This document shows, piece by piece, positions 1 to 64,000 of a stretch of 64,000 bases of DNA. The stretch comes from Lineus longissimus (Eukaryota > Nemertea > Pilidiophora > Heteronemertea > Lineidae): contig NC_088320.1 of the NCBI RefSeq assembly GCF_910592395.1, positions 10,046,001 through 10,110,000 of the forward strand. The letters run 5' to 3'. A program made the position numbers and the translations under genes. Below the pieces are notes generated by a model. It worked only from the letters and a program-made list of their open reading frames with translations. It made no database searches and had not been told where the DNA came from. Numbering within the stretch: the stretch's first letter is position 1; each line of letters opens with the position of its first letter.

Positions 1-3000
1 ACCAAAATTAGCGTGATCGGTCGCGACGAGCGCCATCGCCGACCGACTTTCATCGCCAGTAGTGTAATATCGCTAGTCGAATGACAACTTCTCATCGTAG
101 AATCTGGAACTTGCGGTCTCAGTTTTTCCAATCGGTCATCTTGACTCTGTATAACCAAAATGAGCGTGATCGGTCACGACGAGCGCCATCGCCGACCGAC
201 TTTCATCGCCAGTAGTGTAATATCGCTAGTCGAATGACAACTTCTCATCGCAGAATCTGGAACTTGCGGTCTCAGTTTTTTCAATCGGTCATCTTGACTC
301 TGTATAACCAAAATGAGCGTGATCGGTCGCGACAAGCGCCATCGCTCACCGACCGTCATCGCCAGTAGCGTAATATTACTAGTCGAATGACAACTTCTCA
401 TCGCAGAATCTCAAAATTGCCTTTTAAGTTTGTCCAATCGGTCATCTTGACTCTGTATAACCAAAATGAGCGTGATCGGTGGCGACGAGTGCCATCGCCG
501 ACTGACTTTCATCGCCAGTAGTGTAATATTGCTAGTCGAATGAAAACTTAACATCGCAGAATCTCAAAATTGTTGTCTCAGTTTGTCCAATCAGTCATCT
601 TCACTCTGTATAACAAAAATAAGCGTGATCGGTCGTGACAAGTGCCATCGCTCACCGACTGTCATCGCCAGTAGCGTAATATTGCTAGTTGAATAACAAC
701 TTCTCATCGCAGAATCTCGAAATTGCCGTCTAAGTTTGTCCAATCGGTCATCTTGACTCTGTATAACCAAAATGAGCGTGATCGGTCGCGACGAGCGCCA
801 TCGCCGACCGACTTTCATCGCCAGTAGTGTAATATCGCTAGTCGAATGACAACTTATCATCGCAGAATCTGGAACTTGCGGTCTCAGTTTTTCCAATCGG
901 TCATCTTGACTCTGTATAACCAAAATGAGCGTGATCGGTCGCGACGAGCGTCATCGCCGACCGACTTTCATCGCCAGTAGTGTAATATCGCTAGTCGAAT
1001 GACAACTTCTCATCGCAGAATCTGGAACTTGCGGTCTCAGTTTTTTCAATCGGTCATCTTGACTCTGTATAACCAAAATGAGCGTGATCGGTCGCGACAA
1101 GCGCCATCGCTCACCGACCGTCATCGCCAGTAGCGTAATATTACTAGTCGAATGACAACTTCTCATCGCAGAATCTCAAAATTGCCTTTTAAGTTTGTCC
1201 AATCGGTCATCTTGACTCTGTATAACCAAAATGAGCGTGATCGGTGGCGACGAGTGCCATCGCCGACTGACTTTCATCGCCAGTAGTGTAATATTGCTAG
1301 TCGAATGAAAACTTAACATCGCAGAATCTCAAAATTGTTGTCTCAGTTTGTCCAATCAGTCATCTTCACTCTGTATAACCAAAATAAGCGTGATCGGTCG
1401 TGACAAGCGCCATCGCTCACCGACTTTCATCGCCAGTAGCATAATATTGCTAGTCGAATGACAACTACTCATCGCAGAATCTCGAAATTGCCGTCTAAGT
1501 TTGTCCAATCGGTCATCTTGACTCTGTATAACCAAAATGAGCGTGATCGGTCGCGACGAGCGCCATCGCCGACCGACTTTCATCGCCAGTAGTGTAATAT
1601 CGCTAGTCGAATGACAACTTCTCATCGCAGAATCTGGAACTTGCGGTCTCAGTTTTTCCAATCGGTCATCTTGACTCTGTATAACCAAAATGAGCGTGAT
1701 CGGTCACGACGAGCGTCATCGCCGACCGACTTTCATTGCCAGTAGTGTAATATCGCTAGTCGAATGACAAATAATCATCACAGAATCACGAAATTGTGGT
1801 CTCAGTTTGTCTAATCGGACACTTCTACTCTGAAAAACCAAAATTAGCGTGATCGGTCGCGACGAGCGCCATCGCCGACCGACTTTCATCGCCAGTAGTG
1901 TAATATCGCTAGTCGAATGACAACTTCTCATCGCAGAATCTGGAACTTGCGGTCTCAGTTTTTCCAATCGGTCATCTTGACTCTGTATAACCAAAATGAG
2001 CGTGATCGGTCACGACGAGCGCCATTGCCGACCGACTTTCATCGCCAGTAGTGTAATATCGCTAGTCGAATGACAACTTCTCATCGCAGAATCTGGAACT
2101 TGCGGTCTCAGTTTTTTCAATCGGTCATCTTGACTCTGTATAACCAAAATGAGCGTGATCGGTCGCGACAAGCGCCATCGCTCACCGACCGTCATCGCCA
2201 GTAGCGTAATATTACTAGTCGAATGACAACTTCTCATCGCAGAATCTCAAAATTGCCTTTTAAGTTTGTCCAATCGGTCATCTTGACTCTGTATAACCAA
2301 AATGAGCGTGATCGGTGGCGACGAGTGCCATCGCCGACTGACTTTCATCGCCAGTAGTGTAATATTGCTAGTCGAATGAAAACTTAACATCGCAGAATCT
2401 CAAAATTGTTGTCTCAGTTTGTCCAATCAGTCATCTTCACTCTGTATAACAAAAATAAGCGTGATCGGTCGTGACAAGTGCCATCGCTCACCGACTGTCA
2501 TCGCCAGTAGCGTAATATTGCTAGTTGAATAACAACTTCTCATCGCAGAATCTCGAAATTGCCGTCTAAGTTTGTCCAATCGGTCATCTTGACTCTGTAT
2601 AACCAAAATGAGCGTGATCGGTCGCGACGAGCGCCATCGCCGACCGACTTTCATCGCCAGTAGTGTAATATCGCTAGTCGAATGACAACTTCTCATCGTA
2701 GAATCTGGAACTTGCGGTCGCAGTTTTTCCAATCGGTCATCTTGACTCTGTATAACCAAAATGAGCGTGATCGGTCACGACGAGCGTCATCGCCGACCGA
2801 CTTTCATTGCCAGTAGTGTAATATCGCTAGTCGAATGACAAATAATCATCACAGAATCACGAAATTGTGGTCTCAGTTTGTCTAATCGGACACTTCTACT
2901 CTGAAAAACCAAAATTAGCGTGATCGGTCGCGACGAGCGCCATCGCCGACCGACTTTCATCGCCAGTAGTGTAATATCGCTAGTCGAATGACAACTTCTC

Positions 3001-6000
3001 ATCGTAGAATCTGGAACTTGCGGTCTCAGTTTTTCCAATCGGTCATCTTGACTCTGTATAACCAAAATGAGCGTGATCGGTCACGACGAGCGTCATCGCC
3101 GACCGACTTTCATCGCCAGTAGTGTAATATCGCTAGTCGAATGACAACTTCTCATCGCAGAATCTGGAAGTTGCGGTCTCAGTTTTTCCAATCGGTCATC
3201 TTGACCAAAATGAGCGTGATCGTGACAAGCGCCATCGCTCACCGACTGTCATCGCCAGTAGCGTAATATTGCTAGTCGAATAACAACTTCTCATCGCAGA
3301 ATCATGAAATTGCCGTCTAAGTTTGACCAATCGGTCATCTCGACTCTGTATAACCAAAATGAGCGTGATCGGTCACGACGAGCGCCATTGCCGACTGACT
3401 TTCATCGCCAGTAGTGTAATATCGCTATCGAATGACGACTTATCATCGCAGAATCTCGAAATTGTGGTCTCAGTTTGTCTAATCGGTCATCTCGACTCTG
3501 TATAACCAAAATTAGCGTGATCGATCACGACGAGCGCCATCACCGACCGACTTTCATCACCAGTAGCGTAATATTGCTAGTCGAATGACAACTTCTCATC
3601 GCAGAATCTCGAAATTGCTGTCTCAGTTTGGTTCAATCGGTCATCTTGACTACGTATAACCAAAATTAGCGTGATCGATCACGACGAGCACCATCACCGA
3701 CCGGCTTTCATCGCCAGTAGCGTAATATTGCTAGTCGAATGACAACTTCTCATCGCAGAATCTCGAAATTGCCGTCTAAGTTTTATCCAATCGATCATCT
3801 TGACTCTGTATAACCAAAATGAGCATGATCGGTCGCGACGAGCGGCTTCGCCGACCGACTTTCATCGCCAGTAGTGTAATATCGCTAGTCGAATGACAAC
3901 TTATCATCGCAGAATCTGGAAATTGCGTTCTCAGTTTGTCCAATTCGTCATCTCGACTCTGTAAAACTATAATGAGCGTGACTGGTCGCAATGAGCGCCA
4001 TCGCCAATCGTCTTTCATCGCCAGTCGTTTAATATCGCTATCAAATGACAACTTAACATCGCAGAATCTCAAAATTGTGGTCTCAGTTTGTCCAATCAGT
4101 CATCTTCACTCTGTATAACCAAAATGAGCGTGATCGGTCGCGACGAGCGCCATCGCCGCTGACTTTCATTGCCAGTAGTGTAATATCACTAGTCGAATGA
4201 CAAATAATCATCACAGAATCACGAAATTGTGGTCTCAGTTTGTCTAATCGGGCACTTCTACTCTGAAAAACCAAAATTAGCGTGATCGATCACGACGAGC
4301 ACCATCACCGACCGACTTTCATCGCCAGTAGTGTAATATTGCTAGTCGAATGACAACTTCTCATCGCAGAATCTCGAAATTGCCGTCTAAGTTTGTCCAA
4401 TCGGTCATCTTGACTCTGTATAACCAAAGTGAGCGTGATCGGTCGCGACGAGCGCCATCGCCGCTGACTTTCATCGCCAGTAGTGTAATATTGCTAGTCG
4501 AATGACAACTTATCATCGCAGAATCTCGAAATTGCAGTCTCAGTTTGTCCAATCGGTCATCTTGACTCTGTATAACCAAAATTAGCGTGATAGGTCGCGA
4601 CGAGCGCCATCGCCCACTGACAATGATCGCCAGTAGTCTTATATCAATGGTCGAATGACAAATTATCATCACAGAATCTTGAAATTGTGGTCTGAGTTAG
4701 TCGAATCAGTCATCTCGACTCCGTATAACCAAAATGAGCGTGATCGGTCGCGACGAGCGGCTTCGCTGACCGACTTTCATCGCCAGTAGTGTAATATCGC
4801 TAGTCGAATGACAACTTATCATCGCAGACTCTGGAAATTGCGTTCTCAGTTTGTCCAATTCGTCATCTCGACTCTGTAAAACCATAATGAGCGTGACTGG
4901 TCGCAATTAGCGCCATCGCCAATCGTCTTTCATCGCCAGTCGTTTAATATCGCTATCAAATGACAACTTATCATCGCAGAATCTCGAAATTGTGGTCTCA
5001 GTTGGTCTAATCGGTCATCTCGACTCTGTATAACCAAAATGAGCGTGATCGGTCGCGACGAGCGTCATCGCCGACCGACTTTCATCGCCAGTAGTGTAAT
5101 ATCGCTAGTCGAATGACAACTTCTCATCGCAGAATCTGGAACTTGCGGTCTCAGTTTGTCCAATCGGTCATCCTGACTCTGTATAACCAAAATGAGCGTG
5201 ATCGGTCGCGACGAGCGCCATCGCCGACCGACTTTCATCGCCAGTAGTGTAATATCGCTAGTCGAATGACAACTTCTCATCGCAGAATCTGGAACTTGCG
5301 GTCTCAGTTTTTCCAATCGGTCATCTTGACTCTGTATAACCAAAATGAGCGTGATCGGTCGCGACGAGCGTCATCGCCGACCGACTTTCATCGCCAGTAG
5401 TGTAATATCGCTAGTCGAATGACATCTTCTCATCGCAGAATCTGGAACTTGCGGTCTCAGTTTTTCCAATCGGTCATCTTGACTCTGTATAACCAAAATG
5501 AGCGTGATCGGTCGCGATGAGCGCCATGGCCGACTGACTTTCATCGCCAGTAGTGTAATATTGCTAGTCGAATGACAACTTAACATCGCAGAATCTCAAA
5601 ATTGTGGTCTCAGTTTGTCCAATCAGTCATCTTCACTCTGTATAACCAAAATAAGCGTGATCGGTCGTGACAAGCGCCATCGCTCACCGACTGTCATCGC
5701 CAGTAGCGTAATATTGCTAGTCGAATAACAACTTCTCATCGCAGAATCTCGAAATTGCGGTCTCAGTTTTTCCAATCGGTCATCTTGACTCTGTATAACC
5801 AAAATGAGCGTGATCGGTCGCGACGAGCGTCATCGCCGACCGACTTTCATCGCCAGTAGTGTAATATCGCTAGTCGAATGACAACTTCTCATCGCAGAAT
5901 CTGGAACTTGCGGTCTCAGTTTTTCCAATCGGTCATCTTGACTCTGTATAACCAAAATGAGCGTGATCGGTCGCGACAAGCGCCATCGCTCACCGACCGT

Positions 6001-8245
6001 CATCGCCAGTAGCGTAATATTACTAGTCGAATGACAACTTCTCATCGCAGAATCTCAAAATTGCCTTTTAAGTTTGTCCAATCGGTCATCTTGACTCTGT
6101 ATAACCAAAATGAGCGTGATCGGTCGCGACGAGCGCCATCGCCGACTGACTTTCATCGCCAGTAGTGTAATATTGCTAGTCGAATGAAAACTTAACATCG
6201 CAGAATCTCAAAATTGTTGTCTCAGTTTGTCCAATCAGTCATCTTCACTCTGTATAACCAAAATAAGCGTGATCGGTCGTGACAAGCGCCATCGCTCACC
6301 GACTGTCATCGCCAGTAGCGTAATATTGCTAGTCGAATAACAACTTCTCATCGCAGAATCTCGAAATTGCCGTCTAAGTTTGTCCAATCGGTCATCTTGA
6401 CTCTGTATAACCAAAATGAGCGTGATCGGTCGCGACGAGCGCCATCGCCGCTGACTTTCATTGCCAGCAGTGTAATATCGCTCGTCGAATGACAAATAAT
6501 CATGACAGAATCACGAAATTGTGGTCTCAGTTTCTCTAATCGGACACTTCTACTCTGAAAAACCAAAATTAGCGTGATCGGTCGCGACGAGCGCCATCGC
6601 CGACCGACTTTCATCGCCAGTAGTGTAATATCGCTAGTCGAATGACAACTTCTTATCGTAGAATCTGGAACTTGCGGTCTCAGTTTTTCCAATCGGTCAT
6701 CTTGACTCTGTATAACCAAAATTAGCGTGATCGGTCGCGACGAGCGTCATCGCCGACCGACTTTCATCGCCAGTAGTGTAATATTGCTAGTCGAATGACA
6801 ACTTAACATCGCAGAATCTCAAAATTGTGGTCTCAGTTTGTCCAATCAGTCATCTTCACTCTGTATAACCAAAATAAGCGTGATCGGTCGTGACAAGCGC
6901 CATCGCTCACCGACTGTCATCGCCAGTAGCGTAATATTGCTAGTCGAATAACAACTTAACATCGCAGAATCTCAAAATTGTGGTCTCAGTTTGTCCAATC
7001 AGTCATCTTCACTCTGTATAACCAAAATGAGCGTGATCGGTCGCGACGAGCGCCATCGCCGCTGACTTTCATTGCCAGTAGTGTAATATCACTAGTCGAA
7101 TGACAAATAATCATCACAGAATCACGAAATTGTGGTCTCAGTTTGTCTAATCGGGCACTTCTACTCTGAAAAACCAAAATTAGCGTGATCGATCACGACG
7201 AGCACCATCACCGACCGACTTTCATCGCCAGTAGTGTAATATTGCTAGTCGAATGACAACTTCTCATCGCAGAATCTCGAAATTGCCGTCTAAGTTTGTC
7301 CAATCGGTCATCTTGACTCTGTATAACCAAAGTGAGCGTGATCGGTCGCGACGAGCGCCATCGCCGCTGACTTTCATCGCCAGTAGTGTAATATTGCTAG
7401 TCGAATGACAACTTATCATCGCAGAATCTCGAAATTGCAGTCTCAGTTTGTCCAATCGGTCATCTTGACTCTGTATAACCAAAATTAGCGTGATAGGTCG
7501 CGACGAGCGCCATCGCCCACTGACAATGATCGCCAGTAGTCTTATATCAATGGTCGAATGACAAATTATCATCACAGAATCTTGAAATTGTGGTCTGAGT
7601 TAGTCGAATCAGTCATCTCGACTCCGTATAACCAAAATGAGCGTGATCGGTCGCGACGAGCGGCTTCGCTGACCGACTTTCATCGCCAGTAGTGTAATAT
7701 CGCTAGTCGAATGACAACTTATCATCGCAGACTCTGGAAATTGCGTTCTCAGTTTGTCCAATTCGTCATCTCGACTCTGTAAAACCATAATGAGCGTGAC
7801 TGGTCGCAATTAGCGCCATCGCCAATCGTCTTTCATCGCCAGTCGTTTAATATCGCTATCAAATGACAACTTATCATCGCAGAATCTCGAAATTGTGGTC
7901 TCAGTTGGTCTAATCGGTCATCTCGACTCTGTATAACCAAAATGAGCGTGATCGGTCGCGACGAGCGTCATCGCCGACCGACTTTCATCGCCAGTAGTGT
8001 AATATCGCTAGTCGAATGACAACTTCTCATCGCAGAATCTGGAACTTGCGGTCTCAGTTTTTCCAATCGGTCATCTTGACTCTGTATAACCAAAATGAGC
8101 GTGATCGGTCGCGACAAGCGCTATCGCTCACTGACCGTCATCGCCAGTAGCGTAATATTACTAGTCGAATGACAACTTCTCATCGCAGAATCTCAAAATT
8201 GCCTTTTAAGTTTGTCCAATCGGTCATCTTGAGTCTGTATAACCA
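1..8245. repeat. Satellite array, ~153-bp unit, left block
   Basis: Head-to-tail copies of a unit of about 153 bp. The landmark CCAAAATGAGCGTGATCGG recurs at about 155, 308 and 461, and nearly every 153 bp after that. Units fall into variants that differ by substitutions and by 1-3 bp indels. Because 153 is a multiple of three, both strands show short repetitive open frames built from a 51-residue repeat; these are by-products and I do not call them genes. Higher-order copies are visible: blocks repeat at offsets of 765 bp (5 units), 1071 bp (7 units) and about 2903 bp (19 units; 4083-4906 recurs at 6986-7809). The array starts before the window and ends at 8245, where an element begins. Confidence 0.96.
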
Positions 8246-10298
8246 CAAGAGGCCCAAGGGCCTGGCGCTCAGCTGAGTTAATATCATTAATATCTTCCCG
8301 GTGTTTAGTTCATTATGCATGAAAATGGCATGCTCCATGGTATTTGATATCCTTTTGCGTTCACTACGGTACCAATGTTTTTGGTTGACATAATTATGCC
8401 ACTGTTGGAACATTCTCATGGTTTATGGTATGCACCTGTTGATGGGCCATATGAATAAAAACTAGCATAAGCTTTTACTCCAGATTTTTGAAGTATTTAG
8501 TATGCTTCAAAAATTGGAATAGTTTAGTTCTTGTGAAAGCAAAGGATTTTTAGAAATCAGTATTTGCTACCAAAACAAGTAAATGCTAGACTACATATGA
8601 ACGAAAATGTAGGATGAACCTTTTACTTGGTAGTATAAATGTATTTTCTTTGAACCATGTAGCCTTTAAAAGTCGAAGTGAATGGTTGGTTGTTCCTCTT
8701 TGCCGGACTGCATTCACATTTTGTTTGGTGGACATGTCATGCAAGAATTGGTCAAACCATACATCCATTTATGGAGAATCAGAGTGCATGGATTCCGAGT
8801 CATTAAAAAATGTCTAAAGAATTATTCTTGGGTCATGAAGGGAAACCTGCGTTGTTTAGTATGAAAGTGAAAAATATGACAGAGTTAAGAAAATTATGTT
8901 TTATTGAACAATAGTAAGTTTTGATTGTCTGCTTGGCTCCTTGCCAGTTAAATAACATGTGACTATACACAAAATAGAAAACTTTGGTGGAAATTGTAAA
9001 TCATTTTTTTTATCTATCAGGGGAAACAAGCTGATGATGATCAAGTAAATCATTCATGAGAAATCGTTTTGTTGCTGAAGCTTGCATGACGAAGTTAATG
9101 CTAAACCTTTTCTTGTGCTCTACTGCGCCACCGTAGTTTTCTATTTAGACCAGCGATGACGTCATTTCTGGTGATTCCCTACGCTATTTGGTATTGTACA
9201 GTATGCAATGTATTTTTTCAGCGCTGTCAGTTGCCGAAGAGAGTGCCGTAGCTCCCTCAATTTCCAATCAATTTTTATGGGAGTGACATTATTGTATTGC
9301 TTAGAATGTCTACTTTTTACTCATGAAAGAATCGTAGAACTAAAACTTAACAGGCGAACAGAATCATGCCGATTCACTGCACATACTGTGGGAATTCTCC
9401 ACTTCAAAATACATCGGCAATGTCATCGCGAATAACAGAGCATGCACTTCCGATATCGTTTTCACAGAAATGTGGCCAAATTTTTAAGAACTAATTTCTG
9501 AAAGTAGTCCCTAAAGACCTTACGACTACCACTGAAACGAACTGGTGATAATATCGCCTACCAGACTACCATCGTCATCGAGCTGAGTGTCATTGAGCTC
9601 CAAGATTATTGCACATGGATCGAGTAAACAACATGCCGCCATTTTGTCTCCGCTTCGGTATTTCGTAGGCCGCTAAAATGCACCTTCTCAATTAAAACCA
9701 ACATAATAAGGCCTCACATCGTTGATTGAATAGGAACACCACACAAAACACAATAAAGTGGGGCTACAATCGATTACGAAGCTGAAGTGAACAGTGATTT
9801 ATTCCTGGAGCTACTGCTGCTTTTTTGTGTAGCTGCCATGTTTTTAGAACTGGCAAATAGGAGACTTCATTGATGGCTGACGTCATCGGGCGGGAATTTG
9901 AATCAGCAGAAATAATTAAAAGGCAGGTAGCGCCCTCTCCTGTTAAAATTTTGAACTTTTTCTCAATAAAATAGTTTTTCAAGAATTTTATCTTAATATT
10001 AAAGCATATTTCGACTAATTCTGCTGCTCCTAGGCCGATATAGGCCAGTTTCCTTCATGCGCTCTCGCTCGCAGGAAGTAGGTCGAATGGCGACAAATTT
10101 TGTTTTGAAAGTAGAGTTTGACCAGAAGTATCCAGAAATGCAAAATTGAAGTCTCTAGGTCTTACGGTTACAAAATGTGCACCATGGGTTTAACGGACGG
10201 ACGGACGGACGGACGGACGGACGGACGGACGGACCCTCAGACGGACGCCACTGAGCAGCTTGTTTGACAAGCTCAGCTGACTTTGTCAGCTGAGCTAA
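8246..10298 (+). mobile_element. Hairpin-ended non-autonomous element E1, inserted in the satellite
   Basis: The left end reads CAAGAGGCCCAAGGGCCT followed by GCGCTCAGCTGA. The right end is a tetranucleotide tract (10193-10235) and then a perfect 12-bp hairpin, AGCTCAGCTGAC / GTCAGCTGAGCT with loop TTT (10270-10296), ending CTAA. The flanking satellite units join exactly if 8246-10298 is removed (left ...TATAACCA, right AAATGAGC...), so there is no target duplication beyond a possible A. No transposase is visible. The end structure (5' motif complementary to a 3' hairpin, microsatellite before the hairpin, insertion between two A's) resembles Helitron2/Helentron-derived elements; that assignment is inference. 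Internal parts (about 9140-9480) match 25615-25990 in the copy at 23344-26594. Confidence 0.8.
10193..10235 (+). repeat. (ACGG)n microsatellite in the tail of E1
   Basis: About ten uninterrupted copies of ACGG lie roughly 35 bp before the terminal hairpin of E1. Related elements in this window carry GGAT/GGAC or (GAC)n tracts at the same place, so the short tandem repeat appears to be a conserved part of the tail. Confidence 0.95.
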
Positions 10299-13200
10299 AA
10301 ATGAGCATGATCGGTCGCGACGAGCGCCATCGCCGACTGACTTTCATCGCCAGTAGTGTAATATTGCTAGTCGAATGACAACTTATCATCGCAGAATCTC
10401 GAAATTGCAGTCTCAGTTTGTCCAATCGGTCATCTTGACTCTGTATAACCAAAATGAGCGTGATCGGTCGCGACGAGCGCCATCGCCGACTGACTTTCAT
10501 CGCCAGTAGTGTAATATTGCTAGTCGAATGACAATTTATCATCGCAGAATCTCGAAATTGTGGTCTCAGTTTGTCCAATCAGTCATCTTCACTCTGTATA
10601 ACCAAAATAAGCGTGATCGGTCGTGACAAGCGCCATCGCTCACCGACTGTCATCGCCAGTAGCGTAATATTGCTAGTCGAATAACAACTTCTCATTGCAG
10701 AATCTCGAAATTGCCGTCTTAGTTTGTCCAATCGGTCATCTTGACTCTGTATAACCAAAATGAGCGTGATCGGTCGCGACGAGCGCCATCGCCGCTGACT
10801 TTCATTGCCAGTAGTGTAATATCGCTAGTCGAATGACGAATAATCATCACAGAATCACGAAATTGTGGTCTCAGTTTGTCTAATCGGGCACTTCTACTCC
10901 GAAAAACCAAAATTAGCGTGATCGGTCGCGACGAGCGCCATCGCCGACCGACTTTCATCGCCAGTAGTGTAATATCGCTACCGAATGACGACTTATCATC
11001 GCAGAATCTCGAAATTGTGGTCTCAGTTTGTCTAATCGGTCATCTCGACTCTGTATAACCAAAATTAGCGTGATCGATCACGACGAGCGCCATCACCGAC
11101 CGACTTTCATCGCCAGTAGCGTAATATTGCTAGTCGAATGACAACTTCTCATCGCAGAATCTCGAAATTGCTTTCTCAGTTTGGTTCAATCGGTCATCTT
11201 GACTCCGTATAACCAAAATTAGCGTGATCGATCACGACGAGCGCCATCACCGACCGACTTTCATCGCCAGTAGCAAAATATTGCTAGTCGAATGACAACT
11301 TCTCATCGCAGAATCTCAAAATTGCCGTCTAAGTTTGTCCAATCGGTCATCTTGACTCTGTATAACCAAAGTGAGCGTGATCGGTCGCGTCGAGCGCCAT
11401 CGCCGCTGACTTTCATCGCCAGTAGTGTAATATTGCTAGTCGAATGACAACTTATCATCGCAGAATCTCGAAATTGCGGTCTCAGTTTGTCAAATCGGTC
11501 ATCTTGACTCTGTATAACCAAAATAAGCGTGATCGTTCGTGACAAGCGCCATCGCTCACCGACTGTCATCGCCAGTAGCGTAATATTGCTAGTCGAATAA
11601 CAACTTCTCATCGCAGAATCTCGAAATTGCCGTCTAAGTTTGTCCAATCGGTCATCTTGACTCTGTATAACCAAAATGAGCGTGACCGGTCGCGACGAGC
11701 GCCATTGCCGACCGACTTTCATCGCCAGTAGTGTAATATCGCTATCGAATGACGACTTATCATCGCAGAATCTCGAAATTGTGGTCTCAGTTTGTCTAAT
11801 CGGTCATCTCGACTCTGTACAACCAAAATTAGCGTGATCGATCACGACGAGCGCCATCACCGACCGACTTTCATCACCAGTAGCGTAATATTGCTAGTCG
11901 AATGACAACTTTTCATCGCAGAATCTCGAAATTTCTGTCTCAGTTTGGTTCAATCGGTCATCTTGACTCCGTATAACCAAAATTAGCGTGATCGATCACG
12001 ACGAGCACCATCACCGACCGACTTTCATCGCCAGTAGCGTAATATTGCTAGTCGAATGACAACTTCTCATCGCAGAATCTCGAAATTGCAGTCTCAGTTT
12101 GTCCAATCGGTCATCTTGACTCTGTATAACCAAAATTAGCGTGATAGGTCGCGACGAGCGCCATCGCCCACTGACAATGATCGCCAGTAGTCTTATGTCG
12201 TTGGTCGAATGACAAATTATCATCACAGAATCTTGAAATTGTGGTCTGAGTTAGTCGAATCAGTCATCTCGACTCCGTATAACCAAAATGAGCGTGATCG
12301 GTCGCGACGAGCGGCTTCGCCGACCGACTTTCATCGCCAGTAGTGTAATATCGCTAGTCGAATGACAACTTATCATCGCAGAATCTGGAAATTGCGTTTT
12401 CAGTTTGTCCAATTCGTCATCTCGACTCTGTAAAACCATAATGAGCGTGACTGGTCGCAATGAGCGCCATCGCCAATCGTCTTTCATCGCCAGTCGTTTA
12501 ATATCGCTATCAAATGACAACTTATCATCGCAGAATCTCGAAATTGTGGTCTCAGTTGGTCTAATCGGTCATATCGACTCTGTATAACCAAAATGAGCGT
12601 GATCGGTCGCGACGAGCGCCATCGCCGACCGACTTTCATCGCCAGTAGTGTAATATCGCTAGTCGAATGACAACTTCTCATCGCAGAATCTGGAACTTGC
12701 GGTCTCAGTTTTTCCAATCGGTCATCTTGACTCTGTATAACCAAAATGAGCGTGATCGGTCGTGACAAGCGCCATCACTCACCGACCGTCATCGCCAGTA
12801 GCGTAATATTACTAGTCGAATGACAACTTCTCATCGCAGAATCTCAAAATTGCCTTTTAAGTTTGTCCAATCGGTCATCTTGACTCTGTATAACCAAAAT
12901 GAGCGTGATCGGTCGCTACGAGCGCCATCGCCGACTGACTTTCATCGCCAGTAGTGTAATATTGCTAGTCGAATGACAACTTATCATCGCAGAATCTCGA
13001 AATTGTGGTCTCAGTTTGTCCAATCAGTCATCTTCACTCTGTATAACCAAAATAAGCGTGATCGGTTGTGACAAGCGCCATCGCTCACCGACTGTCATCG
13101 CCAGTACCGTAATATTGCTAGTCGAACAACAACCTCTCATCGCAGAATCTCGAAATTGCCGTCTAAGTTTGTCCAATCGGTCATCTTGACTCTGTATAAC

Positions 13201-14717
13201 CAAAATGAGCGCGATCGGTCGCGACGAGCGCCATCGCCGCTGACTTTCATCGCCAGTAGTGTAATATCCCTAGTTGAATGACAACTTCTCATCGCAGAAT
13301 CTCGAAATTGCCGTCTAAGTTTGTCCAATCGGTCATCTTGACTCTGTATAACCAAAGTGAGCGTGATCGGTCGCGACGAGCGCCATCGCCGCTGACTTTC
13401 ATCGCCAGTAGTGTAATATTGCTAGTCGAATGACAACTTATCATCGCAGAATCTCGAAATTGCGGTCTCAGTTTGTCCAATCGGTCATCTTGACTCTGTA
13501 TAACCAAAATAAGCGTGATCCTTCGTGACAAGCGCCATCGCTCACCGACTGTCATCGCCAGTAGCGTAATATTGCTAGTCGAATAACAACTTCTCATCGC
13601 AGAATCTCGAAATTGCCGTCTAAGTTTGACCAATCGGTCATCTTGACTCTGTATAACCAAAATGAGCGTGATCGGTCGCAACGAGCGCCATTGCCGACCG
13701 ACTTTCATCGCCAGTAGTGTAATATCGCTATCGAATGACGACTTATCATCGCAAAATCTCGAAATTGTGGTCTCAGTTTGTCTAATCGGTCATCTTTACT
13801 CTGTATAACCAAAATTAGCGTGATCGATCACGACGAGCGCCATCACCGACCGACTTTCATCGCCAGTAGCGTAATATTGCTAGTCGAATGACAACTTCTC
13901 ATCGCAGAATCTCAAAATTGCCGTCTAAGTTTGTCCAATCGGTCATTTTGACTCCGTATAACCAAAATTAGCGTCATCGGTCGCGACGAGCGCCATCGCC
14001 GCTGACTTTCATCGCCAGTAGTGTAATATCGCTAGTTGAATGACAACTTCTCATCGCAGAATCTCGAAATTGCCGTCTAAGTTTGTCCAATCGGTCATCT
14101 TGACTCTGTATAACCAAAGTGAGCGTGATCGGTCGCGACGAGCGCCATCGCCGCTGACTTTCATCGCCAGTAGTGTAATATTGCTAGTCGAATGACAACT
14201 TATCATCGCAGAATCTCGAAATTGCGGTCTCAGTTTGTCCAATCGGTCATCTTGACTCTGTATAACCAAAATCAGCGTGATCGTTCGTGACAAGCGCCAT
14301 CGCTCACCGACTGTCATCGCCAGTAGCGTAATATTGCTAGTCGAATAACAACTTCTCATCGCAGAATCTCGAAATTGCCGTCTAAGTTTGACCAATCGGT
14401 CATCTTGACTCTGTATAACCAAAATGAGCGTGATCGGTCGCGACGAGCGCCATCGCCAGTAGTGTAATATCGCTAGTCGAATGACGACTAATCATCGTAG
14501 AATCACGAAATTGTGGTCTCAGTTTGTCTAATCGGGCACTTCTACTCTGAAAAACCAAAATTAGCGTGATCGGTCGCGACGAGCGCCATCGCCGACCGAC
14601 TTTCATCGCCAGTAGTGTAATATCGCTATCGAATGACGACTTATCATCGCAGAATCTCGAAATTGTGGTCTCAGTTTGTCTAATCGGTCATCTCGACTCT
14701 GTATAACCAAAATTAGC
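10299..14717. repeat. Satellite array, right block
   Basis: Continuation of the ~153-bp satellite, in phase with the block that ends at 8245. Shorter variants are common here: one base lost in GCCGCTGAC versus GCCGACCGAC, and two lost in CGCTATCGAATGACGAC. These indels shift the chance reading frames and are another reason not to read the array as coding. It ends abruptly at about 14717, where DIRS-like sequence starts. Confidence 0.95.
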
Positions 14718-14755
14718 GAATGATAAGTTAATAAGTTGTCATACCGAATTCCAAT

Positions 14756-16035
14756 GTGGGCTCCCTTGGACAGGGATCCAGCTCCATTGAGAAAGCAGGA
14801 CAGGATAGCGGCCCATCCTCTGAGCCTCAGGTGGGGGTTCCTAGTGGATCGGGAAAGAAGGATATTACAGAAAGGGAACGGTCTTCCCAATCCCACTCGT
14901 CAAAAAAGGGGTCTCGTCACCATGATCACTCTCATGGCCATGAGGGTCATAGGTAAAGGTCATCATCTTCAAAAAAATCCTCACACAGCTGGGGCAGACT
15001 GGGAGAAAAAGATGAGTTCCTTCATGGAAGAAAAAATGTCCCACTTTGAGACTAAAATTTTGGGCATAATGGCATCCTCACTGCAAGGGGTGAGGCCCGG
15101 TGTAGCCGGCAGTGGTCCGATCAGTGGCCCTAGTAGGGACAGTCGTGCGGTTTCTCCAGATTCGCCCAGTTTCCTTTCCAACAGGACTGGGAGGAGTCCA
15201 CCTGTCCATCGTGGGGATATTAATTCTGTACTTGGAGACAATTATGAAGATAGTATTTTTGGAGGGGGAGAATCTCCTTTCCCTAAGAGACCGGCAGCGT
15301 GGACAGGATGGCAGCGTGGACATCAGGTGGGACAAAGTTAACAAGAGCCTTCCTAGGGTGTCATTCTCGGATGAGAATAGACTAAGGAGGCAATATAGAT
15401 GGCCGGAGACTGATTTCGAACGGAGGGGCAAATGTCCAAGTCTCGACAAGTCGGTTGCCACTTACCTTAACACCAAGGTAGGTAGGTTCAAACCTAGGTC
15501 ACTTTACCCCTCTGAAGTGAAGACGGAGAAGGCCCTAGAAGGGATCGACAAAGTTCTTCGTTGTCAACAGAGAGTGGTGTGTCACTCATCGTACCTGTTA
15601 GCAGCCTTCAGACAGGCCCTGGCTCCAGAAGCGAGCTCCACGGAGGCGGACATTGCTTCGATTTTGAGGTCACTAGCGACGGCAACTTGCGATGTGGCCG
15701 CCCTGAGCACTACAGCATTGGCAAAATGTGTCAACAAGCGTAGGCATGTGTATGTGGAAGCCCTAAATCTTCCAGACAAGTCAGACAGGGACGCCCTTCT
15801 GAAGGTTCCCATTGAGGAATCTAAACTTTTTGGAGGAAAGTTTAATGATATTGCGAAGGAATCTTCACAGTTAAGACGTGATGCTCGAGAAATGGCAAGC
15901 ACGATGGCGTCAACTGCCAGCAGTTTTGGCAGGGACAGTTCTCGAAATACCAAGAGGAAAGCTTCTTCTTCCGTTGGTAACCAGTTCAAGGGATTGGCCC
16001 CCCACGAGGAACGAGGCTTGGGCCCCAGGCTATGA
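14756..16035 (+). pseudogene. DIRS gag-like ORF, frameshifted
   Basis: The N-terminal part is Ser/Gly/Lys-rich with a His-rich end (residue pattern HHDHSHGHEGHR). It is followed in another frame by a short coiled-coil-like stretch (EEKMSHFETK, about 15020-15060), and then in a third frame (from about 15300) by a roughly 240-residue region rich in basic and Ser/Ala residues that ends at 16035. No zinc knuckle is visible. Position directly upstream of the reverse transcriptase and composition fit DIRS Gag. At least two frameshifts separate the parts, so I treat it as broken. The function would be to package element RNA. This is assigned from context and not from a strong motif. Confidence 0.6.
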
Positions 16036-16239
16036 TTCAAGAGCAGACAAAAAAGGTCTGCAGAAGCCGCAGCAAAAATGGGGGGCACAACAGCAGGCAA
16101 CTCAAGGTCGCCAGGGCAACAAATGGGGAAAAGGGCAAAGGTCATTCAAGCAGTCCTATCGCCCCAAACAGTCACAATAGCAACCATTGTCCCCAGCCCC
16201 CCCCCCCCCACCACCACAACATCTTCAAGGCCTCCAGTG

Positions 16240-16993
16240 GGGGGCAGGCTGGGCTCTTTCGCCAAAAAATGGCGAAAGATTACAAAAGACAAGTATGTGC
16301 TCAACATCTTGGAAAATGGCTATTCCATAGAATTCGAAAAAAGCCCTCCCTTGTCAAACTTCCGTCCGGACACAGCAAATTCTCTCAGCCAAGAGAAGAG
16401 GGGGGCCATGTCCTTGGAAATAGAAAAGATGTTGGAAAAGGGGGCAATAGAGGAAGTCCCGGTGCACCAACAAGAGGTAGGTTTCTATTCAAATCTTTTT
16501 CTTGTTCCCAAAAAATCTGGGGGGTTTGCGTCCTGTGTTGAATTTAAAGGCTTTAAATTCATACATAGTAGACCGTCCGTTCAGGATGGAGACCTTCAGG
16601 TCAGTGATGAGGTCTCTGAAACCCGACAAATGGGTGGCATCGCTGGACCTGTCCAAAGCATATTTTCACGTCCCTGTGAACATAGAATCCAGGAAATTCC
16701 TCAGATTCCAGTTTGCGGGCAAACAATTTCAGTTCAAGGCCCTGGTTTTTGGACTGAAATCGGCTCCGAGGGTATTCACAAAGGTAGTTGCAACCCTCAT
16801 GGCCCACCTTCGGACCAGAGGAATCCGAATTCATGTCTATTTAGACGACTGGCTTATAAGAGCGTTCAGTCGACGCCGACTGAAACAGGTCTTAAGCTTA
16901 GAGACCCAGACTGTCACAGCCCTGGGCTTCTTGATAAATTGGAAAAAATCTGAATTGGCACCAACCCAGGTAATAGTCTTGGGGCAATATTGA
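16240..16993 (+). pseudogene. DIRS reverse transcriptase, frameshifted
   Basis: The first part (about 16240-16500) contains the stretch before the palm (EKGAIEEVP, then NLFLVPKKSGG). One frameshift near 16500 moves the reading frame into 16502-16993. That part has LRPVLNLKALN, the first catalytic region WVASLDLSKAYFHVPV, LVFGLKSAPRVFTK, and the active-site motif YLDD at 16838-16849, followed by GFLINWKKSEL. These are the standard RT blocks in the right order, with both active-site aspartates kept. A stop at 16991-16993 and another frame change separate it from RNase H. It copies element RNA into DNA in the DIRS cycle. Confidence 0.88.
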
Positions 16994-17064
16994 ACCTAGT
17001 GGACAGTCTGGCCTTCCCATCACGGGAACGAGCATCAGCTCTCTAGTCTGCAATTTCATCCGTA

Positions 17065-18215
17065 ATGGACAGAGAGTGGGCCACTGCTCGAGAAATTCTC
17101 AGCATCCTTGGAATGATGGCATCATGCACAGACGTTGTCCAATGGGCGAGGCTTCAGATGAGGCTCCTTCAGCTTCATTTACGGGAGTCCTGGTGCCCCC
17201 AGAGGAATATCCTATCGAAACATATTTCTCTACCTTTCAATCTGAAACGTCAGCTCCACTGGTGGACAGTAGAAGCCAATTTATTCAAAGGGGTCAGTAT
17301 AACCCCCCAAAAAACCCAAGTGACGATTTCAACAGATGCATCTCTCGAGGGTTGGGGAGCACTCAAGGAGGGCAGCAGCCTTTCAGGAGTTTGGACCAAG
17401 GCAGAGGCAATAAAACATATAAACTGGCTAGAATTGAGAGCTGTACAGCTAGCCTTGATGGGATTCAAAAAATCGCTGGGGGGCAAGATGGTACTTGTTC
17501 TAACCGACAACACCACGGTGGCTGCATATCTAAACAAAGAAGGGGGCACTCATTCGAAGGACCTGTGTCTCCTCACGAGGTCAGTCCTGCTTTGGTGTGC
17601 ACGCCTGGGCATTTCCCTGAAGGTCAGACACATCGCAGGGGTGAAAAACATAGTCCCGGATGCTCTGTCCAGGAGAGACGGGACATTCCCCACAGAGTGG
17701 ACCCTAAAGGGGGACATTCTGAAGCTGGTATTCAGCAGATGGGACAGACCCCATGTCGATCTATTCGCAACAAGTCTAAATCACCAGCTTCCTGTATATG
17801 TCTTCCCAGTTCAAGACACTCAGGCATGGGCAGTAGTTGCCCTGTCAATTTCTTGGAGGGGGATCCTGGGTTATGCTTTTCCTCCGGTAGCCCTGATACA
17901 GAGGGTACTCAACAAAATACAAGAGGAGGACTGTGTTGTATTCCTCATAGCACCGTGGTGGCCCCGACAGCCTTGGTTCTCGGGGGTACTAGATCTCCTG
18001 ATCGAGTCGTCGTTGAAATTTCCGGACAGACCCGACCTACTGTACCAACCACACAACAAACAACTCCACAAAGATCCCTCCATCATGAAGCTAGTTGCAT
18101 GGAGATTATCAAGAATGCCTGGGTTAAGAAAGGCATACCTGTCAACGCTGCAGAGCATGCAGCCCAGGCCCGAAGAAAGTCAACCCGGGACACATACGAT
18201 GCCAGACTTCGAATT
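17065..18215 (+). CDS. DIRS RNase H plus methyltransferase-like domain
   Basis: A single open frame follows the reverse transcriptase. The RNase H part shows the four acidic positions in context: STDASLEGWGA, NWLELRAVQLAL, LTDNTTVAAYL and NIVPDALSRRDG. A second domain follows, with VDLFATSLNHQLPVYVF, YAFPPVALI and FLIAPWWPRQPWF, the pattern of the adenine-methyltransferase-like domain that DIRS elements carry after RNase H. The frame formally runs on to 18306, but its last part overlaps the recombinase in another frame and no longer looks like the domain. RNase H would remove template RNA; the role of the methyltransferase-like domain in DIRS elements is not known. Confidence 0.85.
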
Positions 18216-19138
18216 TTCTTTGAATGGTGCAGGGAGAGGGAGTTCGACCATTGCAGGCCACTTTAGCCGAGGTCTCCTCTTTCCTTACTTATTTGTTCGA
18301 GATTAAGAATCTCCAGGTTAGAACTATTCTGGGTTACAAGGCTGCTATATCAGTGGTGCACCCAGGTTGGGGTGGAATAGTAGTGGGTAGGCACCCTCTA
18401 CTTTCTGACATCATTAAGTCTTTCATTTACATCAGACCTCCGTCTAGGCATATTTGCCCGGGTTGGAATTTGCCTCTAGTCCTCATGAAACTTTGTTTGG
18501 AACCTTTTGAGCCTCTGGGGAAGGCAGATATGAAATTCCTGTCCTGGAAGACAGCCTTTTTGATAGCAGCAGCCTCGGCGAGGCAGAGAAGCACTCTTCA
18601 TGCCTTATCCATCGACGAAGGCCATTTGTCTTGGTCAAGGGAAGGGCTGACACTCATTCCATCCCCAGAGTTCATGGCCAAAAATGAATCCGCCAACTAC
18701 ATGAGTAAAGCAATCTTTTTACCTGAAATGTCTTCAGTCTCCAGTGTGCAGGAAGACACCTGGTTGTGCCCATGCAGGGCACTTAGAATTTACCTAGATA
18801 GGACCAAGAGTGTCAGAGACGGCCAGAATCAGCTCTTTCTGACATATGCGAAAGGGAAAGTAAAACCTTGTGCTAGAGACACTATCAGTCGCTGGCTGGT
18901 AGAAACCAACAAGTTTTCTTATGACAATGCCTCGCTCAGGGAGAGGGTACATTGTAAGGCACATGAGTTAAGGGCAATGGCCACCTTGTGGGCCTTAGCC
19001 AAGGGAGTACCAATGGAGGAACTCCTGCAAGCAGCAAACTGGAAATCAGATTTTACGTTCACTGCTTTTTACATGAGGGATGTTACAGGTCAGAGGGCGA
19101 GGTTTGCCCAGGCTGTCCTTTCAACATCTCGTGTTTAA
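18080..19138 (+). pseudogene. DIRS tyrosine recombinase, one frameshift
   Basis: The N-terminal part (core-binding domain) is read in one frame up to about 18235 (RKSTRDTYDARLRIFFEW) and overlaps the end of the RNase H/methyltransferase frame. The catalytic part is read in another frame to the stop at 19138. The recombinase residues are all visible: the first Arg in SARQRSTLHAL, His and Arg in HELRAMATLWA, Trp in AANWKSDFT, and the nucleophilic Tyr in AFYMRDV. One frameshift near 18235 joins the halves, so the catalytic domain is intact but a full-length protein would need repair or ribosomal slippage. The enzyme inserts the circular DIRS DNA intermediate by strand exchange. Confidence 0.87.
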
Positions 19139-19193
19139 TTATCACCTCCTTTTTTCAAGACTCCCACCATCCTAATAAGCTTCAGTATTTCTA

Positions 19194-19512
19194 CTCAAAA
19201 GTAATTCTAACAGGTAAGGGAGCTACGCAGTGGATTATAATTTTCTCTAATTGAAAATATTATCCACTAGTAGCGTACTTACCTGTTAGAATGTTCCCAC
19301 CCTCCTCCCCGCTGTTGTGGATTTTTGGTTTGTGTATAGCAACCTCAGATAAAGAGGAAGTACGTTGTACGCATGCGCAGGAGGTGATAATGGTGGGGTA
19401 TAAAAAATGGAATCGGCGTTGGATCCGGGTAGCCGGGATAATACTCAAAAGTAATTCTAACAGGTAAGTACGCTACTAGTGGATAATATTTTCAATTAGA
19501 GAAAATTATAAT
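19194..19512. repeat. DIRS 3' inverted-repeat block with TATA box
   Basis: A perfect 59-bp inverted pair (19234-19292 and 19454-19512) encloses about 160 bp. A third, forward partial copy of the same end sequence begins at 19204. The core ATTCTAACAGGTAAG occurs forward at 19204 and 19454 and reversed at 19278-19292. Such multiple inverted copies match the internal complementary region plus right inverted terminal repeat of DIRS elements. A TATA-like TATAAAAAA lies at 19399-19407 between the arms. CAG/GTAAGT, a consensus 5' splice site, sits in each perfect arm, at 19461-19469 on plus and 19277-19285 on minus. Confidence 0.75.
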
Positions 19513-19769
19513 TTCAGTTACATGGAAACAGTGACATTTTAGATTGGCAGATTGCAAAGGACTGTGAAAGTGGAACGATGAACAATACCACTGTTCAGAA
19601 TTAACATCGGTGCTTGTCTGGGATCTAGACCAGTACTTCACGAGATGCATTAGAAACAAACTTTGCCAATAGTACTTTTGTTCTCATTGAGTGACTGACC
19701 CTCATCTCTCAACTCAGTATTTACGTGGCAACTTCAATGCAATATTTAACGACCGAATCCCTTTTTCAG

Positions 19770-19972
19770 CCCTGCCATCAAAGGCCTTCTTGAATCAGCC
19801 AATCACAAGCGAAGACCACCCGTTCCTCCGTGCTAACCTCGAGGAGGTCGACATGGTCAAGCAGACCCAGGGCTTGAGGATTTCTGACCGAGAGCAGCAG
19901 GAGCTCAAGTCCAAGATGCGTCAACCCGGGGAGTCGGAGATGGATTTCTATGAGAGGCACTACCAGGAAAGG
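19770..19972 (+). CDS. Penultimate exon of an unrecognised host gene
   Basis: A pyrimidine-rich acceptor (CCCTTTTTCAG, AG at 19768-19769) opens a 203-base exon. It ends at AGG with donor GTCAGT (19973). The frame has no stops and encodes a hydrophilic peptide containing EDHPFLRANLEEVDMVKQ and EMDFYERHYQER, with low hydrophobicity and no membrane segment. The exon ends in phase 0 and joins in frame to the exon at 20218. Upstream exons are not visible; the DIRS element lies immediately to the left, so they may sit beyond 14.7 kb or the left boundary may be displaced. I do not recognise the family. Confidence 0.6.
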
Positions 19973-20217
19973 GTCAGTTGACCAACTTGTGCCACAGAAG
20001 TTTTCAATCTATTGTTGGTCAACTTGTAGTTAGAGTCTGGGTTTATAAGGAGTGGAGGTATCTTTGAAGTTATGAAATCTGTGAAAGTTTCTCGTATGAA
20101 GCATTTCCCTGCAAGCTTCATACAGCTTCTTCAGTCGAATGAATATGTTCTTATTTTCAGGTGTCAAAATGCAATCTTACTATCATGAAATTTCATTCCT
20201 CTCTTTCTGTTTTTCAG

Positions 20218-20277
20218 CAAAAGAAATCCAATGTGTATCTGCCACCTGTCAAGTCCAGGGCCAACCAGACAAAGTAG
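20218..20277 (+). CDS. Terminal exon of the same host gene
   Basis: The acceptor CTCTTTCTGTTTTTCAG (AG at 20216-20217) is strong. Reading in phase 0 from 20218 gives nineteen residues rich in Lys and polar side chains (including NVYLPPVKSR), then TAG at 20275-20277. The phase agrees with the exon ending at 19972. The small basic tail suggests a soluble protein; no family could be named. No AATAAA signal is obvious close downstream; the nearest variant is AATAAG around 20345 and 20418. Confidence 0.6.
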   Translation, partial: QKKSNVYLPPVKSRANQTK

Positions 20278-20829
20278 AATGATTTGAATAGGCACGGCTG
20301 TGATCGTTTTTGTTGATCGGCAAACTGACTCAGTAAATTCGAGAATAAGTTTGCCTTGAGTAATTTTCACAATCAATATGTGAATGCATGTCAGAACTGG
20401 AGTCATTGTTGACCCAATAAGGTTTATTGGCCTTGTGACTCTGACTTTGGCCAGCGTCCGAAAGCACTAGTTGATAGTCCAAGCCACTTCTTTAGTTTAA
20501 CAATCTGTTAATCTCAGCACATTCTTTACTCAAGGGAAAAGGGCGTAGTCTCTATTTGCAATATTGGTGAGTTCCCATTACATTTTAAATGCCATTGCTG
20601 GTAGCTGAACTGTTGTACTCGATCTTGGTTTGATCTAGGTATTTGATTGGGATTCTAAAAGGCCTTAGTCACAGTATATCATTGTTTCTAATACAAAATA
20701 CATTACGCCTCGTTTTGATCGGAGTGGTCTTGGTATCGTAACCAATGACCGCCTGGGTAGGTATAAAATTCTGAATTTTAGCAGACGAATTATTTTCACC
20801 AAGAAGCAACGACTCAGCCCCACAAAACA

Positions 20830-20985
20830 ATGTCAAGAACACGAGATTTTGAAGTATTCCCCGATATTGGGATTTGTGAAGTAGGGAGGATACCCGAGGA
20901 CTCTTTCGAGGTCGTCAGTCAGGATTCAGAAGAGGTCAAAGACGAGGAAATGGTAGAAATCGAGCTTGACTGGGAATTCCCTTGC
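20830..20985 (+). CDS. Possible first exon, acidic N-terminus (hypothetical)
   Basis: An ATG at 20830 lies about 70 bp downstream of a TATA-like GTATAAAA (20761-20768). It opens a frame that starts with a very acidic stretch (SQDSEEVKDEEMVEIELDWE). The open frame formally continues to 21324, but beyond about 21120 it runs through the arms of a foldback element and cannot be trusted. I see no strong splice donor that would end a short exon, and no family match. It may be a chance ORF; I list it because composition and TATA spacing are suggestive. Confidence 0.25.
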
Positions 20986-21120
20986 TGCGTGACGTCATCT
21001 TCACAAGCAACAATATGGCGGAGTTCCGGACACCAGGCTGGATCATTCTTTGACGAAAATGGAACATATATACCTTTCAAATCGTATTTGATTTGTTTAA
21101 TTTTGAAACCTTTTAGAATA

Positions 21121-21291
21121 GAAATTAATACCTCGCTGTCGGTCATTGGTTGTATAATCAAGACCGCTCGGGTAGACCTCAAATTACGTCCAAAACCCTC
21201 GGCGAAGCGCCTCGGGTTTTGGACTGCATTTTCGGTCTACCCGAGCGGTCTTGATTATACAACCAATGACCGCCAGCTTGGTATTAATTCC
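21121..21291. mobile_element. Foldback MITE with TTAA flanks
   Basis: The two halves are near-perfect reverse complements. 21140-21178 (CGGTCATTGGTTGTATAATC and on) pairs with 21234-21272, and an inner pair GTCCAAAACCC / GGGTTTTGGAC (21188-21198, 21214-21224) closes around a GC-rich centre. The ends read TTAATACC and GGTATTAA, so a TTAA target duplication (piggyBac/Kolobok type) or a TA duplication is possible. A degenerate copy of one arm lies at about 20721-20765. Confidence 0.8.
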
Positions 21292-21749
21292 TTAAACTAT
21301 TGGTCTTTTCATGACAGAGAGTGAAAATGTGAGATTTCCCTGATTTTGTAGTTTGTCCACCGTAGTGTTGGTGGCAGCACCTGACAGTCTTGAATTAAAA
21401 TATGGGAATAGTTCGCAATGGGTTTCTTGGTCAAGGTACTTGTTTCTAGGCCTAATTATGTGACTCCAGGTAGTAATTTCTTTTATTACTATAGAACGGA
21501 AGTGACATGTGACAAGGTGTTATGGGATTTGAGAGTGTTCTCAATTTTGTATCATTTTACATTTTTTCAGAAACAGGGTTTATAGGAACCATCCAGCCGT
21601 TCTCTTCATTATTTCTTCGTATATGTCACACGTATTGGATAATATTATTCTTCTCGGCTCAATGGCAAAAAGAAAAATACCGGTGCCATCTAAGTATAGC
21701 ATTTTGGTTATAAAGTTGACTGAATTTCAGGTTATTGAAGAGTGTACAT

Positions 21750-22643
21750 GAGGGGTTCAGGCGCAAAACCCCGTAAACGCCATTCCTATGAAAAATGAGA
21801 TAGCTGTACCAATGTGCAGCTTTTGGCATGTAGATGACGTTAGTCAAATCATATTGTTGCAAAATCCCGTAAGTCCCATCGTAAATGCCTACCTTAAACC
21901 CAGTTTGTTTGCAAAACCCAGTAAACGCCACCATCATATTGGCGCAGAAACACGTAAGTCCCTGAAAGCCAATCACTGATGAACTGCATGTCACATGATG
22001 CACAAAATGGCGGCGCCCACGTTCGCAAGGCTTTCGCTGTAGAATAGCGTTTTTTTGTCAATTTCTGCTGAATTTACGCAAAATTAAGATGAATAAATTG
22101 GATTTTAAAAGTTTGGCTTTATGGGAGGCATTGAATTAAATTGTGGTACCCAGTACTGATTTCATTCACTTATCACAGCAGGATGGCTTGGCCTCCCAAG
22201 TGACGGACAGTCGGTAGTTTCTGGTCTATAGACTCCTGGCAAAAAACACTAACATTCAAAACTATTCACAGACAGGAATTTGCTCTTTTATTAATCCAAT
22301 TTGAGTACATTGCTAACTGAGTTGTGTTCTGTTACATTTTCATGCATATTTTTCCAGTGATAGGTTTTGCAAACACAGATTTTTTGGACTTACTGAATTT
22401 TGCAAAAATAACGCATTTGGACTTACAGAGTTTTGCCGCCAATATCAATCAAAATTGCTTGATAACAAGTTTTCATAATAAAGGTTAATTTTTGAAATTC
22501 TGGCCTTTTGTTTACCAACCAAAAAACTATTTGATTACAATGAGAGTAAACCAGTAACCAATGAACCTACTCCCAAACAAAAATTCTTGTTTTAAAACAA
22601 TAGGGGTATTGTGGACTTACTGGGTTTTGCGCCTGAACCCCTC
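21750..22643. mobile_element. 894-bp TIR element with ACAT target duplication
   Basis: The terminal inverted repeats start GAGGGGTTCAGGCGCAAAAC on the left and are matched as reverse complement on the right (about 22 bp, one or two mismatches). Both ends are flanked by ACAT (21746-21749 and 22644-22647). Inside, a motif like GCAAAACCCAGTAAGTCC recurs in forward orientation in the left part (about 21856, 21909, 21945) and reversed in the right part (about 22397, 22420, 22613). No transposase is present, so it is a non-autonomous DNA transposon. A 4-bp duplication excludes hAT (8 bp) and Tc1/mariner (TA) as simple explanations. Confidence 0.85.
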
Positions 22644-22679
22644 ACATGTCACTTGGAAATTGGGTTGACATCTGTTCAA

Positions 22680-23343
22680 CAGTTTAGGAGTATAGGACTT
22701 TGTTGGATTTTCACGATAGCGGCCTAGCGGCCTGGCGGCCATATTTGTCATGGGATTTGACTGAACATTAGGGATATTTATAAGAGTACATAGATAATCA
22801 CATAAAGTTTAGTTGCAATCCGATCATTAGTTTCGGAGTAACAGGACTTTGTTTAATTTTCATGATGGCCGCCTGGCGGCCATATTGGTAAATGGATTTG
22901 CCCGAAAATCAGGGATGTTGTAGAGAGTACTTAGATATACAATCACATGAAATTTGGTTGCAATCTGACTTTGTTTAATTTTCAAGATGGCCGCCTGAAT
23001 AGAGAAATAGAGGGGTCCCTCGTTGTATGTCCTCACAAGTTTAGAACATTCTAGCTCAAATGGAAATGAAACGTGCCACCTATCATCACTCTGGCTACAA
23101 CCATTAACTTCAAAATGGCAAAAATAGCATCGCAAAGCGAGCATAACCCCTCAGCCTATTAAGGTTGAAGGTGAGATGATGGTGAAGTTGGCTTAGTGGA
23201 GTGGCTAGTTTGCATATGGAAATTAAAATTGTAGACACCTATTTTGAGGATGTGAGCGTGGCGGCCATATTGAATTTCGAATCGCGCTGATTTTCGAAAG
23301 GAACCTTCCCCTTACAAAACTGCATTAGGCCTACACCCACTAA
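22680..23343 (+). repeat. Remnant of hairpin-ended element interior
   Basis: Contains the recurrent block TTCAAGATGGCCGCC and GGCGGCCATATTGG (about 22725, 22865 and 22985), and phrases shared with 38380-38560 (CACAAGTTTAGAACATTCTAG). It has no ends of its own and no coding frame. It reads as the inside of an older member of the family. The stretch just before 23343 (TTTTCGAAAGGAACCT) is also found just before the copy at 26741, so both later insertions landed next to related sequence. Confidence 0.55.
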
Positions 23344-26300
23344 CAAGAGGCCCAAGGGCCTGGCGCTCAACTGGATGACCTAATAACATAGGACAGAGGG
23401 TGTAAAGTAGTAAATATCGGCTTTATACTACTGTTTGAAGGTCAAGAGAACACGTTATACCACTAAAATTTCCAATGCAGACCTGCCAGCTGGATAAAAT
23501 ATGATTGAACTAATCAGCCATGGTATGTAAATATTACTGGAGGCAACGGAAGATATCCCTAGTTCAGTATGTTGTATCGGTAGCTTTACAGAAAAGAAGT
23601 GTCAGAGAGGATGAGACTTCTCCATGGACAACGGTGGTATGTCCAGGCTGGGTTGTACAGCACAAGGATACAAAATGCTGTCTGTAATTGAGAGGTATCC
23701 TGATTTAACAGAGTTCAAAATAAATAGAATTAGAAATGACCAGTTTGGGACGAACACCACTGTTTTTTTTTTTTTTAATAAGGTAGAGATTACAGGAGTC
23801 AACAAAATTAATTTTATTGAGAGAAATTGACCTGTCCTGCAGGTGATTGGAATTTACAATACAAAGGGTCGTTTTTCATGACATTGTGCTCTACTGCGTA
23901 TCCCTAGTGAGTCGATCTGGAACCAATCTATCCTTGGGGCAGACAGGTTCAAATTGGCTATATCTTGAATAGATTGGGCTTACTGTATTTAGCGCAATCA
24001 TTACGCTTAGCGCAATGAATGGGGGAAAACCCAAAATGTGGTACCTATTTCTCTGCCTATTGAGAAACACGATGAAATGCATGTAATTGGACATAGGGCA
24101 CGAGATCAACTACTTCCGCTTAGGGAGTGTTCATTTTTTGGTTTAATACATTTACCCACACATGATGATTTACCATGGATAAACGTTCGAGGACGGACCT
24201 GTAGCTCCGATATTTTCGATGTATACTAACACTACTAATCCAATAACAAAAAACTGAAGTACGGGTACTGTTAGGTCGACGACTTTCGCGAGTGTGAGTT
24301 TGTGTTTACCTTGGTTCCATAATCGTCGTAAGATGGCAGGGTGGTAGGTAGACTTAGTTCCCCGACCAGCCAACCGGCACCCGTCACGAACTAAGGGCGC
24401 TGGGCCATGTCCGATTCAGCACTTAATATATTCCTTACACAAGCGTGAGATGTGAGAGAACCCTTTTGGCGACTTTGTGTAACTTTATCTTGCTGCCTTT
24501 GTCTCTTTAAGGTAATCTTTATTATCCCAATGCAAAACAGACATGATATTCAAGCTTATAGGTCACCGCCACCACACCATGTACTACTACTAGTATATAA
24601 TAATAGATCAATAGGCGCGCCATCTATGAGATAATACGATAACTGACATCTACCCTTGTTCCATTGTATTTTTTAGAGTCAGAAAATAATGATTGCTCCC
24701 GAGGCGTAATATTGCGCTAAATAGGCGTAATATTGCGCTAAATACAGTAAGCCAATAGATTGAATTGCGATGAAAATCTAATGCAATAAAGGAGCAATAT
24801 CAAAGAGACAAATTAATCAAACCAATTTTCCACAGACTCGGACCCTGCAATGGCGTGATGTATGTGTGCATATAAAAGTATATCAATTGGTCCGATAGAG
24901 ATGATGAGGCAATGTCAATATGCCTCGTTCCTTAGTCAGCAATATTCCCCTTTTTATACGGAGAAGGAGAACCCAGATAGACCTTCACACGTCGGCTTCT
25001 AAATGGCTCGAACCAACTGTACTATCACTACTATAACTTTAAAATGCGTGCTCCTCCTACATGTAGCAATGTCTCGGCCAAAAAGGCACTTAGTCGACAG
25101 GCAAGCTAGATGTTCAGCACCGTGAGCAGCTCCTTGGTAAGGCCATGTCAGGTTCCGCACGCCTCTTCAGAAACATCAAGTATTGAAAGCCGTGGTGAGC
25201 ATATAAAAAGACCATGGTCACCTTAATTTGAAAATCCCTTCATAATCAAGGGCTACCTCGGACTAAAACAGCACCCATAAACAATAGACCACCAATTTGA
25301 CCCCAGCTCCCGACAGCGGGAAAACCCAAGTCCAGCAACCAAAAATACCAAAAATACATTTTTGTTTACATTTGAACTGCACACATGCGTTTGTTTACAA
25401 TTTCATTTCCCGCAATGGCTTGGCTTATGTGAGTGGTAAGGAGAATTGACAGTGTCTGATTAAAAATCCCTCATTACTGCTCCTCTGAAGTAAATTTTTG
25501 AATAAAACCAAGACGTTGCATCAGGGTAAGGTGTCACCACCATTCATGCAAAATTTCAAGGCGATCCAACGCCTCTAAGTGTGACTTTATTCGTCCCCCT
25601 TCTAATATTATTATATAGAAGATTTAGATCAGCGATGACGTCATTACTGGTGATTCCCTACGTTGTCCAATGAGCGCTTTTTAAAGTGTGCCATTTGGCA
25701 TGTATTAGCATGCAATGTATTTTATCAGCGCTGCCAATTGCCGAACAGAATGCCGTAGCTCCGTCAATTTTGAATCAATTTTTATGGGAGTAACATTATT
25801 GTGTTGCTTAAAACGTCTACTTTTTACTCATGTAAGAATCGTAGTACTAAAAACTAATATGCAAACAGAATCATGCCGATTCACTGCACATACTGTGGGA
25901 ATTCTCCACTTCAAAATACATCGCCAAACAGAGCGTGCACTTCCGATATCGTTTTCACAGAATTGTGGCCAAATTTTCAAGAACTAATTTCTGAAAGTAT
26001 TCCCTTAAGACCTTATGACTACCCACTGAAAGGAACTAGTGATAATATCGCCTACTTGACTACTTTTTAGCAGAAAATTGGTTACTTGTTGCAAAATCAA
26101 TCTTCCATCTTTAGACTGGTCACAGTGGGTATGCTGAAATATAGCCTGGTTCCTTGGCCAATTCAATGCGCAGAATACAACTGCGCAACTATACGTCTTA
26201 ACCCGGGCTTTTAAATCGTCAAAAATCTGTCAAATGTGCCTGTAGCGCCAACTGGCGGTGAAAACTAAACTAATTCCATTACAAGTCAAAATGAAAAATT

Positions 26301-26594
26301 ATTTTAAAATATTCGGCCAGATTTGAAAACAATATTTCCTCTGTGGACCGAGGTATAAAGGAAAGAAGTTTAAACTTCCCGATGACCTCATTCGCCGAAT
26401 GTAGGTCAGATCGTGCTGATTTTTGGTTTCTGAGTTCCCCTTGGGCTACTCCTAATTTAGCAGCGCCAACCAAGTGCCTAGGTCTTACGGTTACAAAATG
26501 CCCAAAATTTACATGGAAGGAAGGATGGCAGGAAGGACGGACACCATTCCCTTAGTAATATGACCAGCTTCGCTGACTTTGTCAGCTGAGCTAA
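23344..26594 (+). mobile_element. Hairpin-ended element E2
   Basis: The left end is CAAGAGGCCCAAGGGCCT, then GCGCTCAACTGG. The right tail has GGAAGGATGGCAGGAAGG followed by GCTGACTTTGTCAGCTGAGC and CTAA at 26594. The first 600 bases are nearly identical to the copy beginning at 26741, and the part around 25615-25990 matches E1. It contains the 777-bp insertion at 23977-24753. Net of that insertion the element is about 2.47 kb. A palindromic ATGACGTCAT lies at 25635-25644. No protein of its own is encoded. Confidence 0.78.
23977..24753. mobile_element. 777-bp TIR element with 9-bp target duplication
   Basis: The ends are GGCTTACTGTATTTAGCGCA on the left and its reverse complement on the right. 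AATAGATTG flanks it on both sides (23968-23976 and 24754-24762). The sister copy at 26741 keeps the uninterrupted site, with one AATAGATTG at about 27359-27367, so both the borders and the 9-bp duplication are directly shown. The right end carries a tandem copy of GCGTAATATTGCGCTAAATA. A 9-bp duplication is typical of Mutator-like elements. There is no transposase frame. Confidence 0.88.
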
Positions 26595-26740
26595 AAATTG
26601 ATTCCCATCCTCCAAGCCGTTATCCTCGAAATTGACGGAAACCGATTTCAAGCACACCGCCCTAGTGGCCATATTGATATTTGGAATGAACCCGTTTTCG
26701 AAAGGAACCTCGCTCTAGTCACCCTCAACGTACATACCAA

Positions 26741-28313
26741 CAAGAGGCCCAAGGGCCTGGCGCTCAGCTGGATGACCTAATAACATAGGACGGAGGGTGT
26801 AAAGTAGTAAATATCGGCTTTATACTACTGTTTGAAGGTCAAGAGAACACGTTATGCCACTAAAATTTCCAATGCAGAGCTGCCAGCTGGATGAAATATG
26901 ATTGAACTAATCAGCCATGGTATGTAAATATTACAGGAGGCAACGGAAGATATCCCTAGTTCAGTATGTTGTATCGGTAGCTTTACAGAAAAGAAGTGTC
27001 AGAGAGGATGAGACTTCTCCATGGACAACTGTGGTATGTCCAGGCTGGGTTGTACAGCACAAGGATACAAAATGCTGTCTGTAATTGAGAGGTATCCTGA
27101 TTTAACAGAGGTCAAAATAAATAGAAATTACCAGTTTGGGACGAACACCACTGTTTTGTTTTTTTTTAATAAGGTAGGGATTACAGGAGTCAACAAAATT
27201 AATTTTATTGAGAGAAATTGACCTGTCCTGCAGGTGAATGGAATTTACAATACAAAGGGTCGTTTTTCATGACATTGTGCTCTACTGCGTATCCCTAGTG
27301 AGTTGATCTGGAACCAATCTACCCTTGGCACAGACAGGTTCAAATTGGCTATATCTTGAATAGATTGAATTGCGATGAAAATCTAATGCAAAAAAGGAGC
27401 AATATCGAAGAGACAAATTAATCAAACCAATTGTCCACAGACTCGGACCCTGAAATGGCATGATGTATGCGTGCATATAAAAGTATATCAATTGGTCCCA
27501 TAGAGGTGATGAGGCAATGTCAATATGCCTTGTTCCTTAGTCAGCAATATGCCCCTTTTAATACGGAGAAGAAGGAGAACCCAGATAGGCCTTCACATGT
27601 CGGCTTCCAAATGGCTCGAACCAACTGTACTATCACTACTATTAATTTAAAATGTGTGCTCCTCCTACATGTAGCAATGTCTCGGCCAAAAAGGCACTTA
27701 GTCGGACAGGCAAGCTAGAAGTTCAGCACCGTGAGCAGCTCCTTGGTAAGGCCATGTCAGGTTCCGCACGCCTCTTCAGATACATCAAGTATTGAAAGCT
27801 GTGGTGAGCTGAGCACATAAAAAGACCATGGTCACCTTAATTTGAAAATCCCTTCATAATCAAGGGCTACCTCTGACTAAAACAGCACAATAGACCACCA
27901 ATTTGACCCCAGCTCCTAACAGCGGGAACCCAAGTCCAGCAACCAAAAGTACCAAAAATACATTTTTGTTTACATTTGAACTGCACACATGCGTTTCTTT
28001 ACAATTTCATTTCCCGCGAAATCTCGAAAATCAGGTGACCTGCAATCGTGGATTGAAAATAACATTAACCTGGGTTCAGCAAGTCAGCAGGTATATCGGC
28101 TGTTCCAATCATCCCCCTACAGCCAGCTGTTCAAATGGTAATGTTATTCACCCCACAGGGAGTGCAGGTAATTGATTAAGCCTCTGCATAACTTAACAGC
28201 AATGGCTTGGCTTCTGTGAGTGGTAAGGAGAATTGACAGTTTTTTATGGGAGTAACATTATTGTGTTGCTTAAAATGTCTACTTTTTACTCATGTAAGAA
28301 TCGTAGTACTAAT
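26741..28313 (+). mobile_element. Hairpin-ended element E3, 3' end missing
   Basis: Begins CAAGAGGCCCAAGGGCCT exactly like E2 and follows it at high identity. Relative to E2 it lacks the 777-bp insertion and the block corresponding to about 25453-25784 (which E1 retains), and it has about 180 extra bases at 28019-28200. Similarity to E2 stops near 28313 and no terminal hairpin follows, so the 3' part is lost or displaced. Confidence 0.7.
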
Positions 28314-29017
28314 AATAACTTCAACTTATTTTCCGGTTATGATAACGCAACACGCATCCTCATGATCATGATCTTTCTCAAACTAACTGAATGACCTGAT
28401 CGCCTTGGACGCACAACCTAACCACATATCAATCCGCCCCGACGATCGACACATCAATTCGATTCGATAACACTCGATAAGGTTTGATAAGTAAACTAGA
28501 ACTGAGATTTCACAGGAGCACCTGTGAATTCATGACTCCAGGGTTGTTTTGAGGGCGATATCGTAACAGTTGGTCTTGAGTATGGGGTCCTGGTGGTCCG
28601 TGTGAGGCACCTGGGCTGGGGAGAGAAGACTAGTTGAACGGTCGATGGGATCTGACACGGACACTACTATTGATCTCATTATATGAATACCATTTAAATA
28701 CAAACAAGTGAAAACAGATCATATCATATTCCTTGGCATAAATTAAAATAGGAGTGCGGGAACAAGGTTTTTTTAGCAGGAGGAAAGCGAGAACATTTTA
28801 CGCCGTCGTATTCCACTTTGACTGGTTAGTGGTGAAATCTGCTTTTAATTTTGCAAATTAAAATATTCGTTTTTCTAGTTCTAACGTTGTTTGAATTAAA
28901 GATGCTTTCCCAATGCTTGACTGGTCTGGCAAGAGGCATTGCCAGGAAAACGTGACGTCATTTTGGCAATTCTTCTTACTGCACGCCCTCCCTCTCCGTA
29001 AAACTTCCTGACATGGT
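28314..29017. other. Unassigned sequence before the ribozyme insertion
   Basis: No open frame, RNA gene or repeat end that I can defend. The sequence is AT-rich with a few short GC-rich patches. The last 15 bases before the insertion (ATGAAGTGGGAGGGC, ending at 29032) are the left copy of the target duplication. Confidence 0.5.
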
Positions 29018-29180
29018 ATGAAGTGGGAGGGCAGCCCACCTGCTTGACTAAAACAGAATGTTTCAACAACAGAGTCGCAACAAAGTCTATAACGTCACAA
29101 CGTCATTGAGAAACCACCCCTGAGTCATGATGTCATTCAAACTGTGAACTTCAAACAGGACAGATGCAAGTCAACCCCAG

Positions 29181-29223
29181 CCACCCTGATGAAGCCTAGA
29201 GGGGCAGAAACGCGCGTCGGTGG
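29181..29223 (+). ncRNA. Type I hammerhead ribozyme, copy 1
   Basis: Stem I CCACC (29181-29185) pairs with GGTGG (29219-29223). The core is CTGATGA (29186-29192) and GAAA (29207-29210). Stem II GCCT/GGGC has loop AGAG, with an A-A mismatch next to the core. Stem III is minimal, ACG/CGT around CG. Predicted self-cleavage is after C29218 (GTC). The very short stem III is typical of retroelement hammerheads that work best as dimers, which a tandem transcript provides. Confidence 0.82.
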
Positions 29224-29538
29224 AGCAACACAACAGCCCAACAATAGGGACCGATGGACATTGTTGTGAACTACAGTGACGGTATCCAGTTTTACTTCTA
29301 CTATTCTGATTTTATTGTCTGGTCCGTGTGTATCATCGGTTGATCCTGTACTTCTCAACATGTGCCATTTGGACAGCCCACCTGCTTGACTACAACAGAA
29401 TGTTTCAACAACAGAATGTTTCAACAACAGAGTCGCAACAAAGTCTATAACGTCACAACGTCATTGAGAAACCACCCCTGAGTCATGATGTCATTCAAAC
29501 TGTGAACTTCAAACAGGACAGATGCAAGTCAACCCCAG

Positions 29539-29581
29539 CCACCCTGATGAAGCCTAGAGGGGCAGAAACGCGCGTCGGTGG
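29539..29581 (+). ncRNA. Type I hammerhead ribozyme, copy 2
   Basis: Identical in sequence to copy 1 and 358 bp downstream of it. Predicted cleavage is after C29576. Cleavage at this site and at the matching site of copy 1 would release a monomer of 358 nt. Confidence 0.82.
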
Positions 29582-29880
29582 AGCAACACAACAGCCCAAC
29601 AATAGGGACCGATGGACATTGTTGTGAACTACAGTGACGGTATCCAGTTTTACTTCTACTATTCTGATTTTATTGTCTGGTCCGTGTGTATCATCGGTTG
29701 ATCCTGTACTTCTCAACATGTGCCATTTGGACAGCCCACCTGCTTGACTACAACAGAATGTTTCAACAACAGAGTCGCAACAAAGTCTATAACGTCACAA
29801 CGTCATTGAGAAACCACCCCTGAGTCATGATGTCATTCAAACTGTGAACTTCAAACAGGACAGATGCAAGTCAACCCCAG

Positions 29881-29923
29881 CCACCCTGATGAAGCCTAGA
29901 GGGGCAGAAACGCGCGTCGGTGG
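29881..29923 (+). ncRNA. Type I hammerhead ribozyme, copy 3
   Basis: Identical in sequence to copies 1 and 2 and 342 bp after copy 2. Predicted cleavage is after C29918. The unit containing it is truncated after 273 bases at 30005. Confidence 0.82.
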
Positions 29924-30297
29924 AGCAACACAACAGCCCAACAATAGGGACCGATGGACATTGTTGTGAACTACAGTGACGGTATCCAGTTTTACTTCTA
30001 CTATTATGAAGTGGGAGGGCGCACAATGGGAACCACACTGCCGCGATGTTAATAGTTTCTATTTATAGAATTCAGCGGAAGAGATTTTAAGCACGAAAAA
30101 AGTGGATTAACTCGGCTAATCTCAATGGATTTTACCCAGGAATGTTTTCAAGGCGAGAGAAACATCCGATTTAAGTACTGCGCTTATTAGATTTCATGTT
30201 CATGCCGAAGATTGGCCAAAACGTGGACGAAAAGAGTGCATTATCGAGTGTTGGAGAGGTCACGTGATTGGACGAGAAACCTGAGCGAAAACAATAC

Positions 30298-30332
30298 TGA
30301 CTCCAGCTCCCAGAGGGAGGAGCTGGAGTCAT
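30298..30332. repeat. 13-bp hairpin between the ribozyme insertion and the Helitron
   Basis: TGACTCCAGCTCC and GGAGCTGGAGTCA form a perfect 13-bp stem with a 9-base loop. There is no following T-run and no known function. It may be the end of an unrecognised element. Confidence 0.7.
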
Positions 30333-30403
30333 AACAAAGTTTTCGTGCTTTTAGCTGTCAACATCAATGGCTATAATATACTCCTGCAGAATAGTAGAAC
30401 TAA

Positions 30404-30840
30404 CTAGCTTAAACCCGTGCTCTGCACGGTGGTTGAGGGAGCTTATATAAAATAAAGTGTCAATTTCATTTGTGGTGAAGTTGTTAGGAGCGTTTTTTGC
30501 GTACCAGTATCTTGCTGAGAATGTGATGGTGTGCGGAAAATGTCATAGATTGATCTACAGTATTTCTTTGAAGACAACGTTCCGTGTTATGGTTTTGTCC
30601 TGTCGTAGTCCTTGGTTGCTGTTGTTGTCGACTTTGACGTATATGTTGTTGAATGTCCTAGCACCGGAGAAGGCGACATAGAGTTGGCCATGTGAGAAGA
30701 CCGGGGCGGGCAGGTATATGCCTAGTCTATTGAATGTTTTTCATTGGGCCTTGCTGATTGTAATTGAGTAGGCAACGCGGGTGAACGGCAAGTTGGCGTG
30801 GGATTGCGCAAGTCTAATCCTAGGTATGAGTGCCCTAACT
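30404..30840 (-). mobile_element. Helitron 3' end with degenerate helicase C-terminus
   Basis: On the minus strand a PIF1-type helicase C-terminus is readable at about 30840-30560: PRIRLAQSHANLPFT, then RVAYSITISKAQ, a stop in place of the usual Gly of the SKAQGQTF motif, KTFNRLGIYLPAPVF, and HGQLYVAFSGARTFNNIYVK. Downstream on the same strand lie the perfect hairpin CCGTGCAGAGCACGG (30415-30429), seven bases, and a terminal CTAG (30404-30407) followed by T. Hairpin plus CTAG before T is the textbook 3' terminus of a Helitron, and the helicase belongs to the Rep-helicase protein. The in-frame stop shows the copy is dead. Rep and the 5' end are not visible. Confidence 0.82.
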
Positions 30841-32020
30841 GCTGAAAACAGCTCTGAGGCTGCCTGGCAGGTCAAGTAACTTACATATTTTCCTCATAGG
30901 TAGCAGCACTTGCTGATGATGGAGGTGGCCCATTCATAAGGCAAAAATCACGAAAAACATCATATTCCGATGAAAATTTGGTTTCAAAATATAGCGGATC
31001 GTCTTCGGGACGTCCAAATAGTATACCCCTAAATAACCCTCAACATGGCCAATTCTTTCTGTGGTTTCAGAGGAGATAGAGCAAATTACTCTCCAGACGT
31101 CTCCAGTAATAATATATAGATAGAACTAATTTCCGAAGTTTCCAATAGTTTGAACACAAATCAGAACATCACCCATCAGCTGGACTCAGATCTGCATAAA
31201 TTACGATAAATAATGAGGTCGTCGCTTCAATTTCGCAAAGAAAGTTGACTCCATTCGAAGGTTGTTTTGACCAAATTCCGTTGAACTCATTGTTATGAGG
31301 GCATTTGAACACATTCTCGTTGATCTTTTCTATAAACGTGTGAAGTTTCGTACCAAAATACATTTCCGTAAAGGTTTAAAAAAGAAAATTTGTCACTTAC
31401 AAAGTCATCGCTCCGGTAGAAATAAAAAGGTCACCGCCATTTTCTTGACGATAGTACTCCAGGTAACCTCGGTGGGAAATTTAAAGCGGAATCATCCGGG
31501 GTCAAACAACAGTTTTGCTCACTACCGCCAACTGGTGATATAAATCAACACTAATCTATTTTATATCAAAACTTCTGTATCATGAAGACCTTTTCAACTT
31601 TATTTCAAGCTTTTATCTGCTGGAATAGAGCGTCAAAAAATTGTTTTTTTCATTTACGCATTTTGCCCCCTGGGGAGCTGAATTTGAGTCGAATCGCCCA
31701 AAATTTTTTCCGTAAGCAACATTTTCTGCGGTGTTTATAAGCAAGACTAGATTTGAAGTGCCTCGGTTGTATGATTACAAAATGCCCAACTTGTCTACAG
31801 ATCAATCAATCAATCAATCAATCATTTGGGATTTAAAGTGGTATATCGGACCAAAACTAGAATTTGTCACAATAATATATGCATATAAACTGTCAATAAA
31901 TGGCACCTGATAAACTTTATTTCTCCGTAGTTTTCATTATTTTGGCATTTTTGTGTGCCTCTCTTTCCGGCCGAACGAGGAAAAAAAACACCTTGAAAAC
32001 GCTCGGCAATCTTCGGTAAT
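30841..32020. other. Old repeat-derived sequence upstream of the THAP gene
   Basis: No coding frame. About 31490-31625 is a diverged relative of the interior of the elements at 39297 and 54816: ACCGCCAACTGGTGATAT and ATCTGCTGGAATAGAG correspond to ACCGCCACCTAGTGATAT and AATCTGCTGGAATAAAG. A short (ATCA)n microsatellite lies at 31800-31824. Confidence 0.5.
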
Positions 32021-32029
32021 CTTCGGCAG

Positions 32030-32037
32030 TGACGTCA
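32030..32037. promoter_or_regulatory. CRE/ATF palindrome upstream of the THAP gene
   Basis: TGACGTCA lies 94 bp upstream of the THAP start codon. It is a full consensus CREB/ATF site at a promoter-like distance. No TATA box is evident. It is a sequence match only. Confidence 0.4.
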
Positions 32038-32130
32038 TTACAGGGAGTTCATACTGCAAACAATAATTTGATAATGGTTGGATGCATTGCATTGTTCAGC
32101 TGTTTTGAATAGCCGTATTTGTTCTCGATT

Positions 32131-32375
32131 ATGCCAAACTATTGTGTAGTTGGGGGCTGCAAGAACGTGGCCAATGCCGCACTTGGCATTTCGACGTTTG
32201 CTTTCCCGGCTGTTGGGTCGGAGGGAAGGCCCGCATGGGTAAAATTTGTACAAAGATCAAGGATTGGGTTCCAGGAACCTGCCCCAGGCAATAGATCGGC
32301 TGTGATTTGTTCGAGGCATTTCACCAGCGATTGTTTGATCCAGCCTCATGATATCATGTTGGGGAATGGAAAAAG
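32131..32375 (+). CDS. THAP-domain protein, exon 1
   Basis: The start at 32131 gives MPNYCVVGGC, the usual beginning of a THAP domain; the earlier in-frame ATG at 32119 would add only four residues. The C2CH zinc ligands are Cys5, Cys10, Cys60 and His63, with the conserved Pro26, Trp36 and Phe64 (CSRHF). THAP domains bind DNA and occur in transcription regulators and in transposase-derived proteins. The exon ends at AAAAG with donor GTAGGC (32376) in phase 2 and joins in frame with the exon at 32908. The left neighbour is repeat sequence, so this is the 5' end of the gene. Confidence 0.9.
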
Positions 32376-32907
32376 GTAGGCGATAATATGTTCCGCCGAC
32401 GATATATAGTTAATAGTAGCCTACTAAGTAAACAATGTCATCTGCCTCGTAGTAAATAGAGAATTGCTCAAACAAACAGCATGTGTATTTTACATTACAA
32501 AATGTACACTGACATGATGTACAGTAAATGTAGGCTAGGCACACACTATATATTATATATTATGTGGGTATCTTTTCTGAGGATATATCATTGCACACTG
32601 CACAGTGCCAGTGGCTTGTGATTGTGTGCGTGTGTCAGTCAGTGCAGCCCGGAGTGGTCAATCGCAAGCAACTGTGTTGCAATGGTTTGCATTGAATCGA
32701 AATCATGGTCATGCCATGGAACTAAAGAGAAGGTTGCGCTAAACTGACGGAATCTCAAATCCTATAGTTCTGCTCCCCCCCCCCGGATACCTAGAATTGT
32801 TTTTCTTTGTGGACAGCTTGGCCTTTGACCTGTATCTGGTATCTGTCATTTTGTCCAATTTCTAACCGCACCCTCACAAAATTTTTAGTTTATCCATATC
32901 ATTTCAG

Positions 32908-33016
32908 GGTTGTGCTGCGTAGAAAGAAGGATGCAGTATCCAGCATTCTCTTTCCAGAAAAGGCTAAGGTTTCGAAGGAGCCAAGTGGTGCCATCAAGAA
33001 GAGAGAGAGGAAGCGT
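32908..33016 (+). CDS. THAP-domain protein, exon 2
   Basis: The acceptor ATATCATTTCAG ends at 32907 and the donor GTAAGT starts at 33017. The joined frame reads VVLRRKKDAVSSILFPEK, which is the expected C-terminal end of a THAP domain (basic stretch, Ala-Val-Pro-like turn, FP). It is followed by a lysine/arginine-rich stretch ending KKRERKR, a plausible nuclear localisation signal. Length 109 bases; it ends in phase 0. Confidence 0.85.
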
Positions 33017-33347
33017 GTAAGTATCAACTGGATGCACTCAAATCCTGTTAACCCTACGGCGCCCTTACTGTCAGGCTGTAATAATAGACAACAGTTCTAG
33101 ACTTTTTAAGTTTAATTATCGCCGTACCTCTTTCTCTTTGTATTTGCTTACAGAAGTTGTTAATTTCCACTAGCTTAAATTCATGATGCCATGTACAGTA
33201 CCTAGGGGCCTAATGCCATACATGTATATGATGATGATAAGTCCCAAAGCAATGACATGATTACAAGTCTGCATGGTGTGAGTGCGATCATGGTGATTTC
33301 ATTTTGATCTTGTTTACTTCATTTAATTATGGTGATTTGATTTTCAG

Positions 33348-33498
33348 ATTGTTGCTGAGGCAGTGGCAGTGTATGATGCTCTATACCCCAGTACATCTGT
33401 TGAAGCTGAGGGCTTGACCGTTGTCGGAGTTGACGGTCAGGACATACCTGAAGCCTCAGGTATTCATCCTTCCTGCTTCCATCTGTCAAGAAGTTTAG
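33348..33498 (+). CDS. THAP-domain protein, exon 3
   Basis: The acceptor TTGATTTTCAG ends at 33347; the strong donor TTAG/GTAAGTG follows at 33499. The frame is open in phase 0 (IVAEAVAVYDALYPSTSV, then VVGVDGQDIPEASG). A weaker donor exists at 33460. No known domain is evident; the region looks like an acidic linker. Confidence 0.75.
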
Positions 33499-33892
33499 GT
33501 AAGTGTACTCTAAGTCCACTGTATGGCATGTGTTTGTAATGAAAATTTAAATCATGAACACCAGATTTTTATCTAATTAATCATTTAAACAGCTGCACCG
33601 TACTTCAAGGGCAGATCCAGAGTTGACTTAAACTAGGGGATGCAATCCTTCTCAGTGCGACCTTAAGGGTTTCAGGGGCCTCCCCAAGAAAAATTTGAAA
33701 AAAGTGAAGTGCTCTAGGAGTATTTTCCTGCTTTCTGAGAGGAAGAAATGAGGATTTAATTTTCTGACTTTGAAAACAACGCTGGCAATTAGGAAGGGGG
33801 TAGTATTCCGCTGCCACCCCCTCTAAATCTGCCTATGTACTTGCTATGTTACCTAGACACAACACTGTTTTTAAACTGAAGCTTCTTTGCAG

Positions 33893-33946
33893 TTTTGCAT
33901 GAAGATATCCCCCCGAAACCTCCAGCCATGTTGTCAAAAAGAAAAG
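33893..33946 (+). CDS. THAP-domain protein, exon 4
   Basis: The acceptor CTTCTTTGCAG ends at 33892 and the donor AAAAG/GTAAGT starts at 33947. The 54-base exon keeps phase 1 and encodes a proline-rich linker (LHEDIPPKPPAMLSKRK). Confidence 0.75.
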
Positions 33947-34193
33947 GTAAGTAAATCTTTTTAACTCTGCTGACAAGGTCAACTAAGCTAGTAAAATAGT
34001 TCAAATGGTGTCTGTCTGTCTGCTGTCTGCTGATTATTTTCACAAAACTAATTCTGATTTATTTTGAATTATGATAATCAGAATCATAGGAGAGCAATGC
34101 ACCTCCCATGATCTATGGTGTGCATGCAGGAGCAGTTGTTCCCATTAGATTGAAAGGTCTGCTCTTTAGCAACTTTCTTTTTCTCTTTTTCAG

Positions 34194-34269
34194 TTGAATG
34201 CATTCATTTTCCTGCATCAGCTGTAGCACATAAACGTGTTCAGGTTCCGAAGACAACCGGATGTCCTAA
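34194..34269 (+). CDS. THAP-domain protein, exon 5, part before the insertion
   Basis: The acceptor TTTTTCTCTTTTTCAG ends at 34193. The frame continues from exon 4 and encodes HFPASAVAHKRVQVPKTTG, after which the reading frame enters the hairpin-ended element at 34270. Removing 34270-35392 restores a continuous frame into 35393-35596, so this and the following entry are two halves of one exon. Confidence 0.75.
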
Positions 34270-35392
34270 TGAAATGGCCAGGGCCATTGTGCTCACCTCA
34301 TGTGGAGGAAAGATGGATAAAGAGCATGGTATTGTGTCATGTAGTGTTAGGTTTGATGTAGGTCCAAGCAATTACAATTTCCCCAAAATGGCCAATTTAC
34401 AGTACATTCGACCTCTGTGACCTTGAAAAGTAGGTCAAATCAAAGAAGACCTGGGTGACACATTGAATGGTTGTTAGAATCAGATGTACCTATGATATAA
34501 AATTGGTGCCAATCGGGCAAGTCATTACTAGGAATAATGGCATTTTGAAGAATTTCGGATTTGGCCCCCTCCCTGGAGGCCAAACGGCAAATCAGATCGC
34601 ACCAAACTTCGGTACCTGAGATCACCTGACCAAGGGGTACATGTGTACTTAATTTGTGATCAATAGTCATTGCAGTTAAGAAACGTGCCATAGTTACGGC
34701 CTGACGGCGAATTTACGCCATTTGACCTCTGTGACCTTGACAAGAAGGTAAAATTAAAAACCTGTGTGACATATACTGTATGGTGGTTAGATGTACCCAT
34801 GATATCAATTTGGTGGCAATCGGGCAAGAAGTTAAGGAATAATCACATTTTTAAGGTTTTTGGATTTTGCCCCCTGGTGGTCAAGTGGTGAATCATATTG
34901 GACCAAACTTCGGTCCCTGAGATCACCTGACTAAGGGGTAAATGTGTACCAAATTTGGTATCAATAGTCATTGCAGTTTAGAAACGTGTCATCGTTACAT
35001 CCTAACGGCCAATTTACACCATTTGACCTCTGTGACCTTGAAAAGGAGGTCAAATCAAAAACCCGGAGGATATATGATGCACCTTTGCTAGAAGTACCTA
35101 CCATATTTTTTTCAAAATTTCCCGACTACTATTAAGGGAGATATTGCATATTTTCACTTTTAACGTTTGGCCCCCTGGTGGCCAAACCATGAAACGAATC
35201 AGACCGAAACTTGGTCTCCAAGGTGTCATTACATAAGGGTACATGTGTACCAAGTTTCAACTCAATAGCTCTAACAGTTACGAAACGTGCCCTGCTAACG
35301 GACGACGCCGCCGCCGACGACGACGACGACGACGACGGACGACGGACGCCACGGTATGGGATAAGCTCACCTCTGCTAAGAGGTGAGCTAAA
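34270..35392 (+). mobile_element. Hairpin-ended element E4, inside THAP exon 5
   Basis: The left end is TGAAATGGCCAGGGCCATTG, then GCTCACCTC. The right end has a (GAC)n tract (about 35307-35345) and the perfect 11-bp hairpin AGCTCACCTCT/AGAGGTGAGCT (35364-35389), followed by an A-run. The flanks are AA on the left and AAGG on the right, so insertion was between two A's without a longer target duplication. The interior has three copies of the TGACCTCTGTGACCTTGA block. The poly-acidic and poly-arginine frames across the (GAC)n tract are artefacts. Confidence 0.82.
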
Positions 35393-35596
35393 AAGGTCAA
35401 AGGGCACCCAGTTTGATGGTCAAACTCAAAATGTAAGCAGTGACCTGCCAATGCCCACTTGCTCAACACCCAAAGCAAAGGCACAAGAACAGCAAATGAT
35501 GGTGGAGCATAGAGATGACACAATGGATACTGTTTCATCGCTGTCATTTGAAGACAATGAGGAAAATGACCCTAACTGGAGTATGGATTCAGAAGT
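35393..35596 (+). CDS. THAP-domain protein, exon 5, part after the insertion
   Basis: An open frame continues from the element border, with a low-complexity acidic end (SLSFEDNEENDPNWSMDSE). It closes at a good donor, GAAGT/GTGAGT (GT at 35597). No stop has accumulated on either side of the element and the phase fits, so the exon was recently intact. Later exons are not visible: a decayed LINE follows from 35904 to 38232, and the gene either continues beyond it or is lost. Confidence 0.7.
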
Positions 35597-35903
35597 GTGA
35601 GTGTATTCAATTTATTGTTTTTGTTGCATAAGGCTGTCATTCCAACTTTAATCCATGGGTGGGTTCATGTTTTCTTTTTTCACATAATTTGGGGCACCTG
35701 GGTGAATCTCCACCCAATTTCAAATACTTACGTTTAACCACTGGGGTCACAAATGCCCTACTATGGATCAACTATTATATCTGTATTCAGTTAAAGTAGG
35801 TGTATTTTGCTCACAATGGTCTACTCTACCAGTACCAATGTTTATCTTAGATGATGCTCTTCCTCAAAAGCTTTTTGACATTTCTTACAAACAGGTGCTC
35901 ATT

Positions 35904-38232
35904 TCATTTGCAGAGATATATCCATTGGCTTGGAGCATTTAGCTTGAGGAAATTTTGTGCCATCCATTGGCGAACTTCCGCAATACAGGCTTCAAGTTTA
36001 CCGATTGACTGTACTGAATCGGTCTGCTCAAAACATATGTAGAGTTGAGTATCATCAGCAAACAAATGAACCTTTATACTTTGACGTCGAATCAGATCAG
36101 CCAGTGAAGCCATGTAAATGCTGAAAAGCAATGGCCCAAGACTGATCCTTGGGGAACGCCTGTCTCTAGCTAAAGATGACTCTCCTTTAACTATAATCTT
36201 CTGTGACCGGTTTGTCAGGTTGGACCTAAACCACTCCAAAGCGGTACTATTCAGACCAATCCTGTCACGCAGACGATCAAGGAGGACCGAATGATTGACA
36301 CAGTGACTGCCTTTTGAAAAAGCCAGGTGCATGGTTTTCAGTGCACCATAAAATCCTAGGTGCACTGTTTTTTTTACCACCAACCAACTTTTCTTCTGGT
36401 ATCCATCGACAACGTTAGTCTGGTGGACACGAGGTTGGCCTTAAACTTGCTTGAAATCCTTGCATTCTGACATATAGAAACATGTGGTCTGATTCTATTT
36501 TTACTTGTCACTAAGTGATCACGCGTCCAACCTCGTATGCAGGGTAATGTGGCTTTCTCATTGGTCGAACGTTAATTTTGTTCACAGCCTTTTAAGGCAC
36601 TTGAGCGCAACGCAGTATTTCTCTGAAGGAGAAAAGCTTGATGGGTTATATCCGGTACGCGCGAGACTACCGCAAAGATATTTCCAGAACTGCGAGATTT
36701 ACGTCGGAGTACCGGTATAGTATGTCTTCTCTTGAGTATATAATTTCGGCGGGAATATTGCATCTCGGCTCGTGCACCTGCGGCAGTCGCGTCCGGTTTC
36801 TATAATTTCTGTCTATCATGGCCTAGTCTTTAGCACAAAAATAGTTCGATAATTGAAATGTCTGACTTACTGACCCCTGTGTAATTAGCATCACTTTCCA
36901 CTGCGTCGCAATCATTTTTTAGGCGCGCGATTTTTTAATGCATTTTAAAGGGCAGGCGCGCGATGTTTCATTCACCTAAAAAAATTGAGGCGCGCGATGG
37001 TGCGCGGGCGCGATCGCGCGCCTCAAAAGCCAATCACTGTTGACAGTATCAAATGCTGCAGATAAATCAAGCAATACCAGACCAACCATTTGCTTCTTGT
37101 CTAGTGCCAAGAGGATGTCATTCAACCCTGACCAAGGCTGTTTCGGTACTACGGTTGGCCCGGTATGCCGACTGCATGCATTCGAAAAGCTCGTTTTCGG
37201 ACATGTGGTCATGTAACTGGTGGTCAACTACCCTTTCCAAAATTTTGGAGATGAAGCTTAGGTTGGAAACAGGCCGGTAGTTTTTAAGGTCCTCCCTTTG
37301 TAGACTAGGTTTCTTCAAAAGTGGCGTGACATTGGCTGATTTGAGACAATCCAGAACTGAACCAGATAAAATTGACGAGTTTACAAGCTTACAGATTGCA
37401 GGAGAAATTGCTTCAGCAATCGCATCCTCTTTAAGAAGATGTGTGGGAAGAGGATCAAGTGCACAAGATTTTGTTGGCGACTTCTTGATCACCCTTCTAA
37501 TTTCATCCTCAGTAACAGGTTGAAAGAAAGACAGCTTTTGTTGGCAGCTAGGTTGCTCAGCGTCAGTAACCAATGACCCCATTGAATCGCGGAGCCCTGA
37601 AAGGTAGACATTAATGCCATTGACCTTATTTTGGAAAAAATGAGCAAATCTATTGGCTAGCTGCTGCCCTTCCCCAACAGAGAAGTCAGGCAATGAGCGG
37701 TCTTTCTTCCTGTTGAGCAATGAGTTCACAGTTCTGTAGAGTTTACGCTGATCACCACCATCGTCCTTAATTTTTTCAACTAGAAAGTCCCTGTTTGCCT
37801 TCTCAATCTTCCGAATAACCTGCACATGCTTTCAGGGTAGACCTCCCTATGGATTTCAAGCTTTGAGTGGCCCCACTGTCTCTCAGCCTTTCTGCGGAAC
37901 ATGCGTGCCTCGGGCACCTCAGCATTATAACATGGTACCTTGTGCCGTATTGTAACTGCCTTAGAATGAATTGGTGCATGCTTGTCCAAGATTGCCTTCA
38001 GATCGTGGTTGTAGGTTTCCACCAAGACTGAGGCATTGTCTTGGACACATTGGTTCACTGCAGATGCTGCAACATCAAGAGCAAATGCACCAACATCTAT
38101 TGACCTCAGCCTTCTTACATCCATCATCACACGATTTGGCTGTTTCACGCATTTGCCTGGGAGAGTGAAAGTCACAGGGCAATGGTCTGACATCAATGAT
38201 GCACCAACCGACAGATCACCAATCACGTTCAT
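35904..38232 (-). pseudogene. CR1/L2-like LINE, antisense, decayed
   Basis: On the minus strand the end of the endonuclease is visible (GASLMSDHCPVTFTLPG), followed by the linker and RT N-terminus (KKSPTKSCALDPLPTHLL, NYRPVSNLSFISKILERV). The first catalytic block is VLLDLSAAFDTVN, and beyond an insertion are VNHSVLLDRLRDRIGL and the active site LFADDTQLY (36051-36062). There are several frame changes. It ends at about 35904 after QNFLKLN, so the 3' part is missing, and the endonuclease is cut at 38232 by the tail of another element. It resembles the LINE at 47.4-50.6 kb, but the two are distinct copies. Confidence 0.82.
36301..37039. mobile_element. hAT-like TIR element inside the antisense LINE
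   Basis: The ends are CAGTGACTGCCTTTTGA on the left and the reverse complement of CAGTGATTGGCTTTTGA on the right. TTGACA flanks both sides (36295-36300 and 37040-37045). Removing it rejoins the LINE between AFDTVN and HSVLLDRL. CAGTG-type ends with a duplication of six to eight bases suggest hAT. The right third is extremely rich in GCGCGC. No transposase is present. Confidence 0.72.
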
Positions 38233-38347
38233 ATCAGTAGCACAGATGGCTAGATGGAAGGATGGCAGGATGGATGGAAGGATGGAAGGACGGACACCAA
38301 TCGAATAGCTATTTGACTAGGTCCGCTGACTTTGTCAGCTGAACTAA
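38233..38347 (+). mobile_element. 3' tail of a hairpin-ended element (truncated, E5)
   Basis: A GGAT/GGAA tract (about 38247-38297) is followed by GCTGACTTTGTCAGCTGAAC and CTAA at 38347. This is the same tail as E1 and E2. The body and 5' end are absent on the left, where the antisense LINE is cut. Confidence 0.7.
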
Positions 38348-38897
38348 AAATGAATTTAATCGAACGAACGGTTTTCCTCGAAATTGGTTGCAATCCCACT
38401 TTGTTTCATTTTCAAGATGGCCGCATGGCGGCCATATTTGAAGTCCGAGTGAGACAAATTTTTGGGGTAGAATAGAGGGTCTCTTGATATATGTCGTCAC
38501 AAGTTTAGAACCTTCTAGCTCAAATAAAAACTAAAGTGCCACCTATCGGTGATTTAGTAAACTTTGACCTCTGTGACCTTGAAAAGTAGGTCAAATCAAA
38601 AACCCGGGTAATATGGCATTAAACCTTATTAGATACACCTACCATTAAAATTTCGTCACTCTACGTACAACCATTAGCTTCAAAAAGGCAAAAAAACTAT
38701 TTCCAAGATGGCCGCCTGGAGGCCAGAAAGTTGGTCATATCGCGAAAAAGAAAAATATTTCCGGGCGTATTGCCCAAAGCTACCATCACACCAAGTTTTA
38801 GCCATCTAGCCCTAGCGGTGACGAAACGTGTTCCGCTAACGGACGACGACGACGGCGGACACCACAGTATCGTATGAGTTCCCCAGAGGTGAGCTAA
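38348..38897 (+). mobile_element. Truncated hairpin-ended element, E6
   Basis: An interior with the ATGGCCGCATGGCGGCCATA block (about 38416), one TGACCTCTGTGACCTTGA block (38564) and a (GAC)n tract (38843-38860), ending with a degraded hairpin and GAGCTAA at 38897. No GGCC-type 5' end is found, so it is truncated or nested with E5. Confidence 0.6.
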
Positions 38898-39296
38898 AAA
38901 CGGAAGGTAATTTTACCTTTTAGGGGTACCCAGGACGACATCTACCGATTCGGCTTGACTAACCTCACGAAACCTGTTGCAAAATGTTCAGCATATTTAC
39001 ATGTATCAAGATTGATCATCGCCAGACATTTTGAGCGGGTGGGGTAACCCCCGCCAAACGTCCCTAATTGCCCCACCCTAGAACTAAGCTAGACTAGCTC
39101 ATTTACTAACCATGCCAACCGCACGAAACCTGTTGCAAAATGTTCAGCATATAATCCTCACGTTTCAAGAAAAAGCAATGCCAGACCTGTGAACGATGAC
39201 AACTGAGAAATTTATTGTACACAGAGTAAGTCTCTTTTCTATCTAAACTTTGCACAATTGAATTTGAATGGGAGCCTGGAAAGAGTGAAACATACA
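38898..39296. other. Unassigned sequence with a duplicated 28-bp phrase
   Basis: ACGAAACCTGTTGCAAAATG occurs at about 38966 and 39120, and inverted near 41990 on the other side of the element at 39297-41940. No coding frame. It is probably older repeat sequence into which the element inserted. Confidence 0.45.
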
Positions 39297-41940
39297 TGAA
39301 ATGGCCAGGGCCACTGTGCTCACCTGTCGATATGAAAGGGAGAGTATGAGGAAGAACTTGTCATTGTTAGGGGTTAATCATGCAACAGTTGTGGGATGGT
39401 GTGGTTTGTCTTGAAAAAGTGGAGTTAGTCGTACTGTTTTCCGCGTGCACATGTTACTGACGTTGGAATAAGTGAATCATTATTTGTGGGAGAAGCTGAG
39501 AGATGTTTTACTGGCCAATTAAGACGGGTTTACATGTGTCTTAGCTATTCAGTGAGTATTGAAAATAAACAGCGCATTTACATTTTGTAAAACCTGCCGT
39601 CATTGGCCGAAATTTCAAATGAATGGGATGTACCTGTGGAATTGCGTGTGATTACGCTATCTTGAAAGGAGTATTTATCCTCGGCTTGCGATTAGAGAGA
39701 AATGTTGAAAAATATGATACAAGAACAATTGAAGCAAAGAATGCACAGTATAGAATATGATGTACTGAGTAACTAACTAGGTAGCAGTTTGTATTCATTT
39801 TTGAGACAATAACATAGTTACAAGACAGCCCTATAGTCAGATTCATAAGTAAATGTCACTGCCCTTTTGGGCCGCTGCGCAAAAACTACTGGGCCGATTT
39901 CTTCAAAGTTTGGTTTTTCTTGAATCTAATTTCGGGACCCAAGAGGATTTTTATATTTCAGTAACCATGGTTACGAAATAATTTTTTTTGTATGTATTGG
40001 TGTACATTGACGTAGTGTATTGATTTTGACATTTTCTCCTCTGTACTGCTTATTTCTGGATGCATTTAGCTGAAATGTTCAGGTTAATTTTTTTTCGTGT
40101 GTATCTTTAAGCTGCCAAGTTTCATTTAGAACTATCCATAAAAAAAAATCGGGCCCTCCAGATTCCCCCAAAATGGCCAAAGGGCTCCAAAGTTGACAAT
40201 TTTTTTCTTTATAATTTGCAAATCTCTAACCTGGAAATTGTGTTGGGTCCCGAAATTAGATTCAAGAAAAACCAAACTTTGAAGAAATCAGCCCAATAGT
40301 TTTTGCACAGCGACCCAAAGGGCAGTCAGTGACATTTACTTATGAATCCGACTATAGGCCTAACTATATAAAAGCACTGATGACAGCTGTGCTACACTTT
40401 CATCATTATCATCATCTACTTTAGTCAACCAGCTCAGATGACCTTTCTTGGGGCAGTGATCGGTAACGCTGAACTCCTTCCGACCCAACAGGCAAATGTT
40501 TACATTCGTGTCTCCGTGTATCATGGATTCATGTGTATACTAACACCGTTGTTGTGTTGACACACTGACTGACTCCGACTGTGTACATTTCTACAGCGAC
40601 GAAAAACGATCACAAAAATGGTTCTTTTTAAGCACTCGTGACAGGTTTACAAAAATTAAAGCAAGTGTTTTTAGTAGAGGTTTACCTAATGAATAGCGTC
40701 TGGGTGATTTTAAACCATTAACTTGTGTTTAAAAGCCCACATTGTAACGAAAGGTTCCGGCTTGACGCTAATCTCCACTGACGGCAGCCGCCATTTTGCC
40801 ATACTCTCGAAACTTTGGGATCGTCAAATGCAATGGAAATCACATAATTTCTGACACACACTGCTACAATTCATCATTTTATTGTTCTTTCACAGTATTA
40901 TTACGTCACCCCGATTCGCAAGGCAGCTTGTACCAACTGGCTCTGCATTGACTATCCCCATTCCAAGCCGAAGAACAGTGTGACAAGTTTCTCATTTTAC
41001 CTTCCAATCACAGTCAAAATTTTCTAAAACAACCGGCAATGAGGACAAACTAATAATCTCAAACCAATCACAAGAATGTAATCAACACATACGACCTCAT
41101 CCGAAGAGCGGATGATTAAGTTTTAGCATTGATTCAAGGCGATTTAATTCCTTCTTCGTCTCGCTTCAAATTCATAAAATGGCTGTCTTCCATACTTGTA
41201 GTATGCAGATCTAGTGGCGCAGTACAACACTGCGCATCTGGGATACCCCGACGGATTGCCTCGAACCGCGAAATTCAAAACTGCTGGCAATGTGCCAACT
41301 GACATTTTTGCACAATACCGCCACCTAGTGATATGAAACGAAATTAATCTTTTTAATATCGAAACCTCTATATCAGGCCGACCTCTTAAACTTCATTTCA
41401 AACTTCAATCTGCTGGAATAAAGAAAGTGGGCTTTTTTAACCTTGACCTACTTATACCTGAATAGTAGGTCACACTGACCTAAATCTGTGTCAACATGTA
41501 GAGATGCCCAATAGGTGTCTACATTTCAAATTTAGAGAGTCTATGACCAATAGCAAAAAAAACGTGCCATGATCAAAGAAATTTTAGAGTTCGACCTCTG
41601 TGACCTTGAAATGAAGGTCAAATCAAAAACCCGTGTGATATGTGATGTATCTTTATTAGATACACCCACCATAAAATTTTCATCGCTCTAGCTTTAACCA
41701 TAAGCTTCAAAATGACAAAAATAGATTTTCAAAGAGCACCCCCTATATGGCAGACCAGCAGTCAAATTGCGCTGATTTTCATTCTGAAGGAAGGTCTTGC
41801 CTAGGTGTACCCACACACCAAGTATGAACTTTCTGGGTCAAGCGGTTAAGAAACGTGCCACGATTTTGTCAAAAGTTAACGACGGACGACGACGACGGAC
41901 GCCACGGTATCTTATTAGCTCACCTGACAGGTGAGCTAAA
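39297..41940 (+). mobile_element. Hairpin-ended element E7
   Basis: The left end is TGAAATGGCCAGGGCCACTG, then GCTCACCTG. The right end has a (GAC)n tract and the palindromic hairpin TTAGCTCACCTG/CAGGTGAGCTAA (41915-41939). It is nearly identical to E8 at 54816-58848 but lacks E8's internal duplication and foldback. It contains an embedded MITE (39831-40357) and one TGACCT block (41592-41622). No protein is encoded. Confidence 0.82.
39831..40357. mobile_element. MITE with ~112-bp TIRs embedded in E7
   Basis: 39831 to about 39941 is the reverse complement of about 40244-40357, beginning CTATAGTCAGATTCATAAG and ending CTTATGAATCCGACTATAG. About 300 bp of AT-rich sequence separates the arms. 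The same structure is present in E8 (55345-55853), so it entered before the two copies separated. The target duplication is uncertain (TA, or GCC on both sides). Confidence 0.78.
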
Positions 41941-42362
41941 AAGTGCGAAACTTCGCTTCAGAAAATGAAAGCGAGGAAAGCAAAGTGCTGAAACATTTTG
42001 CAACAGGTTTCTAAATGAGCTAGTCAAGCCTATGTTGGTGGTCCATTTATTTATCCCCTCCTCACCACATCCACCACAACGAGCGCGGAAGACGTTCATA
42101 TCCTTTGATAGTGACCCTAAGGGAGCCTGGAGACACACATAGAAATTGGTTAACTTTTCAGGACTGACACAAAACCAGCTGGAAGTTGACAAGGATCAGA
42201 GAACTTGAGAGATAAATGGTGTTGCAGTTCTACCATCTGCAGATGGGTTACCTCCAGACAGAAGTCAGGAAGAAAGTAAACCTTCGAGATATAGCCAAGA
42301 CAAAATGTACGTTTTCGTGAGAATACAACTAGACTGGTACTGGGAGTACAGTGGGACTCAAT

Positions 42363-42842
42363 TACCCTACTAAAAATAAGAGAAGGGTTTTCTAAGGTAT
42401 TTGTAGGGTACTCAAGGGTAAAGTCATTTCTGAGGGGTAAAATGTAGGGTAAACTCTAGGGTATATTTTTGTGAGGTAAACTGAATGGTAAATTGAAAGG
42501 TAAACGTGTAGGGTACTTCTTCTGAGAGGTAAATTGAAGGGTACTCTCCAAGGGTTTTTTCTGAAAGGTAAATCCCAATGGTAGATTGTAGGGTATTATT
42601 TGCTGTGAGGTAAAATGAATGGTATTTTCCAAGGGTATATCTGTGAAGGGTAAATCTCAATGGTAGATATTAGAGTATTTTTTGTGTGAGGTAAATTGAA
42701 GGGTACATTCCAAGGGTGTTTTCTGAAGGGTAAGGGTATTGTTTGCTGTGAGGTAAAATGAATGGTACTCTCCAAGGGTATATCTGTGAAAGGTAAATCT
42801 CAATGGTAGAAAGTAGAATGGTATAAATTGGAAAGGTAATGA
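42363..42842. repeat. Minisatellite, ~81-bp unit of GGTAAA-type subrepeats
   Basis: The phrase CCAAGGGT recurs at 42548, 42629, 42710 and 42772 (81, 81 and 62 bp apart). Within units, shorter phrases such as GTGAGGTAAAATGAATGGTA recur. Since 81 is divisible by three, the minus strand shows repetitive frames, which I reject as coding. 41941-42362 to its left is unassigned. Confidence 0.85.
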
Positions 42843-44603
42843 CACATCGGACCAAGTATGCATAGGCATATTATCGGTGCAGTGCCCTAGTAAGCGCGCA
42901 GCGCCTTTAGGTTGGGGGGAAACCCCCCAAACCCCCTGGTTGGGAACCTGCTATATTTCCTTCCGCCAATTGTTTTGTTTTGATAGACAGTTTTCTCCGT
43001 GTATCTCTTTAGCAGTTACTCAACTCCATCATCATAATAGCCGGCAAAGAAATGGAAAATGTCCCACCCCCCCCCCAAGAAAGGTGTCTGGGCTATCGTA
43101 GTCTGGTACTCTGGCAGATTCTAATGTAAAGTGCAAGCTCTATTGAGCTCGCGCAACTGTCGACATGGAGAGCCCTCCCCACCCAACCCCCGTCCTGAAC
43201 AATTCAAATTGCAAATATAATAGAAAGATATCTTTATGGCACTTACCTAGGCTAAATTCTATCAGTATCAGTGTGATCACCTTCAAAGCTGTGTAGTATT
43301 TGAAACTTGACTCACACAACAATCTCAATGCAAGACCAACAGTTCTGCAATGTTGTGCAACTTTAAGCTAGGAGTACGTGACTGGGGTGAGTGTCAACTC
43401 CGGAGGGCTAGAACCTCCTGATGCTAGATATGCTAGCACTAGGTATCCTAGAGCAAAATTCAAAGTCTGTCAAATAATGGTATAAATCATTGCAGCTTGT
43501 AGTCCTTGATGAAACAAGCTCAGATCAGTTTAAATTTTCAAATTCGGGCTATCGGTTGCAATTTTATGGCAATTTTTCATGAAAATCTCCCGAAGTGGCC
43601 ACGCCCATAAAATCTGATATTGATTAATACCATTTTCAACAACCCAGAACTGTCATTCTAACACTACAGCAGACTAATAAATGCTGAATATATATCATCA
43701 ATGGTACTTTTATTGCACAGAAGAAGAATCAGATATCAGTGACATTTACAAAGGACTCAAAAAGATATTTTAAATTGTCTAAATTGAATATATCACCAAT
43801 GGAGTACAAGTGAAAATTGATTGAAGGATTTGGCATTTTGAGAGTGCAGTATCACAGAAACTAACCTTCCAGGTGCACCAGGCTTTTTTGTATCAACAGA
43901 AGGTACACCACAGCCAATGCCTATTTTTTTCAGCCATTTATATCCCGACGTTTTCAAGATATTCACAGCCAAAATATCAAAAACCCTCAATTTCACCGCT
44001 GTTACCCTTTTTGCATAAATTGCAGGTCATTAGGAGATCCTACAAACACATTCACAAAAATTGGTACAGAATGTTAATTTCTAAAGATAATAACATGAAA
44101 TTTTTAAGGACTGTAGAATTTGTTACCCTTTATTCGACAATGTGATCGGATAGCCATTCCAACTAAAACTTTTCGCCCTATTTCCCTGTAAATAGCCAAT
44201 AATGCCCTGAATTGAATGATCCCCAACTTGACACAATCTACATGATGCGTCAATTAAAAATTTTAAATTTAAACTTGAAAAAAAACCAAATACTGCACAT
44301 AAACTACTGTAAAATGCTTATTCTTCAAAATAAAAGAATGACATTTACAGGAATGCTGAAGAGTGTTATCATCTACTTGAATTAGTGACCAACCTTACAT
44401 TTCATTATTAAATAACCGAGCTATTCAATTTTTTAAAAAATTTGAAAAAATTAAATTTTTCAAAATTTGAACAAAAATTGTGTAAGAAGGCTCAAATCAA
44501 GTGTAAATTATGTACTCTTAACCAAGGGCTTTATAATGACACACTTTGGAACCATTTGGCATTTACTAACAGTTCAATTTGAAATTTGAAAACAAAATTC
44601 AAT
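42843..44603. other. Unassigned intergenic sequence
   Basis: No convincing coding frame, RNA gene or repeat end. There is a short GC- and C-rich patch around 42910-43080 with homopolymer C runs, then strongly AT-rich sequence to 44600, just beyond the 3' end of the broken transposase-like gene. Confidence 0.5.
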
Positions 44604-45170
44604 TCAAAAAGATGAACTTTGCCGATTTTCAATGCAATCAATCAACTCAGAAAAGTGTTTGTAGGATGCGTAGAGTGCCTCAATGTAATCTAGTTCTGGC
44701 ACAATCCATTGACGACTATTCTGCCGACTGACCTCAAAATCTGAGACAAACACAAATTCCGACTCAACTGTTAACACATCTTCTACCAAAGGCCACTTGA
44801 ATGTGTCCCGAAAACCACATTTGATAAACTGTACAACTGCAGACTTCTTACTTTTCACCTCAGTCACCTCACCTACAAAACAATTGTCTTCAAATGCGAC
44901 CGCTACCCAAACATTTGTTGCTGTGAATTGAAAGGTATCAAGCCTTTCAGAACTTTGACTATCACCTGTAAGTGTTGGCTCGTTCTGACCAGACTTCTTC
45001 ATTTTTTTGCAAGGTTTGTTTTGACCTGTCGGTGTCTTTTTGCGTTTCTTGACGACTGGCTCCAACACCGGAATTGTTTCCTCAATTTGAAGAGGAATGC
45101 TTTCATTTACATGTGGCAGTGGCAGAGGTTCACTGACACTAAGGACAGCATCTTCTTCAACCTCCAGCAC
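44604..45170 (-). pseudogene. Transposase-like gene, C-terminal SH3-like part
   Basis: An acidic and Lys-rich linker (KKRKKTPTGQNKPCKKMKK) is followed by a compact domain, VWVAVAFEDNCFVGEVTEV through FKWPLVEDVLTVESEFVF. It reads like a small SH3/Tudor-type barrel. Comparable domains close large transposase-like proteins that are abundant in cnidarians and molluscs; this comparison is from memory of the family pattern. Order and strand place it as the C-terminus of the gene whose N-terminus is at 53.3 kb. Confidence 0.6.
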
Positions 45171-45249
45171 ATGTTCATTCTCTGGTTGTACAAGGGCATC
45201 AGTTACCGGTACCTAAAATTGATTTTAGATCTGACCTCAATTCATCTAC

Positions 45250-45367
45250 CTACTTGTTACTCATAATCAGCCTTGGATCTTTGATCCCAAGCACCTGTTT
45301 CAAATACCTGAACTCGTCTTTCAAGACTTTGATCTTCTGAGCATTTGACTTCAACGGCTCAAGAATA
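45250..45367 (-). pseudogene. Transposase-like gene, coiled-coil fragment
   Basis: Reads ILEPLKSNAQKIKVLKDEFR then YLKQVLGIKDPRLIMSNK and stop. A heptad-like Leu/Ile/Lys pattern suggests coiled coil. It is cut off from the preceding coding fragment by the 436-bp TIR element at 45368-45803. Confidence 0.55.
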
Positions 45368-45803
45368 GTCGTAGTTCCACCTATCATAAAACCCCGTGTT
45401 TTTTCAAGACCCGTGTCTTCGCCGTGTGTCAAAAAACCCGGGGCGCACTTACACCTATCAGTGGTGTCAGATAATGGTTAATAGCCCCGGCGACAGGTGC
45501 GCTGTAGGTAGGGAGCTCTCCTGTGTTTCTTTCCCGTTGGAGGGGAATTTCGTGTGCGCAATACCGAGGCAACTACACCGCGCCATCTGTCGCCGGGTCT
45601 TAGAACTTGCAATTGCCGGGGCTATTCAGATTCCACCTATCAAAAAACCCGTGTTGAACACGGGTCTAAATTAGCCCCGATTAGCCCCATCGAGCTCGAT
45701 GGGGCTAATAGACACGTTGATTTGACACACGGGTCTATTTAGACACGGCAATTCATAGGTGTAAGTGCAAAAGACACGGGGATTTGATAGGTGGAAGTAC
45801 GAC
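45368..45803. mobile_element. TIR element G1 with 30-bp perfect palindrome
   Basis: The ends are GTCGTAGTTCCACCTATCA and the reverse complement of GTCGTACTTCCACCTATCA, with arms recognisable for about 100 bp. ATA flanks both sides (45365-45367 and 45804-45806), so a 3-bp duplication is possible. It holds a perfect palindrome without spacer at 45680-45709 (ATTAGCCCCATCGAG and its complement). A second copy in opposite orientation is at 54030-54426. It splits the transposase-like coding region. Confidence 0.78.
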
Positions 45804-46471
45804 ATATGTGATCTACATCTGCAACATTTGAACATGGGCCACCATTTTTTTTACATTCTGAACAATTTCTTTTTTGGCCCGGTCCCTTGCTGCCGCCTTT
45901 TCTTGCTCAAGTCTATTTTTTTTTCGAGACGCTCTTTTAGTTTCACCAACACCATCTTTTCACCTTGGCGATGCTTTAACCGCAACGCCTTGCTCTTCTT
46001 TCGAGCTTCCAACAGGAGTTTAGTTTGATCACTGGGCGGTTTTGATTTCAGCCAAACAGACACCGTGGAATTTTGTTTTATCATCTGTATGCCCGAGTGG
46101 TAATGAAGTGATGCATTTCGGCATCTGTGCTGGCTAAAATCAAGATCCCCAAAGTGATTTTCAGATACTAAATTTGTCAAACGACAATGCTTCATTTGGA
46201 CACGAAGGTTTTGCTCTGGCTCTTTGCTATACGGACCATCTATAAAATCGGCCAACTGCCGTTCAGTCACCACTATAAATGAGCCCATCAAGGTCTGGAG
46301 AGCGTTCTTTGTTATATTTTGCAACACACCAGGGACACTTACAAACTAAGATTCCTGGACAACACCAGGCTTGGTAACAAAATCTTCAAAAATACCAGGG
46401 TGGTCAGGATCAAGCAAGTCGGTAGCATCTATCTCCCACCGCTTGAAATGGGCAAGCATGCCTTGAACAAA
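45804..46471 (-). pseudogene. Transposase-like gene, middle fragments
   Basis: 46471-46346 reads PFVQGMLAHFKRWEIDATDL and ends in a stop. 46327-45851 continues with LQNITKNALQTLMGSFIVVT, then CRNASLHYHSGIQMIKQNST and a basic coiled-coil-like tail (ALRLKHRQGEKMVLVKLKER). The two lie almost end to end, separated by one stop and a few bases. The right border is the 558-bp TIR element at 46472. Confidence 0.6.
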
Positions 46472-47029
46472 GGGAGCGTCCATTAAGTACGTACGCATGA
46501 AAATGCCAATTTTGAGACCCCCCCCTCCCCCCTGTATGCACATTGTACGCATTGCCTCATACCCCCCTCCCCCCTCTACGAGCGTACGCCTAGAGAACCT
46601 TGAATTCCCTAGCAGACGAACAGACATAGTACCTGATTTTACTACATTGTGGCGCCACAATCGGATTGGCGTCATATTGGCAAGTCGACTGCGCAATTTT
46701 TCTTGGACAGCGACACGCATTACCGGGAAATTTAACGGCGCTGGAAATTGCTAAAACATTGTAGGCTAGTCGGGTAACATCCGAACCCAGAAGCGTATAA
46801 GTTCACACATCTTGGAAGAACAAGTATGATTATCCAAATAAAAATAAGAAAGAGGAGAAGATTATTATGATAATATTTATTTATTTTTTATTTGTTCAAA
46901 AAATGGTTCTTGGGTTGCGTACGTACGCAAGACCATTAACCCCCCCTCCCCCCCCCCTGTACGCATAGTGTACGGATTTCATAGACCCCCCCTCCCCCCT
47001 CAGTGCGTACGTACTTAATGGATGCTCCC
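46472..47029. mobile_element. 558-bp TIR element with four G/C-run blocks
   Basis: The ends are GGGAGCGTCCATTAAGTACG on the left and the reverse complement of GGGAGCATCCATTAAGTACG on the right (26 bp, one mismatch). Four tracts of two C-runs each (about 46518, 46562, 46939 and 46984) lie next to the ends and could form G-quadruplexes on the minus strand. It interrupts the transposase-like frame between QIWEH and PFVQGML. I could not define a target duplication. Confidence 0.78.
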
Positions 47030-47266
47030 ATATTTGTATAAGTCTACATACTCCCGTCTGGCTCTCTAACAACTGCCAAAATGGTCCTGTGACCTTCACA
47101 AAAACAATACCTATAGCCCGAACAAGTGCCATTAACTCGGCACATTTTGCATCAAAATATACACTCTGCAATTTTCCATTGCCATCCGATTTAAAATCCT
47201 TCAAGAAATTTACAATAGACTGACTGTGATGGTATAATGCTGCTGCCCCCTCAAAAAATTATTGAA
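47030..47266 (-). pseudogene. Transposase-like gene, core fragment
   Basis: Reads GAAALYHHSQSIVNFLKDF, then GKLQSVYFDAKCAELMALVR and VTGPFWQLLESQTGVCRLIQ. This is the part after the catalytic core in this protein class. The right side is bounded by the LINE, and a stop lies just upstream of the fragment. Confidence 0.6.
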
Positions 47267-47559
47267 TCTGGAATGTGGTGTGTGCGCTTGTAGCTGCCTG
47301 CCAAAACAGCTCCCAACAAAATCACTGTTTTTCGAATCATATAGTGTTGGATTTCCTTTTCATCAGTTTCAATCTTCTTATGAATGCCCATGGAGCACTT
47401 TGAACACTTTTGCTATCGAGTGGGACTTCATTGGAATTATACACGGATGGCCAAAACTTTTTCAACTCTCCTGTGGGCCCTGGTGCCATTGCTGTGTACA
47501 TGTATGTACACACATTTGTATAGCAGTGCTAATGCATATGGATTGTACACACCAGTTTC

Positions 47560-48310
47560 AGACATGCATATAACCACCTACTCAAGGGATTATCTGTGGA
47601 GTATGTCCAACAGGAATCACATTTCCGATCAATCCTGGATAACAACATTGGACTTTGCAACAAAGAGAGTTATTCTTCCAAGACCAACGAAACGAACCCA
47701 TAGGGGAAAGAGAGCTGGTGTTCGAATGAAAGCCGGGAGGATTAAGAGAAACCGATCAAAATCAGGACTCACTGTTGGCATTTTGAATGCCCAATCCATC
47801 AGAAATAAAGTGGACCAGATTCATGACATTATCATTGAATTTGACATTGACATTTTTACTTTTACTGAGACCTGGGTAACTTCCAAGGCCAAAGATGAGT
47901 ATTTCCTCAAAGCCCTGGCCATATAAGGGTATAAACTCTTCAGTGTTCCCCGCAGAGGAAACAAAGGCTGGGGTGGAGTCGCTGTACTCTACAAGTCCAA
48001 CATGGTTGTGTCATCTTCCTCTTCGACCCAGAGTGCCACTAGTTTTGAAACCTGTGAAATAGTGTTTTCCCTAGGAGCCAAGTGTCTCAGAGTAGTTGTC
48101 GTGTACCGACCACCGCCATCAACGAAGAACAAACTATCAATTCCGTTATTCTTCGAGGAGTTTACTCCTACTCTCCAGAGCTTTGCCACGAGTCATGGTG
48201 ATCTTCTCATAACTGGGGATATCAACTTTCATCTCGATGTCCCAAGTGAGTCGGCGCCTCGACGCTTTCTTGAACTCCTCGCAGTGACAGTGACATCATT
48301 TCTAGTCTGG
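47560..48310 (+). pseudogene. LINE endonuclease (APE type), one stop
   Basis: A basic leader (HRGKRAG) precedes the APE-type endonuclease: LTVGILNAQSIRNKVDQIHD, FTFTETWV, GGVAVLY, VVVYRPPPSTKN, and LLITGDINFHLDV with the catalytic GD-N. A TAA at 47924-47926 interrupts the frame after FLKALAI. Near 48290 the frame changes, and the final LDHNLVVVNV (the usual SDHxxV) is read in the frame of the RT ORF. The protein nicks target DNA to start target-primed reverse transcription. Confidence 0.83.
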
Positions 48311-50544
48311 TGCAAGGGGACATGATTTTAGATCACAACTTAGTCGTAGTCAATGTGTCCCATCCAAAGCCATCCCCAAAGCGTGTCACTGTGATGACGC
48401 GAAAACTTCGGGACATTGATCTGAACTCACTGACAAAGGACATTTCCGAAATGGAGTGGCCCGCAGCTGACTCCGACCTGGACTCTCTGTGCTCAGCGTT
48501 CCACACTGGACTAAGGGATCTCCTTGACCAACACGCTCCGGAAAAAGCCAAGACTGTCACTGTCCGGCCATCGCAACCCTGGTTCTCGCCTGAGGTTCAT
48601 GGAGTCAAGACCAAGAAAAGGAAGGCTGAAAAACTATGGAGAAAAAGTGGGCTTACTGTACACAAGGAAATATACCAGCAGGCACGTAACACCTTCAACA
48701 TGTTGATCGACTCCACTAAATCCGCTTACTTCAACAGGCGGATTGAAGAGGCGGACGGTAACCTGAGAGAGAGGCAAAAACTCTTTCAGAACATTCTCCA
48801 CACTAGTCGTGAAGTAAAACTTCCACAGCACTCGGACCAAAGGGAACTGGCTGACAAGTTTGCCAACTTCTTTCATGACAAAGTGAAGAAAATCCGCTCG
48901 GGGTTACCTACCGTCGACAAGGATGTTGTGGATAATGCAGTACTCGCCACCAAGAACCATTCGTTTACCGTTTTTGAGCCTGTCACCTGTGATGAACTCT
49001 CCAGTGTTATGAAGAAATCGCCCACGAAATCATGCCCGTTGGATCCACTTCCTACCTGGATGATTAAAGCAACGCTCCCCGAGGTTGTAGAGGTGATAAG
49101 GGACATTGTCAATTCTTCGATGAAAAGTGGTGACGTGCCCGAGCAGATGAAAATTGCTCTAGTGTCACCCCTACTAAAAAAGCCGTCACTCGATCCTGAA
49201 ATCTTACAAAACTATCGACCAGTTAGCAACTTATCCTTTTTGTCAAAGGTACTTGAACTTGTTATTGCAGCCCGGTTGAATACGTACATGGACACTCACA
49301 ACCTTCACGATGCCTTCCAATCAGCCTACAAGGCTAAGCATAGTACTGAATCGGCATTACTGAGGGTCCAGAACGATATTCGCAACATGGTTGATAAACA
49401 TGGTGCAGCTGTATTAGTGTTACTAGATCTCAGTGCCGCGTTCGACACGGTCGACCACGAAGGTCTCCTCTCGCGTCTACAAAATCTCCTTGGTATCAAC
49501 GGTATCCCGCTAAAGTGGTTTCGTTCATATCTGGCGGGGAGGACGCAACATGTGTGTATCAGCGGAAAGAGATCAGCGCCTCAAACACTCAATTATGGCG
49601 TACCACAGGGGTCAGTATTAGGCCCCATCCTTTTCCTGGTCTACATCCTGCCACTTGGTCCCCTTATCGATGGTTTTGGCACCCCTAGGCACGGATACGC
49701 GGATGACAATCAGTTGTATGTAGCACTTCCTGTCACTCAGGCCGCTTCAAGGATCATCGACCTCGAGATCTGTCTCGTTGATATTCATGACTGGCTTACT
49801 GTTAACAAGCTCAAAGGAAATCCTTCTAAAACAGAGATCGAACTCTTTGGCTCACAGAGAGTAATCGATTCACTGAACGTTAAATCACTTGTAGTCGCTG
49901 GCGTCCAGGTCACTCCGTCCAGTGGCCCTGTGCGGAACCTCGGAGTGTATTTTGATCAAACTCTTTCTATGGCATCACACATAAACTACATCATCAAATC
50001 TGCAACTTACCACTTGCGCATTATTGGTCGCGCTCGCAAGCTCCTTACAACTGCAGCAACGAAAGAGCTAGTGCACTCACTGGTGATGTCTCGTTTGGAC
50101 TACGGAAATAGTCTGTTAGCTGGGGTTGATGAGCAACTCCTGCACAAATTACAACTAGTGCAGAGCCGTGCAGCAAGAATAATTACAAGGACTCCACTAC
50201 GTGAGCACATAACACCCGTTTTGAGAACTCTCCACTGGCTTCCGATACCATATCGTATCGATTTCAAGGTTTTACTCATGGTGTTCAAAGCCAAAAACAA
50301 CATGGCTCCATCATATATCTCGGACATCCTGCCATCGTATGTCCCAGGGCGATCCCTGAGATCGGATAACCAAGAGTTGTTGGTGACTCCCAGGTATCGC
50401 CTTGAGACATTTGGTGGCAGAAGCTTTACAGTTTATGCCAGCAAATTATGGAACTCGCTGGACACTAACACCCGCAACAGCTCCACCGTCAGCGAGTTCA
50501 AAAGAAGATTAAAAACCAAACTATTTGAACAGTGTTTTTGTTAA
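48310..50544 (+). CDS. LINE reverse transcriptase ORF
   Basis: A 744-codon open frame. In order: the end of the endonuclease, a basic linker, the N-terminal RT motif KKSPTKSCPLDPLPTWMIK, NYRPVSNLSFLSKVLELV, LLDLSAAFDTVDHEGLL, GVPQGSVLGPILFLVYI, active site YADDNQLY (YADD at 49696-49707), LGVYFDQTLSM, and the CR1/L2-type C-terminus with LHWLPIPYRIDFKVLLM and KLWNSLD. No stop interrupts RT, and all catalytic motifs are present. The start codon is formal, because the frame continues from the endonuclease after a frameshift. Confidence 0.92.
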   Translation: MQGDMILDHNLVVVNVSHPKPSPKRVTVMTRKLRDIDLNSLTKDISEMEWPAADSDLDSLCSAFHTGLRDLLDQHAPEKAKTVTVRPSQPWFSPEVHGVKTKKRKAEKLWRKSGLTVHKEIYQQARNTFNMLIDSTKSAYFNRRIEEADGNLRERQKLFQNILHTSREVKLPQHSDQRELADKFANFFHDKVKKIRSGLPTVDKDVVDNAVLATKNHSFTVFEPVTCDELSSVMKKSPTKSCPLDPLPTWMIKATLPEVVEVIRDIVNSSMKSGDVPEQMKIALVSPLLKKPSLDPEILQNYRPVSNLSFLSKVLELVIAARLNTYMDTHNLHDAFQSAYKAKHSTESALLRVQNDIRNMVDKHGAAVLVLLDLSAAFDTVDHEGLLSRLQNLLGINGIPLKWFRSYLAGRTQHVCISGKRSAPQTLNYGVPQGSVLGPILFLVYILPLGPLIDGFGTPRHGYADDNQLYVALPVTQAASRIIDLEICLVDIHDWLTVNKLKGNPSKTEIELFGSQRVIDSLNVKSLVVAGVQVTPSSGPVRNLGVYFDQTLSMASHINYIIKSATYHLRIIGRARKLLTTAATKELVHSLVMSRLDYGNSLLAGVDEQLLHKLQLVQSRAARIITRTPLREHITPVLRTLHWLPIPYRIDFKVLLMVFKAKNNMAPSYISDILPSYVPGRSLRSDNQELLVTPRYRLETFGGRSFTVYASKLWNSLDTNTRNSSTVSEFKRRLKTKLFEQCFC

Positions 50545-50649
50545 GCGCAGCTGAGCAATTTTTCTAATTGGATTTTGCGCTATATAAATGCTATTTGTAT
50601 GTATGTATTGTATATAATCTATTCATTCGAAAGCTCTGTATTTTGGACA

Positions 50650-51253
50650 TACCGTATTTTGCTGCGTATAAGGCGCAGCTTTTTGACCCAAGAAAGCCCT
50701 AAAATCGGGGGGTGCGCGTTATACGAAGGTGTGTGTTATCTATGGCCTAGCCCTAGGAAGCCACCAAATGATCACAAGATTTTTTCCATCAACTCATTTC
50801 TTTTGACGGCTTTTTTGGCTCGCAACCAAGTCGGCGCATTTTATATTTTTGCACGAAAGAAAAATCGGGAATATCGATGCACTTTGCATAGTTCACCGAT
50901 GCTAACTCGCCTGTTCTGTACGCAAGACATATTAGTATCCTCATTATCATTTCAGTTACTTCTATAAATGTTTTTGAGGGTCCTTAGCGGCAATATTCAG
51001 AGCGTAGATGCGAGATAAATCCAAATCGATAAATCAGCTGATCGTGTGCCGCCATGATTTAACATCAAAGCGAGGCTTTTACGAAGGAAAGATAGGCAGG
51101 GGGCATCTCAGAAGTTATTATGTAGTGTATACCTGTAGTATGTAAAATGTACTGCGTGTTAAACGTAGGTGCGCCTTATGTCTGGATTTTGTCTACGGAC
51201 TCAATGGGTGCGCTTTATACCCCGGTGTGTTTTATACGCAGCAAAATACGGTA
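50650..51253. mobile_element. TA-flanked MITE (Tc1/mariner-like ends)
   Basis: The ends are TACCGTATTTTGCTGCGTAT on the left and the reverse complement ...GCAAAATACGGTA on the right. TA at each end could be the target duplication. Phrases such as AAGGCGCA/TGCGCC recur near both ends. The right border lies exactly where the N-terminal transposase-like frame breaks (after ARKCWGL), so it inserted into that gene. Confidence 0.75.
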
Positions 51254-53344
51254 ATCCCCAGCATTTCCTGGCAGTATGCTTCCCAATCCGCCCTACAACC
51301 ATTTTTCTCATCCCCCTCGGACCCAAGACCTCACAACCAAGTCTAATGAACCGGGAAACACTTGATTCAGAGGCACTCACATAACTCCTAAACCTTGGTT
51401 CCGCATCCCGGCCTAGTTTACGCCCTAACATCTCACACAACCCGGTTTCAATTTCCTTCAGTTTCATCTCACAAGCTGAAGAAAGGCCCAGAAGAAAATG
51501 CGCATTACAAAACAGAAAATGTAATATAGTCTCATCACCGATGAACTCTTGTCTGTGTTCATTTAATTGTTCATTAAACGCCTTGTTTACACTTGCCCTA
51601 TCAGACATGGTACCAAACATTTTTCTTAACATAGATTTGTAGAACTGCTCTTTTTCATTTTCAGAATTGAAGCCAGATTCTGACACAATAGCATCAACAA
51701 GTTCTTCCATCAACGCTATGGCATTATCAAGGAGGGTAACCTGATCTTCAACCGCAATGGGTGAAAATCCAGCGGACATAATTTTACCACTATCTAGAGC
51801 AATCTGCTGACCCATGATCTTTCTACGATCTCTCGTAGTACCATCACTGTGGAAATTCCACCGATTTGAATCTAAGACGCCCTCAGCAACCTGCATTTTG
51901 CTCAAAACCTGAGCTCTATCAACCATGTTCGTTACAGTATCAGCAGAAGGAAGTTGTTTGAGTGGTATTTCTTTCTCAAATACCCAAAAAGCTACAGCTT
52001 GTATTATTTTCGAACATTTTTCAGAGGACACTTCCAACTCACCGACCACCTCCATAACACACTTCTCAATGGCCTCTGTAAATTGATAGCCATCCCTAGT
52101 TGTCACACTTTCAGACCTTATGTCAATCAGTTCAGACTCGAGCTCTCCACATTCACATTTCAATGAGGAGATATCCTTTTTGAGTCTCTGTTTGTCCTTT
52201 TTCAATGTTTTTATTGTCAATTTCTGACTGGCAACTTGCGATTCTAAGGCCTTTCCCGATTTTTTGAGTTTACTGTTCTTGGAATTTGCGTTTACAAGCG
52301 ATTTATGGATCAAGTTCAGTTCCTTCTCTTCCAGGTATTTTTTCCTTCTCCCATTTCGAATGTATTGTTTCCTACTTTTCGCATCCTTCAGCTGTTCCTT
52401 TGATGATTCTAACTGTTCTGATTTTTCGCTCAATGCACCACTTAAATGTTCTGCACGTTCCTTAAACCTTGAAACCACACCAATTTGCTTTTTGAAATCG
52501 TCTTTCAGTTTATCAATTAGCAGTCTGTGCGCTTCTTCAACTTTTTTACAATCAGCCAGTTCAGTTTTTAAGTTACTAAATGCAGCAGCATCACATGACG
52601 TGCTAGCTTTTTGCTGATTCCAACTGCCACAATCAGCAGAGTCAGGAGCACCCTTCCCAATTTGAATTTGGGGTACACAAACTCCCACTTCCTCGCTCAG
52701 CAACGAAGCAGCATCTGCTACTGGAAACACAGGCGGAAAGGCAAGAACACAAATTGGTACCACTGGCTGACCACAAAACACAGTGGCAGCATTCGAATTC
52801 TTGGACTTCGATTTCGCTAAAGTCTTTTTCCTCCGAGTGCTTTCACGGATTTGTTTCTTCAGCAGTGTTCGATCTCTAGCGCAAGAAAATTCAGGAAACA
52901 ATGTTTCTAGAATCAGTTGGAGATCATGAGAACAAAAGCTGTCCAGTTCTAGCAACAAACCATTCGTTAACACTGGTTGAAGTCGATCACATGGAGCAGT
53001 AGTCAAATCAAGTAGATCTGACCATCCGAGTCCGGCTTTGTCACATTCTGGACCGACATAGTTCAAGTTCAGCGTTGTAGCATAAAATGCATCTCTATCG
53101 TCTCTCGTTTTACATTTCAGAATTCCCGCACACACCCGGATAACAAGCTGCCGAAAACTCTTCCTTGGGTACTGCGGAAATATCTTCGACATCCACGTCT
53201 CTGTATCCTTCTATGTTCTCCCGGATGCCTCTTTCACGGCAAATATCTGCAGGATTAGGCGTTGTGTCACCGCTTTTCCGTCTATGGACGGCAGGCTTGG
53301 TCGACGACATCTGCCCTCCTTCAGGAACACCGATTCGAGCAAAG
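51254..53344 (-). pseudogene. Transposase-like gene, N-terminal and catalytic part
   Basis: Starts after an acceptor (TTATTTTTCAG, exon from 53344) with an ATG at 53310 (MSSTKPAVHRRKSGD). One frame change near 53150 leads into a 650-residue open frame. This has a long coiled coil (about 52560-52090) and then an RNase H-like region with RWNFHSDGTTRDRRKIMGQQ, TMSDRASVNKAFNEQL and LHFLFCNAHFLLGL; the Asp in HSDGTT and in MSDRAS are candidate catalytic residues. It ends at 51254, where a MITE interrupts it. I place it in a large transposase-like class common in marine invertebrates but cannot give a superfamily. Fragments at 47.2-44.6 kb are its continuation. Confidence 0.65.
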
Positions 53345-54029
53345 CTTGGGTTTCATCACCTGAAAAATAAATAAACGTATAAAAATACATGGCAAAACTA
53401 GACCAAAACTAACTAACAGGAATATGATATTGCAAAATAAATCAATAACCTGTAATATGATATCCCAGGATCTTAAATGTACAGAGTTATGTACAGGCAC
53501 GGGTGCACTGTACACTGGAAGCGAGGTTGGATAAACACTGCTTTTTCAAGTCGGCCATTTTGAAAAACTTTGAATCGACAGAAAATTATTTTTTCAATGA
53601 CAAGTATTGCAAAAACTAGGGCACATATGTCACCCAAACCACTTGTGAACAGCTTTCACACATATGCAGTTTACAACTATTTATTTTTGAGGTACCCTAA
53701 TTGAACTCGTTCATCATGATGAAATCCGCCTCGAATTCCAACATAACCATCACATTATTTGCAGGTCGGGATCAATTGAAGCGGGTGGGTTTGAAAAAGA
53801 CTTTCAAACAGCAATTATAAAACATCAAATTATAATGAAACTTATCAACAAAACACTTATTCAATACGATACAAGGATGGTAGATATGTTGAGAAACCAT
53901 GTGTACTTACTTATTTCCAAAAAAATATCTTGATATCGACGAAATTGATCACTTTGTCCAGCAGAAAATTCGGCATTGTTTACTTAGGGCTCCATTGTTG
54001 AGATTGTGCAGAGAGCTATGCAAACTATA
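53345..54029. other. Unassigned AT-rich sequence upstream of the transposase-like gene
   Basis: It lies just upstream (minus strand) of the exon starting at 53344 and has a pyrimidine-rich acceptor at its left edge, so it is probably an intron or leader. No coding frame of note. Confidence 0.4.
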
Positions 54030-54426
54030 GTCGTACTTCCACCTATCAAATCCCCGTGTCTTTTGCGCTAACACCTATGAATTGCCGTGTCTAAAAAGAC
54101 CCGTGTGTCAAATCCCTGTGTCTATTAGCCCCATGTTCAACACGGGTTTTTTGATAGGTGGAATCTGAATAGCCACGGCAATTGCAAGCTCGAAGACCCG
54201 GCGACAGATGGCGCGGTGTAGTTGCCTCGGTATTGCGCATGTGAAATTCCCCTCCAACGGGAAAGAAACACAGGAGAGCTCCCTACCTACAGCGCACCTG
54301 TCGCCGGGGCTATTAACCATTATCTAGCACCACTGATAGGTGTAAGTGCGCCCCGGGTTTTTTGACACACGGCGAAGACACGGGTCTTGAAAAAACACTG
54401 GGTTTTATGATAGGTGGAACTACGAC
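54030..54426. mobile_element. TIR element G2, inverted copy of G1
   Basis: The ends are GTCGTACTTCCACCTATCAA and the reverse complement of GTCGTAGTTCCACCTATCAT. It is the reverse complement of G1 (45368-45803) over nearly its whole length, with a deletion around G1's palindrome. The flanks are ATA on the left and TTA on the right, so a 3-bp duplication is only partly supported. Confidence 0.78.
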
Positions 54427-54815
54427 TTATTGCGAGGCGCCGTTTCGCACATGGGTGAATGATTTGTTCATTTGATTAAAAATATTTTACGAAGTTTAAC
54501 CTTTCCAACGATACTAAATACCACCACAGTGTGACAGTACCTCGTTGAAAATTTTGAGATTGAAATTTTAAACTCTCATTTTCAAATGAATTTAAAAGTT
54601 TTCTACAGATGAAATGCATATCGATGGATTCGTCATAACTGTGGCTAACTTTCTGTCTAGGTTTTATTTGATTTAATTGAATGGTGAAACAGCGCCAGCA
54701 CGTTGTGTGAATAGTTGGGCTTGGTTAAGCGGCCAAAATCTTAGATTTGTTTAAAACAAGCCAAAGTGGTCCAACTTTCACTTGTGTTTTCTCACTAACG
54801 GTATGGTGCATTTAA
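54427..54815. other. Unassigned sequence
   Basis: AT-rich, with no coding frame and no repeat end that I can recognise. It lies between G2 and the element at 54816. Confidence 0.45.
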
Positions 54816-57800
54816 TGAAATGGCCAGGGCCATTGTGCTCACCTGTCGATATGAAAGGGAGAGTATGAGGAAGAACTTGTCATTGTTAGGGGTTAATCAT
54901 GCAATAGTTGTGGGATGGTGTAGTTTGTCTTTAAAAAATGGAGTTAGTCGTATTGTTTTCCGCGTGCACATGTTACTGACGTTGAAATAAGTGAATCGAT
55001 ATTTGTGGGAGAAGCTGAGAGATGTTTTCTGGCCAATTAAGACGGGTTTACATGTGTCTTAGCTATTCAGTGACTATTGAAAATAAACAGCGCATTTACA
55101 TTTTATAAAACCTGCTGGCATTGGCCGAAATTTCAAATGAATGGGATGTACCTGTGGAATTGCGTGTGATTACGCTATCTAGAAAGGAGTATTTATCCTC
55201 GGCTTGCGATTAGAGAGAAATGTTGAAAAATATGATACAAGAACAATTGAAGCAAGGAATGCACAGTATAGAATATGATGTACTGAGTAACTAGGTAGCA
55301 GTTTGTATTCATTTTTGAGACAATAACATAGTTACAAGACAGCCCTATAGTCGGATTCATAAGTAAATGTCACTGCCCTTTTGGGCCGCTGCGCAAAAAC
55401 TACTGGGCCGATTTCTTCAAAGTTTGGTTTTTCTTGAATCTAATTTCGGGACCCAAGAGGATTTTTATATTTCAGTAACCATGGTTACGAAAAAAAAATT
55501 TTTGTATGTATTGGTGTACATTGACGTAGTGTATTGATTTTGACATTTTCTCCTCTGTACTGCTTATTTCTGGATGCATTTTGCTAAAATGTTCAGGTTA
55601 ATTTTTTTTCGTGTGTATCTTTAAAGCTGCCAAGTTTCATTTAGAACTATCCATCAAAAAAATCGGGCCCTCCAGATTCCCCAAAAATGGCCATTTTTTT
55701 TCTTTATAATTTGCTAATCTCTAACCTGGAAATTGTGTTGGGTCCTGAAATTAGATTCAAGAAAAACCAAACTTTGAAGAAATCGGCCCAATAGTTTTTG
55801 CACAGCGACCCAAAAGGGCAGTCAGTGACATTTACTTATGAATCCGACTATACTACTTAGGCCTATATAAAAGCACTGATGACAGCTGCAGCAGTGCTAC
55901 ATTTTCATCATTATCATCATCTACTTTAGTCAACCAGCTCAGATGACCTTTCTTGGGGCAGTGATCGGTAACGGTGAACTCCTTCCGACCCAACAGGCAA
56001 ATGTTTACATTCGTGTCTCAGCTCCGTGTATCATATGGGCCGTGAAAACCGCAAAAAATCTGTACATGTTTTTGTAAGCGGTCGTCGCTCGCGCAAACTT
56101 GTCTTGCGTGTTTTTGTGAAAGAGGACGTCGGAGAACGCGGTCGTATATCAAAACAGACGTTAGGTGGCGCTCGCGCAAACTTCCCTCACATGTTTTTGT
56201 GAAAGAGGACGTCGGAGAACGCGGTCGTATATCAAAACAGACGTTGGGTGGCGTTCGCGCAAACTTCTCTCACATGTTTTTGTGAAAGAGGACGTCGGCG
56301 AACGCGGTCGTATAAAAAAACAGACGTTGGGTGGCGCTCGAGACGGGTCATCCTATTTAGCGTCCAGTGGCGACCAGTGGCGTCCAACGCGAAATAATAG
56401 GGTGTATATGGTTAAAAATGTTTTCAAGCTCCTAAAACACTTTCAATAAACAAGATTTAGAAGTTTGGTGGAGTTTGCAAACCTAGTTTTTGAATAATTA
56501 TCACAAGAAAACGATCTTAGTATGCGTCCAGCAAAAGTACTGGACGCCATGTTTGTTTTAGCTGCCGTTCCTTGGGTTTAAAGAAAAAGCGGAATCGGGA
56601 TCTGGCATCAGGAAGTTTGCGCGAGCGCCACTCAACGTCTGTTTTTTTATACGACCGCGTTCGCCGACGTCCTCTTTCACAAAAACATGTGAGGGAAGTT
56701 TGCGCGAGCGCCACCCAACGTCTGTTTTTTTATACGACCGCGTTCGCCGACGTCCTTTTTCACAAAAACATGTGAGGGAAGTTTGCGCGAGCGCCACCCA
56801 ACGTCTGTTTTGATATACGACCGCGTTCGCCGACGTCCTCTTTCACAAAAACATGCAAGACAAGTTTGCGCGAGCGACGACCGCTTACAAAAACATGTAC
56901 AGATTTTTTGCGGTTTTCACGGCCCATAGTATCATGGATTCATGTGTATACCAACACCGTTGTTGTGTTGACACACTGACTGACTCTGACTGTGTACATT
57001 TCTACAGCGACGAAAAACGATCACAAAAATGGTTCTTCTTTTTAAGCACTCGTGACAGGTTTACAAAAATTAAAGCAAGTGTTTTTTGTAGTTCCCCAAA
57101 AATGGCCAATTTTTTTCTTTATAATTTGCAAATCTCTAACCTGGAAATTGAGTTGGGTCCTGAAATTAGATTCAAGAAAAACCAAACTTTGAAGAAATCC
57201 GCCCAATAGTTTTTGCACAGCGACCTAAAAGGGCATGCAGTGACATTTAAGTTTATGAATCCGACTATACTACTTAGGCCTATATAAAAGCACTGATGAC
57301 AGCTGCAGCAGTGCTACATTTTCATCATTATCATCATCTACTTTAGTCAACCAGCTCAGATGACCTTTCTTGGGGCAGTGATCGGTAACGGTGAACTCCT
57401 CCGACCCAACAGGCAAATGTTTACATTCATGTCTCAGCTCCGTGTATCATGGATTCATGTGAATACCAACACCGTTGTTGTGTTGACACACTGACTGACT
57501 CTGACTGTGTACATTTCTACAGCGACGAAAAACGATCACAAAAATGGTTCTTTTTAAGCACTCGTGACAGGTTTACAAAAATTAAAGCAAGTGTTTTTAG
57601 TAGAGGTTTACCTAATGAATAGCGTCTGGGTGATTATAAACCATTAACTTGTGTTTAAAAGCCCACATTGTAACGAAAGGTTCCGGCTTGACGCTAATCT
57701 CCACTGACGGCAGCTGCCATTTTGCCATACTCTCGAAACTTTGGGATCGTCAAATGCAATGGAAATCACATAATTTCTGACACACACTGCTACAATTCAT

Positions 57801-58848
57801 CATTTTATTGTTCTTTCACAGTATTATTACGCCACCCCGATTCGCAAGGCAGCTTGTACCAACTGGCTCTGCATTGACTATCCCCATTCCAAGCCGAAGA
57901 ACAGTGTGACAAGTTTCTCATTTTACCTTCCAATCACAGTCAAAATTTTCTAAAACAACCGGCAATGAGGACAAACTAATCATCTCAAACCAATCACAAG
58001 AATGTAATCAACACATACGACCTCATCCGCAGAGCGTATGATTAAGTTTTAGCATTTATTCAAGGTGATTTAATTCCTTCTTCGTCTCGCTTCAAATTCA
58101 TAAAATGGCTGTCTTCCATACTTGTAGTATGCAGATCTAGTGGCGCAGTACAACACTGCGCATATGGGATACCCCGACGGATTGCCTCGAACCGCGAAAT
58201 TCAAAACTGCTGGCAATGTGCCAACTGACATTTTTGCACAATACCGCCACCTAGTGATATGAAAAGAAATTAATCTATTTAATATCGAAACCTCTATATC
58301 AGGCCGACCTCTAAAACTTCATTTCAAACTTCAATCTGCTGGAATAAAGAAAATGGGCTTTTTTAACCTTGACCTACTTATACCTGAATAGTAGGTCACA
58401 CTGACCTAAATCTGTGTCAACATGTAGAGATGCCCAATAGGTGTCTACATATCAAATTTGGAGAGTCTATGACCAATAGCAAAAAAACGTGCCATGATCA
58501 AAGAAATTTTAGAGTTCGACCTCTGTGACCTTGAAATGAAGGTCAAATCAATAACCCGTGTGATATGTGATGTACCTTTATTAGATACACCCACCATAAA
58601 ATTTTCATCGCTCTAGCTTTAACCATAAGCTTCAAACTGACAAAAAAAGGTTTTCAAAGAGCGCCCCCTATATGGCAGACCAGCAGTCAAATTGCGCTGA
58701 TTTTCATTCTGAAGGAAGGTCTTGCCTTGGGGTACCCACACACCAAGTATGAACTTTCTGGGTCAAGCGGTTAAGAAACGTGCCACACAGGATACGGACG
58801 ACGACGGACACAGGGCTATCGTATAGACTCCCCTAACGGTGAGCCAAA
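54816..58848 (+). mobile_element. Hairpin-ended element E8 with internal duplication and foldback
   Basis: The left end is TGAAATGGCCAGGGCCATTG then GCTCACCTG. The right end is a (GAC)n tract and a degraded hairpin ending GAGCCAAA. It is close to E7 throughout. A segment of about 512 bp is tandemly duplicated (from about 55680; second copy about 57091-57600), and the first copy carries the 895-bp foldback at 56034-56928. The embedded MITE at 55345-55853 matches that of E7, and part of its right arm recurs at about 57130-57270 because of the duplication. Confidence 0.82.
56034..56928. mobile_element. Foldback transposon with tandem 83-bp repeats in both arms
   Basis: The termini TATGGGCCGTGAAAACCGC and their exact reverse complement enclose two long arms. 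Each arm contains three tandem units of 83 bp (AGAGGACGTC at 56121, 56204 and 56287), mirrored in the right arm (about 56620-56860). A unique centre of about 250 bp lies between. GTATCA flanks both sides (56028-56033 and 56929-56934), and the duplicated host segment keeps the empty site. Tandem repeats inside inverted arms are the hallmark of Foldback-type elements. The short frames in the arms are artefacts. Confidence 0.85.
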
Positions 58849-59571
58849 AACGGCAAGCAGCATAAGAAAGAGTGAATTAGCAAGTTTAAGATGATGAACG
58901 TTTTATTGCAATTCAAAGAATTAGCCTGGAATAGTAATTTTTTCACAGCGATTTGAAAATTGTTGATTTATGAACATTCCCATGCTAAAACAGGTCAGAT
59001 AAGGGATTAGGCCTGTGATTCGGGTACCTACTAGCACCCGATCTATTCTCACGCCCAGCTGATTCCAGCCGATTAGGGTTTTATACAGAATCCACGGGGG
59101 TCACCCACGGACTACAGACGGCACTACTGCAGGATCCCGTACAAAATGACCATCACTTCCAAAATGTTCTATAGCTAACCCTAACCAAAACCTCTCTTTG
59201 AAGCATTTGTCAGGGATTCTGCAATCAAGCCCTACAGACCCTCGAAATGATCAAAACAAACACGTTTTGAAACATGTGCCAACTTTAGGCCCAAAGTACA
59301 AGAGATTCCAAAAAGTCACAGCTTTGAAAATGACACCAAAAGATGCTACAGATATTTATGAATTTGAAATAAATCATGCCTTTGAAATAACTTTTACACC
59401 AACATTTACCTGATTTAAAACACTTTGCAAAGTTCGTCACTGACAATCCAAAACAATGTGGAGGTCTGACGTCATCCAACACGGAGGACAGCTTTCAGAA
59501 AGTCGCAAATCGCAACCTAAGAAATGGTGAAATACAAGCGTTCACCAACTTAACAACTTACCAGGAGGCTC
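58849..59571. other. Unassigned sequence
   Basis: No coding frame with support and no repeat end. It lies 3' (minus strand) of the predicted exon at 59572-59768. Confidence 0.4.
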
Positions 59572-59768
59572 TAAATCAATAGATCCCCCAAGGACAAATG
59601 TATCCCTAAAGCTTGACAGTCTAACTTGGCGCAGTTTTGATGAAAATAGACTTCCAACACGAAAATTTGCTCCAGTAAAAATGGTCCGGTTGTATACAAA
59701 ATCCCGACCTGGAAAACAGGTACTTGCTGCACAGCGGGTGCATGTAAAATACGGACCCAGGAGTTGTC
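59572..59768 (-). CDS. Candidate internal exon of an unrecognised gene
   Basis: On the minus strand an excellent acceptor (TTTCACCTCTTCGTTCCATC then TAG, ending at 59769) and an excellent donor (CCTG/GTAAGTTG) enclose 197 bases that are open in one frame: QLLGPYFTCTRCAASTC, then GRDFVYNRTIFTGANFRV and VRLSSFRDTFVLGGSIDL. The Cys pattern and alternating hydrophobics would suit an extracellular or membrane-protein domain. No neighbouring exons were identified and I do not recognise the family. Confidence 0.45.
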
Positions 59769-61921
59769 CTAGATGGAACGAAGAGGTGAAAGACAAATTT
59801 TGTTACACTAGTATTAACCCCTTCTATCAGGATTACAGGTCTTTTTATCACCCTGTATAGTAGATGGCATACATGTAGTGTCCTTCTCGAAATTTCCCTT
59901 TTGAGACAGAAATCATGACATTCTTCACCAATGACATCAGACCAACAACATCAAATACCAAAAGCATTAATCAAGGAGGATACCGCGGTGACGTCACATC
60001 ACGTGATCCCGACCCATATTAGTGATCGCTATGGCCAATCAGATTCAGTCTACTGACAGCACCAGCACTGAACACAACCTCCATGTCTCACTGTCTGGTG
60101 CGCTCCTGTACACAAAAACACCAATAGACATGAAATATTGCAATACCTAGTATGGATTCTTCCTGTGTAAAATAAAATTTACAGAGCAGATTAACTTCCA
60201 CGAATAAAAAAGACGTTTGACGTGGCCAAAGTGCGGAAATAATGTCTCCGCTAAAATACACTACGAAATACACTAGGCAATGCACTACGCAATATACAGT
60301 AGAGATGCAGTTGAGTTTGTTATTGTTTTGACTTAGAAGCCCGCCCATATCATAATATATTCATGTATTCATGAAGTATGACTCATTTCTGTCCCATACA
60401 ACTCTAAGAACAGTCAGTTTCTCCTTAAATCATCACCGAAACCGCGATATCCGCAGGAAGATTTCGTTCTAGTGTCCGAAAATGCATGATCTTACAGGGG
60501 CGCTAACTCGACAAATAGAGGGGATCTATGGGGATCTATGCGAGTTTTAGGTATTACAGGTCTCGAACTTGTAAAATCTGTAAACATGCCTCCAAATCCC
60601 ATTATGATAATGAAGAGATTGCCCCATATCTGGGAGACTGTTTTGAAACCATCGCTAATTTTGGAAGATCGGTGCCCGGCTATTTGGTTTAAAAAACCCT
60701 ATTTTCCCCATCAAAACAGCACTTTTCATTATTCAAATGATAGCTTATTGTCTGAAGACTTATTTCATAGCAGAAAAGTACTAATAACTCTGATTTGATG
60801 CGAAAAATCTAACTTTTTTGATGACTTGATTTTCCCTTGGCCGTGGATCGGAGACAAGACCACAATTGATTTTCCAAGCCATTTCCAGTTATTTAAAATG
60901 CCTGCCATTAAAGAATGCGTGGAGCTGTGAAACTGAAATTCGGATATGATATACGGGTTAGTCTTGCGAGTAACTGGTGCGATGGAAATTGGTGATTGAC
61001 CACGGAAATTTTTTTTAAAATTGACAAGTTTGACACAAGTGGACATTTTTACCCATTTCGGCCATTTTCACTCCAAATTTGAACCACCCCCCCTATGGCC
61101 AGGTTGTCAAAATTCAAAATTATTTTTTTTACCAAACAATTTATTTATATCTGTAGACTTGCCACAGCAAATATTTTTTCAATACCTCTCCAAATATGTA
61201 CTTGAGAGTAAAAAACATGCACTCGTCTAATAGATAGGCCTGGACCCTCCAACCTATGAATATTCATTAGTGGTCTTGTCTCAATGAAGAGGGATAATCT
61301 TGAGATATCAATGAAATATGCCTTTTCCCAAGCATTTGAGATGTCTTGACTAACATAACCAAGTTTCATCAAAAATGAACTTGATTTGAGCGAGCTATTA
61401 ACGTTTTAAAATTTTGTCCGATACGGACAACCTACCTTATATTTCGTCTTCAAATTGTTTACAGACTGTCTTCAAGTTAAGCTCATTAACTCGTAGAATT
61501 CTTAATCGAATGGTACCGAATCTTCGACAAATCACCAGTGGTCTACAGTCAATCTGAAATAGGAATTTGAAACAATTTTAATTCATGAGAAATATTCAAA
61601 AATTTCAATTTTTTGGAAAAAAGTTGTCTTTTTAAAGGATGTTCCAAGGTTGTGACAGTGGTATCATGCTGAAAATGTCAAAATTTCAAATCGAACAATA
61701 TTAACTTTGTCTGAAATTTGAAAAACAACAAATATATGATGCATTATAAGCATGGAAAGCTTGTTAGTAAGGTGTGAAATGAGAAAAAGATTAACCCATA
61801 TGTTATCTCCCTGTCTGTCACATCCAAGTCTGACACTTCCACAACAGCAACCATTGTCATCGCTATTGTCCTATCAACATCGACCCTTTTGTAATCTCTT
61901 GTCCTTTCTTGTGTATTTTCA
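59769..61921. other. Unassigned intergenic or intronic sequence
   Basis: No coding frame with support, RNA gene or repeat end. It ends in a strong acceptor (CTTTCTTGTGTATTTTCAG, AG at 61920-61921), which probably opens the exon that holds the transposase ORF. Confidence 0.45.
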
Positions 61922-62010
61922 GTCTGTTGAAGGAAGCATCCCGAAATAGACATCTCCTAGGAGTACGATTTTAAGCGAAGAAAGACAAGTATACGAAAAG
62001 ACAAGACAAG

Positions 62011-64000
62011 ATGAGGACAAAGGCGAGGAGATTGATAGGAAAACGGGGTTCTCCGAGGCGTGCTAGGGCATCGAATGCAGCAATGAGAACAATGTTCAAG
62101 AGCGGACACGTGCGGAGTGGAGGTGTCGAGGTGGTGAGCGACGACGAACGAGAAGTAGGCCTACAACCCACATGGAGACGACTCACGCCCCAGGAGTACG
62201 GACAGGTCACAACGATGGGACACGACGGCAAAAGACACATACCGGATATTAATAACCGTACTGCCAAGAATGTCAACTTACTACGGCTGAACATGAAAGA
62301 AGACACTGATGATGAGATGGAGATACCAGATGAGACCATGGAGCATGATCACGAGAGTTTCGTTGTTCAGACAACCAAACTGATGGATGTGCTCAACGAC
62401 GTTAACAGGGCCCATAGCGAATATCACGTGAACTGTCAGCCGATATTCAAATATGGAGAGGTACGTAAGCAGGGGGTGTGTTGTTCAGTCACTGTGGTGT
62501 GTAAAAACTGTGGTTTTTATTCGAAATTGTATAAACTTTTTGAGGACATAGACACTGGCAAGCGCGGACGAAAAGCCGCTCTTCCAAATGTTGCATTACA
62601 GATTGCGTTGCAGGACACAATGATTGGCAACGAGAGTATGAGTTACATACTGAGCATGATGGGAATCCCGCCCCCCTGTAGGAGTATCATGCAAAAGCAG
62701 GCAAATAAGGTTGGTGATGAAACAGTTAAAATGAATGTGGCCGATATGGCAGACATACGCGAGAACTTGAAAAGGATACTGCGCCTAAGAAATCAGGACG
62801 ACACAGGAATCAATGTCCAAGCTGATGGACGCTATAATAGTTTACACCTCACTTCGAGGAACAAGATGGGCCGTTGTGCGAGCACAATGACTGGATTATG
62901 TGTTGAAAATGTGACAGATGAACACAAAATCATTGACATTGAGGTTAAAACAAAACTCTGCTGGATAGGGGCTGCAATGCGGGCGAAAGGTTTTGAAGTT
63001 AAATGTGGTGCCACTGGCACAAACGTTGACGAACGACACTCGAAGTGCACGGCTAACTTTCCTGAAGCAGATGCATTCAGAGAATATGATCTTGGGGTTG
63101 CATTTGCCGAGACTTTTGAGAAACAGGGCCTACATGTAGAACATTTGACTACAGATGGTGATTCCAGTTCATTCAAAGGGTTAACTGATGCAACAAAAAA
63201 GCTCTTCGGCGGCTTGTTCACGGTGAAGCATCAACTTGACTCTATACATTTGCATCAAGCCCAGACGCGTGCAGGACATAGAGCTGAATTCAGTAAAGGT
63301 ATGTTCCCGGGACGTACTGCTGAGGAGAGAACACTGTTAAAAACAACGTTTCTGAATGATCTTAGGGTAAGGTCATCCAAGATTTTGCAATCTCTATTCA
63401 AGCGCTGCAACGGTGATCTTGACAGGATCATGGGATACCTGTATGACACTGTTGCCTGTGTTGTGAACTGCTATGGTGGTGACTGCACTGGTTGTCGACA
63501 GAACGAATTCTCACTGTGCTCAGGCACAACTGGTTCTTGGTGGCACAAATCAACACGATGGTCATCTTACGGTGAGATTCCCAAGTTTAAAATGACAGTG
63601 ATTGACAAGAACTTGGTACATCTCGTTTTGGAGGTATGCCTTAGTAAAGGAGCGTTGCAACAGCTGAGTCTTGGCGTGACAACCCAGGGGGTCGAGTCCA
63701 AGAATCGAGGTCTGTCGGCCAGCGATCCTAAGATTGTGACCAGGAGCAGGAACTCAACCCCTCGTATCCATTCAGCAGCCCACAGAATGAACCATAACAT
63801 AGCCGAGAGCGGGCGACGGAAACTAAAGTGGTTCAACATCGAAGTCGATACTTGTTGCCGCCCAATGAAAGCACTGGACAGAATTGCAATGAACAGGCAG
63901 TACACAGTCAGGTACCAACGGAGTGCTAGACACCAGAAGTTAGCTGGTGTTTTGAAAAACATCAGGGCAACAGATTACTTCACCAAAAAGAAAAACAAAA
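62011..64000 (+). CDS. Mutator-like transposase-domain protein, incomplete at window end
   Basis: An uninterrupted frame of at least 663 codons runs from ATG 62011 to the window end. The preceding in-frame stop is at 61972, and -3 is A, so 62011 is the natural start. The basic N-terminus is followed by an acidic stretch and a CKNC motif (residues 164-167). Three acidic positions fit a DDE core: Asp272 in NVQADGRYN, Asp382 in HLTTDGDSSSFKGL and Glu562 in TTQGVESKNRG. Between them are a CTANFPEAD segment and a Cys-rich insert (Cys483, 487, 492, 495). The spacing and phrases (CxANxxxxD, DGDSxxF, then GVESKNR) match the pattern I know for animal Mutator-like transposases. No ITRs are visible in the window. 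It could be an active transposase or a domesticated gene. Confidence 0.78.
   Translation, partial: MRTKARRLIGKRGSPRRARASNAAMRTMFKSGHVRSGGVEVVSDDEREVGLQPTWRRLTPQEYGQVTTMGHDGKRHIPDINNRTAKNVNLLRLNMKEDTDDEMEIPDETMEHDHESFVVQTTKLMDVLNDVNRAHSEYHVNCQPIFKYGEVRKQGVCCSVTVVCKNCGFYSKLYKLFEDIDTGKRGRKAALPNVALQIALQDTMIGNESMSYILSMMGIPPPCRSIMQKQANKVGDETVKMNVADMADIRENLKRILRLRNQDDTGINVQADGRYNSLHLTSRNKMGRCASTMTGLCVENVTDEHKIIDIEVKTKLCWIGAAMRAKGFEVKCGATGTNVDERHSKCTANFPEADAFREYDLGVAFAETFEKQGLHVEHLTTDGDSSSFKGLTDATKKLFGGLFTVKHQLDSIHLHQAQTRAGHRAEFSKGMFPGRTAEERTLLKTTFLNDLRVRSSKILQSLFKRCNGDLDRIMGYLYDTVACVVNCYGGDCTGCRQNEFSLCSGTTGSWWHKSTRWSSYGEIPKFKMTVIDKNLVHLVLEVCLSKGALQQLSLGVTTQGVESKNRGLSASDPKIVTRSRNSTPRIHSAAHRMNHNIAESGRRKLKWFNIEVDTCCRPMKALDRIAMNRQYTVRYQRSARHQKLAGVLKNIRATDYFTKKKNK

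Follow-up and report, generated by a model that had tools for sequence, protein, structure and literature searches.

The window analyzed here, a stretch of 64,000 nucleotides of DNA from Lineus longissimus, contains a tandem array of hammerhead motifs bounded on either side by the same short sequence (Table 1). A preliminary description had proposed three identical type I hammerheads in units of 358 and 342 nucleotides, within a 973-bp block flanked by a perfect 15-bp repeat, and both observations were borne out: the three cores (with CTGATGA starting at 29186, 29544, and 29886) and their predicted cuts could be located, and the direct repeat is perfect over 15 bp, or over 16 bp if the T shared at its left is included. 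With this extra T, the duplication might comprise 16 bp, leaving 972 bp for the element. A 12-bp match at the spacing of the element was found at 5 of 48,100 start positions, all 5 of them inside the flanking repeat. The two full units differ by no substitution and the partial first unit carries a single one (A for C), while neither the start nor the end of the block coincides with a cut site. The GC content of the element is 46.5%, and its longest sense ATG frame comprises 29 codons, so that it is noncoding, in agreement with the earlier view that it encodes no protein.

Table 1. Features of the hammerhead-bearing insertion (coordinates refer to the window)
Feature	Position	Strand	Basis or remark
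ATGG directly before the duplication, fitting the nick motif of the family	29013..29016	+	Nick-site comparison, sequence
Target-site duplication, left copy ATGAAGTGGGAGGGC	29018..29032	.	T at 29017 likewise common to both sides; sole repeat at such spacing
Complete insertion of 973 bp (972 with the shared T counted in the duplication), 2.8 tandem units	29033..30005	+	Unit and flank alignment
Hammerhead 1, type I, minimal	29181..29223	+	Predicted cleavage after 29218; Rfam alignment and descriptor
358-nt unit, cut site to cut site	29219..29576	+	Predicted cuts
Internal 16-bp repeat, 2.5 copies, lengthening the 358-nt unit by 16 nt	29392..29431	+	Repeat search
Hammerhead 2	29539..29581	+	Predicted cleavage after 29576; Rfam alignment and descriptor
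342-nt unit, cut site to cut site	29577..29918	+	Predicted cuts
Hammerhead 3	29881..29923	+	Predicted cleavage after 29918; Rfam alignment and descriptor
Element 3' end, putative reverse-transcription start	29999..30005	+	86-87 nt past the cut at 29918; position common to all 43 3' ends of duplication-bearing blocks
Target-site duplication, right copy	30006..30020	.	Flank comparison

A structural hammerhead descriptor matched the plus strand of the 64-kb window three times, at exactly the three cores, and the minus strand not at all; 400 shuffles of 64 kb gave 0.0225 hits each on average and never more than 3. Comparison with a covariance model, a check named in the preliminary description, aligned each core over all 45 positions of Rfam Hammerhead_1, but at a score of 17.8 bits (E value of 0.5), which lies under the gathering score of 34, at which an Rfam search of the window listed nothing. 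The assignment to type I stands, with the qualification that the paired stems I to III described earlier are reduced: stem III consists of 2 bp closed by a GCGC loop, and stem II begins with an A.A mismatch, which makes these motifs minimal. When the 66-nt hammerhead region was folded, it displayed neither an extension of stem I nor a visible loop-loop extension. The best fold of a single core (-12.3 kcal/mol) has a nonhammerhead shape, with the monomeric hammerhead at -9.0 kcal/mol, and the unconstrained cofold of two cores is a double hammerhead of -36.1 kcal/mol, equal to the drawn structure, in which the copies are joined via the self-complementary ACGCGCGU. From these folding models, two hammerhead copies are predicted to act as one dimeric ribozyme. 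According to the available portions of the respective papers, this mode has been reported for the hammerheads of newt and axolotl (PMC7229834, PMC6155905) and proposed for those of Penelope elements (PMC7761336). Each of 100 shuffles was more stable than the RNA of the whole unit, whose z scores were +1.88 in linear and +2.33 in circular form. Viral and prokaryotic relatives were considered and rejected, since among the 9 viral and 45 genome contig stretches that contain the hammerhead pattern, none (0/54) reaches three pairs in stem I as well as in stem II.

Several other repetitive or mobile sequences share the window with this element. A 153-bp satellite (positions 1 to 14718) is present in about 54 copies in 1-8245 and in 27 copies in 10298-14457, its array being broken by other sequence at about 8.2 to 10.3 kb, and is adjoined by a retroelement with an RVT_1 domain (14727-19138), which may be DIRS-like. 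LINE-type reverse transcriptase and endonuclease fragments lie at 35904-38316 on the minus strand and at 47384-50544 on the plus strand, the latter having many database relatives, of which the best is 85% identical. An inverted repeat at 56034-56928 features 307-nt arms that are 97% complementary and made of 83-bp tandem repeats, and a Mutator-like transposase (PF20700) at 61975-63999 continues past the end of the window.

When one unit was used as a query, at least 133 matches with 93 to 100% identity were found in the 391-Mb source genome of 30 contigs, a count that is a lower bound because only the best candidates were scored. A hammerhead pattern, applied to the whole genome, matched 138 times per strand, compared with 28 and 15 times for the reversed pattern, and many of the places listed look chance-like. 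We read 48 further regions, namely, 38 clusters grouped from the unit matches and 10 sites (contigs C1, C3, and C5) among the hammerhead matches listed, which extended to contig C6, which together with the window yielded a sample of 49 loci and 51 insertion blocks; copies outside this sample lie, for example, at C17:3540465, C13:16398259, and C10:14680196. Divergence averaged 2.45% between loci and was lower than this within 12 of 14 loci. Variants present in only some units of an array (125 private and 103 common to other loci) did not separate circular from multimeric templates. In addition, we observed another hammerhead-like family (CTGATGAGTTAAC..GTTAAC-type stem II; L133 to L137, on contigs C1, C3, C4, and C5 of G000), which consists of dispersed elements of about 300 to 600 bp that are 81 to 91% alike, with neither a clear ORF nor a definable common end in the copies examined. 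The motif CTGATGACGTCATCAACACGAAACGGTC likewise recurs at many places in the genome.

The sampled blocks carry the marks of insertion. Target duplications of 13 to 18 bp flank 28 of the 51 blocks, with 16 bp as the commonest length and most falling between 15 and 17 bp, and 36 blocks have duplications of at least 8 bp, leaving 15 blocks without any of 8 bp (both counts with a limit of 12 nt around the ends). Under the tighter limit of 8 nt that was applied in the swapped-flank control, duplications were detected in 35 of 51 blocks but in only 11 of 1,020 swapped flank pairs, and 3 of the 1,020 pairs reached 16 bp. Because different duplications occur at many genomic sites, the element is no plain satellite; the comparison of the unit with the genome thereby supports the earlier proposal of a mobile insertion and speaks against a conventional satellite.

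To describe the ends of the blocks, we use u for the number of nucleotides after the hammerhead cut within the unit. Among the 36 blocks whose duplications are 8 bp or longer, all 43 of the 3' ends fall at u81-90, although the true 3' ends may lie a few nucleotides later, since bases common to duplication and element were assigned to the duplication. Over all 51 blocks, 55 of 61 3' ends fall at u78-94, and the six outlying ends (u23, 58, 216, 224, 265, and 342) all belong to blocks without a duplication, the one at u342 being a split point in the alignment of a long array. At a few 3' ends, up to 6 nt ahead of the duplication could not be aligned to the unit. The 5' ends are scattered and cluster only weakly, most strongly at u141-167 (scan P of 0.016 to 0.085). 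All 36 blocks whose duplication reaches 8 bp cross at least one cut site, i.e., extend at least 167 nt from an end at u81-90, in a sample that could miss insertions of about 90 nt stopping at a cut site. Given that the duplication-bearing blocks run through the cut site, the RNA that was copied there was an uncleaved multimer or a circle rather than a cleaved linear monomer.

Another observation was that 10 of the 49 loci hold copies in head-to-head arrangement. At the joints of these copies, the two sides overlap by 1 to 6 nt in eight loci, and in the remaining two, they are separated by a filler 6 or 8 nt long. Wherever a head-to-head locus has a duplication (seven loci), its two outer ends both fall at u82-89, as expected from dual priming.

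The 28 loci with duplications of 13 to 18 bp further share a weak nick motif, roughly A-T-G/T-G/T-G^T, which appears on opposite strands at the two nick sites. For the T that follows the nick, bases common to the site and the end of the element are a partial confounder. Over the 56 sites, the motif contains 2.82 bits of information, compared with 1.83 bits for the highest of 500 control sets. A matrix derived from the left sites scored 0.08 on the right sites, against a control value of -2.92 (standard deviation, 0.65; highest of 1,000, -0.84).

Taken together, we propose that the element is a nonautonomous, non-long terminal repeat (non-LTR) metazoan retrozyme that is mobilized by an enzyme of the Penelope type (PLE), a reading to which we assign a probability of about 0.72. 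The borrowed machinery that the preliminary description had called for is supported, and the insertion scars narrow it to this type of enzyme. In the accessible text on the PLE of Anolis (PMC11167929), the hammerhead cut lies 26 nt and the start of reverse transcription 111 to 118 nt into the ORF, from which we derive a start 85 to 92 nt after the cut; a single agreement with this distance would arise by chance about 8 times in 342. The Anolis enzyme cuts and extends both strands, with the same start on both, and does not require hammerhead cleavage in vitro (PMC11167929, same portion). Penelope insertions are described, in the parts available of PMC3846280 and PMC8969392, as 5' truncated and tandem, with possible inverted pLTRs and, optionally, a tail of roughly 31 bp. 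However, the PLE duplications given in the available part of PMC3846280 are 8 to 9 bp and therefore shorter than those of our element, and the PLE nick preference reported in PMC11167929, as far as its text was available, is AT rich with ATT. The likeness to PLEs is one of geometry, not of sequence, and the genome candidates scored included no autonomous PLE that shares the sequence of the unit. Also counting against the proposal are the 15 blocks that lack a duplication of 8 bp, the six outlying 3' ends, the unaligned nucleotides at a few ends, and the poor folding of the unit.

Three loci were considered as possible partners. In L140, two arms of 175 bp lie head to head; they are 99.4% identical, each contains a minimal hammerhead, and they end 53 and 87 nt past their own hammerhead cut. 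L140 is flanked by a duplication, 12 bp or longer, that was found by eye after being missed by the automatic check; both copies were then confirmed, the left one at the edge of the stretch. This form corresponds to the pLTR with optional tail described for PLEs (PMC3846280, in part available). As a PLE protein frame is absent from the stretch examined, L140 is Penelope by form only, and it was rejected as a sequence partner, since a single 17-nt match connects it to the unit: it shares the geometry, not the sequence. Elsewhere in G000, e.g., at C12:2533571/2533834 and C16:15967365/15967663, minimal hammerheads that lack stem III form closely spaced inverted pairs, an arrangement like that of L140.

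L139 (G000:C8:19663600-19667500, minus strand) is a lone diverged relative of the unit, 79% identical over 233 bp, with the hammerhead CTGATGAGGCCTAGAGGGCCAGAAACGCGTC and a 101-amino-acid (101-aa) frame that opens through this hammerhead. Its similarity to the unit seems to continue some nucleotides beyond the usual 3' end. Although its frame looked suitable, L139 was rejected as the start of an autonomous PLE, since no other match extends past query base 249 among the scored candidates and no good duplication was seen. The genome has 32 GIY-YIG matches, one of which falls in an 872-aa frame together with a reverse transcriptase domain. This locus, L138 (G000:C3:15250100-15254300, minus strand), combines RVT_1 with a C-terminal GIY-YIG and has a 421-aa frame overlapping upstream; a hammerhead core is absent from the 4.2 kb examined, and L138 was rejected as a sequence partner for lack of similarity to the unit.

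How such an enzyme might move the element can be outlined as follows. A multimeric RNA would be transcribed from the element, in which neighboring hammerheads could pair through their self-complementary segment and cleave as dimers, while part of the RNA would be left uncleaved or be closed into circles by a host ligase. The endonuclease would then nick both target strands, 15 to 17 bp apart, and the reverse transcriptase would start inside the RNA, about 86 nt downstream of the cut, and copy at least one unit. A direct array would result if one strand is extended, and a head-to-head insertion if both are extended and joined 5' to 5'. It is tempting to go one step further, and here we lean only slightly toward acceptance: a PLE enzyme may read the uncleaved multimer or circle of retrozyme RNA from a fixed site about 86 nt past the hammerhead and prime both cut strands at once, such that head-to-head copies are the footprint of double priming and animal retrozymes of this kind are parasites of Penelope. 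If this was the case, the hammerhead would serve in making or choosing the template and would not set the ends of the insertion.

Alternatively, a LINE, and not a PLE, might move the retrozyme through target-primed reverse transcription that involves an AP-like endonuclease. Duplications of 15 to 17 bp and 5' truncation suit LINEs as well, and LINE fragments occur in the window. Yet neither poly(A) nor a shared 3' repeat is present at the listed ends, the nick motif is alike on both strands, and the end sits at the PLE distance from the hammerhead. Moreover, twin priming by LINEs places only one outer end at a given internal site, so that two outer ends at the same internal site, as in all seven head-to-head loci with a duplication, are not readily produced by LINEs; we therefore consider this explanation unlikely.

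Slightly less probable still is the idea that the unit is the pLTR of an autonomous PLE family, in which case the arrays would be truncated PLE copies and there would be no independent element. While the minimal hammerhead, the tandem and inverted layout, and the position of the 3' end would fit a pLTR plus tail, as would the 101-aa frame through the hammerhead of L139, the units abut without intervening sequence, the extension of L139 is without a further copy among the scored candidates, and no ORF-bearing PLE body was seen after any block in the 49 aligned loci (an alignment without a systematic protein search). A conventional satellite that expanded by unequal crossing-over and acquired its flanking repeats by chance would suit some loci, which form long arrays and lack a duplication (L086, L087, L094, and L099). 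This explanation, which we hold to be very improbable, is rejected in its plain form in view of the differing 13- to 18-bp duplications, the swapped-flank control, and the nick motif, and the fixed 3' end argues against it as well.

The proposed mobilization by a PLE enzyme bears on the more general question of which enzyme moves animal retrozymes. Scars such as those described here give countable predictions: a window for the 3' end, one nick motif on both strands, and dual-primed copies. They also suggest that the signal needed by a PLE enzyme can sit in an element without coding sequence. The interest lies in the link between a retrozyme and Penelope-like scars; we found no report of retrozyme scars of this kind in the literature searched, which was largely without subscription journals, so that their absence is not established. 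PLEs have been named as candidate movers of animal retrozymes, on the grounds of shared features and co-occurrence, in the portions available of PMC7229834 and PMC7761336.

Compared to known systems, the element agrees with the metazoan non-LTR retrozymes, as characterized in the accessible text of Cervera and de la Pena (2020; PMC7229834), in having one type I hammerhead per unit, tandem noncoding units of 170 to 400 nt, target duplications of more than 4 bp, no LTR, and a GC content under 50% (under 45% in that paper's figure, which the 46.5% of our element exceeds). It differs from them in that its hammerhead is minimal, without visible loop-loop extension, and in that its unit RNA is poorly folded, whereas the published circles are self-paired. 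The PLE-like fixed 3' end, the head-to-head copies, and the nick motif are features of our element that we did not see described for metazoan retrozymes in the available part of that paper. The type I hammerhead repeats of newt and axolotl (PMC7229834, same portion) share with it a very short stem III, a palindromic tetraloop, dimeric action (predicted in our case), and units of 330 to 350 nt, and in one axolotl class, stem II is likewise mismatched at its base. In contrast, at least one amphibian class has contacts between loop 1 and loop 2, a comparison that was made by description. The plant LTR retrozymes are likewise free of protein, equipped with tandem hammerheads, and dependent on a helper, but they have type III hammerheads, LTRs, a PBS, a PPT, and 4-bp duplications, unlike the type I hammerheads and the 15- to 16-bp duplication found here (PMC7229834, PMC7761336, in the sections available). 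Lastly, hammerhead PLEs resemble the element in their minimal hammerheads, tandem and inverted copies, and 5' truncation (PMC11167929, PMC3846280, and PMC8969392, in part), as well as in an internal start 85 to 92 nt past the cut, close to the u81-90 of our element, with both strands cut and extended (PMC11167929, in part). They differ from it, as far as these partial sources go, in nick motif and in their duplications of 8 to 9 bp, and since our element has no ORF for a reverse transcriptase and GIY-YIG, it is not itself a Penelope element.
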